Source: an uncultured Clostridia bacterium (GTDB lineage: Bacteria; Bacillota; Clostridia; Christensenellales; Borkfalkiaceae). From it: 54,868 nt of DNA. Below, in pieces: positions 1 through 54,868 of this stretch. The stretch lies in the NCBI GenBank assembly GCA_944368925.1, contig CALVXG010000016.1, forward strand, positions 1-54,868. Direction: 5' to 3'. The number at the start of each line of letters is the position of its first letter. Within the stretch, counting starts at the first letter, position 1. The notes beneath the pieces were generated by a model. It made no database searches. It saw nothing but the letters and a program-made list of their open reading frames with translations, and was not told the origin of the DNA. Both the position numbers and the translations under genes were made by a program.

Positions 1-1010
1 GCGCCGTTGAACCCCATCGCCTTTGCAAGTTCGATGTCCTTCTTCAATGACTCCGCGCTCGGCGGCGTCAGCCCGCTCTCGGGCCAATATCCCTGATCGA
101 GGACCAACCGTTGATAGAACGGACGGTTGTTTAGACAAATTTTGCCGTGCCCGTCCACCGCTATTTTGCGCATGCCGATGCGGGTATGCGCAAGATCGGC
201 TTGCTTCCCGCTCCGATACAAGACAAAGTCCACGTACAAAAGGCGCGGGCTTTCGGGCGACCACGAATAGTCGTCCGTATAGTCCTTGGGCAGCGCGATA
301 CGGTAGTTGTTATTCCTGCCGCGTAGGGTAAACCGCTCGCGCTTGATCAGCTTCCCCACAAATGTGACAGTAATTTCCGCCTCGTCCGCCTTGCCGTACT
401 GTGTGACCAGTTCGCCGTACAGCTCCGTTTTATCGTAGTCGCAGTACAGAGAATGCTCCGCGATGCAGTCCTCACCAAAAAATTCCAGCCATACGCTCTG
501 CCAGATGCCCGTATTCGGGATATAAAAACAGGAGAACGGACTGCCCATCCAGCTCTGTTTACCCCGCGGGACGGCATCATTCAGCGTATCTTCGCACCGC
601 ACGACGATTATATTTCCGCCTTTTTTCAGATACGCGGTTATATCCGCCGAAAAGGGTGTAAATCCGCCCGTATGCGTGAGGACATGCGCGCCGTTCAGCC
701 ATACATCCGTTTGATAATCGGCGGCATTGAAGCAAAGCAACGCGCGCTTGCCCTTGTTTCCTTCGGCGATCGCAAAGGTGCGACGATACCACACGACGTC
801 GTGCTGCGAAGGCTCCCCGATGCCGCTTGCGGGGTATTGATAGGAAAACGGCACATTGATTTTCAGCGGAAACGCCTTCTTTCCCTGCCACAGACCGATT
901 TTGATTCCGTCATTCTTATCGTCGAAGGCGAACTCCCATTCGCCGTTCAAACTCTGCCAACTCTCCCGCCGAAACTGTGGGCGGGGATATTCTCTTCGCT
1001 CGATTTCCAT
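1..1010 (-). CDS. GH2 family glycoside hydrolase, N-terminal part (runs off left edge)
   Basis: The minus frame is open from an ATG at 1010 to the window edge (336 codons, no stop), so the gene is partial. The translation begins MEIERREYPRPQFRR and has the GH2 layout: an N-terminal sugar-binding (jelly-roll) domain with SLNGEWEFAF and VWYRRTF, then the Ig-like domain, then the start of the TIM barrel with NRPFYQRLVLDQGYWP, a motif typical of GH2 beta-galactosidase/glucuronidase relatives. The two catalytic glutamates lie beyond the edge, so substrate cannot be called. There is no signal peptide, so it is probably cytoplasmic and acts on imported oligosaccharides. An AGAGAGG sequence 7 bases upstream supports the start. 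It is the most distal visible gene of the minus-strand glycan locus; the MgtC-like gene separates it from the GH3 gene. Confidence 0.85.
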   Translation of the reverse strand, partial: MEIERREYPRPQFRRESWQSLNGEWEFAFDDKNDGIKIGLWQGKKAFPLKINVPFSYQYPASGIGEPSQHDVVWYRRTFAIAEGNKGKRALLCFNAADYQTDVWLNGAHVLTHTGGFTPFSADITAYLKKGGNIIVVRCEDTLNDAVPRGKQSWMGSPFSCFYIPNTGIWQSVWLEFFGEDCIAEHSLYCDYDKTELYGELVTQYGKADEAEITVTFVGKLIKRERFTLRGRNNNYRIALPKDYTDDYSWSPESPRLLYVDFVLYRSGKQADLAHTRIGMRKIAVDGHGKICLNNRPFYQRLVLDQGYWPESGLTPPSAESLKKDIELAKAMGFNG

Positions 1011-1052
1011 TGTATAACCTCTCTTTTTTACCGCTCTGCTAAAAAATTTGAA

Positions 1053-1709
1053 TTAAACCTCATCGTAGCGTTCAATTGATTTAATGAAAGGATTTTCCGC
1101 CATTATTTCCTGTAATTGTGATGAAGAATACTCATCATCCGTGTTCAACGTCGCATGATACAGCATTTCCTCACCTTTTCGCTCTATCACCAAGCGGTTA
1201 AACCGATCCGTCTGAAACAGCTCTTTCACCTTGCCGCATTCTTCACCGCCGTTCACAAAACATATTTTGATTTGAAAATACTTCTTTGTCTGAAACAGTT
1301 TACACTTCATGTGGAATAAACATTGCACAGCAATCAATATCACCGTTGCGCCTACTGCCACGACGTACAGCTCCGCTCCGGCAGCCATCCCTACACCCGA
1401 TGTAGCCCATACCCCCGCAGCAGTCGTCAATCCATGAATTTCATGCTTGCGATAGATGATAATTCCTGCTCCCAAAAAGCCTATCCCCGACACAATCTGC
1501 GCAGCTACCCGCGATGCGTCTGCCTCAATCGAATCACCGAATCCGTATTTTGACACTACCATGATCAGCGCGCTCCCCGCGCACACGATAGTATGTGTGC
1601 GAATTCCTGCCTCCTTAAACCGCAGTTTCCTCTCAAAGCCGATTGCAAATCCCAAAATGACCGCAACGAGAATGCTGATTAAATATTTTAATTCTTCAAC
1701 AGGTTCCAT
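1053..1709 (-). CDS. MgtC/SapB family membrane protein
   Basis: A 218-residue protein with about four hydrophobic segments in residues 8-135, followed by a soluble ACT-like C-terminal domain. The family signature is present near residues 20-45: GFERKLRFKEAG followed by RTHTIVCAGSALI, matching the conserved ER...R.AG.RTH pattern of MgtC/SapB proteins. Family members sit in the inner membrane and modulate Mg2+ homeostasis or ATP synthase activity under stress; the exact role here is unknown. GAGGG lies 4-5 bases before the ATG. It sits between a GH3 and a GH2 gene on the same strand, 22 bases after the GH3 stop, which is an odd place for this family; it may be carried as a passenger in the glycan locus. 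Confidence 0.85.
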   Translation of the reverse strand: MEPVEELKYLISILVAVILGFAIGFERKLRFKEAGIRTHTIVCAGSALIMVVSKYGFGDSIEADASRVAAQIVSGIGFLGAGIIIYRKHEIHGLTTAAGVWATSGVGMAAGAELYVVAVGATVILIAVQCLFHMKCKLFQTKKYFQIKICFVNGGEECGKVKELFQTDRFNRLVIERKGEEMLYHATLNTDDEYSSSQLQEIMAENPFIKSIERYDEV

Positions 1710-1731
1710 TTACCCTCACTTGCAACATACA

Positions 1732-3738
1732 TCATATAATTTTGAATATACCGTTTTCCACAACGACTTTAGCAGACAAATGGCTATTCTCGCAATTACT
1801 GCCGACAATAATTTCATAGAGTCCGTCATCTATTGTCATGCGATCCTCCGCTTCTGACCAATAGGCAAAAGCAGCAAAATCCAGCCGTACTTTAACACAA
1901 ATTTTTTTGCCTGACTCAATAAAATCTTTTGACCACCCTTTCAGTTCTTTATTCGGTCGATACACCTTTGCCGCAATCGGATGCACATATACTTGACTGA
2001 CTTCTTTCCCTCCCTCATCGGAAACATTATGGATCCAATATGAAATGCACAGCGCATTTTCTTCCAATGCAAGGCTTATATTTTCATATTTGAATAACGA
2101 ATAACTTAAACCGTAACCAAACGGATAACGCACCGGAATCTGAAAAGTATCAAAATACCGATATCCGACATTTAACCCTTCCGAATAAAGCGTAACGTTC
2201 CCATTACGATACGATTGTACCGCAGGAATATCCGATAATGAATAAGGAAATGTTTCTGTCAGGCGGCCGCTCGGATTAACAAGACCGCATAAAATATCTG
2301 CTATAGCCTCTCCGCCGCGTTCGCCGCAAAAACCAGCCCACAAAATTGCCTTAACATAGGGTTCCCATGCTGTAACATCAACAACGGAGCCGGTAAATAA
2401 TATAACCACTGTGTTCGGATTTACTTTTGCCTCATCGATAATGGCGCGTTCTTGCACCTCTGGAAGACGGAGTATTTCTCTGTCCCCGCTCTCATATTCA
2501 ATGTCCGCGCCGGTTCCCGCGCAAACTATATTAACATCAGCCAAAGCCGCATTTTCGACAGCTTTCCCGGGAATCCCAAGTGTCCCGTTACCGCTCACTT
2601 CTTTCGGCAAAAAAGCACGTTCGTATAGCACTTCTGTCCCAAGCCGTGAGCCGAGAAGTGAGGCAATATCAAACGGTTGTTCAAGCCAAACCATACGCGC
2701 ACTGCCTCCGCCAAAAACCAGTGACGGCGTGGCAGGTTTACCATAACAGCCGTTAACAGCAACTTTTGCTCCTTTTCTCAAAGGGAGGATACCCTCATTT
2801 TTCAATAAAACCGCCCCCTCGCGTTCAATATCTGCCGCAAGCTCAAGACGTTCCGAAACAGAACGACGCGGTTTTTTTCCGCAGCTCATTTCCTTGCACC
2901 GATAGATAAGCTCAATTACCCTCTGCGCACAGGCATCAAGTTCCTCTTCCGTCAATATGCCGTTTTGGTAATCCTTCAAAAGCCGCTCATAATGTTCACG
3001 GTTAAACGGCATTTCAATATCCAAACCCGCTTTTGCAGAACAGGTACGATCTCGCACCGCTTCCCAATCTGAAAAAATAGCTCCTTTGAATCCAAAATCG
3101 GTTCTCAGGACTGAAAATCCCTTTTTATTTTCCGAAGCATAACGCCCGTTGATACGATTATATGAACACATTATAGAAACGGGTTCTGCTTTACAAGCAA
3201 TACGGAATGCTTCATAATAAATTTCGCGCAATGTACGAGTATCGACCTCACTCGACTGTTCGAAACGATTATACTCAAGGTTATTTGCGCAGAAATGTTT
3301 TAAGCATGCCCCGACTCCGTTTTCCTGTAAGCCCTCAATATATTCTCTTGCCATATCTCCCGCAAGATAGGGATCCTCAGAGAAGTATTCAAAATTTCGA
3401 CCGTTGCGCGGATCTCTTTTTATATTAACCCCGGGAGCAAGCAAAATATCCACCCCGTTTTCAAGACAATCATCGGCAAGCGACGCCCCCATCTCGCGCG
3501 CCAATGTACGATCCCATGTATTGGCAAGGACGGCAATCGTCGGATATGCTACCGAAGGTTTCATTACATCGGAACCGTCTTCCCTTACCGACAATACACG
3601 GCGAAGCCCGACAGGGCCATCCGATACAGTTATTTTCGGAAGTTTACCTTCTGCATTATACAAATTCCAAAATCCATCCCCACACAGCAGACGAAGTTTT
3701 TCTTCCGCCGTCAATTCTTTAACCGATATTCTCTTCAT
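1732..3738 (-). CDS. GH3 family beta-glycosidase
   Basis: A glycoside hydrolase family 3 protein of 668 residues. I chose the ATG at 3738 because GGAG lies 6 bases upstream; an in-frame ATG at 3750 would put that site inside the gene. Numbered from the upstream ATG, the N-terminal (alpha/beta)8 domain shows SDGPVGLR (43-50), KH (151-152) and the nucleophile motif FSDW (226-229, Asp228); it is followed by the alpha/beta sandwich domain and a C-terminal fibronectin-III-like domain (VSQVYVHP region). No PA14 insert and no signal peptide, so a cytoplasmic exo-acting enzyme (beta-glucosidase, xylosidase or N-acetylglucosaminidase type; sequence alone does not decide). It follows the DUF1667 gene by 45 bases and is probably in the same operon. 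Confidence 0.92.
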   Translation of the reverse strand: MKRISVKELTAEEKLRLLCGDGFWNLYNAEGKLPKITVSDGPVGLRRVLSVREDGSDVMKPSVAYPTIAVLANTWDRTLAREMGASLADDCLENGVDILLAPGVNIKRDPRNGRNFEYFSEDPYLAGDMAREYIEGLQENGVGACLKHFCANNLEYNRFEQSSEVDTRTLREIYYEAFRIACKAEPVSIMCSYNRINGRYASENKKGFSVLRTDFGFKGAIFSDWEAVRDRTCSAKAGLDIEMPFNREHYERLLKDYQNGILTEEELDACAQRVIELIYRCKEMSCGKKPRRSVSERLELAADIEREGAVLLKNEGILPLRKGAKVAVNGCYGKPATPSLVFGGGSARMVWLEQPFDIASLLGSRLGTEVLYERAFLPKEVSGNGTLGIPGKAVENAALADVNIVCAGTGADIEYESGDREILRLPEVQERAIIDEAKVNPNTVVILFTGSVVDVTAWEPYVKAILWAGFCGERGGEAIADILCGLVNPSGRLTETFPYSLSDIPAVQSYRNGNVTLYSEGLNVGYRYFDTFQIPVRYPFGYGLSYSLFKYENISLALEENALCISYWIHNVSDEGGKEVSQVYVHPIAAKVYRPNKELKGWSKDFIESGKKICVKVRLDFAAFAYWSEAEDRMTIDDGLYEIIVGSNCENSHLSAKVVVENGIFKII

Positions 3739-3783
3739 CTTTTTCTCCATTTTTTACAAGTCAAAAGTTGCAATACCGCCTAA

Positions 3784-4125
3784 TTATGCGTTTCCTGTTG
3801 CGATTAAATTGATATTTTCAGATATATGTTCTTCCAAGATATTTCCGATACAGACAGGCGGCGTCGGATGCAGTTTTTTGATCTTTTGCATCACAACGAA
3901 AATATCTTCCTTTTTCACTTCCCCGTCCGTCTTGACGGATAACATTCTGCCGTCAGTAAGCCGCACAGTGCTCGTAACGATGCGCCGAGGACAAGTCATT
4001 TCCGCTTCGGTGTACCTTTCCCCCCGCGGGCAAAAATTCCCCGTGACATTCACGCCGTTTTGTGTTGTTTCCGCCGTCAACTCACATCCTCGCGGGCATT
4101 CAATACACACAAAATTCCTTTTCAT
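3784..4125 (-). CDS. DUF1667 protein, cysteine-rich partner of a FAD dehydrogenase
   Basis: A 113-residue protein with an N-terminal cysteine cluster: Cys7, Cys10, Cys14 and Cys32 (FVCIECPRGCEL and NFCPRG), with Cys45 further on, as in DUF1667 proteins, where they probably bind a metal or Fe-S centre. In many Clostridia and Thermotogae this small protein is encoded directly after a GlpA-like and an NAD(FAD)-type oxidoreductase gene and is thought to be the third subunit of an anaerobic glycerol-3-phosphate dehydrogenase; its biochemical role is unproven. The start at 4125 is supported by GGGAGG upstream and lies one base after the stop of the preceding oxidoreductase gene, implying translational coupling. 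A longer reading from 4173 would overlap that gene by 47 bases and is unlikely. Confidence 0.88.
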   Translation of the reverse strand: MKRNFVCIECPRGCELTAETTQNGVNVTGNFCPRGERYTEAEMTCPRRIVTSTVRLTDGRMLSVKTDGEVKKEDIFVVMQKIKKLHPTPPVCIGNILEEHISENINLIATGNA

Positions 4126-4126
4126 G

Positions 4127-5362
4127 TCAGGCCTCCCGTGTAACGCTGACGCGAATGCTTTGCGCATCCGCAAAATCGGCCGCCTTTATAGTGATATTCT
4201 CCATCTCGCCGGGGGCTACCGCTATACGCTTGTATGTTTTCACCATTTCGCCCGCCTCTACACGGATCACGGCATTCCGAAAGGCGCTCCGTACACGAAA
4301 ATACAGCTTAATGTCCTTTCCCTTTCCCGCGCGCTGCGGCAAAACATATCCCACATTCTCCCCGGCCACGGTCGGGATATACACGTGTTCACTGTCGCCG
4401 TTGATAAGATACTCTGCGGCTGCCCTTCCTGCAACTTCCGCCTCTTCCGAAACAAAGTCTACAAGATCGTGCACGTGCAGCACGTTACCGCAGGCAAAAA
4501 TGCCGGAAACATCCGTCTCCCTGTTCTCGTCTACAAAACAACCCTTTGTGTGAGGATCAAGCGCAAGCCCTGTTTCCTTTGTAAGTTCGTTTTCGGGAAT
4601 AAGTCCCACCGAAAAGAGTACCGTATCGCAGGGGATCTCCCTCTCCGTACCGGGAATCGGTTGCTTTTCTTTGTCGACCTGAGCGATCACAACGCTCTCT
4701 ACTCTTTCTTTCCCTTTTATCTCCACAATCGTGTGTTCCAGGTAAAGCGGAATACAAAAATCGTCAAGGCACTGCGCGATGTTGCGCCGCAATCCGCTCG
4801 AATGTTCCATGATTTCACAGACACATTCGACCTTTGCGCCCTCCAGCGTCATGCGCCGCGCCATGATCAGCCCGATATCTCCCGAGCCGAGGATGACTAC
4901 CCGTTTCCCGGGCAAATATCCGTAAATGTTCACGTATTTCTGCGCCGTGCCTGCGGAAAACAACCCTGCCGGACGTGTCCCCGCAATGTTCAGCGCGCCC
5001 TTGCTGCGTTCGCGGCACCCCATAGCAAGAATGACCGCGCCCGCCTCTAATGTAAACACGCCGGACTCATTCATGCAAGTGACTTTTTTATCAGTCCCAA
5101 GCCCCGTTACAAAGGTGTTGGTCATAATTTCGATGCCTCGCGCGTTTACCTCGTCCAGAAAGCGCTGCGCATATTCGGGGCCCGTCATACTTTCTTTGAA
5201 ACGCGTAAGCCCGAATCCGTTATGGATACACTGTTTTAGAATGCCGCCCGCCTTTTCCTCACGTTCAATAACGACCATATCGCGCACGCCGGCATCGTAT
5301 GCCGCAACTGCGGCGGCAAGCCCTGCCGGACCGCCCCCTATAATGACAAGTTGTTTTTTCAT
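4127..5362 (-). CDS. NAD(P)/FAD-dependent oxidoreductase (glycerol-3-phosphate dehydrogenase complex type)
   Basis: A 411-residue two-dinucleotide-binding-domain flavoprotein. The FAD motif GGGPAG is at residues 9-14 and the NAD(P) motif GSGDIG at 159-164; GGILKQCIHNGFGL (39-52) is typical of the oxidoreductases paired with GlpA-like enzymes and DUF1667. The likely role is to pass electrons between a partner dehydrogenase and NAD(P), in the cytoplasm. The ATG at 5362 has AAGGA upstream and begins 11 bases after the GH78 stop; the DUF1667 gene follows by one base. The longer frame from 5449 lies inside the GH78 gene and lacks a ribosome-binding site. Usually this gene directly follows the GlpA-like gene; here a rhamnosidase-like gene separates them. 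Confidence 0.88.
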   Translation of the reverse strand: MKKQLVIIGGGPAGLAAAVAAYDAGVRDMVVIEREEKAGGILKQCIHNGFGLTRFKESMTGPEYAQRFLDEVNARGIEIMTNTFVTGLGTDKKVTCMNESGVFTLEAGAVILAMGCRERSKGALNIAGTRPAGLFSAGTAQKYVNIYGYLPGKRVVILGSGDIGLIMARRMTLEGAKVECVCEIMEHSSGLRRNIAQCLDDFCIPLYLEHTIVEIKGKERVESVVIAQVDKEKQPIPGTEREIPCDTVLFSVGLIPENELTKETGLALDPHTKGCFVDENRETDVSGIFACGNVLHVHDLVDFVSEEAEVAGRAAAEYLINGDSEHVYIPTVAGENVGYVLPQRAGKGKDIKLYFRVRSAFRNAVIRVEAGEMVKTYKRIAVAPGEMENITIKAADFADAQSIRVSVTREA

Positions 5363-5373
5363 TACGATTTCCT

Positions 5374-7662
5374 TCAGTCGTTTTCCTTCCGACGCAGTAT
5401 AAAACGATAGCCGCCTTCCGAGATCTGCGTCCCCGATTCGCTCTGCCATCCGTCCGAAAGACGCAACTCACCGTGCGTCCCCATAGGAATACGAACAAAC
5501 AATTCGATTCTGTTTTTTCCCGTCCTTTGCCACGAAGACACAACCTCTCCCTGCGGCATTGCATGATCGGCATACGCATAATCAAGCTGACTGACAAAAT
5601 AAGGCGCAATATCTACGCGATGAGGATCTTCGAATTTTTCATTGATACGGATGCCTGCAAGATACGTCATATACCAAGCGGCAATATCGCCCCAAAAATG
5701 GTGGTTCATGGATTTCAGCCGACCGACAGCAACTTTATCAGAACCAGGCTCGTGAACATGAATGAATTCCCATAAAGAAGTTGCACCGTGTTCGATCTGA
5801 TTACCGAACGAAGGTCTGTCCGGCGACATAGCTATTTCGTAGGCGAGATCGGCCTTCCCTCCTTCACACAGAACACGCAACAACGCCTGCACTCCGAGGA
5901 CACCGACGCGCATACGATTTTCGCTGCCGATAACCATCTCAATTAAAGAAAAAAGCGCCTGGTCGTATTCCTCTTTGCGGAATACGCCGCGGTAAAGCAA
6001 CTGTGCCTGCGCTGTTTGCGTGCGGCAATATGCCGTCGCTGCATTGTTCCAATCAATGAAATTTGCCCGTGCTGCTTCACGGAAAGCATGCGCCTGACGC
6101 TCTGCCGTTTCCTGCCGATCCTTCTGCCCGAGCGCCTTGAAAATGCTGGCTGCTTTATCACAGATGTCGATCGCGCTACAAGTATCGGTCACCCAATTCG
6201 GTGTATTTGCGGCAGAATCGCTTTTAGCGCCGATCTCACACCAATCGCCAAGCCCGTAACGAATGTATCCCTGTTCGTTTTTGATTGACTGTAAAAAGCC
6301 GAGGTATCGCCAAATCGCATCCGCATTTTCCCGCAAGATATCTTTATCGCCCGTATAACGGTAGATCATATAAGGCAACGCGGTAAGCACGCCGTCCCAA
6401 GTCGGACCGTTTCCCCAATCGTAACCGAACCCGCCCGTGGGGACAATGCTCGGAATTGCGCCCCTCTCGTCTTGCGCCGCGCGGATACAGGCAAGCCACA
6501 TCCGCAGTGTTTTTTTACAGTTCATAAGGAGCAAAAATTGCTCGGAAGAGAAATACGCATCCCCCGTCCAGCCGTTCTTTTCTCTGTGCGGGCAGTCGGT
6601 CGGGAAATAGTAAAAATTTGAAAAATCGCTGCGAAGCGTATTTTCAAAGGTTTGATTTGCATAGTGGTCCGAGCATTGAAAGCGAGCCGCTTTCTCAAAA
6701 CCGGAGCTTTGTTCAGACATAATGACAAGATCGCTTGTCGCTTGATCGGGAGAAATGCCTATAACCTTGGCATAGCGAAATCCGTAATAACTGAAACAAG
6801 GCGCAAAGCCCTCACCCTTTTCTCCTTTGCAAATATATATGATCGTTTGATTGTCGGGCATATGCCGTTCCATACGGCGCCAGCATTGGATATTTTTCGT
6901 ATCCATCTGTCCTTCACGCAGCCATTCCCCGCATACGAGGGTTACTTTCTGCCCCGGATTACCGTCAATTTTCAGAATAGGGATACCCGCCGTGTTCACC
7001 CCGAAATCATAAATATACCCATCCTCGGAAGGATATATTGCTATGGCGCGCCTTTTCTTATATTCTTTGATCGGTTCAAAATCAGCTAAAATCTTAACTC
7101 CTACGGGCGACGGCGCAACAAGCGCCTCTTGCCAACCGGAATCATCAAAAGACGGGGTTGCCCATTCAGATATTTCGCGCCGGGCATCATACATCTCGCC
7201 CTCCCTTAATTCATCACGGATCAGCGGTGACGGAGCCGTTTTTATCGTATCGTGCGTAGAAAAAACAACCTTTCCGTCTACTTCCACGGAAAATGCCGTT
7301 TTGGGAGCAGCGCGAAACGGTGCCTTGTCGTAATCCCACATAAACGCACCGTAAGGATTTGCAAATCCGTTGCCGAGAATCACACCGATCGCATTTTTCC
7401 CCTTTTGAAGCAAAGAAGTTATATCATATTCATCATATACGACAAAATGATCCGGACGGCAGATATACGGAGCCAAGATTCCTTTCGTGATACGCTGCCC
7501 GTTAACATATAAATCGTAAAACCCGGTCGAGGTAATTAAAATTTTTGCTTTTTGGACTTTATCTTTCAGAAAAAATACCCCGCGAAGATAAGGAGCCGGT
7601 ATTTCTCTGTCATAATCGGCATATTCTTTTGTCGCCGCTCTGAATGTGTTTTCAAATTCCAT
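5374..7662 (-). CDS. GH78 family alpha-L-rhamnosidase-like enzyme
   Basis: A 762-residue protein with the multi-domain plan of GH78: N-terminal beta-sandwich domains (GFYDLYVNGQRI, about 47-58), an (alpha/alpha)6 barrel and a C-terminal beta-sandwich. The catalytic region PTDCPHREKNGWTGD (about 354-368) carries the acidic residues Asp356, Glu361 and Asp368 in the arrangement used by inverting rhamnosidases; Trp365 is also conserved. No signal peptide, so it should act on imported rhamnosides. The ATG at 7662 has GTAAGGAG 7 bases upstream and follows the GlpA-like stop by 10 bases. Its place between two subunits of a glycerol-3-phosphate dehydrogenase set is unusual. Family membership is clear; rhamnose as the true substrate is inferred. 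Confidence 0.9.
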   Translation of the reverse strand: MEFENTFRAATKEYADYDREIPAPYLRGVFFLKDKVQKAKILITSTGFYDLYVNGQRITKGILAPYICRPDHFVVYDEYDITSLLQKGKNAIGVILGNGFANPYGAFMWDYDKAPFRAAPKTAFSVEVDGKVVFSTHDTIKTAPSPLIRDELREGEMYDARREISEWATPSFDDSGWQEALVAPSPVGVKILADFEPIKEYKKRRAIAIYPSEDGYIYDFGVNTAGIPILKIDGNPGQKVTLVCGEWLREGQMDTKNIQCWRRMERHMPDNQTIIYICKGEKGEGFAPCFSYYGFRYAKVIGISPDQATSDLVIMSEQSSGFEKAARFQCSDHYANQTFENTLRSDFSNFYYFPTDCPHREKNGWTGDAYFSSEQFLLLMNCKKTLRMWLACIRAAQDERGAIPSIVPTGGFGYDWGNGPTWDGVLTALPYMIYRYTGDKDILRENADAIWRYLGFLQSIKNEQGYIRYGLGDWCEIGAKSDSAANTPNWVTDTCSAIDICDKAASIFKALGQKDRQETAERQAHAFREAARANFIDWNNAATAYCRTQTAQAQLLYRGVFRKEEYDQALFSLIEMVIGSENRMRVGVLGVQALLRVLCEGGKADLAYEIAMSPDRPSFGNQIEHGATSLWEFIHVHEPGSDKVAVGRLKSMNHHFWGDIAAWYMTYLAGIRINEKFEDPHRVDIAPYFVSQLDYAYADHAMPQGEVVSSWQRTGKNRIELFVRIPMGTHGELRLSDGWQSESGTQISEGGYRFILRRKEND

Positions 7663-7672
7663 ATGTTTCTCC

Positions 7673-9103
7673 TTACAGTTCTCCGCCGACAATGATGCGG
7701 GAATCCCCTCCGTTTTTTGTTATCTCTTCCGCCGCCATCCCAAACTCCGTCATAAGTTCATGGAGTACGGACGGCTGGCAAAATCCGCTTTGACATCTGC
7801 CCATCCCCGCGCGTGTGCGCAGTTTTATCCCGTCCAACGTCCTTGCCGGCGGATTGCTGCGCATCGCTTCATAAATTTCTCCGAGTGTTACTTCCTCACA
7901 CCGACACACAATGTGTCCGTATGCCGCATCTTGGGCAATGACTCTATTTTTTTCTTCCGCTGAAAGGTCTTTGAACCAGTGCATACTGCGCCTTACGGGA
8001 ACGAAATCGCCGTTCTTTTTCGCGCCGAGTGCCTTTGCGACCTGTTCCGCAATATGCTCTGCAATAGCGGGAGAGGATGTAAGTCCGGGAGATTCGATGC
8101 CGGCTGCATGAAACACACCCGGCTTCCCCCATTCAAGAATAAAGTCATGACGATCACTGTATGAACGCTCTCCCGCAAACGAAGTGATCACCTGCCCGAA
8201 GGGAATTTCTTTCAGCATTGCGGAAGCCTTTTGTCGGAGTTCCGAAAAAGCGGCACGTCGAGTGGCAGTAGTATACTCATCTTCCTCCACTGACGTAGGG
8301 CCTACAAGCAAATTGCCGTCTACCGTCGGCGTGACAAGTACCCCTTTCCCCGCCTTTGTTGGTACGGAAAAGACGGTATGCTTTGCATATGTCCCCACAG
8401 ACTTGTCGAGCAGCATATATTCACCGCGGCGGAACCCTATACGAAAAAATGTATCCCCGAACAAACCTGCTACTTGTTCTGCCCCTGCGCCGGCACAGTT
8501 GACAACGATTCGCGCCGTCAGTTCATGCCCGTCTGCTGAAACAAGCTGCCAACCCGTACCCGTTTTGACTGCGCCGACCACCGTAAATCCGCACAAGAGT
8601 TCCGCCCCGTTGTCCATAGCGTTGCCCATTGCCGCGATCGTCAAACCATAGGGACAAACAATGCCGCCCGTCGGCGCGTATAAAGCCGCCGCGATACCAT
8701 CCGCAATGTGCGGCTCTTCCTCTGCAAGTTGCTCCCTCAGCATGATCTTCAAGCCTTTTACCCCGTTTTGTCTGCCCCGAAAAAGCAACTCCGGCAAAAT
8801 TCCTTCTTCCTCACACGTCCTGGCAACGACCAAAGAGCCGTTACGAATATATTTTACTCCGAGTTCGCGGCAAGTTTGTTCCATCATGGCATTGCCGATT
8901 ACATTGTATTTTGCTTTCAATGTACCGGGGACGGCATCAAAGCCTGCGTGAACAATGCCGCTGTTTGCTTTAGATGCTCCCGCCGCCACATCGGCTGCAC
9001 TTTCCAATACAACTACGGACAAATCGAATTTTTTAAGTTCGCGCGCTGCAAGCGCGCCAATCACTCCGCCGCCCACAACGGCAACGTCAAAATTTACTTT
9101 CAT
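7673..9103 (-). CDS. GlpA-like FAD-dependent dehydrogenase with [2Fe-2S] domain
   Basis: A 476-residue flavoprotein. Residues 1-390 form a DAO-type FAD domain with the dinucleotide motif GGGVIG (11-16). Residues 395-460 form a BFD-like [2Fe-2S] domain with Cys400, Cys402, Cys437 and Cys442 (CRC ... CQSGFC). This is the layout of anaerobic glycerol-3-phosphate dehydrogenases and related 2-hydroxyacid oxidases in Clostridia. With the downstream oxidoreductase and DUF1667 protein it would make a three-part enzyme oxidising glycerol 3-phosphate to dihydroxyacetone phosphate. The upstream neighbours, a glycerophosphodiesterase and an NAD-type glycerol-3-phosphate dehydrogenase, support that substrate, but a different hydroxyacid cannot be excluded. 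AAAGG lies before the ATG. Confidence 0.85.
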   Translation of the reverse strand: MKVNFDVAVVGGGVIGALAARELKKFDLSVVVLESAADVAAGASKANSGIVHAGFDAVPGTLKAKYNVIGNAMMEQTCRELGVKYIRNGSLVVARTCEEEGILPELLFRGRQNGVKGLKIMLREQLAEEEPHIADGIAAALYAPTGGIVCPYGLTIAAMGNAMDNGAELLCGFTVVGAVKTGTGWQLVSADGHELTARIVVNCAGAGAEQVAGLFGDTFFRIGFRRGEYMLLDKSVGTYAKHTVFSVPTKAGKGVLVTPTVDGNLLVGPTSVEEDEYTTATRRAAFSELRQKASAMLKEIPFGQVITSFAGERSYSDRHDFILEWGKPGVFHAAGIESPGLTSSPAIAEHIAEQVAKALGAKKNGDFVPVRRSMHWFKDLSAEEKNRVIAQDAAYGHIVCRCEEVTLGEIYEAMRSNPPARTLDGIKLRTRAGMGRCQSGFCQPSVLHELMTEFGMAAEEITKNGGDSRIIVGGEL

Positions 9104-9140
9104 ATTCCGACCTTTATAAAAAAGCTGTAAATTTTCTATG

Positions 9141-9935
9141 TCACCGAACCTCTAATGCGCGTAAAATACAGTCGCTGGTTTTGATATCGTCTACAGTAAA
9201 CATACGGGTGCCATATTCCAAAGCACGGGCATAATCGGTATATACAGCGGGCATATAGTTGCAGGGTTTAATGCCGTGTGCAACCACCGTTTCATAATCT
9301 TCACGGGGACGAACCCGACCTTCGGTATCTTTCGTCGGAAACAAGCACGCCCAATCCATATATGAAAACAGATCGCCTTCACATGTATCATGAAATAATT
9401 CAAGCGGATAATACCCGTGCAACTGAAAGCGATGCCCGTATCGCTTTCGCATATACGCAAGTAAAATCACACTCCAACTGTTAAACATAACGCGGTCATC
9501 GGAAATACCGTACTTTTCCAACATGGCGACCAATTTATCTGCCGCCTCAAAAGCGCGCTCCTCTCCCTCGTCAGCAGGATATACCTTAAATTCAAGATTA
9601 AACAAAATACCTTTATCGGCAGTAAGATCAAAAAACTCCTCCGCCGTGGGGATACGCTCGCCTGCAAACTTTTCGGAAAAGCGAATACCCGCCGAAAATC
9701 CGCGCAATTCTTCCAGCGTATAATCACGCACATATCCCGTGCCGTCCGTCGTCCTTTCCAAGGTATGATCATGGATCAGCACAAGTCTGCCGTCTTTGGA
9801 AAGATGAAAATCCGTTTCGATCATATCGACGTTGCAATCAAGCGCATAGCGGAACGCTGCCATCGTATTTTCGGGAACGACCGTGCGTTCGCCGCGGTGC
9901 CCGGACAAAATGATTTTATCGGAAAAATGTTTCAT
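9141..9935 (-). CDS. Glycerophosphodiester phosphodiesterase family protein
   Basis: A 264-residue GDPD-family TIM barrel. The family motifs are visible: GHRG (12-15, His13, Arg14), PENT (21-24, Glu22), ETD (40-42, Glu40 and Asp42) and HDHTLERTT (55-63, His55/His57); these bind the Ca2+/Mg2+ ion and do acid-base catalysis. The reaction is release of glycerol 3-phosphate from glycerophosphodiesters. No signal peptide, so it would act in the cytoplasm on imported material. It starts 9 bases after the gpsA-like stop and precedes the GlpA-like dehydrogenase, giving a plausible sequence of release then oxidation of glycerol 3-phosphate. Confidence 0.92.
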   Translation of the reverse strand: MKHFSDKIILSGHRGERTVVPENTMAAFRYALDCNVDMIETDFHLSKDGRLVLIHDHTLERTTDGTGYVRDYTLEELRGFSAGIRFSEKFAGERIPTAEEFFDLTADKGILFNLEFKVYPADEGEERAFEAADKLVAMLEKYGISDDRVMFNSWSVILLAYMRKRYGHRFQLHGYYPLELFHDTCEGDLFSYMDWACLFPTKDTEGRVRPREDYETVVAHGIKPCNYMPAVYTDYARALEYGTRMFTVDDIKTSDCILRALEVR

Positions 9936-9944
9936 TACAACACC

Positions 9945-10982
9945 TCACAAAGTATCCGTAATAAATTGATCCCACGGAATCGGGGCCTTTTCTCCCGAAA
10001 TAAGTTTGGCAACATGCGCCAGAAGCGGAAATTTTTCTGCAAGCGTTTCTTGTGAATATCTGCGTAAAAGCGCCGCATTCACCCGTTTTGCGATCACCAA
10101 CGATTCGAGAGTGACTCCTTTCAGTTTATTCAACGCCTCATCGATAGAAAGCCCTTCACCCAAAAGGATGCCGACGAGCCGCGTTCTTCCGCCATATACG
10201 GTAACGTATAAATCTCCCGCTCCGACCGGTAGCGTTGCGTCGCTGCCGGCAATCATCTTCAAAAGCTCGCGCATTTCTTTTACACCCTGCCCGAACAACC
10301 CTGCCTGCGAATTGTAATGCAGTGTTTCGTCGCCGAATGCTTTGCGGTTTGCTCCAATGGACAGTGCCACTCCGAGAGCATAACCGTTTTTAAGCGCTAC
10401 GGCAGTTTCTATGCCGAGAACATCCGTCGAAAGCGAAATATGATAGTATTCTGTTTTCATGCACGCCCGCAAAAATTCCAGCGTTTTCGGATCGTCCCCG
10501 CAGAAAGTAACGCAGGAATGATCGTGCGCGACCAATTCATAGCTGGTACAAGGACCGCCGATTGCATTGATATTCAATACTCGGCCTCTCTTTTTTGCCT
10601 CAGTCTTCCAATAATCGGGATAAGTCATGAATCCGCCGTCGGGAAGATCGAACAGCCCTTTTGTAACGGAGAGTACAGGCGTACTTTCGGGGATACGCGG
10701 CAAAATATTTTCTGCAAACCATTCCACACCGAAACTTGAAACGCCGCAGATAACAAAGTCACATCCGATGATCGCCTCGTCAACTTCTTCCAGATAATAA
10801 TATTTTACTCCCGCAGGAAACGGACGATCAAATTTGGGATGCGTATCCGTCTTTTTGCAAGCGGAAATAATATCCTTGTCAAGATGCGTACCCACCAGCC
10901 GAACTTCATGCCCGTTCTCGCGGGCAGGGAAAGCCAAAGCCGATCCCATCATACCAGATCCGATAATCGTGATAACCGCCAT
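9945..10982 (-). CDS. NAD(P)-dependent glycerol-3-phosphate dehydrogenase family protein
   Basis: A 345-residue GpsA-family enzyme. The Rossmann motif GSGMMG is at residues 8-13, SVTKG follows mid-domain, and the C-terminal all-helical domain has the conserved substrate-binding region around ALKNGYALGVALSIGAN. The reaction is interconversion of dihydroxyacetone phosphate and glycerol 3-phosphate with NAD(P)H. Canonical GpsA serves phospholipid synthesis and usually sits in a core locus; this copy lies in a catabolic glycan operon, so a role in glycan-derived glycerol phosphate metabolism is more likely. AAGGAG lies 7 bases before the ATG. I leave the symbol empty because it may be a specialised paralogue. 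Confidence 0.85.
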   Translation of the reverse strand: MAVITIIGSGMMGSALAFPARENGHEVRLVGTHLDKDIISACKKTDTHPKFDRPFPAGVKYYYLEEVDEAIIGCDFVICGVSSFGVEWFAENILPRIPESTPVLSVTKGLFDLPDGGFMTYPDYWKTEAKKRGRVLNINAIGGPCTSYELVAHDHSCVTFCGDDPKTLEFLRACMKTEYYHISLSTDVLGIETAVALKNGYALGVALSIGANRKAFGDETLHYNSQAGLFGQGVKEMRELLKMIAGSDATLPVGAGDLYVTVYGGRTRLVGILLGEGLSIDEALNKLKGVTLESLVIAKRVNAALLRRYSQETLAEKFPLLAHVAKLISGEKAPIPWDQFITDTL

Positions 10983-11012
10983 TTATTTACTCCTTCATCC
11001 TTTTATAAATTT

Positions 11013-11040
11013 TTAGGGGGAGAGATGTCCCGCCCCCTAA
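11013..11040 (-). terminator. Stem-loop between lipoprotein gene and gpsA-like gene
   Basis: TTAGGGGG (11013-11020) pairs with CCCCCTAA (11033-11040) across a 12-base loop. On the minus strand a weak A/T tract, not a clean U run, follows. It may be a partial terminator or an mRNA-processing/stabilising hairpin that sets the ratio of importer to enzyme transcripts. Confidence 0.4.
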
Positions 11041-11082
11041 CCGAACATTTTGAACTATAATCAGCGCTGCCTTTTACACATA

Positions 11083-13089
11083 TCATTCGTCTGCCGGAAT
11101 TCGGGAAAGCCACTTCTGAATTGTAGTTTCGTCTTTCGACAACCAAAACGGAATAACTGCTCCGTTCGCCGTATCCCAAACGGAAACAGCCCATCGCCCG
11201 GTCATTGTTGCATACTCGCCCGAAGCGGTATACGTTCCGAAATATTGTACAGAACTTTCATCTCCGGGGATCGAGAGGAATACATGGAAATTCGCACCAT
11301 TACGCACCATTGTCAGATTGACTCCGGTATCCGATTTGAAAGCGTCTGCATACTTTTTTTCATAAGAAGTTGTATCCCATTTACCCGCAGCGATCGAACT
11401 ATATCCCCAATTCGCATCAGGATACCATTCTACCCAAAGGGTATTTTCGTCATCGTTTTTCAGTTTTACGGAAGGTTGCAGCGCAATCATCGTATCGCCG
11501 AAAATATAGCGGATAAAATGACGATTGTTTTTTGTTGCCTGTGAAAGTTTGAAATTGACCGTGAATACCGAATCTCCGAATTTCTCCACCGTAACAGGGA
11601 AAAAGGCGTTCCCCGAAACATTTGTAATATACCCATCGGCATCGTTCGCATGGGAAGCATCAATCGTCGCAACGCTTGCAGTGCTGTCCGGATTCTGAAC
11701 AAATGCTGTTTTACCGAACGCGAGATCCGCAAATTCTTCCCCGCGGAATTCGATGGCTGCAATCGGCGCGTATCCTTCATACCCCTCTCCGATAAGCGTA
11801 GCGGTATAAAGTCCCGGAACGATACTGCCCTCGATTTTTCCGTCAGCACTCACGTCAAACGTATAACTCTGCGGACCGGTCAGTTGTACCGATGCGTTCT
11901 CGACAGAATTTTTTTCACCGAAATACATTTCATACACATTAGCGGTAAACGACAACGGCGTTACAGAAAGCTGCGCAAATTCCGCCTTAACCGACAGAGA
12001 CTCCGTAACTTGTTCCGCCGGTACAGTAATATATCCTTCACGCAAAGAATGATCGGTATATACAATTGAATCAGCATAGGATATTTCGTTGACTTTTATA
12101 TCGCCGACCGAATATCCTTCGTCAGCTTTAATTAGAAACGTTACCGAATTATTTGCGACAGCAAAATTATATCCGAAACGCTCCATTACTGCCCCGCCGC
12201 TGCCGGCGGAAATATCTATATCATAGGAAACAAGACCGCTTTCATTAAAATGATACCAGCCGTCGACATTTTCCCATGCACCGTTATCGAGCTGCGAACC
12301 GAACATCCACCACCACCGATCCGAATTCGAGCTCGCGCCCAAAAAATTGTAGGAAGTGATCGGCGCGGCATTCAAAAATATTTCGCCGCCGTTTCGGATA
12401 GAGTCCGCCGTTCCTTCGCCGCCTATCTTATCTATAAACTCCCACGGCAAAAACAGTTCGCATGTATATTCCGTTGCCCGCTGACTTCCTTCGGAAATCG
12501 TTGCGCCGAATTCTCCGTTGCACGTTGTTCCTAACTGCGCCATGATCGCATTCGGGGTCGGAAATTCCGCAAAACTTCCGTCCGCCGTTTTACGTTTGAA
12601 CAACAGATCGCCTGACGGCTGCATATCGATTTCACAGGCACCGACTTCATCGATGCTCGCAAGTTTTTTCGGCGCAAAATATAATTCCGTAATGCTGTTT
12701 AGCGTAGAGTTTCTGTCCGGATTCACATATATCTGTTCGCCTTCAGCCGCTTTATATTCGGTAGCAACGTAAATACCGTTCTCACCGAAAACGGTGGTCA
12801 TAGCAAAAGATGCTGCTCCGTCTATATCATTTTTTGCTCCGTCATAGGTCAAATTTTCGCTGTCCTTTTCCACCTTAACGCCACGCAGCCAACGCTGGTT
12901 CTGATACTCGGTTTCGTCGAATACACCGTCAATTACAAAACCGGCGTCCGGTCTGGCAAGCCCCTGTGCCGGCGGGTTTGTAAACGTATATTTTTCTGGA
13001 GATATTTCCTGCGCACAACCGGCAAGTATACCCACAGTGAGGCAAGCGGCGGTAAGGAGGGAAACAATAGAAAAGGTTCTCTTTTTCAT
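11083..13089 (-). CDS. Surface lipoprotein with CBM9-like N-terminal domain
   Basis: A 668-residue protein with a lipoprotein signal (MKKR start, lipobox ILAGC, Cys25). Residues about 45-250 resemble CBM9-type carbohydrate-binding domains (DAGFVIDGVFDETEY, a predicted beta-sandwich with acidic start), followed by beta-rich Ig/dockable modules (SYDIDISAGSGGAV region) and a C-terminal laminin-G-like part. I see no catalytic motif. It shares this layout with the N-terminal third of the 1340-residue lipoprotein at 22897-26919, so the two are paralogues. Probable role: capture of the polysaccharide at the cell surface for the adjacent GH43-like enzyme and importer. It lies 18 bases downstream of the GH43-like stop. 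Confidence 0.7.
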   Translation of the reverse strand: MKKRTFSIVSLLTAACLTVGILAGCAQEISPEKYTFTNPPAQGLARPDAGFVIDGVFDETEYQNQRWLRGVKVEKDSENLTYDGAKNDIDGAASFAMTTVFGENGIYVATEYKAAEGEQIYVNPDRNSTLNSITELYFAPKKLASIDEVGACEIDMQPSGDLLFKRKTADGSFAEFPTPNAIMAQLGTTCNGEFGATISEGSQRATEYTCELFLPWEFIDKIGGEGTADSIRNGGEIFLNAAPITSYNFLGASSNSDRWWWMFGSQLDNGAWENVDGWYHFNESGLVSYDIDISAGSGGAVMERFGYNFAVANNSVTFLIKADEGYSVGDIKVNEISYADSIVYTDHSLREGYITVPAEQVTESLSVKAEFAQLSVTPLSFTANVYEMYFGEKNSVENASVQLTGPQSYTFDVSADGKIEGSIVPGLYTATLIGEGYEGYAPIAAIEFRGEEFADLAFGKTAFVQNPDSTASVATIDASHANDADGYITNVSGNAFFPVTVEKFGDSVFTVNFKLSQATKNNRHFIRYIFGDTMIALQPSVKLKNDDENTLWVEWYPDANWGYSSIAAGKWDTTSYEKKYADAFKSDTGVNLTMVRNGANFHVFLSIPGDESSVQYFGTYTASGEYATMTGRWAVSVWDTANGAVIPFWLSKDETTIQKWLSRIPADE

Positions 13090-13107
13090 CGTAATTTCCT
13101 CCCCATT

Positions 13108-15078
13108 TTATCGCCCGAGTACACGGATTTCGGAAATGCCGACCGCGCTCTGTCCTTCCGGCACTTCTACCGTGATACGAACCGTCTTGATCTCGGTAAG
13201 TTCATAAAATTCAGCAAACGCAGCTGCGCCGGGCGAAACATAAGTAACGTCGCCCGTTATTTCAAGCACACTGTAATATTCAGGCGGGAAAGCGACGTTT
13301 TCCAAATAATATGTATCACCGCTTTCCGTTACAAATTCCATCCGCGAAATGTTGAGAAAAATTTCATCTTCGTGTTTGGAATTGTAGACCATGACGGCAC
13401 GGATCGACGCAGCTTGCGAAAGCGTAATTTCAAACGTAGCCGTCTTAGTAATGCGCGTTTCCTGTATATATGAATCGTAAAATCCCGGATCGCCGTTTTT
13501 ACAGACAGAAAGGAGTCCGTCGTTCACCCAATCAACGGAAGAGTTTTCTGCAAGAGCCGTTTCTTCCTGCAAAACAACCGTTGCATCGCCTGCGACATTC
13601 TTATATTTTGCATATGCCTCAATGCGTGGCTGAATGGTCGCCGTAGGCCCGTTTGCAACGAGCACATCGAGATCGTTCCCTTGATAATCTTTAATTGTAA
13701 CCCATTTCAATTCATCGATGTTGGCGTGACGAGCGCCGCCCATTGCCACAAAACTGTCGTGCGAATGGTAATAAATGAACATCTGATTCCCGATTGTAAT
13801 GATAGCATTATGCCCTGTTCCGGACATTTCTTCACTGCCTTCAAGCGCTCCCGACAGCATCCGTCCGTTTTCTTCTTCCCGTAATTTACGGAAAGCGCCG
13901 AGCGGTTCGTCTGCTATTGCCTGACAAACCTCATAAGAATTCTCGTCATAATTGTTGATCGAGAACATCATATAATATTTCTCATTATGATACACGACAG
14001 TCGCACCTTCGTTTACTTGGGTGTTGCTGTCATAACACGTTTCCCCTTCTTCGTTCTGCAAATTTTTGTTCTGATAGTCTTCGATTGTCCAGTAATTCGC
14101 CGCCGTGAGCAAAGTAAAGGTTGACCAATCAGGCTTGAGCCAACTGCTGGAACCATCCTCCACCTCATACATTTTCATTCCGACAATAAAATTTGAGGAA
14201 TCGCTTATCGTCCAATAAAGATATTTGTCCCCCGAAACAGGATCGATGAAAGGATGAAAATCAATGCTTGCTGAAAAACCTCCCCCGTCTCTGGCAGCAT
14301 CTTTCCCGACAGAAAGCCCTACACTCGCATAGATCGCAGGATCAAGATACGAATATTTTGCATAAGATTGCGGATAAGACGGGCGCCAAAGCGTAGAATA
14401 ATTTTCCTCAGTTGCCTCTACAAACGCACCGCTGTCATTTACGCCCCATATGCCGTTTTTTACATCCTCGGCCGTCAGCCTTGTATTGCCGGCCGCATTC
14501 AGATCGTGCGACCAACCCTCTTCCACAGCTTCTTTGCTCGTGAAATCGATCATTTCATACGGACCTTCGGGCGATGACGCACGGGCGATATAGGATACAT
14601 AAATTGCCGTTCCCGGCACCACTCCTTTTCCTGCCGTAAAACTGCCGTTATTCGCCGGAGTAGCACTAAAAAACATATAATAGCATCCATCGTCTTCGTC
14701 ATATATATATTCAGGGGCCCATCGGTCTTTGGCCACGGCATTTGCCTGATCGCTGCCTTTTACAAGATCGAGAGACGGACCGACAGGCTCCATCGTCATC
14801 ATGTCCGTAGAGCGATATAGCACAAATTCACCCTTTGTGGAACCGATGTAATAATACCCGCTGCGCTCCGTATCGTCCAAAACAAACGGATCGGGCCCCG
14901 GACCTTTGGACTCGTTTCTGTAAAAAAGTTCTTCGTTAAAGACCATCTTCCCATCATCGCCGACCGTTCCGCCGGAATAAAAGTCGATTTCCGTCGAAAC
15001 GGATCCTCCGCACGCCGTAAACAACATAAACGATCCAAGCACTAAAGAAGCAATGGCTCCGTATTTGATTTTTTTCAT
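13108..15078 (-). CDS. GH43-like glycoside hydrolase lipoprotein
   Basis: A 656-residue lipoprotein (lipobox LFTAC, Cys23), hence anchored outside the membrane. The catalytic part is a five-bladed beta-propeller of GH43 type: DPFVLDD near the N-terminus supplies the base Asp, DFHPFIDP a middle Asp, and VNEGATVVYH the candidate acid Glu; APEYIYDEDDGCYYMFFSA is a typical blade. The last 140 residues look like an F5/8-type (discoidin) carbohydrate-binding domain. GH43 enzymes cleave arabinose- or xylose-containing glycans and some galactans. The ATG at 15078 has GGAGGG 6 bases upstream; the longer frame from 15099 lacks one. It follows the permease gene by 24 bases. Confidence 0.85.
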   Translation of the reverse strand: MKKIKYGAIASLVLGSFMLFTACGGSVSTEIDFYSGGTVGDDGKMVFNEELFYRNESKGPGPDPFVLDDTERSGYYYIGSTKGEFVLYRSTDMMTMEPVGPSLDLVKGSDQANAVAKDRWAPEYIYDEDDGCYYMFFSATPANNGSFTAGKGVVPGTAIYVSYIARASSPEGPYEMIDFTSKEAVEEGWSHDLNAAGNTRLTAEDVKNGIWGVNDSGAFVEATEENYSTLWRPSYPQSYAKYSYLDPAIYASVGLSVGKDAARDGGGFSASIDFHPFIDPVSGDKYLYWTISDSSNFIVGMKMYEVEDGSSSWLKPDWSTFTLLTAANYWTIEDYQNKNLQNEEGETCYDSNTQVNEGATVVYHNEKYYMMFSINNYDENSYEVCQAIADEPLGAFRKLREEENGRMLSGALEGSEEMSGTGHNAIITIGNQMFIYYHSHDSFVAMGGARHANIDELKWVTIKDYQGNDLDVLVANGPTATIQPRIEAYAKYKNVAGDATVVLQEETALAENSSVDWVNDGLLSVCKNGDPGFYDSYIQETRITKTATFEITLSQAASIRAVMVYNSKHEDEIFLNISRMEFVTESGDTYYLENVAFPPEYYSVLEITGDVTYVSPGAAAFAEFYELTEIKTVRITVEVPEGQSAVGISEIRVLGR

Positions 15079-15102
15079 CAAATCCCTCCAAAAATTCAAT
15101 TT

Positions 15103-16029
15103 TTAACCCTTTACACTGCCAACCGCGATGCCTTCAATGAATAGTTTCTGTAAAAACACATAGATGACGATCAAAGGCAACATACCGAGCACAGCCGCCG
15201 CGCAATGTACGCTTTCCTGTCCGTCACCGGGGAAGATGTCCGTAATCTGCGCAAGAAACAGTTGCAGCGTGATATACTGCATATCACCGTCCAAATATAG
15301 AAGAGGCATAAGATAATTGTTATATCTCCCTACAAAGCCGAAAATAAATTGAGCGACAAATGCAGGCAGCGCCAACGGAAAAACGATCCGCACAAAAGTT
15401 CCTATCGTCGATAATCCGTCGATTCTGGCAGCTTCAATGACGGAATCCGGTATCCCCTCATAGTACATCTTCAAAAAGAATACCGTTGTCATACTTCCGA
15501 ACAATCCCGGTACAATAATCGGAAGAGGCGTACCTGTCCACCCCAGCATTGAAAAGAATGTATAAGAAATAACGCTTAAAGCTCCGAGCGGAACTGTGGA
15601 GAGGATAAAGGCAAAGCGGAACAGTTTTTCGCGTCCCGGAAATTTAATCTTTGCAAACGCGAATGCCGATAATCCGGAAACAACCAAACCGACGATAAGC
15701 GGAATAAGCGTCATCCACATCGTGTTCCAAAAACTGATCAAAAGGGTAGGCGCTCCGAGACTTTCGGCATAGATATCCCCTGTAAATATATTGCCGTATG
15801 AAGAAAATGTAAAGTTTTTCGGCCACCAAATAAATGACGTTGTGCTCGTTATTTCTTCCACCGATGTGAAAGATGTGATCAGCACAATATAAAGCGGGAA
15901 AAACAAGAGCAAAGCATACACTATCAAGACAGTTAAAATAGTGGTTTTCGATACAATATTTTTCCGTCTTTTTTGGTGCTTGTTTTTTGCACGGACAATT
16001 TCGGTCTGATTGGTTTGTACTTGTTCCAT
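15103..16029 (-). CDS. ABC transporter permease, carbohydrate type (MalG-like)
   Basis: A 308-residue inner-membrane permease with six predicted helices and the EAA-loop motif EAARIDG at residues 199-205, which contacts the ATPase. It is of the carbohydrate-uptake family 1 (MalG/LplC-like) and pairs with the upstream permease 3 bases away; GGAGG lies just before its start. No ATPase gene is present in the window, so the importer likely uses a shared MsmK-type ATPase encoded elsewhere, as is common in Bacillota. Confidence 0.92.
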   Translation of the reverse strand: MEQVQTNQTEIVRAKNKHQKRRKNIVSKTTILTVLIVYALLLFFPLYIVLITSFTSVEEITSTTSFIWWPKNFTFSSYGNIFTGDIYAESLGAPTLLISFWNTMWMTLIPLIVGLVVSGLSAFAFAKIKFPGREKLFRFAFILSTVPLGALSVISYTFFSMLGWTGTPLPIIVPGLFGSMTTVFFLKMYYEGIPDSVIEAARIDGLSTIGTFVRIVFPLALPAFVAQFIFGFVGRYNNYLMPLLYLDGDMQYITLQLFLAQITDIFPGDGQESVHCAAAVLGMLPLIVIYVFLQKLFIEGIAVGSVKG

Positions 16030-16032
16030 ACC

Positions 16033-17052
16033 TCAATCCTCCATGCTCTTTTCACGACGCTTGAACAGTATCCATGAAATCGTAGCCGTCAGCAAAAACA
16101 ATACCCAGCTCACGACGGAAGATGCAGATACCGTAGAAGCAGTGAGCTGCTCGTTTGTAATCAACCAGTAGGACAGGCGCATAAGAGTAAGCCCCCTGCT
16201 CTCATTGCCCCCAATATATCCCGTCCAACCGTCCGGTATCATGAGTGCCGCAATATCGTAGGTAAGAAAACCTGCCGTTACCCCTGCAATCAACAAAAAG
16301 AATGTCGTAGGAGCAATACCAGGAAGCGTTACATACCAAAACTTATGCCAACCGTTTGCGCCGTCAAGCGAAGCGGCCTCGTATTGCGCCGTATCGACAT
16401 TCGCAAGCGCCGCCTTATACATGATAATACCGTAACCGGGCGCTTGCCATAAAATCGCCACGACGATCGTCCACGTCATCGTCTTGGGTTCTTCCAGCCA
16501 GCGGATGTTCGTATGCAAAAGCGAATTGAGAACTCCCGAAGGTTCTCCGTTAAAAAACCACCGCCACATAAGGGCAACCGCCACCGAGGAACAAATATAA
16601 GGCACAAAATACAAGACATAAAAAACTTTTTGACCGCGAGGCCGAGTTGCGAGCAAAACCGAAACACCCAATGCAATAAGCAACGTTACAAGTTGTACGC
16701 TTGCCAGCCAAAATGTGATTCCGAGCGATTTATAAAAGTAGGACGCCATGTCCAGCCCATACGTCGGAAGCGAGTATTCCGGCGAAAAAACAACTTTGAA
16801 CCCCTCAAAATTATTCCACGTAAATCCGCCCAAATGGTATATATCTACGTCGCAAAACAGAGCAATAAAGGAGATAATCAACGGAAATCCGCTGAAAATC
16901 AAAAAGCCGATGAGCGGGATCAACGCAAGGATTAAGCCGACAATTGCCTGCGGCGTCCACTTTCTTCCTTGTTTCGGCAGACGGGCACGCCGTTCAACCG
17001 GATGCGCCGTCTCCTGCGCCGAAACAAGAACTGATGCTCTCTTTTCCATCAT
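16033..17052 (-). CDS. ABC transporter permease, carbohydrate type (MalF-like)
   Basis: A 339-residue permease with a cytoplasmic N-terminal tail (about 35 residues), six predicted membrane helices and the EAA motif EAASLDGA at residues 225-232. It forms the heterodimeric channel with the following permease. It starts 3 bases after the solute-binding protein stop; AAGGGG precedes it. Two adjacent ATG codons are present, the first is given. Confidence 0.92.
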   Translation of the reverse strand: MMEKRASVLVSAQETAHPVERRARLPKQGRKWTPQAIVGLILALIPLIGFLIFSGFPLIISFIALFCDVDIYHLGGFTWNNFEGFKVVFSPEYSLPTYGLDMASYFYKSLGITFWLASVQLVTLLIALGVSVLLATRPRGQKVFYVLYFVPYICSSVAVALMWRWFFNGEPSGVLNSLLHTNIRWLEEPKTMTWTIVVAILWQAPGYGIIMYKAALANVDTAQYEAASLDGANGWHKFWYVTLPGIAPTTFFLLIAGVTAGFLTYDIAALMIPDGWTGYIGGNESRGLTLMRLSYWLITNEQLTASTVSASSVVSWVLFLLTATISWILFKRREKSMED

Positions 17053-17055
17053 GGC

Positions 17056-18945
17056 TTATTTCCCCTTAATACGAATTTGCATGGTTGAAATCGCCTGTTC
17101 TGCCGTCTTCGTGTAATCGTTGATAAATTTCGTAAGCGAAATCTCTCCTCTGCGGACATCATCGTTCAAAGGGCCGGACCACCCGTTGATCCAAGTTTCA
17201 ATGTTGAAATACGACCAGTCGCCGACGAAACTGTTTTGGAATGCAAACGATGCCGCCCATTGATTTTCAATGACACGGTCTGCGCTGTCATTGAATTCTT
17301 CGCTCATGCCGATATTCGCCTGGTTCGGTATGCAGGTATTTCCTTTGGAGAGGATCGTCTGCCCTTCGGGGCCGCACGCCCAACTGATGAATTTGAAGGC
17401 GTCGTCATATTTTTCGGGATCGATATTTTTGGGAATCGCAAGCGCACTTGCATCTTTGCTCAAAGCCGTAATCGCTTCACCGCAGCAGGCGACATCTTCG
17501 TCTTCGGAATTTTTCACTGTTTTCAACTCACCCGTCCAATTATTCGCGCCAATCACGTTCAAATATTCTTCGCCGTCGACCGTGCGGACGCTGCCTCCTT
17601 CATATTCCCGATACTGAGCCAAAGGTGCGATATCAAACTTCCCGCTGATGGCTCCCTGGTCATAAGAATTGATATTATCTGTCGTTTCGCAAAGCATCGG
17701 GCTGTCGCCGGAAGTAAACTCGCGGGAACGATTTGTGGTCGTCGGTTTTGCGACACCGTAACCATTGACCGTTTCTTTGCCGCTCTCACCGGCGTCGGTC
17801 GCAGCCACTTTGTTTGTCGGAATACCGAGACGGTTGAATTCCAGGAATGCCTCGTACATGGAGGGCAATTCATACAGATCTTCCGCAATTTTGTTGTATT
17901 CGGCTGCATTGCCGCGCAGCCACTTCATATCCTCATAATTGAGAACCTCGCCTTTCGTATAGGAAGTGCCGTTTACCGTAACGTCGTTCAGGGCGAGGAA
18001 GTTTTTATCCTTATCGCCGATCGAAAAATCGTATTTTTTAGTTTCACTGTTCCAGCCGATGCAGTCTCCCCCGACCGACCAGCCGTAGTTGAACCACCAT
18101 TCGGACATATAACCGTATTTTCCAGGGTTCTCACGCTGGAAAGAACGCGCCAGGCACCGAAGTTCTTCCCAATTCATCGGAATACGATTGTTGAAAACTT
18201 TGTAAACGCTTTCCCCGAGGTCGTTCTCGGAAAGTTTTGCCCCTTCAAAAGGAGCACCGTAAGTTTCTGCGTACTCGGCGTAACCGTGCGGCAACAATTT
18301 TGCATAATTGCCCGTACCGCACTCCGTTTCCGCGACGGAAATCATATTGATGCCCATTTCCGAAAAAATCTCGGTATTATAAAACAGAACTTGCACCGCA
18401 CTGTTGAAAGGCATCGCCAAAAGTTCTGCGCCTTCTCCGGCGAGATGTTTTGCTCCCATATCGGAATCGGCAGCAGATTTTTCACTGTTGAATCGCCATA
18501 CGTTGATCTGACTTTCAGAAATCTGATCCCATGCCATCTCTGTTTTTACTTCATCGGTCAGATAATCGTCAAGCGGAACGAATACACCGCTGCCGCTGCG
18601 CCCCTCTTCCATCGCAAGCCCCTTAAACTGCATATTGCTCACGCTCAGAATATCATAGCGGCTGCTGTTTCCAGTCAAAAACGAACGAAGATTGTTTACG
18701 CCTGCCGGATTCGGCGTCATATCGACGAAAATATTATCTTCCTTCCCCTGCCCGTTGTTGTAGGTATCGATCAATTCGTTGTAGGCGCTCTGCGCATACT
18801 GATTCACATATGTAGCGTAAAACGTGAGTACAGTTCCGTCAAATCCTTCCGGAACATCGGGTCCCTTGTTACATCCCGTAAACATCGTCGCTACCGACAA
18901 GCCGATAGCAAGTATTGCCGATATGATCTTTGCTTTTCTCATCAT
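17056..18945 (-). CDS. ABC transporter extracellular solute-binding lipoprotein
   Basis: A 629-residue lipoprotein (lipobox MFTGC, Cys25) that begins the importer operon. After the signal comes TVLTFYATYVNQYAQSAYNELIDTYN, the usual first lobe of carbohydrate-binding proteins of cluster B; an ALSKDASALAIPKN segment and a late KFISWACGPEGQ segment match the family. It is longer than the usual 420-560 residues, consistent with a large oligosaccharide ligand. GGAGG lies 5 bases before the first of two ATG codons. The AraC gene diverges upstream. Confidence 0.9.
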   Translation of the reverse strand: MMRKAKIISAILAIGLSVATMFTGCNKGPDVPEGFDGTVLTFYATYVNQYAQSAYNELIDTYNNGQGKEDNIFVDMTPNPAGVNNLRSFLTGNSSRYDILSVSNMQFKGLAMEEGRSGSGVFVPLDDYLTDEVKTEMAWDQISESQINVWRFNSEKSAADSDMGAKHLAGEGAELLAMPFNSAVQVLFYNTEIFSEMGINMISVAETECGTGNYAKLLPHGYAEYAETYGAPFEGAKLSENDLGESVYKVFNNRIPMNWEELRCLARSFQRENPGKYGYMSEWWFNYGWSVGGDCIGWNSETKKYDFSIGDKDKNFLALNDVTVNGTSYTKGEVLNYEDMKWLRGNAAEYNKIAEDLYELPSMYEAFLEFNRLGIPTNKVAATDAGESGKETVNGYGVAKPTTTNRSREFTSGDSPMLCETTDNINSYDQGAISGKFDIAPLAQYREYEGGSVRTVDGEEYLNVIGANNWTGELKTVKNSEDEDVACCGEAITALSKDASALAIPKNIDPEKYDDAFKFISWACGPEGQTILSKGNTCIPNQANIGMSEEFNDSADRVIENQWAASFAFQNSFVGDWSYFNIETWINGWSGPLNDDVRRGEISLTKFINDYTKTAEQAISTMQIRIKGK

Positions 18946-18976
18946 GTGCCTCCGTTTTTTAATTTTCCTTATTTTA

Positions 18977-19044
18977 ATTTTAACATAAGCGGAAGTGATA
19001 AATCTATACCGATTTGGTAAAACAATCTATATATTTGTAACAAT
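18977..19044 (-). promoter_or_regulatory. Importer-operon promoter and candidate AraC operator
   Basis: On the minus strand a TAAAAT -10 box (18982-18977) has no good -35 (AGATTT/TAGATT), as expected for an activator-dependent promoter. ATTGTTACAAAT (19044-19033) lies 50 bases upstream of the -10, and a related ATTGTT..ACCAAAT copy follows it at an 18-base step, giving a direct repeat. The same 12-mer occurs at almost the same distance from a TAAAAT box upstream of the 1340-residue lipoprotein gene. Assignment to the adjacent AraC regulator is inference. Confidence 0.6.
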
Positions 19045-19118
19045 AGGCTGCAAATAATATAAATATAGTCGTGAAACTCGTGAAAACGGATTTATCATAC
19101 AGAAAATGAACTCAACCG

Positions 19119-19147
19119 TTGACACTTTCAAAAAAATTTTGTATACT
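19119..19147 (+). promoter_or_regulatory. Promoter of the AraC regulator gene
   Basis: TTGACA (19119-19124), 17 bases, TATACT (19142-19147): near-consensus sigma-A promoter. The predicted start of transcription falls at the ATG (19154), so the mRNA would be leaderless. Confidence 0.75.
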
Positions 19148-19153
19148 TAATAT

Positions 19154-20077
19154 ATGAGAAGTTACTCGCACGCCGAAAGAATAAAACTAAAAAATCTGCC
19201 TACGCAAACGTTGGTCGGGTTGGAAACGGAAAAAGTTTCTTTTTTCAACATCCGTTCGCATAACGTTCCTGTATTCATTCAAGCGATCGGGATCACATAC
19301 CCTACTCCGAACTATTCCGTATCTAAAATGCCGGGAGACACCAACGTAATTGAATACGTAGTAAAAGGAAAAGGTTATATTTATGCCGATAAAAAAGTTT
19401 ACACTGTAAAAGAGGGCGATATTTATATTTTGCGTGCAGGTACAAATCAACGTTACGCCGCAGACATGAATGATCCCTATGAAAAACAATGGATCAACTT
19501 TACGAGTCCTATCTTTGACGTAATCTTTGATCAATTAAATATCGATGATTTTTATATCGCGCATCTGCCGGAATTTGCCAATTCATTCAGCGAGATGTGC
19601 TCTTTGGCAGATACTTCTGTCGATAACGATGCAATTTGTTATAAAGTAGCGGCCATTTTATTCAATATACTTTTAAACATTTCGCAAAAATTAAACGAAG
19701 CAAACGAAGAAAAAACATTTGCCGCCAGCGTGCGCAAAGAATTGGACGCCGCCGTATATACGCATGAAAACATCAATGATATCGCTTCAAAAATGCTTGT
19801 TTCCCGTCAACACCTTACGCGCGAATTCAAAAAGCAATACGGCATTACGCCTTATCAATATCTTATCAATCAAAAATTGAGCGCGGCAAAAAAATTTTTG
19901 ATCCACACAAATTTTTCCGTTAAATTTATAGCCCAACGACTTGGATTTGATGATGAAAACCACTTTTCTTCTCTTTTCAAAGACAAAGTGCAAATGTCTC
20001 CGATGCGATATAAACAATTAAATACTGCTACCCCCCTCCGTGAAACCTTTTCAATCACACGAAGCAACGTTTATTAA
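19154..20077 (+). CDS. AraC family transcriptional regulator
   Basis: A 307-residue regulator: an N-terminal cupin-type sensing domain (about 30-160, with GYIYADKKVYTVKEGDIYI) and a C-terminal double helix-turn-helix (about 192-288, with VSRQHLTREFKKQYG in the first HTH and FDDENHFSSLFKDKVQMSP in the second). It is the only regulator in the locus and is transcribed away from the importer operon, the standard layout for a sugar-responsive activator. No ribosome-binding site precedes the ATG and the promoter -10 lies only 6 bases away, so translation may be leaderless. Its ligand is unknown. Confidence 0.93.
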   Translation: MRSYSHAERIKLKNLPTQTLVGLETEKVSFFNIRSHNVPVFIQAIGITYPTPNYSVSKMPGDTNVIEYVVKGKGYIYADKKVYTVKEGDIYILRAGTNQRYAADMNDPYEKQWINFTSPIFDVIFDQLNIDDFYIAHLPEFANSFSEMCSLADTSVDNDAICYKVAAILFNILLNISQKLNEANEEKTFAASVRKELDAAVYTHENINDIASKMLVSRQHLTREFKKQYGITPYQYLINQKLSAAKKFLIHTNFSVKFIAQRLGFDDENHFSSLFKDKVQMSPMRYKQLNTATPLRETFSITRSNVY

Positions 20078-20079
20078 AG

Positions 20080-20107
20080 GCGGCCGCTATGTTGCGGCTG
20101 CTTTTTT
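20080..20107 (+). terminator. Terminator of the AraC gene
   Basis: GCGGCCGC (20080-20087) pairs with GCGGCTGC (20094-20101, one G-T pair) across TATGTT, followed by six T. It starts two bases after the araC stop. Confidence 0.85.
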
Positions 20108-20176
20108 GTTACTTCATTGTTCCGGTTCTGCAACAGGTATTTTGACTGCGCTCATACTTATTCAGTCTATAAAACT

Positions 20177-20207
20177 ATCGCCCGCGCCATGCTAAGGCGC
20201 GGGCGAT
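20177..20207 (-). terminator. Terminator after the SASA esterase gene
   Basis: ATCGCCCGCGCC and GGCGCGGGCGAT form a perfect 12-bp stem with a 7-base loop, 13 bases after the esterase stop. The following T tract on the minus strand (AGTTTTAT) is short but the stem is very stable. Confidence 0.75.
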
Positions 20208-20219
20208 ACAGAAAGATTT

Positions 20220-22835
20220 TTATACTCCCATAACTTCAAGGATCTTTTCACCGACAAGATTGCCGATTGCAAGCTGCGAACTATAACTCCAATGCCACTT
20301 ATCATAGCAACCGCTATCGTATGCAGAACCGAGTTTGTACTGCCCCGATTGTATGATATAAACGCCGGGAATCTCGCTCAATGTATTTTGCATATCGATA
20401 AATTTCTGCGGATTTCCGCTCGTATCGCTATTGGCCGTTACGGATACCTGCCCCACATATACCGGCATGGAAGACAAATCAGCTCCCGCTATTTTCCCCA
20501 AATCTGCTCGAACATCGGAAACAAAGAATTTAAACGCATTTTTATATTCATTTTGTATTCCGCCATTGATCACGCGCCCGATATCGCTTTCCCCCTGCAT
20601 CCAATACAGACCTTTAATATGTACCGTATAGCCCATCGCTTTCAATTCGCCGATCCGCTTTTCCGCTTCGGCAATCAAATTACGATACAATCCGCCCGTC
20701 AGCGAGGTGACGCCCGATGTAAGCGTTTCCTGATAAGAAGGAGATACCCAGTTGCCTTCCGGCGCATTCTCCCCGTCGAAGTTGTTGAGCAGACTTGTCC
20801 CGCCGGCTGCATATTTAATGATAGCCGCCGTTTTTCCGCTTTCTGCGTTGTAGTAGTCCGACATCGCCTCCGCCATGCCGAGTTCCGGCCCGAAATATTC
20901 TCGGCTATCCGATGTGCGGCCAAGTCCGATACGTGTGAGCTGCCATTCTAATTCCCGTTGCGTAGCAGACGAACCGGATGTACTGCGAGAATTGCCCGCA
21001 TACCATATATTTGTAAAACCATAAGCGTAACGAGAATCTTCCGCCAACGCTTGGTTATAATCGTACATCGAATATCCGGCAGCATTCGACTGCCCGGCAA
21101 TGAAATATACGTCGATATCCCCGCGGGCGGGCGCAAGCGCTTTCATCGCGCCGAGCAACTCTCTGTCAAAGGAATAATTGAAGTTGCGGACAGTGGCTTC
21201 GCCGCCGTCACCCGCCGCCGCAATGCCGATATTGGAAACTTCCGGCTCGCCATCTTCATCAACGGCGATAAGGGCACAATCATAACGGGCGGCAAATATA
21301 TCGTTCACAAAGAAATAATAAGAGGAACCGTCCCGCAAAACGCCCAATTTAATCGCCGTGCGATCGAAATTTTCAGCCCCCTCGATATCGTCGATATTTG
21401 CAACGGGCCAAATGTTGTTTTCGCCCACACTTCTCCACCCGGCGGGTTTGCTCACATAAATGCTGCTGCCGTAAATACCCGCAACGAGAAAACGATCTAT
21501 GCTTTGATTATCGTGCGCAATCAAAAGACCGTAAACATCATCCCGATCCATGGCTGTCTGCGTCGCGTCAAACACCCCTTCCATGTAGTAGGCCGTGCCC
21601 GTCTTGCCGCCTTCGAATACAAATGTCGCTTTCCGCACGACTACGCTGTCCTTTGTTTCCTCATAAAACTCCCAGTCGAAAGAGTAACTCGGGTTTAGTA
21701 TTCCGTCTCCGCCCAATTGCACCGGTGATACGGGCAAGGATATTTCTGCCGTTTCTCCCGCGGAAAGTTCCGCATTGACGATCTGCGTAATATCTTTATA
21801 TGTATATTCTATGCTGTACTCGCCCGGCTCCAGGTTTTCTATACGAGCTATTCCATCGGAAAACGACGCGGTAAAAACTTCTCCGCCGTCCGTGCTGACA
21901 GCGCTTGCCGTCATGTTCTTCCAATCCGTCTGCGGATCAAAGTAATCTTCATACAGGGAATAACTCTTTCCGCCGACCGTAACTGATGCAATTTCAGGTT
22001 TCAGAACAAGTGTCGGAAAAGATTCGTAACGTACCGTCAGTACATATGCTCCGCCGGCACGGGGAAGAAAAGACCATTCAGATTCGGAAATTTCTGTAAG
22101 ACCCACATTTTTGCCGCCCATTGTAAGGGAAATTTCCGCAAAAATACAGTCCGGCGGCACCTGAACGGAAACCTTTATCTCGTTTTCCGAATAAATATTT
22201 GCGTCCGTATCGAGCACTTTACCGAATTGCGAAACAGTCACACCCTCTCCCCGCACGGAAAGAGACGCTTCCCCCGCCTGTGCGATGATTTTATCGACAT
22301 CTTTCTCTGTACCCGAGTACCGTACGGAAGAAAAAGAAATCGTCTCGCTTCCGCCGTTTATAATACCGAGAGATGCAACAGCGCATTCTTCGTTTTCATA
22401 CGGATACAGCAACTTACCGTCGAGAAATACATAAACCATTCCCGCATCTGCCGCCAAAGCATATGAGCGCTCGCCGCTTTCAAATGTATAAGTACGGAGT
22501 AATGTTTCCTCCCCTTCCTCACTCAACACTAACCCGGAAGATGTAAATGAAAAAGTACAGACAACCCCGCTTTGCGACATCAGCGTGAATCCCCATGGCG
22601 AATCCGCAGAAGTTTTCAAGGAAACCTCTATAAATCTTTTTTGAGTATCTGTGCCGACCGCAGCGAAAGTTTCTCCCCCTTGCAAAGATATATCGCTTAT
22701 TGACGTTACCGTATCTGTTTCGCCGTCAGGATTCTGATTTGTTTCGCCACCCTCGGGTTGCTGCGTACATGCAACCAGCCCGACGGCGCATACAGATATA
22801 AGAAAAGTTAATAAAGCTATTATAATCTTTTTCAT
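20220..22835 (-). CDS. SASA/SGNH-type carbohydrate esterase lipoprotein
   Basis: An 871-residue lipoprotein (lipobox LVAC, Cys23). Residues about 30-560 are beta-rich modules, including two laminin-G/ConA-like stretches likely to bind glycan. The last 300 residues are a sialate-O-acetylesterase-like (SASA, SGNH fold) domain: FIAGQSNAAG carries the nucleophile Ser, LYWMQGESD is the family's block with Glu, and DKWHWS near the C-terminus fits the Asp-His pair. Such enzymes remove acetyl groups from polysaccharides such as xylan, pectin or sialoglycans at the cell surface; the true acyl-glycan here is unknown. It follows the large lipoprotein gene by 61 bases and is probably co-transcribed with it. 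Confidence 0.85.
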   Translation of the reverse strand: MKKIIIALLTFLISVCAVGLVACTQQPEGGETNQNPDGETDTVTSISDISLQGGETFAAVGTDTQKRFIEVSLKTSADSPWGFTLMSQSGVVCTFSFTSSGLVLSEEGEETLLRTYTFESGERSYALAADAGMVYVFLDGKLLYPYENEECAVASLGIINGGSETISFSSVRYSGTEKDVDKIIAQAGEASLSVRGEGVTVSQFGKVLDTDANIYSENEIKVSVQVPPDCIFAEISLTMGGKNVGLTEISESEWSFLPRAGGAYVLTVRYESFPTLVLKPEIASVTVGGKSYSLYEDYFDPQTDWKNMTASAVSTDGGEVFTASFSDGIARIENLEPGEYSIEYTYKDITQIVNAELSAGETAEISLPVSPVQLGGDGILNPSYSFDWEFYEETKDSVVVRKATFVFEGGKTGTAYYMEGVFDATQTAMDRDDVYGLLIAHDNQSIDRFLVAGIYGSSIYVSKPAGWRSVGENNIWPVANIDDIEGAENFDRTAIKLGVLRDGSSYYFFVNDIFAARYDCALIAVDEDGEPEVSNIGIAAAGDGGEATVRNFNYSFDRELLGAMKALAPARGDIDVYFIAGQSNAAGYSMYDYNQALAEDSRYAYGFTNIWYAGNSRSTSGSSATQRELEWQLTRIGLGRTSDSREYFGPELGMAEAMSDYYNAESGKTAAIIKYAAGGTSLLNNFDGENAPEGNWVSPSYQETLTSGVTSLTGGLYRNLIAEAEKRIGELKAMGYTVHIKGLYWMQGESDIGRVINGGIQNEYKNAFKFFVSDVRADLGKIAGADLSSMPVYVGQVSVTANSDTSGNPQKFIDMQNTLSEIPGVYIIQSGQYKLGSAYDSGCYDKWHWSYSSQLAIGNLVGEKILEVMGV

Positions 22836-22896
22836 AATGAATGTTTCCGCCTCTATATCAGTATAAAACTCGCTGTTTGCGTGTTTAACTCAAAAA

Positions 22897-25800
22897 CTAT
22901 CCGCTTACGGTCTCGTCCGCATTATTCGCAAAGATCGTGATTTTGTCCATTGCGCTCGCAGTAAATGTATAAGTATTTCCTTCGCCCGCAACAAGTTCCT
23001 GCCCGTTGTACGTCACGATAAGAACATAACCTTCCTGCGGCTCAGCCGTAAAGGTGACCGTATCTCCATACGCATACGTTCCTTCCAATCCCGTCACAGT
23101 CACCTGTTCCGCATTATATTCGGCCTGCATTTTGATTTCCGGATAGACTTCCGCCATCGTCGCCGCATTGCACGCGATACGAATATCTTTCAGGTCGAAC
23201 GGACGTTCCGCATCTATGCTTCCGTCACTGTACTGCGCCACCTCGATCAACCGTGCGTCTTTCAGCCCGCTGACCGTATATTCCTTTAATTTTATGAATG
23301 TGCCGCTGCCGTCGTCCGCCCAAAGCGATACCGTATCACCGTCCACAAAAATCGTGATATAGATACCGCCGTTCGCCTTTTCAAGCGCTCTGGCCGCCTC
23401 CGAAAGATTGATATCTCCCGTACCGGCTTTGCTGTCCTTTATCGTCAGATTTGTGTTATTCCAATTCAAAAGCTGTATGTTCAGCCATATATTGCTGTTG
23501 TCAAAGCGGAAATACAGACCCGTAACGCTTTGCTGCTCATCCATATAGCTTCCCCCGCCGATACTGAAGAATGCGGAGAACGCAAATTTGTTTGTATTCA
23601 GTTTTCCTTCAAATACGGGCGCTTCGCCTTCGCCGCTTCCTCTCGGTGCGGTTACGGTACTGTCGCCGAGCTGTATAATACGATGTTCGCCCCATTCATA
23701 CTTGCCGACATTGATATCGACTGTCTTATCGGCTTCGACCGTAATCGTTTCGGACCATATTACATAGCCTTCCGCTGCCGAGGTCAGCGTCAACGTGTAC
23801 TCGCCGGGCAAAACTTTTGCCGTATAATTACCGCTCTCTTTATCAAAAGTAACCAATGCCGACGTTCCGTCTTCCGCCATCAGCGTCATATTGACGTCTT
23901 GGTTAAACTCCGTATTTACAGAACCGCCATATTTGATTGCACCGTTCAAACCGACTGTTAAATCTTCTTCGGATTCCACCACGATTTTTGCGGCAATACC
24001 GGAACAGATAACCGAATAAGTTCCGTCCGCAGACAAGTCCAGCGTTTCTCCGTTATACGTTACGGAAGTAATGATGTACCCTTCCTTTGCCGTTACGGTA
24101 AATTCGATCATATCGGCGTAAGCATATGTTCCGTCCGCTCCGCTAAAATTGACTTGATCATCATCACAGGTTATTTCCGCCTTTACGTTGTTATAATAAG
24201 AGTCAAGTCCGTCGATAAATTCAATGTCGCTGAACGTAAACGCACCGGACGCCCAAGAACTAACCGTAAACCCTGTGATGGTTGCATTTGTAATACCGGG
24301 CATCGTGTTTGACGTCAACTCAACGATAGAATCCGCTGTCTGCAAATAAACTGCATATTCACCCGTCTTCGGATTGAGTTCTATTATTACAGGCAGACCT
24401 TCGCCCATCATCTGCTGATAATAATAGGAATCCGACTCAAACACGTTACCATTGTTCGATTGCCAAGTGCTTCCGGACCAAAGTTGGATCTGCCTTCTCC
24501 CACTATTGAGAAGACGAATGTTGAATGACTTTCCTCCTACCGTAATGATAAAACCGGGGGCGCTTTCTTTGCCGTTCTCAGCGGTAAGCGTTCGTTTAGA
24601 AAGTTGCCAAACGCTGCGCAGATAAATTGTATCCGTCAAAGAAAGACCGGTTACCGTATAAAGATTTAACGACTCTGCGTTGAGATCATCCTTAAACGCT
24701 ACTTTGCCTGCACCCGTGTCAATTTCCGCATATTCACTGCCGCCGCTGATGTTGCCCACACTCAACTCTGCGGCGAGCGATGCTTCGTATATTTCTATGT
24801 TCCCTACCGGAATCTGTACACCGCTGACCGTCAAAGACACTGAATATGCTCCGAGGGCAACATCACTCAACGCAACGGTATTTCCATCTTGTACTGTTGC
24901 CGTTATCGGTTCTCCGTCGCCTGTCAGCATCAAAGTAAGCCCCGAAAGGTCGAGATCATTCTTTAACGTGATCGTGCCGCTTGCGGATTCGTTTGCATTG
25001 TACGCAAAGATCGTGATTTTGTCCATTGCGCTCGCAGTGAATGTATAAGTATTTCCTTCGCCTGCAACAAGTTCCTGCCCATTGTACGTCACGATAAGAA
25101 CATAACCTTCCTGCGGCTCAGCCGTAAAGGTGACCGTATCTCCATACGCATACGTTCCTTCCAATCCCGTCACAGTCACCTGTTCCGCATTATATTCGGC
25201 CTGCATTTTGATTTCCGGATAGACTTCCGCCATCGTCGCCGCATTGCACGCGATACGAATATCTTTCAGGTCGAACGGACGTTCCGCATCTATGCTTCCG
25301 TCACTGTACTGCGCCACCTCGATCAACCGTGCGTCTTTCAGCCCGCTGACCGTATATTCCTTTAATTTTATGAATGTGCCGCTGCCGTCGTCCGCCCAAA
25401 GCGATACCGTATCACCGTCCACAAAAATCGTGATATAGATACCGCCGTTCGCCTTTTCAAGCGCTCTGGCCGCCTCCGAAAGATTGATATCTCCCGTACC
25501 GGCTTTGCTGTCCTTTATCGTCAGATTTGTGTTATTCCAATTCAAAAGCTGTATGTTCAGCCATATATTGCTGTTGTCAAAGCGGAAATACAGACCCGTA
25601 ACGCTTTGCTGCTCATCCATATAGCTTCCCCCGCCGATACTGAAGAATGCGGAGAACGCAAATTTGTTTGTATTCAGTTTTCCTTCAAATACGGGCGCTT
25701 CGCCTTCGCCGCTTCCTCTCGGTGCGGTTACGGTACTGTCGCCGAGCTGTATAATACGATGTTCGCCCCATTCATACTTGCCGACATTGATATCGACTGT

Positions 25801-26919
25801 CTTATCGGCTTCGACCGTAATCGTTTCGGACCATATTACATAGCCTTCCGCTGCCGAGGTCAGCGTCAATGTGTACTCGCCGGCGGGAGCTTCCGCTGTA
25901 AATGTTCCGTTTGTTCCGTCAAAAGCAACGGCTACCGCTGCATTATCATTTGAAAGCGAAAGGGAAAGATCGGCGTTCATATCTTCGCTTACGGCGCCGT
26001 CATAATGGATCGTGCCGCTCACGGTAAACATCTGCCCGAATTCGGCCTTCAAAACGATACCTTTATTCATAGCCGGAGATGTATATGTAATGACACCGCC
26101 ATCTTCCCGCACATCTCCCAAAACATCGATACCGTTGAGCGTCAATGCTTTGATATAATGACCGTCTTCGACGTTAAATGTGAATACGACTTTTTCTCCG
26201 GGCAACAGATAATCTCTGGTCGTGCTGATCTGTCCGCCCTCACCGGATTCAATGCTGATATCATAGGCATGAAGTCCGCTCGCGTTCATCGGCCACCATG
26301 TGTTTACCGTTAAAGGATCTCCGCCGATTTCATTCTCAGCAAAATTATACCATTCATCGGAACCGGATACAGGTACCGCCGCATTGAACCATACGCTATC
26401 GATTGTATTCCCGAACAACGCATACGGAAGAAAAATTTCGGCATTATAAACGGCACCGTTCCGCTGCATTGCCGTTTGCGGCATACTTTCATCATCCGGC
26501 GTCACACTTTCAAAATTGCCCGATTCCGTATATTTTGTTAAGGCAGCCGTTCCTCCCGCAGCAAAACTAAAACGATAAAGTCCATCTGCTACTGAGGAAT
26601 ATTCCTCCGATGCAAAATAAACCTGCAATACACCGTCATCATCGTTATAAACGGCTTGGTCTTCTAACGTTACGCCGAAGTAAAGCCCGTTTTTACCGAA
26701 AGACGCCGTACTCTGTATAGTCTTATTCCCGGATCCGTCAAGATACGTGTTTGTCAGCCATTTTTGTTCTTCCCAAAAATCTTCATCCAAAGCCCCGTCG
26801 ATCGTTACATTTGCATCCGGAGTTGCTTGTTTCGATTCATTATCCGAACAGGCGCAAACCATCATACAGATACAAAACAAAACGGCTAATACAGAAAACA
26901 TCTTTAATTTTTTGTTCAT
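22897..26919 (-). CDS. Large surface lipoprotein with CBM9-like domain and duplicated modules
   Basis: A 1340-residue lipoprotein; the ATG at 26919 has AAGGAGG 8 bases upstream (an earlier frame start at 26937 does not). The lipobox is VCAC (Cys24). Residues about 30-250 form a CBM9-like domain (NVTIDGALDEDFWEEQKW) resembling the lipoprotein at 11083-13089. Then follow Big/lectin-like modules: residues about 346-638 and 1038-1330 are almost identical copies, and between them lies a distinct laminin-G-like module (TDTIYLRSVWQLSKRTL). InlB/Listeria-type YAYGDTVTFTAEPQEGYVL segments recur at least three times. No catalytic motif seen; it is probably a glycan-binding or adhesion protein. The protein ends abruptly inside a linker (ETVSG then TAG). 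Confidence 0.8.
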   Translation of the reverse strand: MNKKLKMFSVLAVLFCICMMVCACSDNESKQATPDANVTIDGALDEDFWEEQKWLTNTYLDGSGNKTIQSTASFGKNGLYFGVTLEDQAVYNDDDGVLQVYFASEEYSSVADGLYRFSFAAGGTAALTKYTESGNFESVTPDDESMPQTAMQRNGAVYNAEIFLPYALFGNTIDSVWFNAAVPVSGSDEWYNFAENEIGGDPLTVNTWWPMNASGLHAYDISIESGEGGQISTTRDYLLPGEKVVFTFNVEDGHYIKALTLNGIDVLGDVREDGGVITYTSPAMNKGIVLKAEFGQMFTVSGTIHYDGAVSEDMNADLSLSLSNDNAAVAVAFDGTNGTFTAEAPAGEYTLTLTSAAEGYVIWSETITVEADKTVDINVGKYEWGEHRIIQLGDSTVTAPRGSGEGEAPVFEGKLNTNKFAFSAFFSIGGGSYMDEQQSVTGLYFRFDNSNIWLNIQLLNWNNTNLTIKDSKAGTGDINLSEAARALEKANGGIYITIFVDGDTVSLWADDGSGTFIKLKEYTVSGLKDARLIEVAQYSDGSIDAERPFDLKDIRIACNAATMAEVYPEIKMQAEYNAEQVTVTGLEGTYAYGDTVTFTAEPQEGYVLIVTYNGQELVAGEGNTYTFTASAMDKITIFAYNANESASGTITLKNDLDLSGLTLMLTGDGEPITATVQDGNTVALSDVALGAYSVSLTVSGVQIPVGNIEIYEASLAAELSVGNISGGSEYAEIDTGAGKVAFKDDLNAESLNLYTVTGLSLTDTIYLRSVWQLSKRTLTAENGKESAPGFIITVGGKSFNIRLLNSGRRQIQLWSGSTWQSNNGNVFESDSYYYQQMMGEGLPVIIELNPKTGEYAVYLQTADSIVELTSNTMPGITNATITGFTVSSWASGAFTFSDIEFIDGLDSYYNNVKAEITCDDDQVNFSGADGTYAYADMIEFTVTAKEGYIITSVTYNGETLDLSADGTYSVICSGIAAKIVVESEEDLTVGLNGAIKYGGSVNTEFNQDVNMTLMAEDGTSALVTFDKESGNYTAKVLPGEYTLTLTSAAEGYVIWSETITVEADKTVDINVGKYEWGEHRIIQLGDSTVTAPRGSGEGEAPVFEGKLNTNKFAFSAFFSIGGGSYMDEQQSVTGLYFRFDNSNIWLNIQLLNWNNTNLTIKDSKAGTGDINLSEAARALEKANGGIYITIFVDGDTVSLWADDGSGTFIKLKEYTVSGLKDARLIEVAQYSDGSIDAERPFDLKDIRIACNAATMAEVYPEIKMQAEYNAEQVTVTGLEGTYAYGDTVTFTAEPQEGYVLIVTYNGQELVAGEGNTYTFTASAMDKITIFANNADETVSG
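22929..23807 (-). repeat. Near-identical 879-bp direct repeat, downstream copy
   Basis: Matches 25005-25883 at a fixed offset of 2076 bases (692 codons) with only a handful of differences that I could find (for example near 22952, 22967, 22983 and 23794). The identity is at the DNA level, including silent positions, so duplication or gene conversion is recent. Confidence 0.9.
25005..25883 (-). repeat. Near-identical 879-bp direct repeat, upstream copy
   Basis: Partner of 22929-23807 in the same gene. The copies are in frame and separated by 1197 bases of unrelated module sequence, so recombination between them would delete 2076 bases and keep the frame. Confidence 0.9.
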
Positions 26920-26973
26920 CGTCTTTCCTCCTTTCACGATTGCCTGACCATAGAGAATATTATCTCTACTATT

Positions 26974-27040
26974 ATTTTAACGCTACGACATTATCATTTC
27001 AATGCTAAAAACGAACATGAACATTGAAATTTGTAACAAT
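26974..27040 (-). promoter_or_regulatory. Promoter and candidate AraC operator of the large lipoprotein unit
   Basis: TTGAAA (27002-26997), 17 bases, TAAAAT (26979-26974) on the minus strand. ATTGTTACAAAT (27040-27029) lies 49 bases upstream of the -10, matching the importer promoter at 18977-19044 in both motif and spacing. Confidence 0.65.
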
Positions 27041-27148
27041 GAGACTTTCTATCTCTTTCAACAATCATTTGTTATAAAATATAAGAGCTATAACTGCTTG
27101 CTCAAATAAATCCGAGCCGGTAATCTACTTGTAATACAGATAATATAG

Positions 27149-27576
<428 letters not shown>

Positions 27577-27580
27577 AGTC

Positions 27581-27612
27581 AAAGGGGCGAACAGAAAACT
27601 GTTCGCCCCTTT
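27581..27612. terminator. Strong stem-loop after recombinase remnant
   Basis: AAAGGGGCGAACAG and CTGTTCGCCCCTTT form a perfect 14-bp stem around AAAA, directly after the resolvase stop. It lacks a good T run except the terminal TTT; it may have been the terminator of the lost element gene. The rest of 27613-27890 is AT-rich with no gene I can support. Confidence 0.6.
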
Positions 27613-27742
27613 AAGGTGCCATAGTATATCTTTATCTCTTTTTTAATATTGTTTCAAAACAAACATAATAGTAAAGCAAAACTTTTCGATTCTTTTATAA
27701 GAAAGACTGTTTTAACGACCTAAAACGTTCTACTTCTTCTTA

Positions 27743-27762
27743 AATTGCATACAATTGCATAC
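27743..27762. repeat. Tandem 10-bp direct repeat
   Basis: AATTGCATAC occurs twice back to back (27743-27752, 27753-27762), about 130 bases from the tRNA-Thr fragment on the accessory side. Possible recombinase arm-type site; could be chance. Confidence 0.6.
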
Positions 27763-27890
27763 TTTTTGCTAAAATCTAATTTGCAAATGTCTTTATCTTG
27801 TGTTGTGTTCCAATAAAATAACCTCAAAAATACAAAATGTTGTGCTATTTATCCCTCTTGGAATGTAGAGCATTTCTCCTTCAAAAACAG

Positions 27891-27944
27891 ACATCTTCCT
27901 TGGTAAGGACGAGGTCGCGGGTTCAAATCCCGCTATCAGCTCCA
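27891..27944 (+). pseudogene. 3' part of a tRNA-Thr(GGT) gene (candidate attachment site)
   Basis: Contains the anticodon loop TTGGTAA (GGT), the T arm GCGGG-TTCAAAT-CCCGC (27917-27933), the acceptor 3' strand TATCAGC, the discriminator T and CCA (27942-27944). The complementary 5' acceptor strand GCTGATA and a proper D arm are missing upstream (only GTAGAGCA at 27865-27872 resembles one). A tRNA 3' fragment with an intact terminator is the classic chromosomal attR left by an element integrating in a tRNA gene; the intact gene should then lie left of the window. A simply decayed tRNA is the alternative. Confidence 0.75.
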
Positions 27945-27951
27945 AAAAAGA

Positions 27952-27979
27952 GACACCGCAAACGCGGTGTCCTTTTTTT
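27952..27979 (+). terminator. Terminator of the tRNA-Thr gene
   Basis: GACACCGC and GCGGTGTC pair across AAAC and are followed by CTTTTTTT, 8 bases after CCA. The interval 27980-28279 holds no gene I can support; it contains a C9-A10 homopolymer at 28107-28125. Confidence 0.9.
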
Positions 27980-28279
27980 ATTTCAAAGCCTTGCAAGAGC
28001 GGATTTTACTCCGCAAAAATTCTGTCGCTTCGCGGCGGAGCTGCCTATAATTTTTTCATATACCCGCAGAATAATTGCGAATAAGATGATTTACAACACT
28101 CCTATACCCCCCCCCAAAAAAAAAATAATCTCTGCTATTTTTTGATTTTGTCGACCTGAAACAAAAGAGCAATATATTTGATCTGACATATAACAATAAC
28201 AACCTTTCTTCCGGAATTCCGCCCGTTTTATAAAAAGGAAGCGAAAACATCAAAAATATTTTCGTTTCTCTCATATAAA

Positions 28280-28819
28280 TTATTCGCTTTTTAAAAATTC
28301 GGCCCATGTTTTGAAATCGTCGCAATGCTCGCGGCGGTACAAAAGCCGCTCCATGTACTGAGCAAGCCTTTCTTCCATCTTTTCTCTGTAGTTTTCAGCC
28401 CCGATCCGATAAACACATGCAGTCAGATCATAAACAGGAAAGCCCAGTCCGTGTTTTTCCGTATGGACGGTACTGCAAGCCTGCCCGATCGCGTGCAGCA
28501 AGGATATCGTAACGGGGTCGGACGCATTCTTCGCGGCACGGTGGCAGGCAAGGATCGCTTCTCTTGCCTGCCTCATGCCGATTTTTCCTTGTGCCCACAG
28601 ACGGCTCTCGTCCACCGCACGCTTTGCCGTATAGGAAAACTGCGCATCAGAAATCGTTCCCGCGGCCTCTTCGGCAAGATCCAACGCCCAAAGCACCACC
28701 GCCCTGCGGCTGCTGATCTGCAAAAGAACGGACAGAGGCTGCAGACATTCGCTGTGTTTGGTAAATAAAATCTTTCGGCCATGCTTTAATGCATTCTTAA
28801 CTTCTTGTTCTGTTTCCAT
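28280..28819 (-). CDS. Imm5-like putative immunity protein
   Basis: A 179-residue helical protein without signal or membrane segment. Segments such as SRLWAQGKIGMRQAREAILACHRAAKNA and the later VHTEKHGLGFPVYDL resemble the Imm5-type putative immunity family (repeated W-A.G...A.A.A.HAAA helices and a conserved H...HG near the C-terminus). No toxin gene is visible next to it. It starts 5 bases after the HD hydrolase stop, so the two are co-transcribed. The family call is tentative; it could be an unrelated helical protein. Confidence 0.5.
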   Translation of the reverse strand: METEQEVKNALKHGRKILFTKHSECLQPLSVLLQISSRRAVVLWALDLAEEAAGTISDAQFSYTAKRAVDESRLWAQGKIGMRQAREAILACHRAAKNASDPVTISLLHAIGQACSTVHTEKHGLGFPVYDLTACVYRIGAENYREKMEERLAQYMERLLYRREHCDDFKTWAEFLKSE

Positions 28820-28824
28820 GATAT

Positions 28825-29412
28825 TCAGATTCCGCGCTTCTCGTCAATGTAGGTCGCTTCCAGATCGGAAACGTGCATAAATACAGCCAAAGGAAAGAGC
28901 GCATACGCTTCGCTTACAGAACCGTCGCCGCCGCGGGCACGCATATCAAACCCACCCATATGCCAGTTGATTGCCATCGCTTCCTCGCGCTTCAGCCGCA
29001 TAAACCCGTTAATAATATAGACAGATTTTTCACCGTGACCAAAGGGAAGCGTCTCTTCTCTCGTATACCAGGGCTTCTTGACCCACTCGCCATTCTCTTT
29101 TACGTTACGATAGTCAAGTTTATAAAAATCGATTTTGCACAGATCATGCAAAAGCCCGCAGATGGCTACCGTCTCATGCGGTACCGCCTTTTCCCAATCT
29201 TCCCCGTATTCCGCCTTCACATTCTTCAAGAGCCTGTAATACGTGTTGACACTGTGCTCACAGAGCCCTCCCTCACGTGCACAATGGTATCGGCTGCTCG
29301 CCGGTGCCATAAAAAAATCCGATTTCAATAAAAATTTCTTCAGGTCTGACGCACCGTCCCTTTTAATAAATGTATCAAATATCTGCAAAAATTCTTCTTT
29401 CTTATCGCTCAT
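28825..29412 (-). CDS. HD domain metal-dependent phosphohydrolase
   Basis: A 195-residue HD-superfamily protein. The metal ligands are visible as His53 (CEHSVNTYYR), His89-Asp90 (LLHDLCK), a later NWHMGG and HVSDLEATY. Proteins of this size are common in Clostridia and in their phages; substrates are nucleotides or unknown phosphoesters. It has its own promoter 30 bases upstream and heads a two-gene unit with the Imm5-like protein. Confidence 0.85.
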   Translation of the reverse strand: MSDKKEEFLQIFDTFIKRDGASDLKKFLLKSDFFMAPASSRYHCAREGGLCEHSVNTYYRLLKNVKAEYGEDWEKAVPHETVAICGLLHDLCKIDFYKLDYRNVKENGEWVKKPWYTREETLPFGHGEKSVYIINGFMRLKREEAMAINWHMGGFDMRARGGDGSVSEAYALFPLAVFMHVSDLEATYIDEKRGI

Positions 29413-29441
29413 TTTCTTCTCCCGTATATTCTGATTTTATC

Positions 29442-29470
29442 ATTATAACAAATATATTCTCTCTCGTCAA
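29442..29470 (-). promoter_or_regulatory. Promoter of the HD hydrolase unit
   Basis: TTGACG (29470-29465), 17 bases, TATAAT (29447-29442) on the minus strand. Confidence 0.8.
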
Positions 29471-29520
29471 GCGTATAAAAAATATCAATTTATGTCACGC
29501 ATAATACTACGCAAACATAA

Positions 29521-29550
29521 GAAAATCCCGCAGCAAATCGCGGGATTTTC
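29521..29550 (-). terminator. Terminator after gyrA
   Basis: GAAAATCCCGC and GCGGGATTTTC form an 11-bp stem around AGCAAATC, 9 bases after the gyrA stop; TTTTC follows within the stem end. Confidence 0.8.
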
Positions 29551-29559
29551 TGTGTTTTG

Positions 29560-32154
29560 TTATTCTTCGTCTTTGGGCTCATCCGCAGATCCATCAGCCT
29601 GCGTTGCGTCGTCTTTCACCTCGTTTCCCTCTGAAACCTCAGAAACATTCTCATCGGATACAGATTCTTCCGAAGCTTCCTCTTCTTCACGAGGTGCAAC
29701 AGCGACGGTCGCCACTTCCGAATCTTTCAACCGCATGATGCGCACGCCCTGCGTATTTCTGCCGATCATGGAGATATCCGAAACGTGCATGCGAATGATC
29801 GTTCCGTTGTTGGAGATCACCATAATATCTTCGTTTTCGTTGACGATCTTCAGATTTACCAACCAGCCGGTCTTTTCATTGAATACACCTGCTTTGATCC
29901 CTTTTCCTGCTCTGCCCTGCAGGCGGTAATCTTCCACATCCGAACGTTTGCCGTACCCGTTGGAAGTGATCGTAAGGATCTGGCAATCCGGCTTGATCAC
30001 GAGCATGTCGACGAGATAATCGTCCGCATTCAGATTCATCGCTTTCACACCTTGCGTATCTCTTCCCATCGCGCGCACATCTTTTTCGCTGAAGCGGATA
30101 CACTTTCCTTCTTTCGAAGCAATGATGAGTTCGTCATCACCTGTCGTGAACTGAACGGATATAAGCTCGTCGCCCTCGTTGATCTTGATCGCGATCTTTC
30201 CGACTTTGCGGATATTTTCAAACTCTTCCAAAGCCGTCTTTTTGATGAGACCTTTGCGCGTTGCCATCGCTATATAGCCTGTCGTGTCTTTGGCCAAAGG
30301 TATGATCGCCGTGATCTTTTCATCCTGCTCGATCTGTAACAGGTTCACGATTGCCCTGCCGCGCGCCTGCCGCTGCGCTTCGGGTATCTCATAACCCTTG
30401 ATCGAATACACCTTGCCGTAACTCGAGAAGAACAGAATATTGTCGTGTGTAGACGAAATAAACAGCTTTTCGACAAAATCTTCGTCTTTGGGTTTATGCG
30501 CTGTAACACCCATACCGCCGCGCCGCTGTGCTTTGTATTCCGCGACAGGCTGACGCTTGATATAACCGCTGTGCGTCATGGAAATAACGATGTCCTCTTC
30601 CTCGATCAGGTCTTCAATATCAATCTCGCCGTAATCGTAGGAAAGCTCCGTTTTCCGTTCGCTCGGGTAATTGTCGTGAATGGCTGTAAGGTCAGCCTTG
30701 ATGATATCCAAAACGCGCTGTTCGTTAGCCAGGATATCTTTCAAATCGGCGATCGTGCGTTCCAACTCTGCCAACTCCTCCTGAAGTTTTTCCACTTCCA
30801 AAGAGGTGAGCCTCTGCAACCGCATCTCCAGAATTGCGTTCGCCTGTTTATCGGACAGTTCGAACGCTTCCGTCAGCTTCTGCGCCGCAACATTCTTATC
30901 TGCCGACTGCTTGATGATTGCGATGACTTCGTCTATATTCGCAAGCGCAAGCACAAGACCTGCCACAATGTGCGCCCGCTCTTCTGCTTTGTTCAGATCA
31001 AAACGGGTACGCCGCACAATTACGTCTTTCTGATGCTCGATATAATAATGGATGCACTCTTTTAAATTGAGCACCTTCGGTTCGCCGTCAACGAGCGCCA
31101 GCAGGATAATTCCGTTCGATGTCTGCAGCTGTGTATGCTTGTACAGTGTGTTCAGAACGACTTGTGCGTTTGCGTCTTTCCGAAGCTCGATCACGATGCG
31201 CATGCCGTCTCTGTCCGATTCTTCGCGGATATCCGAAATGCCTTCCACACGCTTGTCTTTCACGAGATCGGCGATATTCTCGATCAGTTTCGCCTTATTG
31301 ACCTGGTAAGGGATCTCGCTCACGATGATCCGCGTACGCGTCGTGTTGCCGGAATTAAAGTCCTCAATCTCACACTTCGCACGCAGAATATAACTCCCCT
31401 TGCCCGTGCGGTACGCGCGCTTGATGCCCGCCCTGCCCATAAGAATGGCGCCCGTAGGGAAATCGGGAGCGGGAATGTAATTCATCAGCTCGTCGATCGT
31501 GATGTCCGGATTGTCGATCTGTGCAATCACACCGCTGATCACTTCGGCAAGGTTGTGCGGCGGTATGTTCGTCGCCATGCCGACCGCGATACCGTCGCTG
31601 CCGTTGACGAGAAGGTTCGGAAACCTTGCAGGAAGCACGCAAGGCTGCATGCCCGTATCATCGAACGTCGGGTAATAGTCTACCGTTTCTTTGTCCAGAT
31701 CGCGCAGCATTTCGGCCGCAAGTTTGGACATCCTCGCCTCGGTATAACGCATTGCCGCAGGAGGATCGCCGTCCACGGATCCGAAGTTTCCGTGGCCGTC
31801 CACAAGCGGGAAATTGATGGAAAAGTCCTGCGCCAAACGCACCAGTGCATCGTACACCGCCGAATCGCCGTGCGGATGATATTTACCGAGCACATCACCG
31901 ACGATACGTGCGCATTTCCTGTATGCCTTATCGCTGTATAACCCCATTTCGTGCATGGAGTATAAGATCCTGCGGTGCACGGGTTTTAATCCGTCGCGTA
32001 CGTCCGGTATGGCACGGCTGACATTAACCGCCATCGCATAGGCGATGAAAGATTTCTTCAACTCTTCATCCACCTCGATGTCGATCATGTTCGTCATCGC
32101 GAGAGTCTTTTTAAATTCCTCTGTCAATTCGGGGCTCGTCTCTTTTTTCGCCAT
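29560..32154 (-). CDS. gyrA: DNA gyrase subunit A
   Basis: An 864-residue type IIA topoisomerase breakage-rejoining subunit; with GyrB it introduces negative supercoils using ATP. The active-site Tyr137 is in AMRYTEARM. The quinolone region [13 protein letters not shown] has Ser98 and Asp102 at the positions of E. coli Ser83 and Asp87, i.e. wild type. QRRGGMG in the C-terminal domain is the GyrA box that separates gyrase from topoisomerase IV. The C-terminus is a 40-residue acidic tail. It starts 12 bases after gyrB, forming a gyrB-gyrA operon. Confidence 0.98.
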
Positions 32155-32166
32155 GATTCTCTCCCT

Positions 32167-34074
32167 TTAAATATCCAGTTCCGCAACAAGTTTCGCGTTT
32201 TCTTCGATAAACTGTCTGCGCAGTTCGGGCTTTTCACCCATAAGTAAAGAGAACAATTCGTCCGCTTCCACCGCATCTTTCATATTCACGCGCTTGAGCG
32301 TACGCGTCGCAGGGTTCATCGTCGTCTCCCACAACTGTTCCTTATTCATCTCGCCGAGACCTTTATAGCGCTGCAATTCGAATTTGCCCGGATTAGAATT
32401 CCTGTATTCGTCCAGTTCCGCATCCGAATACATATATTTTTCGTCCTTCCCGCGCGTCGCTTTGTACAGAGGCGGCTGCGCAATGTAAACATGCCCGTTC
32501 TGCACGAGCGGCCGCATGAATCGGAAGAAGAAAGTCAGGAGCAAAATACGGATATGACTCCCGTCGACATCGGCATCGGTCATGCAGATGATGCGGTCAT
32601 AACGCAGTTTGCTCTCGTCGAAGTCGTCGGATATGCCGCACCCGAACGCCGTGATCATACTCTTGATCTCTTCGTTTTCGAGCACGCGGTTTAACCGCGC
32701 TTTCTCGACGTTCAGAATTTTTCCGCGAAGCGGCAAAATCGCCTGGAAGCGCCTGTCTCTGCCCTGTTTCGCCGTGCCGCCTGCCGAATCGCCCTCTACA
32801 ATATAAATCTCACAAAGCTCGGACCGCTTTTCGCTGCAATCTGCGAGTTTCCCCGGCAAAGTCGTGCTTTCCAGTATTCCCTTGCGGCGCGTCAGTTCAC
32901 GCGCGTTGCGGGCCGCATCGCGCGCCTTCTGCGCCGTCACACAGCGCAAGATCAGCTCACGCGCCTGCGAAGGATTCTCTTCCAGATACGTCCCCAAATG
33001 CTCGACGGTGGCTTTCTGCACGAATGCACGCATCTGACTGTTCCCCAGCTTCGTTTTCGTCTGTCCCTCAAACTGCGGTTCCGTCAGTTTGACGGACACG
33101 ACCGCCGTGATCCCTTCACGAACGTCATCGCCGCTTAGTTTGTCGTTCTCTTTCAGAATATTCAGTCTGTGCCCCGCATCGTTGATGACCTTTGTAAGAG
33201 CCGCTTTAAACCCGTCCAGATGCGTGCCGCCCTCTTCGGTATGAATATTGTTCGCGTACGAGAAGATCGTTTCGTTGTAACTGTCATTGTACTGGATCGC
33301 GACTTCGATCGAACAATCGTCCTGCTCCTCTTCAAAATAGACGGGCTGCGTAAAGAGCGTTTCCTTGTTCTTGTTAAGATCTTCCACAAAATGCAGGATC
33401 CCGCCCTCATAACAGAATTCATCGAATTTTGGCTTCTCTTCGCGTTCGTCACAGATCGAAATGGTGAGCCCCTTGTTGAGATATGCCAACTCGCGCAGGC
33501 GTACTTTCAGATTGTCATAATTGAAGACGATCGTTTCAAAAATCTCGTCGTCCGGGTAGAACGTAACTTTCGTGCCCGTCTTGTCCGTATCGCCTACAAT
33601 CGCCAAAGGGCGCTGCGGCACACCGCGGTTGTAAATCTGCTTGTAGATATGGCCGTTCTGATACACTTCCACTTCCAGCCATTCGGAAAGCGCATTCACG
33701 ACCGACAAGCCGACCCCGTGCAGACCGCCCGAAATCTTGTATCCGCCGCCGCCGAATTTTCCGCCCGCGTGCAGTTTGGTCAAAACGAGCTCGACCGACG
33801 AAATCCCCTCTTTATGATGGATACCCGTAGGAATGCCGCGACCGTTATCCAATACGGAACACGAACCGTCCTTATTGATCGTCACGCGGATCGTATTGCA
33901 ATACCCGGCCAATGCCTCGTCGATCGAATTGTCGACGATTTCCTGCACAAGATGATGCAGTCCGCGTTCATCCGTCGAGCCAATATACATTCCCGGGCGT
34001 TTCCTTACAGGCTCCAGTCCTTCCAAAACCTGTATTTGCTCTTCCCCGTATTCTCCTTGAACTTTGTCCGTCAT
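32167..34074 (-). CDS. gyrB: DNA gyrase subunit B
   Basis: A 635-residue GyrB of the short Gram-positive type: GHKL ATPase ([15 protein letters not shown] with the catalytic Glu and the DNGRGIP motif), transducer, and TOPRIM domain (EGDSAGG and [10 protein letters not shown]) with [13 protein letters not shown] place the start at the ATG 34074 because AGGAG lies 8 bases upstream; a GTG at 34083 has no usable site. No recF or dnaN lies nearby, so this is not an origin locus. Confidence 0.98.
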
Positions 34075-34123
34075 TTTACTCACTCCTGATCATGCCGCGT
34101 AGACGCAACATTATTTCCTTTAT

Positions 34124-34151
34124 ATTATACCATAAAATAGCCCGAAATCAA
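34124..34151 (-). promoter_or_regulatory. gyrB promoter
   Basis: TTGATT (34151-34146), 16 bases, TATAAT (34129-34124) on the minus strand. A (CG)6 alternating tract (34160-34171) lies 8 bases upstream of the -35. Confidence 0.7.
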
Positions 34152-34159
34152 AGCGTTTT

Positions 34160-34171
34160 CGCGCGCGCGCG
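34160..34171. other. (CG)6 alternating tract upstream of gyrB
   Basis: CGCGCGCGCGCG flanked by TTTT and AAgAAAA. Such tracts can adopt Z-DNA under negative supercoiling. Confidence 0.6.
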
Positions 34172-34336
34172 CGAAGAAAATTTTAAAATCGCGTTTAAAG
34201 CCCGCATTTGCCCCTGTATGGCACGAAAGGAGAACCTTTCGATAAAGGAGAGCGGAATTATTCCGTATTACGCCGAAAATTCTCCCGCATAAAATTTCGG
34301 AAAAAGAGCAATACTTACGAAAAAGGAGGGAATTGT

Positions 34337-34489
34337 ATGAAATTGCTTTGCGCAAAATGCGGAAAAGAATGTGACGCAAACGAACTGCGCGTCTGCAGCG
34401 AGTGCGGTGCATTTTTTTGCGGCACATGCGGTGCGGCGGCCGACAACCTTTGTCCCGAATGCTTCGGAAGATTAAATAAGCTGTGCTGA
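34337..34489 (+). CDS. 50-residue zinc-ribbon microprotein
   Basis: A short protein with ten cysteines in 50 residues; four CxxC pairs (5/8, 20/23, 28/31, 39/42) suggest two zinc sites in a cross-brace. AAGGAGGG lies 7 bases before the ATG at 34337, so translation is likely efficient; an upstream in-frame start at 34208 has no ribosome-binding site. It diverges from gyrB. Function unknown; I recognise no named family beyond a general zinc-ribbon/B-box-like pattern. Confidence 0.75.
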   Translation: MKLLCAKCGKECDANELRVCSECGAFFCGTCGAAADNLCPECFGRLNKLC

Positions 34490-34627
34490 CAAAAGCGGGC
34501 GCATACTTCAGCACCCGTATCTACCGTGAGATACAACAAAAAACAGCTCTCCCGCCCGCTCCGCCGTCTTAATATGTGGCTTGTCCGGATCGGCCGATAA
34601 AAGCATGAAAGGTATTTTAAGTATGAG

Positions 34628-34666
34628 AAAAGGCAGCAGAGCGCAAAAGTGCGCCCTGCTGCCTTT
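34628..34666 (-). terminator. Terminator of the M50-like peptidase unit
   Basis: AAAGGCAGCAG-A-GCGC pairs with GCGC-C-CTGCTGCCTTT (one mismatch) around AAAAGT; TTTTCTC follows on the minus strand. The region 34490-34627 holds nothing else I can identify. Confidence 0.8.
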
Positions 34667-34722
34667 GGTATATAATTTATGAATTCAGATCGGCCGTCCG
34701 CTACGGATAAAAATCCTGCGGA

Positions 34723-35844
34723 TCAGTCTTTTTCTTCATCGATGTCGCTGCGGATGCAGGCGATTAGCTTTCTCTCATAACGACGGACGCCCTCGAGCTC
34801 GCACTCGTCCGCTTTCTGCTGCGCGGCACTCAATGCTCGCAAGGCGGCAATTTTGTCATGATTCACATATAATTCGTAAGCAGCGCAAACTCTATAGGTT
34901 TGCAGGCTTTTTTCTCCCGTCAAATATTGGCGGATCTCTTCATACCTGCGCTTGGCCGATGCAATATCGCCTTTCATGCAGCATTCACAGAAAAGGATTT
35001 CGGCAGAAATATCGTTATAGTACAGCCGCGGGACATATTCAAGCAGTCCTTCGAGGCGATCGCTCGCCTTAATCGCAGATTCGACGTCACCCGAATCTAA
35101 ATAATACATAAAACGGTAACTCGTGAGCACGATGAAATTCAGATCGTCTTCCGGAAGCTGAGGCAAACCGAAATACAGTTCCCTGTCGATCTCGGCAGGC
35201 GTTTTCCCTTGATACAGGTACCCTTCGATCGCCAGAATGTTTACGGCGGTGAGATAGGACGGCTCTCTTTTCAAAAGCCCCCGAAGCATACCCCCGTCCG
35301 TATCCAGGTTATCGTCGTTAAACGGCAGAATATTGTAAAAAAATATGTGAAAAGCAAACGGAAGCGCCGTCCCCGCAAAAATATACGCCGCAAACGGTAC
35401 GATCGGATATAAAAACAGCACTACGCAAGCGCCCGCAAGAACAACAAACGAAAAAATCAAACCACCGCTGATGGTGACCAGAAAACGCGAATACAGCTTG
35501 TCCGCATTTTTCGGAAGCATTTCCGTCGAACCCGCGAGCGATTCGGGAAGACGGCTGAACGTGATCCGCAGTTTCCCGTCTTTTTTATGTATATTCATGA
35601 GTCCGATCCGCATCGAATTGAACCGAAACCCGCAGCACAACCCGAAAATCACATGTCCCAGTTCATGCAGCGCCGTACAGACAAGAAGGGACAAAAGTCC
35701 GCCCAGAATCAAATGCACGGCAAGGAGTACCGCATCCATCGTCTGCCAAAACCGATAATATCCGAGTATTACGACCGTTATCGCCAACGCAAACGTCAGC
35801 AGGATATCAACGATCCGCAATCCCTTTTCGATCAAGCGATTCAT
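34723..35844 (-). CDS. M50-like membrane zinc metalloprotease
   Basis: A 373-residue protein with about five membrane helices in the first 190 residues. The zinc motif HELGH is at 60-64 within a helix, and NILPFNDDNLDTDGG (171-185) takes the place of the second, Asp-bearing motif of site-2-protease-like enzymes. The last 180 residues are soluble and helical with TPR-like periodicity. Substrate unknown; family members cleave membrane-bound regulators. The start overlaps the Ppx/GppA stop by 4 bases (ATGA), so the two are coupled. Confidence 0.75.
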   Translation of the reverse strand: MNRLIEKGLRIVDILLTFALAITVVILGYYRFWQTMDAVLLAVHLILGGLLSLLVCTALHELGHVIFGLCCGFRFNSMRIGLMNIHKKDGKLRITFSRLPESLAGSTEMLPKNADKLYSRFLVTISGGLIFSFVVLAGACVVLFLYPIVPFAAYIFAGTALPFAFHIFFYNILPFNDDNLDTDGGMLRGLLKREPSYLTAVNILAIEGYLYQGKTPAEIDRELYFGLPQLPEDDLNFIVLTSYRFMYYLDSGDVESAIKASDRLEGLLEYVPRLYYNDISAEILFCECCMKGDIASAKRRYEEIRQYLTGEKSLQTYRVCAAYELYVNHDKIAALRALSAAQQKADECELEGVRRYERKLIACIRSDIDEEKD

Positions 35845-36707
35845 TCTGTTTCTCCACGCAGTTTTTTCATCAGATAGCCTTCCGCATTGTCCGACTCGCT
35901 CACGCTCACTTTTTCCGCATTGATTTTTCTCAGAATCTCATACAAAAGCAACGCGCCTCCACCGAGGATATCCGCGCGTTTTTTGTCCATCCCCTTCAGA
36001 AGCAACCGCTCGCTCTGCGGCATGGACAGCAGACGATCCGCCCATTGCCCGATGCAATCCCGCGTCAGCTCGCTGCGGTGGATCACTTTCGGGTCATACG
36101 GTTCGACGCGGTATTCCAGCGCCGCAAGCGAAGTAGCCGTACCGCCGATCAGCGTCATGGGACTTGCGGGCACCGTGCCGTATACCGCGATTTTCTCGTC
36201 GATATACTCCTTCAGTTTCTGCTTGTCCTCACCGCAAACATCTTTCAGACGTACCGCCCCGACATTCGCACTCACCGCATAGACGATCTTTCCGCCCTTT
36301 CCGACGGTAATCTCGGTACTCGCACCTCCCGCATCGATGATGCCGCCGTCGCGGCCTTCTAAAGCCCCTAAATAACCGATCTCCGCTTCCTCTTGCCCGC
36401 TTAAAACTTCCGGCAAAATACCGCAATTTTCGTCCAACGTATGTAAAAATTCCAAACCATTTTTACTGCTGCGGACAGCTGCCGTCGCGAAAGCATAGAT
36501 CTTGTCCGCGCCTGCTTCTTCTGCCTTTTTCTTTAATTGTGCAACAGCCTTCGCGGTTCGCTCCATCGCCTGCGGCAAAAGGACGGGCGAAAAACTGATC
36601 CCCTCGCCCAACCGCGTCGTGATCACCGTTTTGCCCAAAGAACAACCGTCCGCCCACAACAGCAGACGGACGGAATTGGAGCCGATGTCAATTACGGCAT
36701 ATTTCAT
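35841..36707 (-). CDS. Ppx/GppA family phosphatase
   Basis: A 288-residue ASKHA-fold phosphatase beginning YAVIDIGSNSVRLLLW, with GGASTEI and GGTATSLAA phosphate-binding loops. It hydrolyses exopolyphosphate or (p)ppGpp 5' phosphates; this short form lacks the C-terminal HD-like domain, as in many Clostridia. It follows the divIC-like gene by 42 bases within the yabP-yabQ-divIC run, a conserved neighbourhood. Confidence 0.9.
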   Translation of the reverse strand: MKYAVIDIGSNSVRLLLWADGCSLGKTVITTRLGEGISFSPVLLPQAMERTAKAVAQLKKKAEEAGADKIYAFATAAVRSSKNGLEFLHTLDENCGILPEVLSGQEEAEIGYLGALEGRDGGIIDAGGASTEITVGKGGKIVYAVSANVGAVRLKDVCGEDKQKLKEYIDEKIAVYGTVPASPMTLIGGTATSLAALEYRVEPYDPKVIHRSELTRDCIGQWADRLLSMPQSERLLLKGMDKKRADILGGGALLLYEILRKINAEKVSVSESDNAEGYLMKKLRGETE

Positions 36708-36749
36708 TTTCAGAATCTCCGTTTCAACATAGTAGAGAGTAACTCCGGC

Positions 36750-37037
36750 TTACGCGCCGAAAATTTTATCCCAGTCAATATCATCCGGAAATTTCATTCC
36801 CAATTCACGCGCCGCGATCTCCAGCCAAACCCTGCCTTCATAAATGCTGATATCGTTCTCCTGTGAATTGATAAGCTGATGGTATTGCTCGATCAGCTGT
36901 TCTAATTCTTTATCACGTTTTTTCTGCGCAGAAATAGAGATGATTTGTCCGACCAAAAAAACTATGAGAAAGACAAACAAGATTACCGCCGCGACTGTTG
37001 ACGCGATGACGATTTTTTTGAATTTTTCTTCCTGCAT
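36750..37037 (-). CDS. Septum formation initiator (DivIC/FtsB family)
   Basis: A 95-residue protein with one membrane helix (about 10-33), a coiled-coil stretch (ISAQKKRDKELEQLIEQYHQ) and a C-terminal EIAARELGM block typical of FtsB/DivIC. It takes part in divisome assembly at midcell. The gene overlaps the end of yabQ by 55 bases, in the order yabP-yabQ-divIC known from endospore formers. Confidence 0.88.
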   Translation of the reverse strand: MQEEKFKKIVIASTVAAVILFVFLIVFLVGQIISISAQKKRDKELEQLIEQYHQLINSQENDISIYEGRVWLEIAARELGMKFPDDIDWDKIFGA

Positions 37038-37375
37038 TGCAAAACCGACAGCCGTGATAAAATCCCTTTACAGCTGCTCCCGATTTTATTATACAGCCTT
37101 TTCCCGAAAAACGCAAGTATTCTGTGTATACTAATTTCGTACACTGCAAACCCGACAAAAATCGACACGGCCATATAAATGCGAAAATCCCCGAGGCGGA
37201 ACGCCGCGCTCACGGCAAGAAATACCGCGCCCGACAAGACTGCACAGAAAATATCCGTGACGATCCGTACAGTTTTTCGCGCCGCCGCATATTGAACAGC
37301 AAAAATAGGCTCACAGACGATCCCACACAGAATTCCGGCAAGCAAACAAGCCGTAACTTCCCAGATCTGAACCAT
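36983..37375 (-). CDS. yabQ: Spore cortex biosynthesis protein YabQ-like
   Basis: A 130-residue membrane protein with about four helices starting MVQIWEVTACLLAGILCGIV, as in YabQ, and a basic C-terminus. YabQ is needed for spore cortex formation in the outer forespore membrane. I start at 37375, one base after the yabP stop; the frame extends to 37399 but that part overlaps yabP and lacks a site. Sequence similarity is modest; the yabP-yabQ-divIC order carries much of the evidence. Confidence 0.75.
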   Translation of the reverse strand: MVQIWEVTACLLAGILCGIVCEPIFAVQYAAARKTVRIVTDIFCAVLSGAVFLAVSAAFRLGDFRIYMAVSIFVGFAVYEISIHRILAFFGKRLYNKIGSSCKGILSRLSVLQCRKKNSKKSSSRQQSRR

Positions 37376-37376
37376 T

Positions 37377-37637
37377 TTATCCGAAGAGCCTCTTCGCAAT
37401 TTTCATTTTTTTATCGGCAAACTTCACTCCGTCGACTTTTCCCGCCGCGCAAAAATTTCCGTTCGATTTGGAAAAATTGATAATTTTCAGCCCCTCGCCG
37501 GATATGATCGCGCGTCCGCCGCCCGTCAGCGTGAGTCCGATCTGCTGCGCCGTAAAGGCGTCTACACTTTCCACGCACGTCATCGAAATTTTCTTTTGCT
37601 GTTCGATGACCACACTCTGCACCGCACTCTCTTCCAT
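37377..37637 (-). CDS. yabP: Sporulation protein YabP-like
   Basis: An 86-residue protein of the YabP/YqfC family: KKISMTCVESVDAFTAQQIGLTLTGG is followed by GRAIISGEGLKI, the family's GE.L.I motif. YabP is made in the mother cell and supports cortex formation. Its GGAGGG ribosome-binding site lies inside the typA terminator stem and the T tract reaches the ATG. Confidence 0.8.
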   Translation of the reverse strand: MEESAVQSVVIEQQKKISMTCVESVDAFTAQQIGLTLTGGGRAIISGEGLKIINFSKSNGNFCAAGKVDGVKFADKKMKIAKRLFG

Positions 37638-37679
37638 AAAAAAATATTCCCTCCGAACAAATCTGTCGTCGGGAATATT
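37638..37679 (-). terminator. typA terminator overlapping the yabP start
   Basis: AATATTCCC (37671-37679 as GGGAATATT on plus) pairs with GGGAATATT (37643-37651 as AATATTCCC on plus) across 19 bases, followed by six or more T on the minus strand that end at the yabP ATG. The stem contains the yabP ribosome-binding site. Confidence 0.65.
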
Positions 37680-37699
37680 GTATGCCGCAGTCCTGCGGT

Positions 37700-39526
37700 T
37701 TATGCTTTCTTTTCTTTTGCTCTCGCCTTCGCGCGCAATTCGCTGTCCAGGATCCTCTTGCGGATACGAAGCGAAACGGGCGTCACTTCCAAAAGCTCGT
37801 CATCGTTGAGAAACTCCAGGCACTCTTCCAAGCTCATCTTTTTCGGAGTATTCAGACGCATCGCATCGTCGCTTCCTGCCGCACGCGTGTTCGTCATATG
37901 CTTTTTCTTGCAGACGTTTACGTTGATATCTTCCGTTTTCGGAGATACACCCACAACCATACCTTCATAAACCTGCGTACCGGGTTCGATAAACAAAACA
38001 CCGCGGTCCTGAGCGTTGAACAGTCCGTACGTCACCGCTTCGCCCGTCTCAAACGCCACGAGCGACCCCGTGTCGCGCCGCTTCAGATCTCCCTTGTACG
38101 GCTGGTATTCGAAGAAGATCGAGTTCATGACGCCCTCGCCCTTGGTCTGCGTCAAAAATTCGCTCTTGTACCCGAAAAGGCCGCGCGCCGGGATCAAAAA
38201 CTCCAAACGCATGCGCGAACCGACCGCGCTCATATGCACAAGCTCGCCTTTCCGTTCGCCCATACTCTGGAAAACAGCACCCGTGCCGTCCTCGGGCACG
38301 TCCACGATCAGACGCTCGATCGGCTCGTAGAGCTGTCCGTCAATGGTCTTATACAGCACCTTCGGCGTGCTGACCTGAAATTCATACCCTTCGCGGCGCA
38401 TGGTTTCGATCAGAATCGAAAGGTGCATTTCTCCGCGCCCGCTCACTTTGAACGCTTCCGCCGTGTCGGTATCTTCCACCTTTAAGGAAACGTCTTTTAA
38501 AAGCTCGCGGTACAGGCGTTCGCGCAGGTGCCGCGACGTAACGAATTTGCCTTCCTTCCCCGCAAACGGACTGTCGTTGACGGAGAAAGTCATTTCCACC
38601 GTCGGCTCACTGATCTTGACAAACGGAACCGCCTCCACTTTGTCGGGCGAGCAGACCGTGTCCCCGATATTGATTCCTTCCAACCCGGAAAAACAAACGA
38701 TGTCTCCCGCCATGGCGCTGTCCGTCGCCACCCTGGAAAGCCCTTCGATCTGGTACAGATTGACAAGTTTTCCGCGCTTGTTCAGTGAAGGAATGTTATG
38801 ATTGCAGATCACCACTTCCTGGTTTGCTTTTACCGTTCCGCGCTCGATCCTGCCGATCCCGATTCTGCCGACGTAATCATTGTAATCGATCGACGATACG
38901 AGCAGCTGCATCGGCGCTTTTTCGTCCACGTTCATCGGCGGAATATGATTGAGAATGGTATCGAACAGCGGCGTGAGGTCTTTGCCTTCTTTATCCGCAT
39001 AGAGCGACGCCGTCCCCGCTCTGCCAGAGCAAAACAGGATCGGGCTGTCCAACTGCTCGTCCGTGGCATTCAAATCGATCAAAAGTTCGAGTATCTCGTT
39101 CTCTACCTCCGCAATCCGCGCATCCGGACGGTCTACTTTGTTTACCACGATGATCAGGCGATGGTTCAGTTCCAGCGCCTTCTGCATCACAAAACGCGTC
39201 TGCGGCATCGGACCTTCCGCCGCGTCCACAAGCAACAATACACCGTTCACCATTTTCAGAACGCGTTCGACTTCTCCGCCGAAATCTGCGTGTCCCGGCG
39301 TATCGATAATGTTGATCTTTACCCCGTGATAATGCACGGAAGTATTCTTCGCCAATATCGTGATCCCACGTTCTCTCTCGATCGCGTTGCTGTCCATCAC
39401 GCGTTCTTCCACAACCTGGTTTTCCCTGAATGTCCCGCTCTGCTTGAGCATCTGATCCACGAGCGTCGTCTTGCCGTGGTCAACGTGCGCTATGATCGCC
39501 ACGTTCCTCAAATCATTCCGAATCAA
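37700..39526 (-). CDS. typA: Translational GTPase TypA/BipA
   Basis: A 608-residue elongation-factor-like GTPase: G1 AHVDHGKTT, G2 region RGITI, G3 DTPGH, G4 NKVD, then domains II, III, V and the BipA C-terminal domain. It assists ribosome assembly and stress or cold adaptation. The start codon is TTG at 39526 with AGGAG 8 bases upstream; no ATG fits before it. Confidence 0.97.
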   Translation of the reverse strand: MIRNDLRNVAIIAHVDHGKTTLVDQMLKQSGTFRENQVVEERVMDSNAIERERGITILAKNTSVHYHGVKINIIDTPGHADFGGEVERVLKMVNGVLLLVDAAEGPMPQTRFVMQKALELNHRLIIVVNKVDRPDARIAEVENEILELLIDLNATDEQLDSPILFCSGRAGTASLYADKEGKDLTPLFDTILNHIPPMNVDEKAPMQLLVSSIDYNDYVGRIGIGRIERGTVKANQEVVICNHNIPSLNKRGKLVNLYQIEGLSRVATDSAMAGDIVCFSGLEGINIGDTVCSPDKVEAVPFVKISEPTVEMTFSVNDSPFAGKEGKFVTSRHLRERLYRELLKDVSLKVEDTDTAEAFKVSGRGEMHLSILIETMRREGYEFQVSTPKVLYKTIDGQLYEPIERLIVDVPEDGTGAVFQSMGERKGELVHMSAVGSRMRLEFLIPARGLFGYKSEFLTQTKGEGVMNSIFFEYQPYKGDLKRRDTGSLVAFETGEAVTYGLFNAQDRGVLFIEPGTQVYEGMVVGVSPKTEDINVNVCKKKHMTNTRAAGSDDAMRLNTPKKMSLEECLEFLNDDELLEVTPVSLRIRKRILDSELRAKARAKEKKA

Positions 39527-39563
39527 TGTTTTATCTCCTGCGTCTCAAAATCTTTTCCCATAT

Positions 39564-39592
39564 ATTCTAATACTTTTTGCGCAATTTCGCAA
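39564..39592 (-). promoter_or_regulatory. Probable typA promoter
   Basis: TTGCGA (39592-39587), 17 bases, TAGAAT (39569-39564) on the minus strand. Confidence 0.55.
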
Positions 39593-39607
39593 ATATTTTT
39601 CAATAAA

Positions 39608-39652
39608 AAAAGGCAGGCAACGCAAGGATTTTGCGTTCACCCACCCCTTTTT
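39608..39652 (-). terminator. Terminator after the MBL-fold gene
   Basis: On the minus strand GGTGGGTGAACGCAA pairs imperfectly with TTGCGTTGCCTGCC and is followed by seven T, 4 bases after the stop of the MBL-fold gene. Confidence 0.7.
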
Positions 39653-39655
39653 TCT

Positions 39656-40765
39656 CTACGCCCAGGCCGCCGGACAGTTCCTGTTTTCTTTAAACCAATC
39701 TGTATCTTTCAACAGCGTATTGTTGTTTGAACAGTTTACCTCCACCCCGTCCCTGTCGGACGTGACCACGATATTTCCGTTCATGGAGCGATATTCTCCT
39801 TTGGCACTTTCATCATACATGGACGTTATATAAACTTTGTCCGTATATGCCGAAACACGATCGATCATGTCCTGTGTAGGGAAAACATTCTCATCCTTTG
39901 CATGATATTGATTATACCCCGCACAGCAGCAAACGCACACGATTTTAGGTTTGATCACACTCAACAAACAGTCGTTGGAAGAAGTCTTTGACCCGTGATG
40001 CCCCGCCTTGAACAGCTCCACTTCGGGCAGGTCGTTGTACTCGACCAGCTTCTCTTCTCCGTCCTCCTCCAAATCGCCCGTAAGCAAGAAATGTTTGTCG
40101 CCCTGGTTCAGCATGACACATACCGAATAATTGTTTTCGTCCGTACTGTCGTTTTCGTAATAGTAATTGTACAAGATTTCCAGCTCGATCCTGTCGGCAA
40201 TTTCATACACTCTTTGTGCCCCGTTCGTCTGATTCCAGCACTCCAAAGCAGTATAATAGGTAGCACCGCCCGCTTTCGCCAATTCTAATTGATCAACATA
40301 ATCGCCGTATGTCGTTTTATTCCCATTTTCGTTTACTTCCTCTCGGTTCGTAAGGCTGAACCCGATGATCGTTTCGCATTCATACCTGGAAAACATGCTC
40401 GGAGATGTTTTACTGCCCGCAAAACCGGCTATGTGATCCGTATCCGCATGCGTAACGATGACATACTCCAAAGTGCCGTCCGTGCAATAATTATCTATGT
40501 ATGCGGATGTGGTATCCGTGCTGGAAGCCACCGATCCGGCATCGATCAGTATGTCCGTCTCCCCTGCCTTAATATAGATGCAATCACCGGTAGCCTTGTT
40601 TCCGAGCTCCAAAAAATGAATCTGCAATTCGCCGCTGACGTAAACGTCGCCGCCGCTTGGCCGCTTCAGATATGTATAAACGGCAAACGCCGCGACAAAG
40701 CCGATCACCAGCGCCAACAGACAGCAAAAAAATGTGAGTACCGGATTAAATTTCTTCTGTGCCAT
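39656..40765 (-). CDS. ComEC-like MBL-fold hydrolase with N-terminal membrane anchor
   Basis: A 369-residue protein: one membrane helix (about 9-31), then a metallo-beta-lactamase fold facing outside. HFLELGN (50-56), LIDAG (73-77), HADTDH (106-111; His106, Asp108, Asp110, His111) and a late AGHHGSKTS match the soluble domain of ComEC/Rec2. Stand-alone forms are thought to be extracellular nucleases or phosphodiesterases. GGGGAGG precedes the start. It follows the Ig-like membrane gene by 3 bases, so the two products may act together. Confidence 0.85.
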   Translation of the reverse strand: MAQKKFNPVLTFFCCLLALVIGFVAAFAVYTYLKRPSGGDVYVSGELQIHFLELGNKATGDCIYIKAGETDILIDAGSVASSTDTTSAYIDNYCTDGTLEYVIVTHADTDHIAGFAGSKTSPSMFSRYECETIIGFSLTNREEVNENGNKTTYGDYVDQLELAKAGGATYYTALECWNQTNGAQRVYEIADRIELEILYNYYYENDSTDENNYSVCVMLNQGDKHFLLTGDLEEDGEEKLVEYNDLPEVELFKAGHHGSKTSSNDCLLSVIKPKIVCVCCCAGYNQYHAKDENVFPTQDMIDRVSAYTDKVYITSMYDESAKGEYRSMNGNIVVTSDRDGVEVNCSNNNTLLKDTDWFKENRNCPAAWA

Positions 40766-40768
40766 CGA

Positions 40769-41215
40769 TTATTCCTCCCCGTTGCCGTCTTCTGTATGCG
40801 TCACATCAGCGGGATCGGTCTGCTCTCCCTGATCCGGATTTCCGACAACCACGGTACGTACCCGCTGGAAATTCCCCCAGCGAAGATCTTCCACTTTGTA
40901 GACGATCTGATACACGCCCTCCGTTGCCGTATCCAACGAATCGTAATCGCCGCTATACGTCACTTTTGCCGAAATATCCTTTCCGAATGAAACGATCTCG
41001 ACGCCCGCCTCCGTATACGCTTCCCCGATTTGCAGATATACGGTCTTGTCACCCTTTAACTCGAATTTGTCGTTTTTCGTAAGCTGCATGGAGACAAACA
41101 CGCCGCCGATACAGCCTATCAGAAAAAACAGCACAACGAGCACCACCGTCGCGGTGTGCGTCTTTTTGACCGCCTTTTCCGCCGCTTTTTGAACTTCGCT
41201 TTTTCTTCTTGCCAT
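40769..41215 (-). CDS. Membrane-anchored Ig-like (DUF5011-type) protein
   Basis: A 148-residue protein: basic cytoplasmic N-terminus, one helix (about 22-45), then an extracellular Ig-like domain (YLQIGEAYTEAGVEIVSF ... GVYQIVYKVED), the pattern of DUF5011/HYR-like domains, and an acidic tail. Such domains mediate surface binding. Coupled to the MBL-fold gene downstream; function unknown. Confidence 0.75.
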   Translation of the reverse strand: MARRKSEVQKAAEKAVKKTHTATVVLVVLFFLIGCIGGVFVSMQLTKNDKFELKGDKTVYLQIGEAYTEAGVEIVSFGKDISAKVTYSGDYDSLDTATEGVYQIVYKVEDLRWGNFQRVRTVVVGNPDQGEQTDPADVTHTEDGNGEE

Positions 41216-41334
41216 AAATACCTCCCGTAAGTTGCGGTTATTTTACCATAGATTTCCGAAATTGTAAACAGGATCGGCCAAAATTTTTCTTTACGGCCAT
41301 GCTTTGCCCGCCTGAACGCACGACTTTTCCGTCA

Positions 41335-41382
41335 AAAAAATAAGAGAAAACAAACATTTTCTGCTCGTTTTCCCTTATTTTT
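41335..41382. terminator. Bidirectional stem-loop in a gene-free interval
   Basis: AAAAATAAGAGAAAAC and GTTTTCCCTTATTTTT pair with one mismatch and end in T runs on both strands. The interval 41216-41634 otherwise shows no gene I can support. Confidence 0.55.
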
Positions 41383-41634
41383 CGACCCGCTTTCTCCTGC
41401 GGGTGCATTTTTTATACTTTCCAAAATAATCCCTCAAACGCGAACTGCATCCGCTTCGGTTTCTTTGTCCGTATAAGAATTTTTGCCGCATTCAAAGCGA
41501 GAATTTATATGAAAGCAACGATATTGCGGCAAATTATCCTATCCATCTCTTCACGAAACTTCTCTTTGCATTCAACGTTTGCCCGACCGTTGCTGACAAT
41601 CATAGTATCTGCGCCTTCATGCCTTTTATACGAG

Positions 41635-41659
41635 AAAAAGCAGGATCGCCCTGCTTTTT
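41635..41659 (-). terminator. Terminator after proA
   Basis: AAAAAGCAGG and CCTGCTTTTT pair around ATCGC, 36 bases after the proA stop; works on either strand. Confidence 0.8.
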
Positions 41660-41694
41660 TATCGGTAAATATTTCAATTTTTTCCGCTATCGCC

Positions 41695-42930
41695 TCAGCC
41701 GCGAATCTGACCGTTTCCGCGGATCTGATACTTATAGGACGTCAGCTCGCGAAGCCCCATCGGCCCGCGCGCATGCAATTTCTGCGTCGAAATTCCCATC
41801 TCTGCACCGAGGCCGAACTCGTAGCCGTCGGTAAAGCGCGTACTCGCATTGACATAAACTGCCGCGCTGTCCACCTCGTTCAAAAATTTTTCGGCCGCCT
41901 GCATATCTTCCGTTATGATGCTGTCACTATGATGCGTTCCGTACTTATTGATGTGCGCGATCGCTTCTTCCACGCCGTCTACAATCTTAACGGAAATTTT
42001 CAGCGCGAGAAACTCTGTGTAAAAATCTTCTTCTGTCGCGGCTTTCAGATCGGGAAGTATTTCCCTGCAGCGCTCGCACGCGACGATCTCCACGTTCTTT
42101 TCGCGAAGCGCCTCTACGATTCGCTTCAGCTCCGTTTTTGCCAAAGGCGCATCGATCAGCATGCTCTCGCACGCATTGCAGACGGAGGTGCGCTGCGTCT
42201 TCGCGTTAATCAGAATAGGAATACCTTTCGACAGATCAGCCGTCTTTTCAAAATAGACGTGGCAGTTTCCCGTTCCCGTCTCAATGACCGGCACCGTCGC
42301 GTTTTCCACGGCGCTCCGGATCAACCCTGCGCCGCCGCGCGGAATCAATACGTCGACGATTCCGTTCATCTTCATGAACTCGTTCGCACCTGCATGCGTC
42401 GTATCTTCGATCAGCTGAATAAATTCGGGATTATATCCAGCCGCACGAATCGCATCTTTTATGACAGCCGTGACCGCCTTGTTGGAATAAATCGCGTCTT
42501 TGCTGCCCCGCAAAACGACGGCGTTTCCGCTCTTGATCGAAAGCCCGATTGCGTCTGCCGTAACGTTGGGACGCGCCTCGTATATGATGCCGAGCACTCC
42601 GATCGGCACGCGCACGCGCCTGAGCTTCAAGCCGTTGTACAGCGTACGCTCTTCCAGCACTTCTCCCACCGGGCAAGGAAGCTCGATCAGTTTTTCGAGC
42701 CCCGCCGCAATTCCGTCAATGCGCTTTTCGTTCAGCATCAGACGATCCACAAACTGCTCGCCGCGCGTACAATTTAAAACGTCCCTTTGGTTTTCCGCAA
42801 TGATATAGGGCGCACGCTCGCGCAGGGCATTCGCCGCCGCGGCAAGCATCTTATTCATGTCCTGCTCGCTTGCGAGCGAGATCGCCGAAAGATTCTCTTT
42901 CGCTTTTAAACAAGTCTCACGAGTCGTCAT
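41695..42930 (-). CDS. proA: Glutamate-5-semialdehyde dehydrogenase (gamma-glutamyl phosphate reductase)
   Basis: A 411-residue aldehyde-dehydrogenase-superfamily enzyme for the second step of proline synthesis, NADPH-dependent reduction of gamma-glutamyl phosphate. GIIYEARPNVTADA and the catalytic-Cys block TSVCNACESML identify ProA. proB is not in the window; proC lies 10 kb away at 53554. It follows yebC by 55 bases. Confidence 0.97.
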   Translation of the reverse strand: MTTRETCLKAKENLSAISLASEQDMNKMLAAAANALRERAPYIIAENQRDVLNCTRGEQFVDRLMLNEKRIDGIAAGLEKLIELPCPVGEVLEERTLYNGLKLRRVRVPIGVLGIIYEARPNVTADAIGLSIKSGNAVVLRGSKDAIYSNKAVTAVIKDAIRAAGYNPEFIQLIEDTTHAGANEFMKMNGIVDVLIPRGGAGLIRSAVENATVPVIETGTGNCHVYFEKTADLSKGIPILINAKTQRTSVCNACESMLIDAPLAKTELKRIVEALREKNVEIVACERCREILPDLKAATEEDFYTEFLALKISVKIVDGVEEAIAHINKYGTHHSDSIITEDMQAAEKFLNEVDSAAVYVNASTRFTDGYEFGLGAEMGISTQKLHARGPMGLRELTSYKYQIRGNGQIRG

Positions 42931-42985
42931 TTTTGTACTCCTTTCGACCGATTATGCCTGACAAAGTACTTCGCAAACCGCGAAA

Positions 42986-43729
42986 TCAGTCCTCGTCATC
43001 CTCTTCGTCGGGCAAATCGACGTTATGATAAACGTCCTGCACGTCGTCCAATTCTTCCAGTTTATCCAAAAGTTTACGGAAGGTTTCCGTATGTTCCGGG
43101 CTCAGCGTGATCTTGTTCTGCGGGATCATGCGGATATCCGCTTCCAGGAAAGAAAGCCCTTTCCCCTCAAGATATTTTCGTACCGCCGAAAACGCTGCGG
43201 GCTCGGTATAGATTTCGTATGCGTCGTCAAGCACGACGACATCGTCTGCTCCCGCGTCGATCGCGTATTCTGTGATCGTGTCTTCGTCTAGATCAAGCGT
43301 GCGCTCCACTACAAGAATTCCTTTATTACTGAACATGTACGAAACGCACCCTGTGTTGCCGAGTTCGCCACCACATTTGGAAAGCGTGCTGCGCACGTCG
43401 CCTGCCGTACGGTTTTTGTTGTCGGTCAGCGTATTGATGATCAGCGCACTTCCGCCTACGCCGTACCCTTCATAAATCAGCGTTTCGTAATTTGCGTTCC
43501 CGAGTTCCCCTGCCGCTTTTTTGATGCAACGCTGAATGTTGTCGTTCGGCATGTTGTTCGCCTTGGCTTTTGCAATTACGTCGGCAAGTTTGCTGTTCGT
43601 TTCGGGATTCGGGTTACCCTTCGCTGCCACGGCGATCTCCCTGCCCAATTTCGTAAAGATACGGCCGCGCGCCGCATCTGCCTTGCCTTTTTTCGCCTGA
43701 ATGTTATGCCATTTGCTATGTCCTGACAT
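42986..43729 (-). CDS. yebC: YebC/PmpR family protein
   Basis: A 247-residue YebC-family protein: MSGHSKWHNIQAKKGK at the start, the NMPNDNIQRCIKKA block and an acidic C-terminus (DEEDDED). Long annotated as a regulator; recent work links the family to relief of ribosome stalling at proline stretches, which fits with proA next door. GAGGAG precedes the ATG. Confidence 0.96.
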   Translation of the reverse strand: MSGHSKWHNIQAKKGKADAARGRIFTKLGREIAVAAKGNPNPETNSKLADVIAKAKANNMPNDNIQRCIKKAAGELGNANYETLIYEGYGVGGSALIINTLTDNKNRTAGDVRSTLSKCGGELGNTGCVSYMFSNKGILVVERTLDLDEDTITEYAIDAGADDVVVLDDAYEIYTEPAAFSAVRKYLEGKGLSFLEADIRMIPQNKITLSPEHTETFRKLLDKLEELDDVQDVYHNVDLPDEEDDED

Positions 43730-43762
43730 AGTAACTCTCCTCTATATGAATGAATATCGTTC

Positions 43763-44509
43763 TTATAATTTTCTGAATTTCTCCGCGCCCAGCTGGTACA
43801 TCAGCACAGCCGCCGAAACGCCCGCGTTCAGGCTCTCACAGCTTTCGCGCATGGGAATTTTGACAGTATAACGGCAGCGCGCCCGCACTACACCGCTCAC
43901 TCCGTTCGCCTCGTTTCCGATCACGAGACAAAATTCTTCCGGCGCCCGAAAGCGGAATACGTTTTCGCCGTCCATATCCGCGCATATCATCGGAATGTCT
44001 TTCAGTGCATCGAGCAGCTCTTCGTCCGTCCCGATGTGCAGACGCACGAAAAAGATGCCGCTCATGGACGCACGTACGCATTTGGAAGAAAAAGGATCCG
44101 TACAGTTGCGCAGATAAATATCCGTATATCCCGCGGCATTTGCCGTACGGATGATCGTCCCGAGATTTCCGGGATCGGAAACCGTATCCAGCAAAAGCGC
44201 ATTGCCGCAAGGCGGCCCTGCGGGACAATCGGGCAGGCGCAAAACGGCGAGCACACCCTGCGGGGCAGACTCTTCCGAAATCTTTTCAAAAACGCTGTCC
44301 GAAACGGTCAGTTCCCTGTCCGAGGGGAAACACTCTCCCGTATAGCTTTCCGAATACAAAAGCTGCAGGATCTCCATACCGCCGCCAAGCGCTTCGCGCA
44401 CCTGCTTTATGCCCTCTATGATATATTCTCCGTATTCGCGGCGGTATTTTTTTTCGCGCAGCGACAAGATCCGCTTGATAAGCGGATTATTCCTGGACGT
44501 GATCACCAT
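43763..44509 (-). CDS. TrmH/SpoU family RNA 2'-O-methyltransferase
   Basis: A 248-residue SPOUT methyltransferase. The N-terminal substrate-binding domain starts MVITSRNNPLIKRI; the catalytic domain carries LLLDTVSDPGNLGTIIRTA (motif 1), LVIGNEANGV (motif 2) and IPMRESCESLNAGVSAAV (motif 3, knot). It methylates rRNA ribose with SAM. I start at 44509; the frame extends to 44740 through the rplT terminator and into rplT, which is not real. The ATG has no clear ribosome-binding site and lies 13 bases after the rplT terminator. Confidence 0.9.
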   Translation of the reverse strand: MVITSRNNPLIKRILSLREKKYRREYGEYIIEGIKQVREALGGGMEILQLLYSESYTGECFPSDRELTVSDSVFEKISEESAPQGVLAVLRLPDCPAGPPCGNALLLDTVSDPGNLGTIIRTANAAGYTDIYLRNCTDPFSSKCVRASMSGIFFVRLHIGTDEELLDALKDIPMICADMDGENVFRFRAPEEFCLVIGNEANGVSGVVRARCRYTVKIPMRESCESLNAGVSAAVLMYQLGAEKFRKL

Positions 44510-44524
44510 AACTATAAAACATAA

Positions 44525-44554
44525 AAAACCTTCTTGAAAAAAGAAGGTTTTTTT
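44525..44554 (-). terminator. Terminator of the infC-rpmI-rplT operon
   Basis: AAACCTTCTT and AAGAAGGTTT pair around GAAAA; a T tract follows on the minus strand and runs to within 15 bases of the methyltransferase start. Confidence 0.85.
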
Positions 44555-44562
44555 ACATAACT

Positions 44563-44916
44563 TTAAGCAATCGCCGCTTTCGCTTTTTCCGCAAGCGCCG
44601 CAAATGCAGCCGCGTCGTTGACGGCAATGTCGGCAAGTGCTTTCCTGTTCAGATTGATGCCAGCAACCTTCAGACCGTGCATAAATTTGCTGTAAGAAAG
44701 TCCGTTGATCCTCGCCGCCGCGTTGATTCTCGCGATCCAAAGCTGACGGAAATCTCTTTTCCTGTTCTTTCTGCCGACATACGCGTACATCAGCGACTTC
44801 ATGACGGCTTCACGGGCAATCCTGTAAGACCTGCTCTTGGAACCGAAATAGCCTTTCGACAATTTGAATATCTTTCTGCGTTTCTTTACCGCGTTGACTC
44901 CTCTTTTAATACGCAT
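44563..44916 (-). CDS. rplT: 50S ribosomal protein L20
   Basis: A 117-residue L20: [36 protein letters not shown] and [16 protein letters not shown] are the family blocks. An early-assembly 23S-binding protein; in Bacillota free L20 also represses this operon through its leader. Confidence 0.98.
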
Positions 44917-44935
44917 GACTCTTTCTCCTTATACC

Positions 44936-45139
44936 TTATTTCTTGTACGGGATGAGCTGGTTCTTCACCGTCAGCTCCTGTGTTTCGTTTACGAAAGCCG
45001 TCTGACGAAGATTTCTCTTTCTCTTTCTGGGTTTATCTCCCGTTTTGTGGTTTTTACCGGATTGCGCTCTCTTTACTCTTCCGCTTCCCGTAATGTCGAA
45101 ACGTTTTTTCGAGCCGCTATGCGATTTCTGTTTAGGCAT
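44936..45139 (-). CDS. rpmI: 50S ribosomal protein L35
   Basis: A 67-residue L35 starting MPKQKSHSGSKKRF. The ATG at 45139 has GGAGG upstream; the frame's earlier start at 45166 is not used. Lies between infC and rplT, the conserved order. Confidence 0.98.
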   Translation of the reverse strand: MPKQKSHSGSKKRFDITGSGRVKRAQSGKNHKTGDKPRKRKRNLRQTAFVNETQELTVKNQLIPYKK

Positions 45140-45210
45140 ACTTCTGTCCTCCGAAATTATTTTCATTCAAACGCAGGCTTGTCCGAAAACACCCTGCCGA
45201 ATTGATCCAA

Positions 45211-45741
45211 TTATTTTGCGGGCGAAAGCAGCATCGTGATGTTTCTGCCTTCGTTCGCAGGTTTTTTATCCATGACCGCCTTTCCGCCCAAAAGGTCGAA
45301 AAATTCGTTCATGACGTCCACCCCCATCGAGGCGTGCGCGTTCTGACGCCCGCGCAGACGGATGGATACCATCACCTTGTTGCCTGCTTCCAGGAATTTC
45401 TGCGCCTGACGAGATTTCACGTTCATGTCGCCCGTATCGATCGTCATGGAAAGCCGTACTTCCTTGACTTCCACGATTTTCTGGTTCTTCCTCGACTCTT
45501 TTTCTTTCTTTCCCTGTTCGAACTTGAACTTACCGTAGTCCATGATCTTGCATACGGGAGGATTCGCCGTCGGCGAAATCTTTACCAGGTCCAGATCGCT
45601 CTCCTCTGCGATATTCAGCGCTTCCCTGGCGCTCATGATTCCTAACTGCTGACCGTCCGAACCGATCACTCTCACTTCCTGATCGCGGATCTCTCCGTTC
45701 ACCTGATGCTGGTCTTTAATGGTTTTATACCGTCCTTTAAT
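45211..45741 (-). CDS. infC: Translation initiation factor IF-3
   Basis: IF-3 of about 176 residues (IKGRYKTIKDQHQVNGEIR to NITMLLSPAK). No ATG fits: the only in-frame candidates after AAAGGG are ATA, TTG (45744) and ATT (45741). I prefer ATT, because infC in many bacteria starts with this rare codon so that IF-3 can repress its own translation, and the ATTAAAGG context resembles the E. coli start. TTG would add one residue. The frame also reads back to 45879, but that part is the leader. Confidence 0.95.
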   Translation of the reverse strand: MKGRYKTIKDQHQVNGEIRDQEVRVIGSDGQQLGIMSAREALNIAEESDLDLVKISPTANPPVCKIMDYGKFKFEQGKKEKESRKNQKIVEVKEVRLSMTIDTGDMNVKSRQAQKFLEAGNKVMVSIRLRGRQNAHASMGVDVMNEFFDLLGGKAVMDKKPANEGRNITMLLSPAK

Positions 45742-45743
45742 CA

Positions 45744-45903
45744 ATATTTCCCTTTCGGGACAAATACAAAAGCGGGTTGCATTCGTTACAACCCGCTCCA
45801 AACGATCATCGCAAAACACGCAGACTGACTGCGTTTTCGGTTTATGATTTTTTGGCTCTTGCCGACGCACTTGCCGCAAGGCGAGAAGTAACTTCTGCTT
45901 TAC
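45744..45903 (-). promoter_or_regulatory. infC-rpmI-rplT leader with attenuator (L20-leader-like)
   Basis: About 160 bases of untranslated leader. Near its end AGCGGGTTG (45797-45789) pairs with CAACCCGCT (45779-45771) and TTTTGTATTTG follows: a terminator hairpin just before the infC ribosome-binding site, as in Bacillota leaders controlled by L20. Upstream pairing partners were not worked out. Confidence 0.65.
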
Positions 45904-45909
45904 CGCACT

Positions 45910-45938
45910 ATAATAGCAGAAATTTGCCGCCCTGTCAA
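45910..45938 (-). promoter_or_regulatory. infC operon promoter
   Basis: TTGACA (45938-45933), 17 bases, TATTAT (45915-45910) on the minus strand. Confidence 0.85.
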
Positions 45939-45959
45939 CCGTTTTTACATTGTTTTTCT

Positions 45960-47864
45960 TTAAAATACGGTTTTTTCGTCGTTTTCTTTCTTGACGCGCG
46001 CAACGAACTCGTCCAGTTTCATGCTGCCGATGTCGCCCTTTTCGCGCATGCGCACCGCGACGGTCTTTTCTTCCTTTTCCTTGTCACCGACAACCAGCAT
46101 GTACGGAACCTTTTCCAACTGCGCTTCGCGGATCTTGTAGCCGATCTTTTCGTTTCTCGCGTCCGTTTCCGCGCGCAGCCCCGCCGCCTTGCAGGCATTT
46201 TCGACTTCGCGCGCGTATTCCATGGACTTATCCGAAACGGGCAGAATCTTTACCTGCACGGGTGCAAGCCAGACAGGGAATTTCCCCGCATAATGTTCGA
46301 TCAAGATACCGATAAAGCGTTCGATCGAACCGAATACCACGCGGTGGATCATGATCGGGCGGTGTTTCTGCCCGTCTTCTCCCGTATATTCCGCCTCAAA
46401 ACGCTGCGGAAGCTGGAAGTCCAGCTGAATGGTGCCGCACTGCCACGTCCTTCCGATCGAATCGGTCAGATGGAAGTCGATCTTCGGCCCGTAGAACGCG
46501 CCGTCCCCTTCGTTGACGACGTACGGAAGATGGAGTTCGTCCAACGCGAGACGAAGCGCTTCGGTTGCATTCTCCCAGTCTTCGTCGCTGCCGATGCTGT
46601 TTTCGGGACGCGTCGAAAGCTCGACATGGTATTTGAAGCCGAACAGCGTATACACTTCGTCGATAATTTTTACGACACCTTTGATCTCGGATGTGATCTG
46701 ATCGGGCAGCATGAAAATATGCGCATCGTCCTGCGTGAAGCAACGCACGCGCATCAGCCCGTGCAGCTGTCCGCTCTTTTCATGACGGTGTACGAGGCCG
46801 AGCTCTCCCATGCGGATGGGAAGATCTTTATAGCTGTGCGGGTTCAGTTTGTAGACAAGCATCCCGCCCGGGCAGTTCATCGGCTTGATCGCGCAATCTT
46901 CGCCGTCGATCTTCGTCGTGTACATGTTCTCTTTATAATGATCCCAATGTCCCGACGTCTCCCAAAGACTGCGGTTGAGAATGATCGGCGTCTGCACTTC
47001 CACATATCCTTCTCTCGTATGGATCTGGCGCCAGTAATCGATCAAAACGTTTTTCAGCACCATGCCCTTGGGAAGGAAGAACGGGAATCCCTTGCCTTCG
47101 TTGAGGAACGCAAACAATCCAAGCTCTTTGCCGAGTTTGATGTGGTCGCGTTTTTTCGCCTCTTCGAGCATCGTGAAATAGGCGTCCATCTCGTCTTTCT
47201 TTGCAAATGCTGTGCCGTAAATACGGGTCAGCATTTTGTTCTTTTCATTGCCGCGCCAATACGCTCCCGCAATGCTCGTGAGCTTGAACGCTTTGATCTT
47301 TCCCGTGGAAGGCAGATGCGGCCCGCGGCAAAGATCAGTAAACCCGCCCTGTTTATAGAAGGAAATTTCTTCCCCTTCCGGAAGATCTTTGATCAGCTCG
47401 ACTTTGTATTTTTCCGAATACTTCGTCATCAGCTTGATCGCGTCTTCACGGGAAAGCGTAAACCTTTCGACAGGCAGATTGCTCTTTATGATATTTTTCA
47501 TCTCCGCTTCGATCTTCCCGAGATCTTCCTGCGTGATGGGCGTCTTGAAATCGATATCGTAATAGAACCCGTTTTCGATCGTAGGCCCGATCGCAAGTTT
47601 GCTGGTCGGATAGATCGCCTTGACCGCCTGCGCAAGCACGTGCGCCGTCGTATGACGGTATACGTCCAGCCCCTCTTTATCCTTCAGCGTCACGATCTGC
47701 ACGTCGCAATCTTTGTCGACGACATGGGAAAGATCCACCAGCTTCCCGTCCACCTTCGCCGCTACGGCCGCACGCGCCAAGCCTTCGCTGATGTCCTGCG
47801 CGATCTGCTTGCACGTTACAGGTGCTGCATACTCTTTTTTATCGCCCTTTAAAGTTATGACCAT
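45960..47864 (-). CDS. thrS: Threonine-tRNA ligase
   Basis: A 634-residue class II synthetase: TGS domain (1-60), editing domain with HTTAHVLAQAVK, catalytic core with MNCPGGM and the motif 2/3 regions, then the anticodon domain. It charges tRNA-Thr. The ATG at 47864 has GGAGG 8 bases upstream; the frame's earlier start at 47960 falls in the T-box leader. Controlled by the T-box riboswitch upstream. Confidence 0.97.
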   Translation of the reverse strand: MVITLKGDKKEYAAPVTCKQIAQDISEGLARAAVAAKVDGKLVDLSHVVDKDCDVQIVTLKDKEGLDVYRHTTAHVLAQAVKAIYPTSKLAIGPTIENGFYYDIDFKTPITQEDLGKIEAEMKNIIKSNLPVERFTLSREDAIKLMTKYSEKYKVELIKDLPEGEEISFYKQGGFTDLCRGPHLPSTGKIKAFKLTSIAGAYWRGNEKNKMLTRIYGTAFAKKDEMDAYFTMLEEAKKRDHIKLGKELGLFAFLNEGKGFPFFLPKGMVLKNVLIDYWRQIHTREGYVEVQTPIILNRSLWETSGHWDHYKENMYTTKIDGEDCAIKPMNCPGGMLVYKLNPHSYKDLPIRMGELGLVHRHEKSGQLHGLMRVRCFTQDDAHIFMLPDQITSEIKGVVKIIDEVYTLFGFKYHVELSTRPENSIGSDEDWENATEALRLALDELHLPYVVNEGDGAFYGPKIDFHLTDSIGRTWQCGTIQLDFQLPQRFEAEYTGEDGQKHRPIMIHRVVFGSIERFIGILIEHYAGKFPVWLAPVQVKILPVSDKSMEYAREVENACKAAGLRAETDARNEKIGYKIREAQLEKVPYMLVVGDKEKEEKTVAVRMREKGDIGSMKLDEFVARVKKENDEKTVF

Positions 47865-47961
47865 CTCTTTATCCTCCGTCCTTTTCTTCCTGCTTGTCCC
47901 TTTCAATCCCGCTTCTTTCCTTGCACCGCGAAACTTTCCGAAGAACCGAACCCCACACAAT

Positions 47962-48193
47962 AAAAAACGTCCTTAAACATCTCGTTTAAGGACGCAAACT
48001 CTTGCGCGGTTCCACCTTAATTGCCGATCACGGCCTCTTTGTCACCGTATTTACGGAACGGTTTCCGCTGCGAAAAAAAGCGGTTTCAAACGAAGCGGCA
48101 ATGCGAAACTTCCAGCAAAAACGTTCCGCTCTCTGAAATGCCTGCGTCCGCTCTACTTGTCTTTTCCGTTAAGCAGATTGAACTGATTCGATT
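47962..48193 (-). promoter_or_regulatory. T-box riboswitch controlling thrS
   Basis: On the minus strand AAGGTGGAACCGCG (48018-48005) is the T-box sequence that pairs with the acceptor end of uncharged tRNA. The terminator CGTCCTTAAAC/GTTTAAGGACG (47994-47968) with six T follows 11 bases later. A stem I region with AGAGAG-like and GGAAG-like elements lies upstream. A GAAACC at about 48087-48082 offers ACC as the likely threonine specifier codon. Confidence 0.92.
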
Positions 48194-48199
48194 GTTATT

Positions 48200-48228
48200 A
48201 TTTTAATATCTTTGCCGTATTTTGTCAA
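48200..48228 (-). promoter_or_regulatory. Promoter of the thrS T-box transcript
   Basis: TTGACA (48228-48223), 17 bases, TAAAAT (48205-48200) on the minus strand, so transcription starts near 48193. Confidence 0.85.
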
Positions 48229-48259
48229 CCTATTTTACGCAATCGGATAAAATTTTTTG

Positions 48260-48958
48260 TCAGCCGAAAAATACCCGCCCTCCGTAAAACCTGCGCAGGA
48301 AATTTTCCTGCAGAGCGGTCGGCGATCCGAGGCACTCCACCTTTCCCGCACCGCTTAATACGATCTCGCGCAGAGTGTTCATCTCGGCGCTCGCATCGCC
48401 GATCAGCGCAGACCTGCGGAGCCGCCTGCAGCGGACGTCGTAGACCTCTCCGCTTTTCAAAAATACTTTCCCGCGGCTCGTGTTCAGCAGAAAACGCATG
48501 AACTCCGTCAGCTGCCCGCGCGTAAATACGGGCGGCACGCAGGCCGCTACCCCCTGCCACTTTTCGCGAAGTTCTTTCAGCCTGAAATTGAAAAAACCGT
48601 CGATCGTGTACCGCTCCGGCCTTCCAAGTCTCGCCGCCACATATTTTTTGTCTTCCGCATAATCGGCCGCGATCACCGCGGTCAAAAGGATCTCCCGATC
48701 CTGCGCACTCAGGCCCTCGGGATCGATCTGCCCGCGCAGCACCGAATATTTATAACCGATACAGATCACGTCCGCGATCCTGTCTTCGGTAAGCCTCCGA
48801 AGTGCCGACTCTTCTCCGTCCGCCCCGAGCGTGAATACAACCCTTCCCCCTTCGAACGCTATGTGCGCCGACCTGTTCCCTGTTGCCGTGAGCGCCCCCG
48901 CAACATACGCTATATACCTGCAATGCTCCTCCCGATCGGAGACAGTTAATTGTTCCAT
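48260..48958 (-). CDS. YtxC-like sporulation protein
   Basis: A 232-residue soluble protein. The block YTIDGFFNFRLKELREKW near the middle fits the IDGF..FRL(K)E motif of YtxC-type proteins, and EFMRFLLNTSRGKVFLKS matches their C-terminal region. In Bacillus ytxC lies just upstream of thrS, as here. Similarity is weak and function unknown. Confidence 0.55.
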   Translation of the reverse strand: MEQLTVSDREEHCRYIAYVAGALTATGNRSAHIAFEGGRVVFTLGADGEESALRRLTEDRIADVICIGYKYSVLRGQIDPEGLSAQDREILLTAVIAADYAEDKKYVAARLGRPERYTIDGFFNFRLKELREKWQGVAACVPPVFTRGQLTEFMRFLLNTSRGKVFLKSGEVYDVRCRRLRRSALIGDASAEMNTLREIVLSGAGKVECLGSPTALQENFLRRFYGGRVFFG

Positions 48959-49052
48959 AGTTTCAGTTTATGCGACCGCCGCCCGATTATTTACGCTTTG
49001 CCGCCCTTTTTGCGCGAAAAATAAAATTTTTCGGCGTGATATGTCTCATAAC

Positions 49053-49081
49053 TTGACTATCAATTCAAAAAATCATATAAT
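49053..49081 (+). promoter_or_regulatory. Promoter of the small membrane protein and leuS
   Basis: TTGACT (49053-49058), 17 bases, TATAAT (49076-49081). Confidence 0.85.
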
Positions 49082-49109
49082 TAGATGAATAAACGCGAGG
49101 TATTGCAGT

Positions 49110-49322
49110 ATGCCGACTCTGGTTCTGATCGCACTCATCGCCGTTTTGGCCGTTCATTACGTTTTGGCCGTCGCGACGATCTACATCCTTCTGAAAGACA
49201 AGCTGATTGTCGGCCAGAGTGCAAAGGCATCCATGATCGTGTGGAACATCGTCATTTTGTTTATCCCGATCATCGGGCCGCTCTCTTATCTCGTTTACAG
49301 GCGCTTTGCAAAGAAAAAATGA
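49110..49322 (+). CDS. Small two-helix membrane protein (PLDc_N-like)
   Basis: A 70-residue protein with two membrane helices (about 4-28 and 42-62) and a basic end; IPIIGPLSYLVY resembles the phospholipase-D-nuclease N-terminal (PLDc_N) region. GAGG precedes the ATG. It sits between the promoter and leuS, 33 bases before leuS, so the two are co-transcribed. Function unknown. Confidence 0.7.
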   Translation: MPTLVLIALIAVLAVHYVLAVATIYILLKDKLIVGQSAKASMIVWNIVILFIPIIGPLSYLVYRRFAKKK

Positions 49323-49355
49323 GGCTCCTCGCCGGGCCGTGGAGGTTTTTGGGTT

Positions 49356-51782
49356 ATGGATATGAAATCCGTTGAAAGCAAATGGCAGCAACGCTGGGAA
49401 AAGACAAAAGAGAATAATTTCAACAAAAAGAACATCGACAAAAAATTCTATGTTCTGGAAATGTTCTCCTATCCTTCCGGCGCAAAACTGCATATCGGGC
49501 ACTGGTACAACTACGGCCCCACCGACAGCTATGCCCGCTTTAAAAAGATGCAGGGCTATGAAGTTTTCCAGCCTATGGGATTCGACGCTTTCGGTCTGCC
49601 GGCGGAAAACTACGCCATCAAGACCAAGATCCACCCCAAAGATTCCACGGAAAAGAATATAGCGACCATGGAGCATCAGCTCAAAGCCATGGGCGCCATG
49701 TTCGACTGGTGCGCCGAAGTCAAAACCTGCGAAGAAGATTATTATAAATGGACACAGTGGATGTTCCTCAAACTCTATGAAAACGGGCTCGCCTACCGCA
49801 AGGAAGCACCCGTCAACTGGTGTCCCAGCTGCAACACCGTTCTGGCGAACGAACAGGTCGTCGAAGGATGCTGCGAGCGCTGCGGCACCCCCGTTATACG
49901 AAAGGATCTCACGCAATGGTTCTTCCGCATCACCCGCTACGCCGAAGAGCTCTTGCAGGGACTGGACAAGATCGACTGGCCCGAAAAGACGAAGCTGATG
50001 CAGCGCAACTGGATCGGCAAATCTGTCGGCTGCGAGGTGGAATTCGAGTGCGAGAGCGGTGATACGTTCAAAGTGTTCACAACCCGCGTCGATACGATCT
50101 TCGGCGTTTCGTACGTAGTTCTTGCCCCCGAGCACCCGCTCGTAAGAAAACTTTGCTCCGATGAGCAGCGCGAGGCTGTGGAAAACTACATCGCGGAAGC
50201 GGCGAAAGCCAACGAGATCGAACGGCTCTCCTCCGCACGCGAAAAAACGGGCGTGTTTATCGGACATTACGCGATCAACCCCATCAACGGGAAAAAAGTC
50301 CCGATCTATGCGGCCGACTACGTACTCTATTCCTACGGGACGGGCGCGGTCATGGGCGTTCCCGCGCACGACGAGCGCGACTTCGCGTTCGCGGCAAAAT
50401 ACGGACTGCCCGTTCAGAAAGTGATCGAAAACAAAAACGGCGAAACCGTTTTGCCTTTCTGTGAAGACGGCATCTGCGTCAACAGCCTGCAATTCGACGG
50501 GCGCTTCGGCGAAGAGGCACGCACGGAAATTTCCAACTACCTTGCAAAACTCGGAAAAGGCGAGCGCAAAGTCAACTATCGTCTGCGCGACTGGCTCGTT
50601 TCCCGTCAGAGATATTGGGGCGCGCCCATCCCCGTGATCCATTGCCCGAAATGCGGCATCGTGCCCGTTCCGTACAAGGATCTGCCCGTCAAACTCCCCT
50701 ACAATGTGCAGTTTGAACCGGACGGAAAATCACCTCTTGCAAAGTGCGACGAGTTTATGCACGTTAAATGCCCGCACTGCGGCGGCGACGCTCTGCGCGA
50801 TCCCGATACGCTGGATACCTTCGTCTGCTCGAGCTGGTATTACCTGCGCTATCCGGACGCTCACAATTCCAAAGCGCCCTTTGACCCCGAAATCATCAAC
50901 AAGATGCTCCCCGTCGATAAATACGTCGGCGGCGCGGAACATGCCTGCATGCACCTTCTGTATGCCCGCTTCTTTACCAAAGCACTCCGCGATATGGGCT
51001 ATCTGAATTTTGACGAACCTTTCAAATCCCTGGTTCACCAGGGCGTCATCCTCGGCCCCGACGGAAACCGTATGTCCAAATCGAAGGGCAATATCGTTTC
51101 CCCCGACGAATACGTTTCCACCTACGGCGCCGACGTGTTCCGCATGTACCTCATGTTCGGTTTTTCCTATACGGAAGGCGGCCCCTGGAGTGACGACGGC
51201 ATCAAGTCCGTCGCAAAATTCCTCGACCGCGTGGAACGCTTTGTTCTGAAAAATAAAGATCTGAAAGGCGGCTCCGACGAACCGTTCGGCCACGACGAAA
51301 AAGAACTCGACTATGCGCGCAACTATGCGATCCGCCAGATCACGCGGGACATGGAAAACTTCTCGTTCAATACGGCCGTGGCGCGCCTGATGGAGTACGT
51401 CAACGCCCTGTACAAGTACGACGGTCTGCCCGTCAAAAATACGGCTTTCCTGCGCGATTGCACGCGCGACCTTCTGCTCCTGCTCGCTCCCTGCGCGCCG
51501 CATTTCTGCGAAGAGCTTTGGGAAACGCTCGGTTACAAATATTCGATCTTCGATCAGAAATATCCCGTATGCAACGAGGCGGCACTCGTCAAAGACGAAC
51601 TCGAATACGCCGTACAGGTCAACAGCAAGATCAAGACAAAGATGATGATCTCCCAAAGCGCTTCCGAAGAAGAAATCCGCGCCAAGGTTCTTTCCGACGA
51701 CGCCGTGCGTCCTCTCGTGGAAGGCAAAGTTATCCGCAAATTCATCGTCGTCAAAGGAAGACTGATCAACATTATCGTCTGA
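49356..51782 (+). CDS. leuS: Leucine-tRNA ligase
   Basis: An 808-residue class I synthetase. The HIGH motif is in [14 protein letters not shown], the KMSKS motif in [10 protein letters not shown]; a zinc ribbon CPSCNTV/CERCG and the CP1 editing domain are present. It charges tRNA-Leu and proofreads norvaline-type errors. GGAGG precedes the ATG. Transcribed from the promoter at 49053. Confidence 0.98.
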
Positions 51783-51804
51783 TCTTGGACAAAATTTTAT
51801 AAAC

Positions 51805-51837
51805 AAAAAAGGCGCGGCATGAAGCCGCGCCTTTTTT
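51805..51837 (+). terminator. leuS terminator
   Basis: GGCGCGGC and GCCGCGCC pair around ATGAA, flanked by six A and six T; 22 bases after the stop. The stretch 51838-51994 holds no gene I can support. Confidence 0.92.
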
Positions 51838-51994
51838 GTATGCTCTTATTGCGTTTCAATACAATCTTCCCACGCCCCCTTTTCGTCCCACGCTTACCTG
51901 CTCGTTTTTAATCGGGTCTGATCACGAAAAAACCTCCGACGCAATTCTCGGTTTTGGCGTTTGCACCTTTCACGAATGCTTTAAACGGCAATAG

Positions 51995-52027
51995 AAAGGC
52001 CTTCGGAGAATTTCCCCGAAGGCCTTT
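51995..52027 (-). terminator. Terminator after the VTT-domain gene
   Basis: AAAGGCCTTCGG and CCGAAGGCCTTT form a 12-bp stem with a 9-base loop just after the stop; T tract weak. Confidence 0.7.
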
Positions 52028-52029
52028 GT

Positions 52030-53031
52030 TTATTTTTGAATACCGTCTTGTTTCCGCAGCCCGTCTTTTTCGTCCGATTGCTCCGCTTCCGCTCCGTCAG
52101 ACCTGCCTTTCTCGGAGGCTTTCTCCTCGTCGTGCTTCTTCTTTTTCCCGAACAGGCCGAAGAACCATGCTTCCATGGCATCGCCTTTTTTGTAGATAAG
52201 AACGAAGAGCAAGATGATGGCAACGCCGATCACGCCCCAGCACAAAATTCCCCACCAGGTATTGTACGGTATGATCATGCCGCCAACGGAGAAACTGGTC
52301 AGAACGACCGAAATTCCGCGCGAAATCAGCTGCATGACAATAAAGTATTTCCATGTCATCGTGGAAAGCCCCGCAACAAAACAGAGAATGTCGTCCGGAA
52401 ACACGGGCAGTACGAACATCGCCGTCAGAATACGGCGGTCTTTGCCCTTAACCTTATGCAGCCACGAATCCAGCGCATCCCTGCCAACCAGCCAGGACGC
52501 CGCCTTGTAGCCGATGACCCTGCCGATCCAGAATGCGATCATTGACCCGCCGACGATCCCGATATAGCTGTACAGACAAGTCTTGACGGGGCCGAACAAG
52601 AATACGCCCGCTCCCACCGTCAGAACGCCCGGAATGGGCAAAAGGAACACCTGGAGCGCCTGCAAAACGATAAATACAAGCGGCCCCCAGACTCCTGTGG
52701 ACTCGATCAAATCCTGCAATGCTTCCTGCGAATCGATCTTATCCAACACCCCGGTTTCCTGCAAAATAAACAGCCCGACAAGAATTACAGCCGCCAGCAC
52801 GAGTCCCGTCAGCAAAAATTTATAGACAACTTCCGTTTTCCGTATACGGAAAACGACCATGGCGGCAATATAAAGGATCTCCACGCTGACGGAGACCGAT
52901 GTGATGACATCGGCATGATCGTGCAAAAATCCGCTCTTGAAATTCGCCATGCAAAACACGGTAAACACAATGACTGCGACAGCCGACAGCGACGGTATCA
53001 TCAGTGAAATAATTTTGTTGAAAACTTTCAT
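52030..53031 (-). CDS. VTT-domain (TVP38/TMEM64, DedA-like) membrane protein
   Basis: A 333-residue protein: three N-terminal helices, then the VTT domain with FLLPIPGVLTVGAGVFLFG and GSMIAFWIGRVIG, and the C-terminal block FPDDILCFVAGLSTM; the last 60 residues are a charged cytoplasmic tail. Family members move or scramble lipids across the membrane. No ribosome-binding site is close to the ATG (AAAGGG is 22 bases away). Confidence 0.88.
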   Translation of the reverse strand: MKVFNKIISLMIPSLSAVAVIVFTVFCMANFKSGFLHDHADVITSVSVSVEILYIAAMVVFRIRKTEVVYKFLLTGLVLAAVILVGLFILQETGVLDKIDSQEALQDLIESTGVWGPLVFIVLQALQVFLLPIPGVLTVGAGVFLFGPVKTCLYSYIGIVGGSMIAFWIGRVIGYKAASWLVGRDALDSWLHKVKGKDRRILTAMFVLPVFPDDILCFVAGLSTMTWKYFIVMQLISRGISVVLTSFSVGGMIIPYNTWWGILCWGVIGVAIILLFVLIYKKGDAMEAWFFGLFGKKKKHDEEKASEKGRSDGAEAEQSDEKDGLRKQDGIQK

Positions 53032-53104
53032 AAAAATTTAAAACACAGCTTTTGCCCTTTGTATAATATATCCATTCGGGACAAAAAAATGCCTGTGTAT
53101 AAAA

Positions 53105-53551
53105 TTATTGACTCTCCTTCATCTTTTTGATCGCTTCGCGCGCGAGCGCGTCGCAACGATTGTTGTACTCGTTGTCTGCATGTCCCTTCACTTTTACAAA
53201 CCGGACGGTATGCTGCTGGGTAAGGGCATACAACCTTTTCCACAACTCCGCATTCAAAACCGCCTTGCCGTCCGCTTTTTTCCAGCCGTTCTTCATCCAC
53301 CCGTAGATCCAGCCTTCGTTGAACGCATTCACCGTATAGGCCGAATCGCTGTACACGGTAACGTCGCAGTGCTCTTTCAACTTTTCCAGGCCCGCAATAA
53401 CCGCGTAAATCTCCATACGATTGTTCGTCGTCGAAGGCTCCCCGCCGCTGAGTTCGCGCTCAATCCCCTTGAAAATCAGAATCGCTCCGTAACCGCCTGC
53501 CCCGGGATTTCCCGAACACGCCCCGTCGGTATACAATGTAACTTGCTTCAT
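53105..53551 (-). CDS. rnhA: Ribonuclease HI
   Basis: A 148-residue RNase H fold enzyme that cuts RNA in RNA-DNA hybrids. YTDGACSGNPG (catalytic Asp), NNRMEIYA (Glu), YSDSAY (Asp) and GHADNEYNNRCDALA (Asp) give the metal site. The start at 53551 lies 2 bases after the proC stop; a longer frame from 53587 overlaps proC. Confidence 0.95.
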   Translation of the reverse strand: MKQVTLYTDGACSGNPGAGGYGAILIFKGIERELSGGEPSTTNNRMEIYAVIAGLEKLKEHCDVTVYSDSAYTVNAFNEGWIYGWMKNGWKKADGKAVLNAELWKRLYALTQQHTVRFVKVKGHADNEYNNRCDALAREAIKKMKESQ

Positions 53552-53553
53552 TT

Positions 53554-54354
53554 TTATTCGGAAAGCTCTTCCGCCCGCTTCACACACGCCGCAACTGCAC
53601 GGTCGATCATCCCTTCCATATCATCCTTTTTAAAGGACTCCACCGCCTGGATCGTCGTTCCGCCCTTGCTGCAAACAGCCGCAATCATTTCATCGATGCT
53701 CCTGTCTTCCGTATGGACGACCATTTCCGCTCCGCCTACGACCGTATTGACCGCAAGCGTCTTCGCTTCGTCTTCCGTCAATCCCTGTCTGACACCCGCA
53801 CGGATCAGGCCGTCTATAAACATATATACGTAGGCAGGCCCGCTTCCGCTGATTCCCGTCACCGCATTCAGTTTCTCTTCCGGCACAATCAGCGTATTTC
53901 CGACACTGTTGAATATTTCCTGTACAAACGCACAATCGTCCACGTCGTCTTCAAAATCCGAAAGATCCAACGCCGCCATGCCGAAATTGATCGAACAGGG
54001 AAGATTCGGCATCACCCGCGCCACTTTCACGTCTCCGAACAGCGCGTCCTTGATCTTCTGCTTCTTCATTCCCGCCATGATGGAAATTACCTTCGCAACA
54101 GGTACCCCGCGCAAGCTCTCCGCCACCGCGGGAAAAGTCTGGGGCTTGACTGCCAGCAACAGATATTCGCAGTTATCCGCCACGTCTCGGTTGTTCGCCG
54201 TCACGTTCACACCGAGATCTTCCAGCCTCTTCTGCGCCGCTTCCGAAGGATCCGAAACAATTATCTTTTTCGGTTTTATAAAAGTTATTCCCTTTATAAT
54301 GGCCTGCGCCATAAATCCGCCGCCGATTACACCGAGCTTGTATTGTTTTTTCAT
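53554..54354 (-). CDS. proC: Pyrroline-5-carboxylate reductase
   Basis: A 266-residue enzyme for the last step of proline synthesis. GVIGGGFMAQAI is the dinucleotide-binding motif and LNAVTGISGSGPAYVY the ProC signature. AAGGAG precedes the ATG. proA lies at 41695. Confidence 0.96.
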   Translation of the reverse strand: MKKQYKLGVIGGGFMAQAIIKGITFIKPKKIIVSDPSEAAQKRLEDLGVNVTANNRDVADNCEYLLLAVKPQTFPAVAESLRGVPVAKVISIMAGMKKQKIKDALFGDVKVARVMPNLPCSINFGMAALDLSDFEDDVDDCAFVQEIFNSVGNTLIVPEEKLNAVTGISGSGPAYVYMFIDGLIRAGVRQGLTEDEAKTLAVNTVVGGAEMVVHTEDRSIDEMIAAVCSKGGTTIQAVESFKKDDMEGMIDRAVAACVKRAEELSE

Positions 54355-54393
54355 CTTTTTAACTCCTTTTTTTTCAAGATCCGCTTAAAGTTC

Positions 54394-54422
54394 TTGACTT
54401 AAAAATAAATTTACTATATAAT
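54394..54422 (+). promoter_or_regulatory. tRNA-Trp promoter
   Basis: TTGACT (54394-54399), 17 bases, TATAAT (54417-54422), 12 bases before the tRNA. Confidence 0.88.
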
Positions 54423-54434
54423 AATAAAGCGCTT

Positions 54435-54509
54435 AGGGGAGTGGCTCAACGGTAGAGTAGCGGTCTCCAAAACCGTAGGTTGCGTGTTCGAATCGCGTCT
54501 CCCCTGCCA
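54435..54509 (+). tRNA. tRNA-Trp (anticodon CCA)
   Basis: Acceptor AGGGGAG/CTCCCCT, D arm with GGTAGAGT, anticodon loop CTCCAAA, T loop TTCGAAT, discriminator G and encoded CCA. Intact; its 3' side borders an integrated element. Confidence 0.95.
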
Positions 54510-54513
54510 CGGT

Positions 54514-54551
54514 GTCCCAACCACAATATATTGTGGTTGGGACTTTATTTT
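54514..54551 (+). terminator. tRNA-Trp terminator (30-base perfect palindrome)
   Basis: GTCCCAACCACAATA and its exact complement (54514-54543), followed by TTTATTTT. ACCACAATATATTG from it is repeated at 54552-54565. Confidence 0.85.
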
Positions 54552-54578
54552 ACCACAATATATTGACAGATGCCCCAA

Positions 54579-54614
54579 AGTGGCCCTAAAAGTGGCCCTA
54601 AAAGTGGCCCTAAA
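54579..54614. repeat. Three tandem 12-bp direct repeats
   Basis: AGTGGCCCTAAA occurs three times without gaps (54579, 54591, 54603), between the tRNA-Trp gene and the integrase end. Spacing of 12 bases and location fit integrase arm-type sites. Confidence 0.85.
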
Positions 54615-54732
54615 AAGTTTTTTCACATGCTTTTTCTGATTAATTTTACTATACTCTATTTTAGCCTAAACGGCAAATAAAGTCAAACGTTGCCAAATAT
54701 GTTTTGAGCTTCTTTCAATATTATATATAAGG

Positions 54733-54768
54733 AAAAAGAGGAGAGTTTCTGAAAACTCCCCTCTTTTT
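54733..54768 (-). terminator. Terminator of the integrase gene
   Basis: AAAAAGAGGAGAGTTT and AAACTCCCCTCTTTTT pair with one mismatch around CTGA; the stem ends at the integrase stop codon. Confidence 0.85.
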
Positions 54769-54868
54769 ACATTTCAAAATCCAAAGCATTAATAATTTGC
54801 TTTTGAACATTGGGCATTAAATGGCTGTAAGTATTCAGTGTTTGTGTTACATCGCTGTGTCCAAGCCT
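54767..54868 (-). CDS. Tyrosine recombinase/integrase, C-terminal end (runs off right edge)
   Basis: Only the last 33 residues are inside the window. They read RLGHSDVTQTLNTYSHL then MPNVQKQIINALDFEM: LGH carries the catalytic His and NTYSH the nucleophilic Tyr of phage and ICE integrases. The gene points toward tRNA-Trp, the usual layout where the integrase lies at the end of an element inserted in that tRNA. Confidence 0.88.
   Translation of the reverse strand, partial: RLGHSDVTQTLNTYSHLMPNVQKQIINALDFEM

Follow-up and report, generated by a model that had tools for sequence, protein, structure and literature searches.

A probable glycerol-phosphate salvage operon with a divergent GpsA paralogue and interspersed glycosidase genes in an uncultured Clostridia bacterium

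The window, i.e., the whole stretch of 54,868 nucleotides analyzed here from an uncultured Clostridia bacterium (contig CALVXG010000016.1), contains a tight run of genes in which glycosidases stand among enzymes of glycerol-phosphate metabolism, which raises the question of whether the two sets serve a single pathway. The order and minus-strand orientation of the seven genes were found as given in the preliminary description, and each protein scored above the cut-off of its own main Pfam family. The interval given there for the run, 3738-10982, covers six of the genes and ends at the start codon of the GH3 gene, the body of which occupies 1732-3738. The run and its surroundings comprise the following features:

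13108..18945, minus strand: GH43 and a CUT1-type ABC sugar importer (two permeases, solute-binding protein), the adjoining glycan unit
11083..13089, minus strand: 668-aa lipoprotein-like protein, upstream border, family-less by Pfam and NCBIfam
9945..10982, minus strand: GpsA2, divergent protein of the NAD(P)-dependent G3P-dehydrogenase family, 345 aa (PF01210 and PF07479 over cut-off)
9141..9935, minus strand: GDPD glycerophosphodiester phosphodiesterase, 264 aa (PF03009, 120 bits)
7673..9103, minus strand: GlpA-like FAD and BFD [2Fe-2S] subunit, GlpTk-like, 476 aa (PF01266, DAO; PF04324, Fer2_BFD)
5374..7662, minus strand: GH78 alpha-L-rhamnosidase-like enzyme (four Bac_rhamnosid domains)
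4127..5362, minus strand: NAD(FAD)-dependent oxidoreductase, NOX-like partner of G3P dehydrogenase (PF07992, Pyr_redox_2)
3784..4125, minus strand: DUF1667 small Cys-rich protein (PF07892, 73 bits)
1732..3738 (or start 3750), minus strand: GH3 glycosidase (Pfam GH3 match over cut-off)
1053..1709, minus strand: mgtC, downstream border gene (PF02308)

From GpsA2 to GH3 the gaps measure 9, 37, 10, 11, 1, and then 33 or 45 bases. Downstream, mgtC lies 22 bases past GH3, while upstream a gap of 100 bases is followed by the 668-aa protein (no match in Pfam or NCBIfam at E 0.001), GH43, the two ABC permeases and the solute-binding protein. Scans of the locus for terminators and promoters did not clearly delimit a transcript; the 100-base gap before GpsA2 contains a hairpin, but the fold of the stretch is unexceptional (z -0.71). 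Judged by family membership and gene order, the core of GpsA2, GDPD, GlpA, NOX and DUF1667 is most probably an operon for the salvage of glycerophosphodiesters and glycerol phosphate into which glycosidase genes have been shuffled, a reading to which we assign a probability of about 0.7.

The GlpA-like, NAD(FAD)-dependent and DUF1667 genes had been taken for an anaerobic G3P dehydrogenase set, and their arrangement bears this out, since it matches GlpTk-NOX-MOX of Thermococcus kodakarensis, for which passages of PMC11962113 describe a catalytic FAD subunit followed by a NADH-oxidase-like gene and a third gene; GlpTk is also reported from Thermotoga maritima and Clostridium perfringens. The assignment as GlpTk is based on gene order and domain content. 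The GlpA-like protein has the domain of a DAO-type catalytic subunit (PF01266, 216 bits) and its nearest solved chain is the L-alpha-glycerophosphate oxidase 4x9m, while its best NCBIfam match, the type 2 G3P oxidase, stays below the cut-off with 264 of 460 bits. DUF1667 is the third gene in every order-level cassette in which a DUF1667 match is present, and in our own assessment the protein is probably the MOX-like third subunit. The NOX-like and the small third gene are both present in the window, although GH78 keeps them from following GlpA directly. GlpA and NOX are contiguous in all 29 other order-level loci and in a second GlpA/NOX/DUF1667 set of the window genome (G000:C6). The GlpA of this second set is 62% identical and a GlpP antiterminator gene follows, so that the set resembles an ordinary glycerol set and is not a mere duplicate of the window locus.

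The position of GH78 can be compared with the closest relative, the congener G031, where the GlpA stop codon overlaps the NOX start and GH78 is absent between them: positions 7677 and 5362 of the window correspond to the adjacent bases 1285 and 1286 of the G031 locus (L206), and the NOX gene, 91% identical, comes directly after GlpA. Both genomes have mgtC at the same spot after the cassette and, upstream, the 668-aa protein in the same place (98% identical part), while a G1PDH-like and HAD gene pair occupies the place of the window GH3 in G031. The G031 operon was assembled from two contigs with GlpA split across both, one of which (C125) starts with an unrelated fragment, and its GDPD adjoining GpsA2 reads in two frames. 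GH78 was found within none of the 29 other order-level cassettes, and no GDPD, GpsA2 or G1PDH-like gene stood within 1.5 kb of any of the 29 order-level relatives of the window GH78. On this material we reject the view that GH78 belongs to the G3P complex. By these comparisons GH78 is probably a lineage-specific insertion between the GlpA-like and NOX genes, gained here, we infer, rather than lost elsewhere.

These results bear on the idea, put forward in the preliminary description, that the whole run degrades a glycan bearing glycerol phosphate, such as a GroP-polyrhamnose or a teichoic-acid-like polymer, with GH78 and GH3 trimming the sugars, GDPD freeing G3P and the dehydrogenases oxidizing it. 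Every gene does lie in a single tight run, GDPD-family GlpQ of Bacillus subtilis cleaves wall teichoic acid according to passages of PMC7086022, and another congener, G036, has a GH78 relative adjoining a PF01663 phosphodiesterase; among the wider GpsA2 loci of other species described below, one has a GH3-GDPD-GpsA2 row (L086) and another a GH78 before GpsA2 (L114). Nevertheless, with the cassette lacking GH78 in G031 and in the 29 others, and with no link of close GH78 relatives to GDPD or G3P genes found beyond the window genome, we consider such a pathway very unlikely. No signal peptide was visible by eye on GH78, GH3 or GDPD, so the polymer would need prior cutting outside the cell, and the neighbouring GH43 and SASA esterase fit a plant glycan. 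GH78 itself has Bac_rhamnosid domains including the 6-hairpin catalytic domain, and the nearest curated family of GH3 is exo-alpha-(1->6)-L-arabinopyranosidase (537 of 1300 bits). Both seem to have joined the run locally and recently, instead of belonging to a single dedicated pathway. The glycerol-phosphate catabolic unit of the preliminary description is retained, whereas its decorated polyrhamnose, for which GH78 inside the cassette had been the mark, is not. The gene order, whose uniqueness to this genome had been named as an argument against that proposal, is unique in the material examined as far as the GH78 and GH3 positions are concerned, but not in its GpsA2-GDPD-GlpA core.

The first gene of the run had been described as a GpsA-family dehydrogenase. 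It belongs to the family by PF01210 and PF07479, but it is a divergent paralogue rather than the canonical enzyme: it matches 14 NCBIfam models, in each case with a score under the cut-off (best 101.3 bits against a cut-off of 257). In a quick tree with long branches, 104 GpsA2 and 17 canonical GpsA proteins fell on opposite sides of a branch with 100% SH-aLRT. These scores and the presence of a canonical gpsA elsewhere in the window genome (G000:C4) rule out that GpsA2 is the housekeeping GpsA. Lys198 and Asn199 are kept in 104/104 GpsA2 proteins and Asp257 in 103/104; Thr267 is present in 102/104, where 17/17 canonical proteins have Asn, and Cys145 in 103/104. We take Lys198, Asn199, Asp257 and the canonical Asn at the place of Thr267 to be catalytic positions of GpsA.

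The change from Asn to Thr267 could point to an enzyme that does not use G3P and weighs against the salvage reading. GpsA2 might then act on another phospho-polyol, released by the glycosidases or arising in sugar catabolism, while GDPD would cut a sugar phosphodiester; the conserved Cys145 and the glycosidases adjoining in the window, L086 and L114 would agree with this, and a sugar phosphodiester substrate remains compatible with the data. Still, the retention of Lys198, Asn199 and Asp257 and the recurrent company of GlpA, GlpP, GlpT-like and G1PDH-like genes make this explanation improbable. GpsA2 could also be non-catabolic, making G3P for phospholipids while GDPD recycles head groups and the operon balances the G3P pool. 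In four genomes (G056, G068, G070, G093) of a 61-genome sample of the order, GpsA2 is the only PF07479 protein and may therefore supply lipid G3P there, and 41/61 have no PF07479 match. The window genome, however, has its canonical gpsA, and genes of the G3P-oxidizing type (GlpA/NOX/DUF1667) share the run, so that we regard a non-catabolic role as rather unlikely; it partly overlaps the salvage reading, and the odds of the two need not sum to one.

The preliminary description had also interpreted GDPD with two kinds of G3P dehydrogenase as a glycerol-phosphate catabolic unit, and the recurrence of GpsA2 with GDPD in other bacteria, together with the known GlpA/NOX/DUF1667 arrangement, supports it. 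We surveyed 107 GpsA2 loci, some running to contig ends, with genes called by composition and codon models and hence approximate starts. GDPD was the commonest Pfam family among the immediate same-strand neighbours put through Pfam (16/96). An HMM built on 15 of the GpsA2-adjacent GDPDs matched 18/125 adjacent same-strand genes compared with 10/1346 other genes of the same loci (Fisher p 1e-13), and the enrichment remained once the window and its closely related loci were left out (15/119 and 9/1264). Of 23 control loci around other GpsA proteins, each about 3.5 kb long, none showed a GDPD. Against salvage, an adjacent same-strand GDPD is absent at 90/107 GpsA2 loci. The GDPD label requires at least 14 changes on the GpsA2 tree, suggesting that the pairing is not a single inherited block.

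Other glycerol-phosphate genes recur as well. GlpA/NOX/DUF1667 also adjoins GpsA2 in L057, L061, L124 and L089, in the last with the GlpP antiterminator between, and L145 (Bacteroidales) has the order GDPD-GpsA2-GDPD-G1PDH-like-GDPD-GlpT/PgtP-like-GlpA, its GlpA being over its own curated cut-off. Fe-ADH_2 genes, with AraM/EgsA as best curated match, stand next to GpsA2 in G036, L094, L138 and L145 and within the G031 cassette; an uncalibrated search found no such G1PDH-like gene in the window genome. Some glycosidases near GpsA2 count against the view that they are only cargo: in L086 a GH3, 43% identical to that of the window, forms a tight row with GDPD and GpsA2 (spaced by 13 and 27 bases), in L114, one of 80 named loci, a distant GH78 (26%) precedes GpsA2 by 93 bases, and in L047 GH77 follows GDPD. 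GH3 occurs near GpsA2 in 4/80 named loci, which by our rough estimate would not exceed expectation for GH3-rich genomes. An animal or gut site is named in the titles of 49/80 named records.

GDPD shows the marks of its family, a PF03009 match and a pattern of His, Glu and Asp metal and catalytic residues, with active-site-like His13-Arg14, Glu40, Asp42, His55 and Glu115 read off the sequence; its nearest solved chain is 2pz0. In Mycoplasma, an oxidase burns the G3P released by GlpQ. Glycerophosphodiester use in M. pneumoniae via this phosphodiesterase, which releases G3P, is the subject of PMC3178575. The window residues were compared, as a pattern only, with the list in the relevant passage of PMC7086022.

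In the salvage reading, with substrates and the direction of GpsA2 being what we infer, glycerophosphodiesters, imported or internal (e.g., the head groups of deacylated phospholipids, or pieces of teichoic acid), would be cut by GDPD to sn-glycerol-3-phosphate and an alcohol. A soluble anaerobic complex of the GlpTk-NOX-MOX type would oxidize G3P to DHAP, and GpsA2 would interconvert the two reversibly with NAD(P). This route is supported by the GlpTk-NOX-MOX-like arrangement and by GDPD being the commonest partner of GpsA2, which is a separate GPDH subfamily repeatedly accompanying glycerol-phosphate chemistry in gut bacteria. GH78, GH3 and the adjacent GH43 and ABC importer would represent a plant-glycan repertoire shuffled into or against the operon in the window lineage; the glycosidases may be co-transcribed with it, for which a shared substrate is not required.

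If the salvage reading is true, GpsA2 with GDPD would be a recognizable marker of glycerophosphodiester eating in a sizeable set of uncultured bacteria. Glycerophosphodiesters of food, of host and microbial membranes and of cell walls are, in our judgement, a little charted source of carbon and phosphorus. A more tentative possibility, to which we give well below even odds, is that GpsA2 marks an undescribed salvage module, distributed by gene transfer across Clostridia, Bacteroidales and Kiritimatiellae of the gut, in which GDPD frees glycerol phosphate, and GpsA2 and GlpTk (sn-G3P) and a G1P-dehydrogenase-like enzyme (sn-G1P) return both mirror forms to DHAP. Such bacteria could use phospholipid head groups and both teichoic acid types. 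A literature search for the gene combination, mostly outside subscription journals, turned up two papers on DUF1667 but none on the combination itself. If the salvage reading holds, the locus also illustrates that a metabolic operon may have picked up glycosidase genes only recently, as cargo, and that relatives need checking before such genes are used as substrate evidence.

Among known systems, GlpTk-NOX-MOX shares its gene order with the genome's own second copy, which has GlpP in addition. The cassette of the window differs in that GH78 lies between its first and second genes and that GpsA2 and GDPD adjoin it, and glycerol kinase is absent from the run. GpsA2 has PF01210/PF07479 and the active-site Lys-Asn and Asp in common with GpsA (closest solved chain 1txg), but lies under the curated cut-offs, forms its own clade and has Thr replacing the canonical Asn. 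AraM/EgsA G1P dehydrogenase is the top curated match of the Fe-ADH_2 neighbours, yet all five remain under the family cut-off (157-196 of 413 bits). The GlpQ/GDPD systems of M. pneumoniae (PMC3178575) and B. subtilis (PMC7086022) likewise have a phosphodiesterase freeing G3P, to which the window adds the NAD(P)-type GpsA2 and a flavin enzyme of the anaerobic multi-subunit kind.

The seven minus-strand genes of the window (contig C16 of an assembly of 2.70 Mb in 44 contigs) are borne out by the sequence in the order GpsA2, GDPD phosphodiesterase, GlpA-like protein, GH78, NAD(FAD) oxidoreductase (NOX), DUF1667 and GH3, each passing its main Pfam family cut-off, and the gaps between them are indeed short (9, 37, 10, 11, 1 and 33 or 45 bases). 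The preliminary description had begun the run at position 3738; the seven genes are present, but the body of GH3 (1732-3738) lies below that start. The run is flanked by two genes:

1053-1709, minus strand: mgtC, downstream flank of the run
11083-13089, minus strand: 668-aa lipoprotein-like protein, upstream of GpsA2

The 668-aa protein gave no Pfam or NCBIfam match, and the closest congener (G031) retains residues 260-666 alone, at 98% identity. With a GH43 gene, two ABC permeases and a solute-binding protein, it lies upstream of the run past a 100-base gap (10983-11082). This gap holds a hairpin whose outer stem has eight pairs and which lacks a clear T-run; it may act in processing or attenuation. 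Near the glycan unit, 22897-26937 encodes a surface-like protein of 1346 aa that matches SpaA/PEGA-like and InlB-type repeats. In the congener loci L158, L160 and L164, a GH78-family gene lies no more than 1.5 kb from a relative of mgtC (81-90% identical over the matched part), as if the place beside mgtC collected catabolic cargo.

The possibility that GpsA2 is the housekeeping GpsA is ruled out. The canonical gpsA of the window genome sits elsewhere and is 22% identical to GpsA2 over 257 residues, and GpsA2 scores 101 bits where the GpsA models matched require at least 202. On a quick maximum-likelihood tree, for which the program warns that long branches meet, a branch with 100% SH-aLRT separates 104 GpsA2 from 17 canonical proteins. 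The tree and its alignment omit two incomplete loci (L048 and L120), one in which no gene was called (L118) and the 6 control loci of 23 that gave no usable hit. No two of the 104 proteins are identical, and five pairs are at least 95% alike, including the window's with that of L046, the GpsA2 locus of G031. GpsA2 retains Lys198, Asn199 and Asp257, and Thr267 is present in 102/104 GpsA2 proteins at a position held by Asn in 17/17 canonical ones; we take these positions, from known GPDH structures, to be catalytic or in contact with the substrate phosphate.

GpsA2 was matched in 51 of 396 genomes sampled from the order, with at least 45% identity in 23 of them (24 places, window included) and at most 31% in the remaining 28. 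Within the genus it is present in 4 of 40 genomes, and in the phylum sample 5 of 398 match at E 1e-60, the window genome being counted in both. Among the matches listed, the nearest named relative is that of Candidatus Gallimonas merdae (class Clostridia), at 77% identity (L074). Since GpsA2 is the sole PF07479 protein found in G056, G068, G070 and G093 (loci L070, L057, L063 and L062), it may serve lipid synthesis in these genomes. In a sample of 61 genomes from the order, 41, many of them >95% complete, gave no PF07479 (GpsA) match; 30 of the 41 have a GlpA-like match (one weak).

To characterize the company of GpsA2, 107 loci were compared, comprising the window, 26 loci from other genomes and 80 named loci, the best 80 of at least 198 relatives. 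GDPD is the commonest Pfam family among immediate same-strand neighbours (16 of 96 genes of at least 100 aa at gaps of at most 150 bases, window and L046 omitted), followed by Metallophos (7). With an HMM derived from 15 GpsA2-locus GDPDs, an adjacent same-strand GDPD was detected in 17/107 loci versus 0/23 control loci around other GpsA proteins, which extend only 1.5 kb each side. Among called genes, GDPDs account for 18/125 adjacent same-strand genes and 10/1346 others (Fisher p 1e-13, related loci not being independent), or 15/119 and 9/1264 when the window and its close kin are excluded. Since adjacent GDPDs served as its training set, the HMM may exaggerate this contrast somewhat, a fault of which the Pfam count is free. 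On the GpsA2 tree, the GDPD label, carried by 17 loci, requires no fewer than 14 changes. As 90 of the 107 loci have no adjacent GDPD, the link is recurrent and not universal. In the Kiritimatiellae/Lentisphaerae records L106, L134 and L141, GpsA2 occurs with a GDPD-like gene with a secreted-like start (judged by eye) and a calcineurin-like phosphoesterase (L106 alone was run individually against Pfam), a further sign of diester chemistry.

Other glycerol-phosphate genes also accompany GpsA2. The GlpA/NOX/DUF1667 set adjoins it in the window, L057, L061 and L124 and, by inference, in G031; in L089, GlpP intervenes. Fe-ADH_2 genes that match G1P dehydrogenase best among curated families, with every score under the cut-off, adjoin GpsA2 in L047 (of G036, the second congener) and, on the opposite strand, in L138, and lie near it in L094 and L145; one stands inside the G031 cassette, and L107 and L111 have such a G1PDH-like gene by HMM only. 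The Bacteroidales locus L145 reads GDPD, GpsA2, GDPD, G1PDH-like, GDPD, GlpT/PgtP-like transporter and GlpA, the last exceeding its curated cut-off (734 versus 425 bits). A GlpT/PgtP-like transporter also occurs with GpsA2 and GDPD in L128.

The position of the glycosidases was compared with G031, whose GpsA2 is 98% identical to that of the window. There, contig C69 carries part of the 668-aa protein, GpsA2, GDPD and the N-part of GlpA, and C125 carries the C-part of GlpA, NOX (91%), DUF1667, a G1PDH-like gene, a HAD phosphatase and mgtC; the comparison is weakened by the division of the GlpA gene between two contigs, by an unrelated fragment at the start of C125 and by a GDPD that reads in two frames. 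On C125 the GlpA stop and the NOX start overlap, and because the window bases flanking GH78 align to the neighbouring C125 bases 1285 and 1286, GH78 is an exact gene-sized difference. In 29/29 other GlpA loci of the order (the best-scoring from 260 matching genomes), NOX follows GlpA without room for an intervening gene. Given this and the exact difference from G031, it is likelier that the window lineage gained GH78 than that the gene was lost many times. GH3 occupies the place of the G1PDH-like and HAD genes of G031. In L046, one ORF (4186-5622) joins a solute-binding N-part to a SASA esterase C-part, each similar to a separate window protein, which suggests either a fusion through deletion or a join made in assembly.

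In G036, GpsA2 and GDPD are accompanied by the G1PDH-like gene and GH77; on a separate contig, a GH78 relative (two pieces, 63% and 54-55%, one stop) is flanked by a HAD gene and a PF01663 phosphodiesterase, with mgtC adjacent. No GDPD, GpsA2 or G1PDH-like gene was found within 1.5 kb of the 29 order-level GH78 relatives; the flanks of one of them gave a weak NOX-like match (25%, 47 bits). Near GpsA2, GH3 occurs in 4 and GH78 in 1 of the best 80 of at least 198 loci, as raw counts within the sampled stretches. Glycosidases do stand beside GpsA2 outside the window's genus: in L086 (2236-6091, Tyzzerella) a GH3 gene, whose product shares 43% identity with that of the window, is followed by GDPD and then GpsA2 at spacings of 13 and 27 bases, and GH78 (26%) ends 93 bases before GpsA2 in L114 (2487-6371, uncultured Clostridiales).

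Use of plant glycans would suit the GH78, GH3 and GH43 enzymes, the esterase and the ABC importer. Their tie to glycerol phosphate is one of position, which is not conserved in the congeners examined. The proposal that the locus degrades a glycan bearing glycerol phosphate, for example polyrhamnose, and burns the released G3P is not supported, and keeps a low probability. For the core genes, the catabolic reading was right in kind, as GpsA2 recurs with GDPD and GlpA/NOX/DUF1667 matches a G3P dehydrogenase arrangement. Most likely, GDPD would free sn-G3P from glycerophosphodiesters within the cell, and the GlpTk-type complex and GpsA2 would convert it to DHAP. PMC7086022 describes a GlpQ that acts on sn-glycero-3-phosphoryl groups, whether in head groups or in wall teichoic acid, and leaves intact lipoteichoic acid, which has the mirror form, uncleaved. 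This restriction to one mirror form makes the recurring G1PDH-like gene suggestive, and some GpsA2 operons may handle both forms; an uncalibrated search for this gene in the window genome was negative. Literature searches yielded no description of GpsA2 as a GPDH subfamily, and it is worth an assay.

Pfam assigns DAO and BFD [2Fe-2S] domains to the GlpA-like protein, and G3P oxidases are its nearest relatives among curated families and solved chains, with a score under the curated cut-off. A second GlpA/NOX/DUF1667 set of the window genome, on contig C6, is 62% identical in GlpA, uninterrupted and followed by a G3P-responsive antiterminator, and looks like the ordinary glycerol set. In its arrangement, the window's set is the same as GlpTk with NOX and MOX in PMC11962113, where the Thermococcus proteins form a complex in vitro and GlpTk relatives are noted in Thermotoga maritima and Clostridium perfringens; we infer that DUF1667 is the MOX subunit. 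The parts are known, and the arrangement is new.
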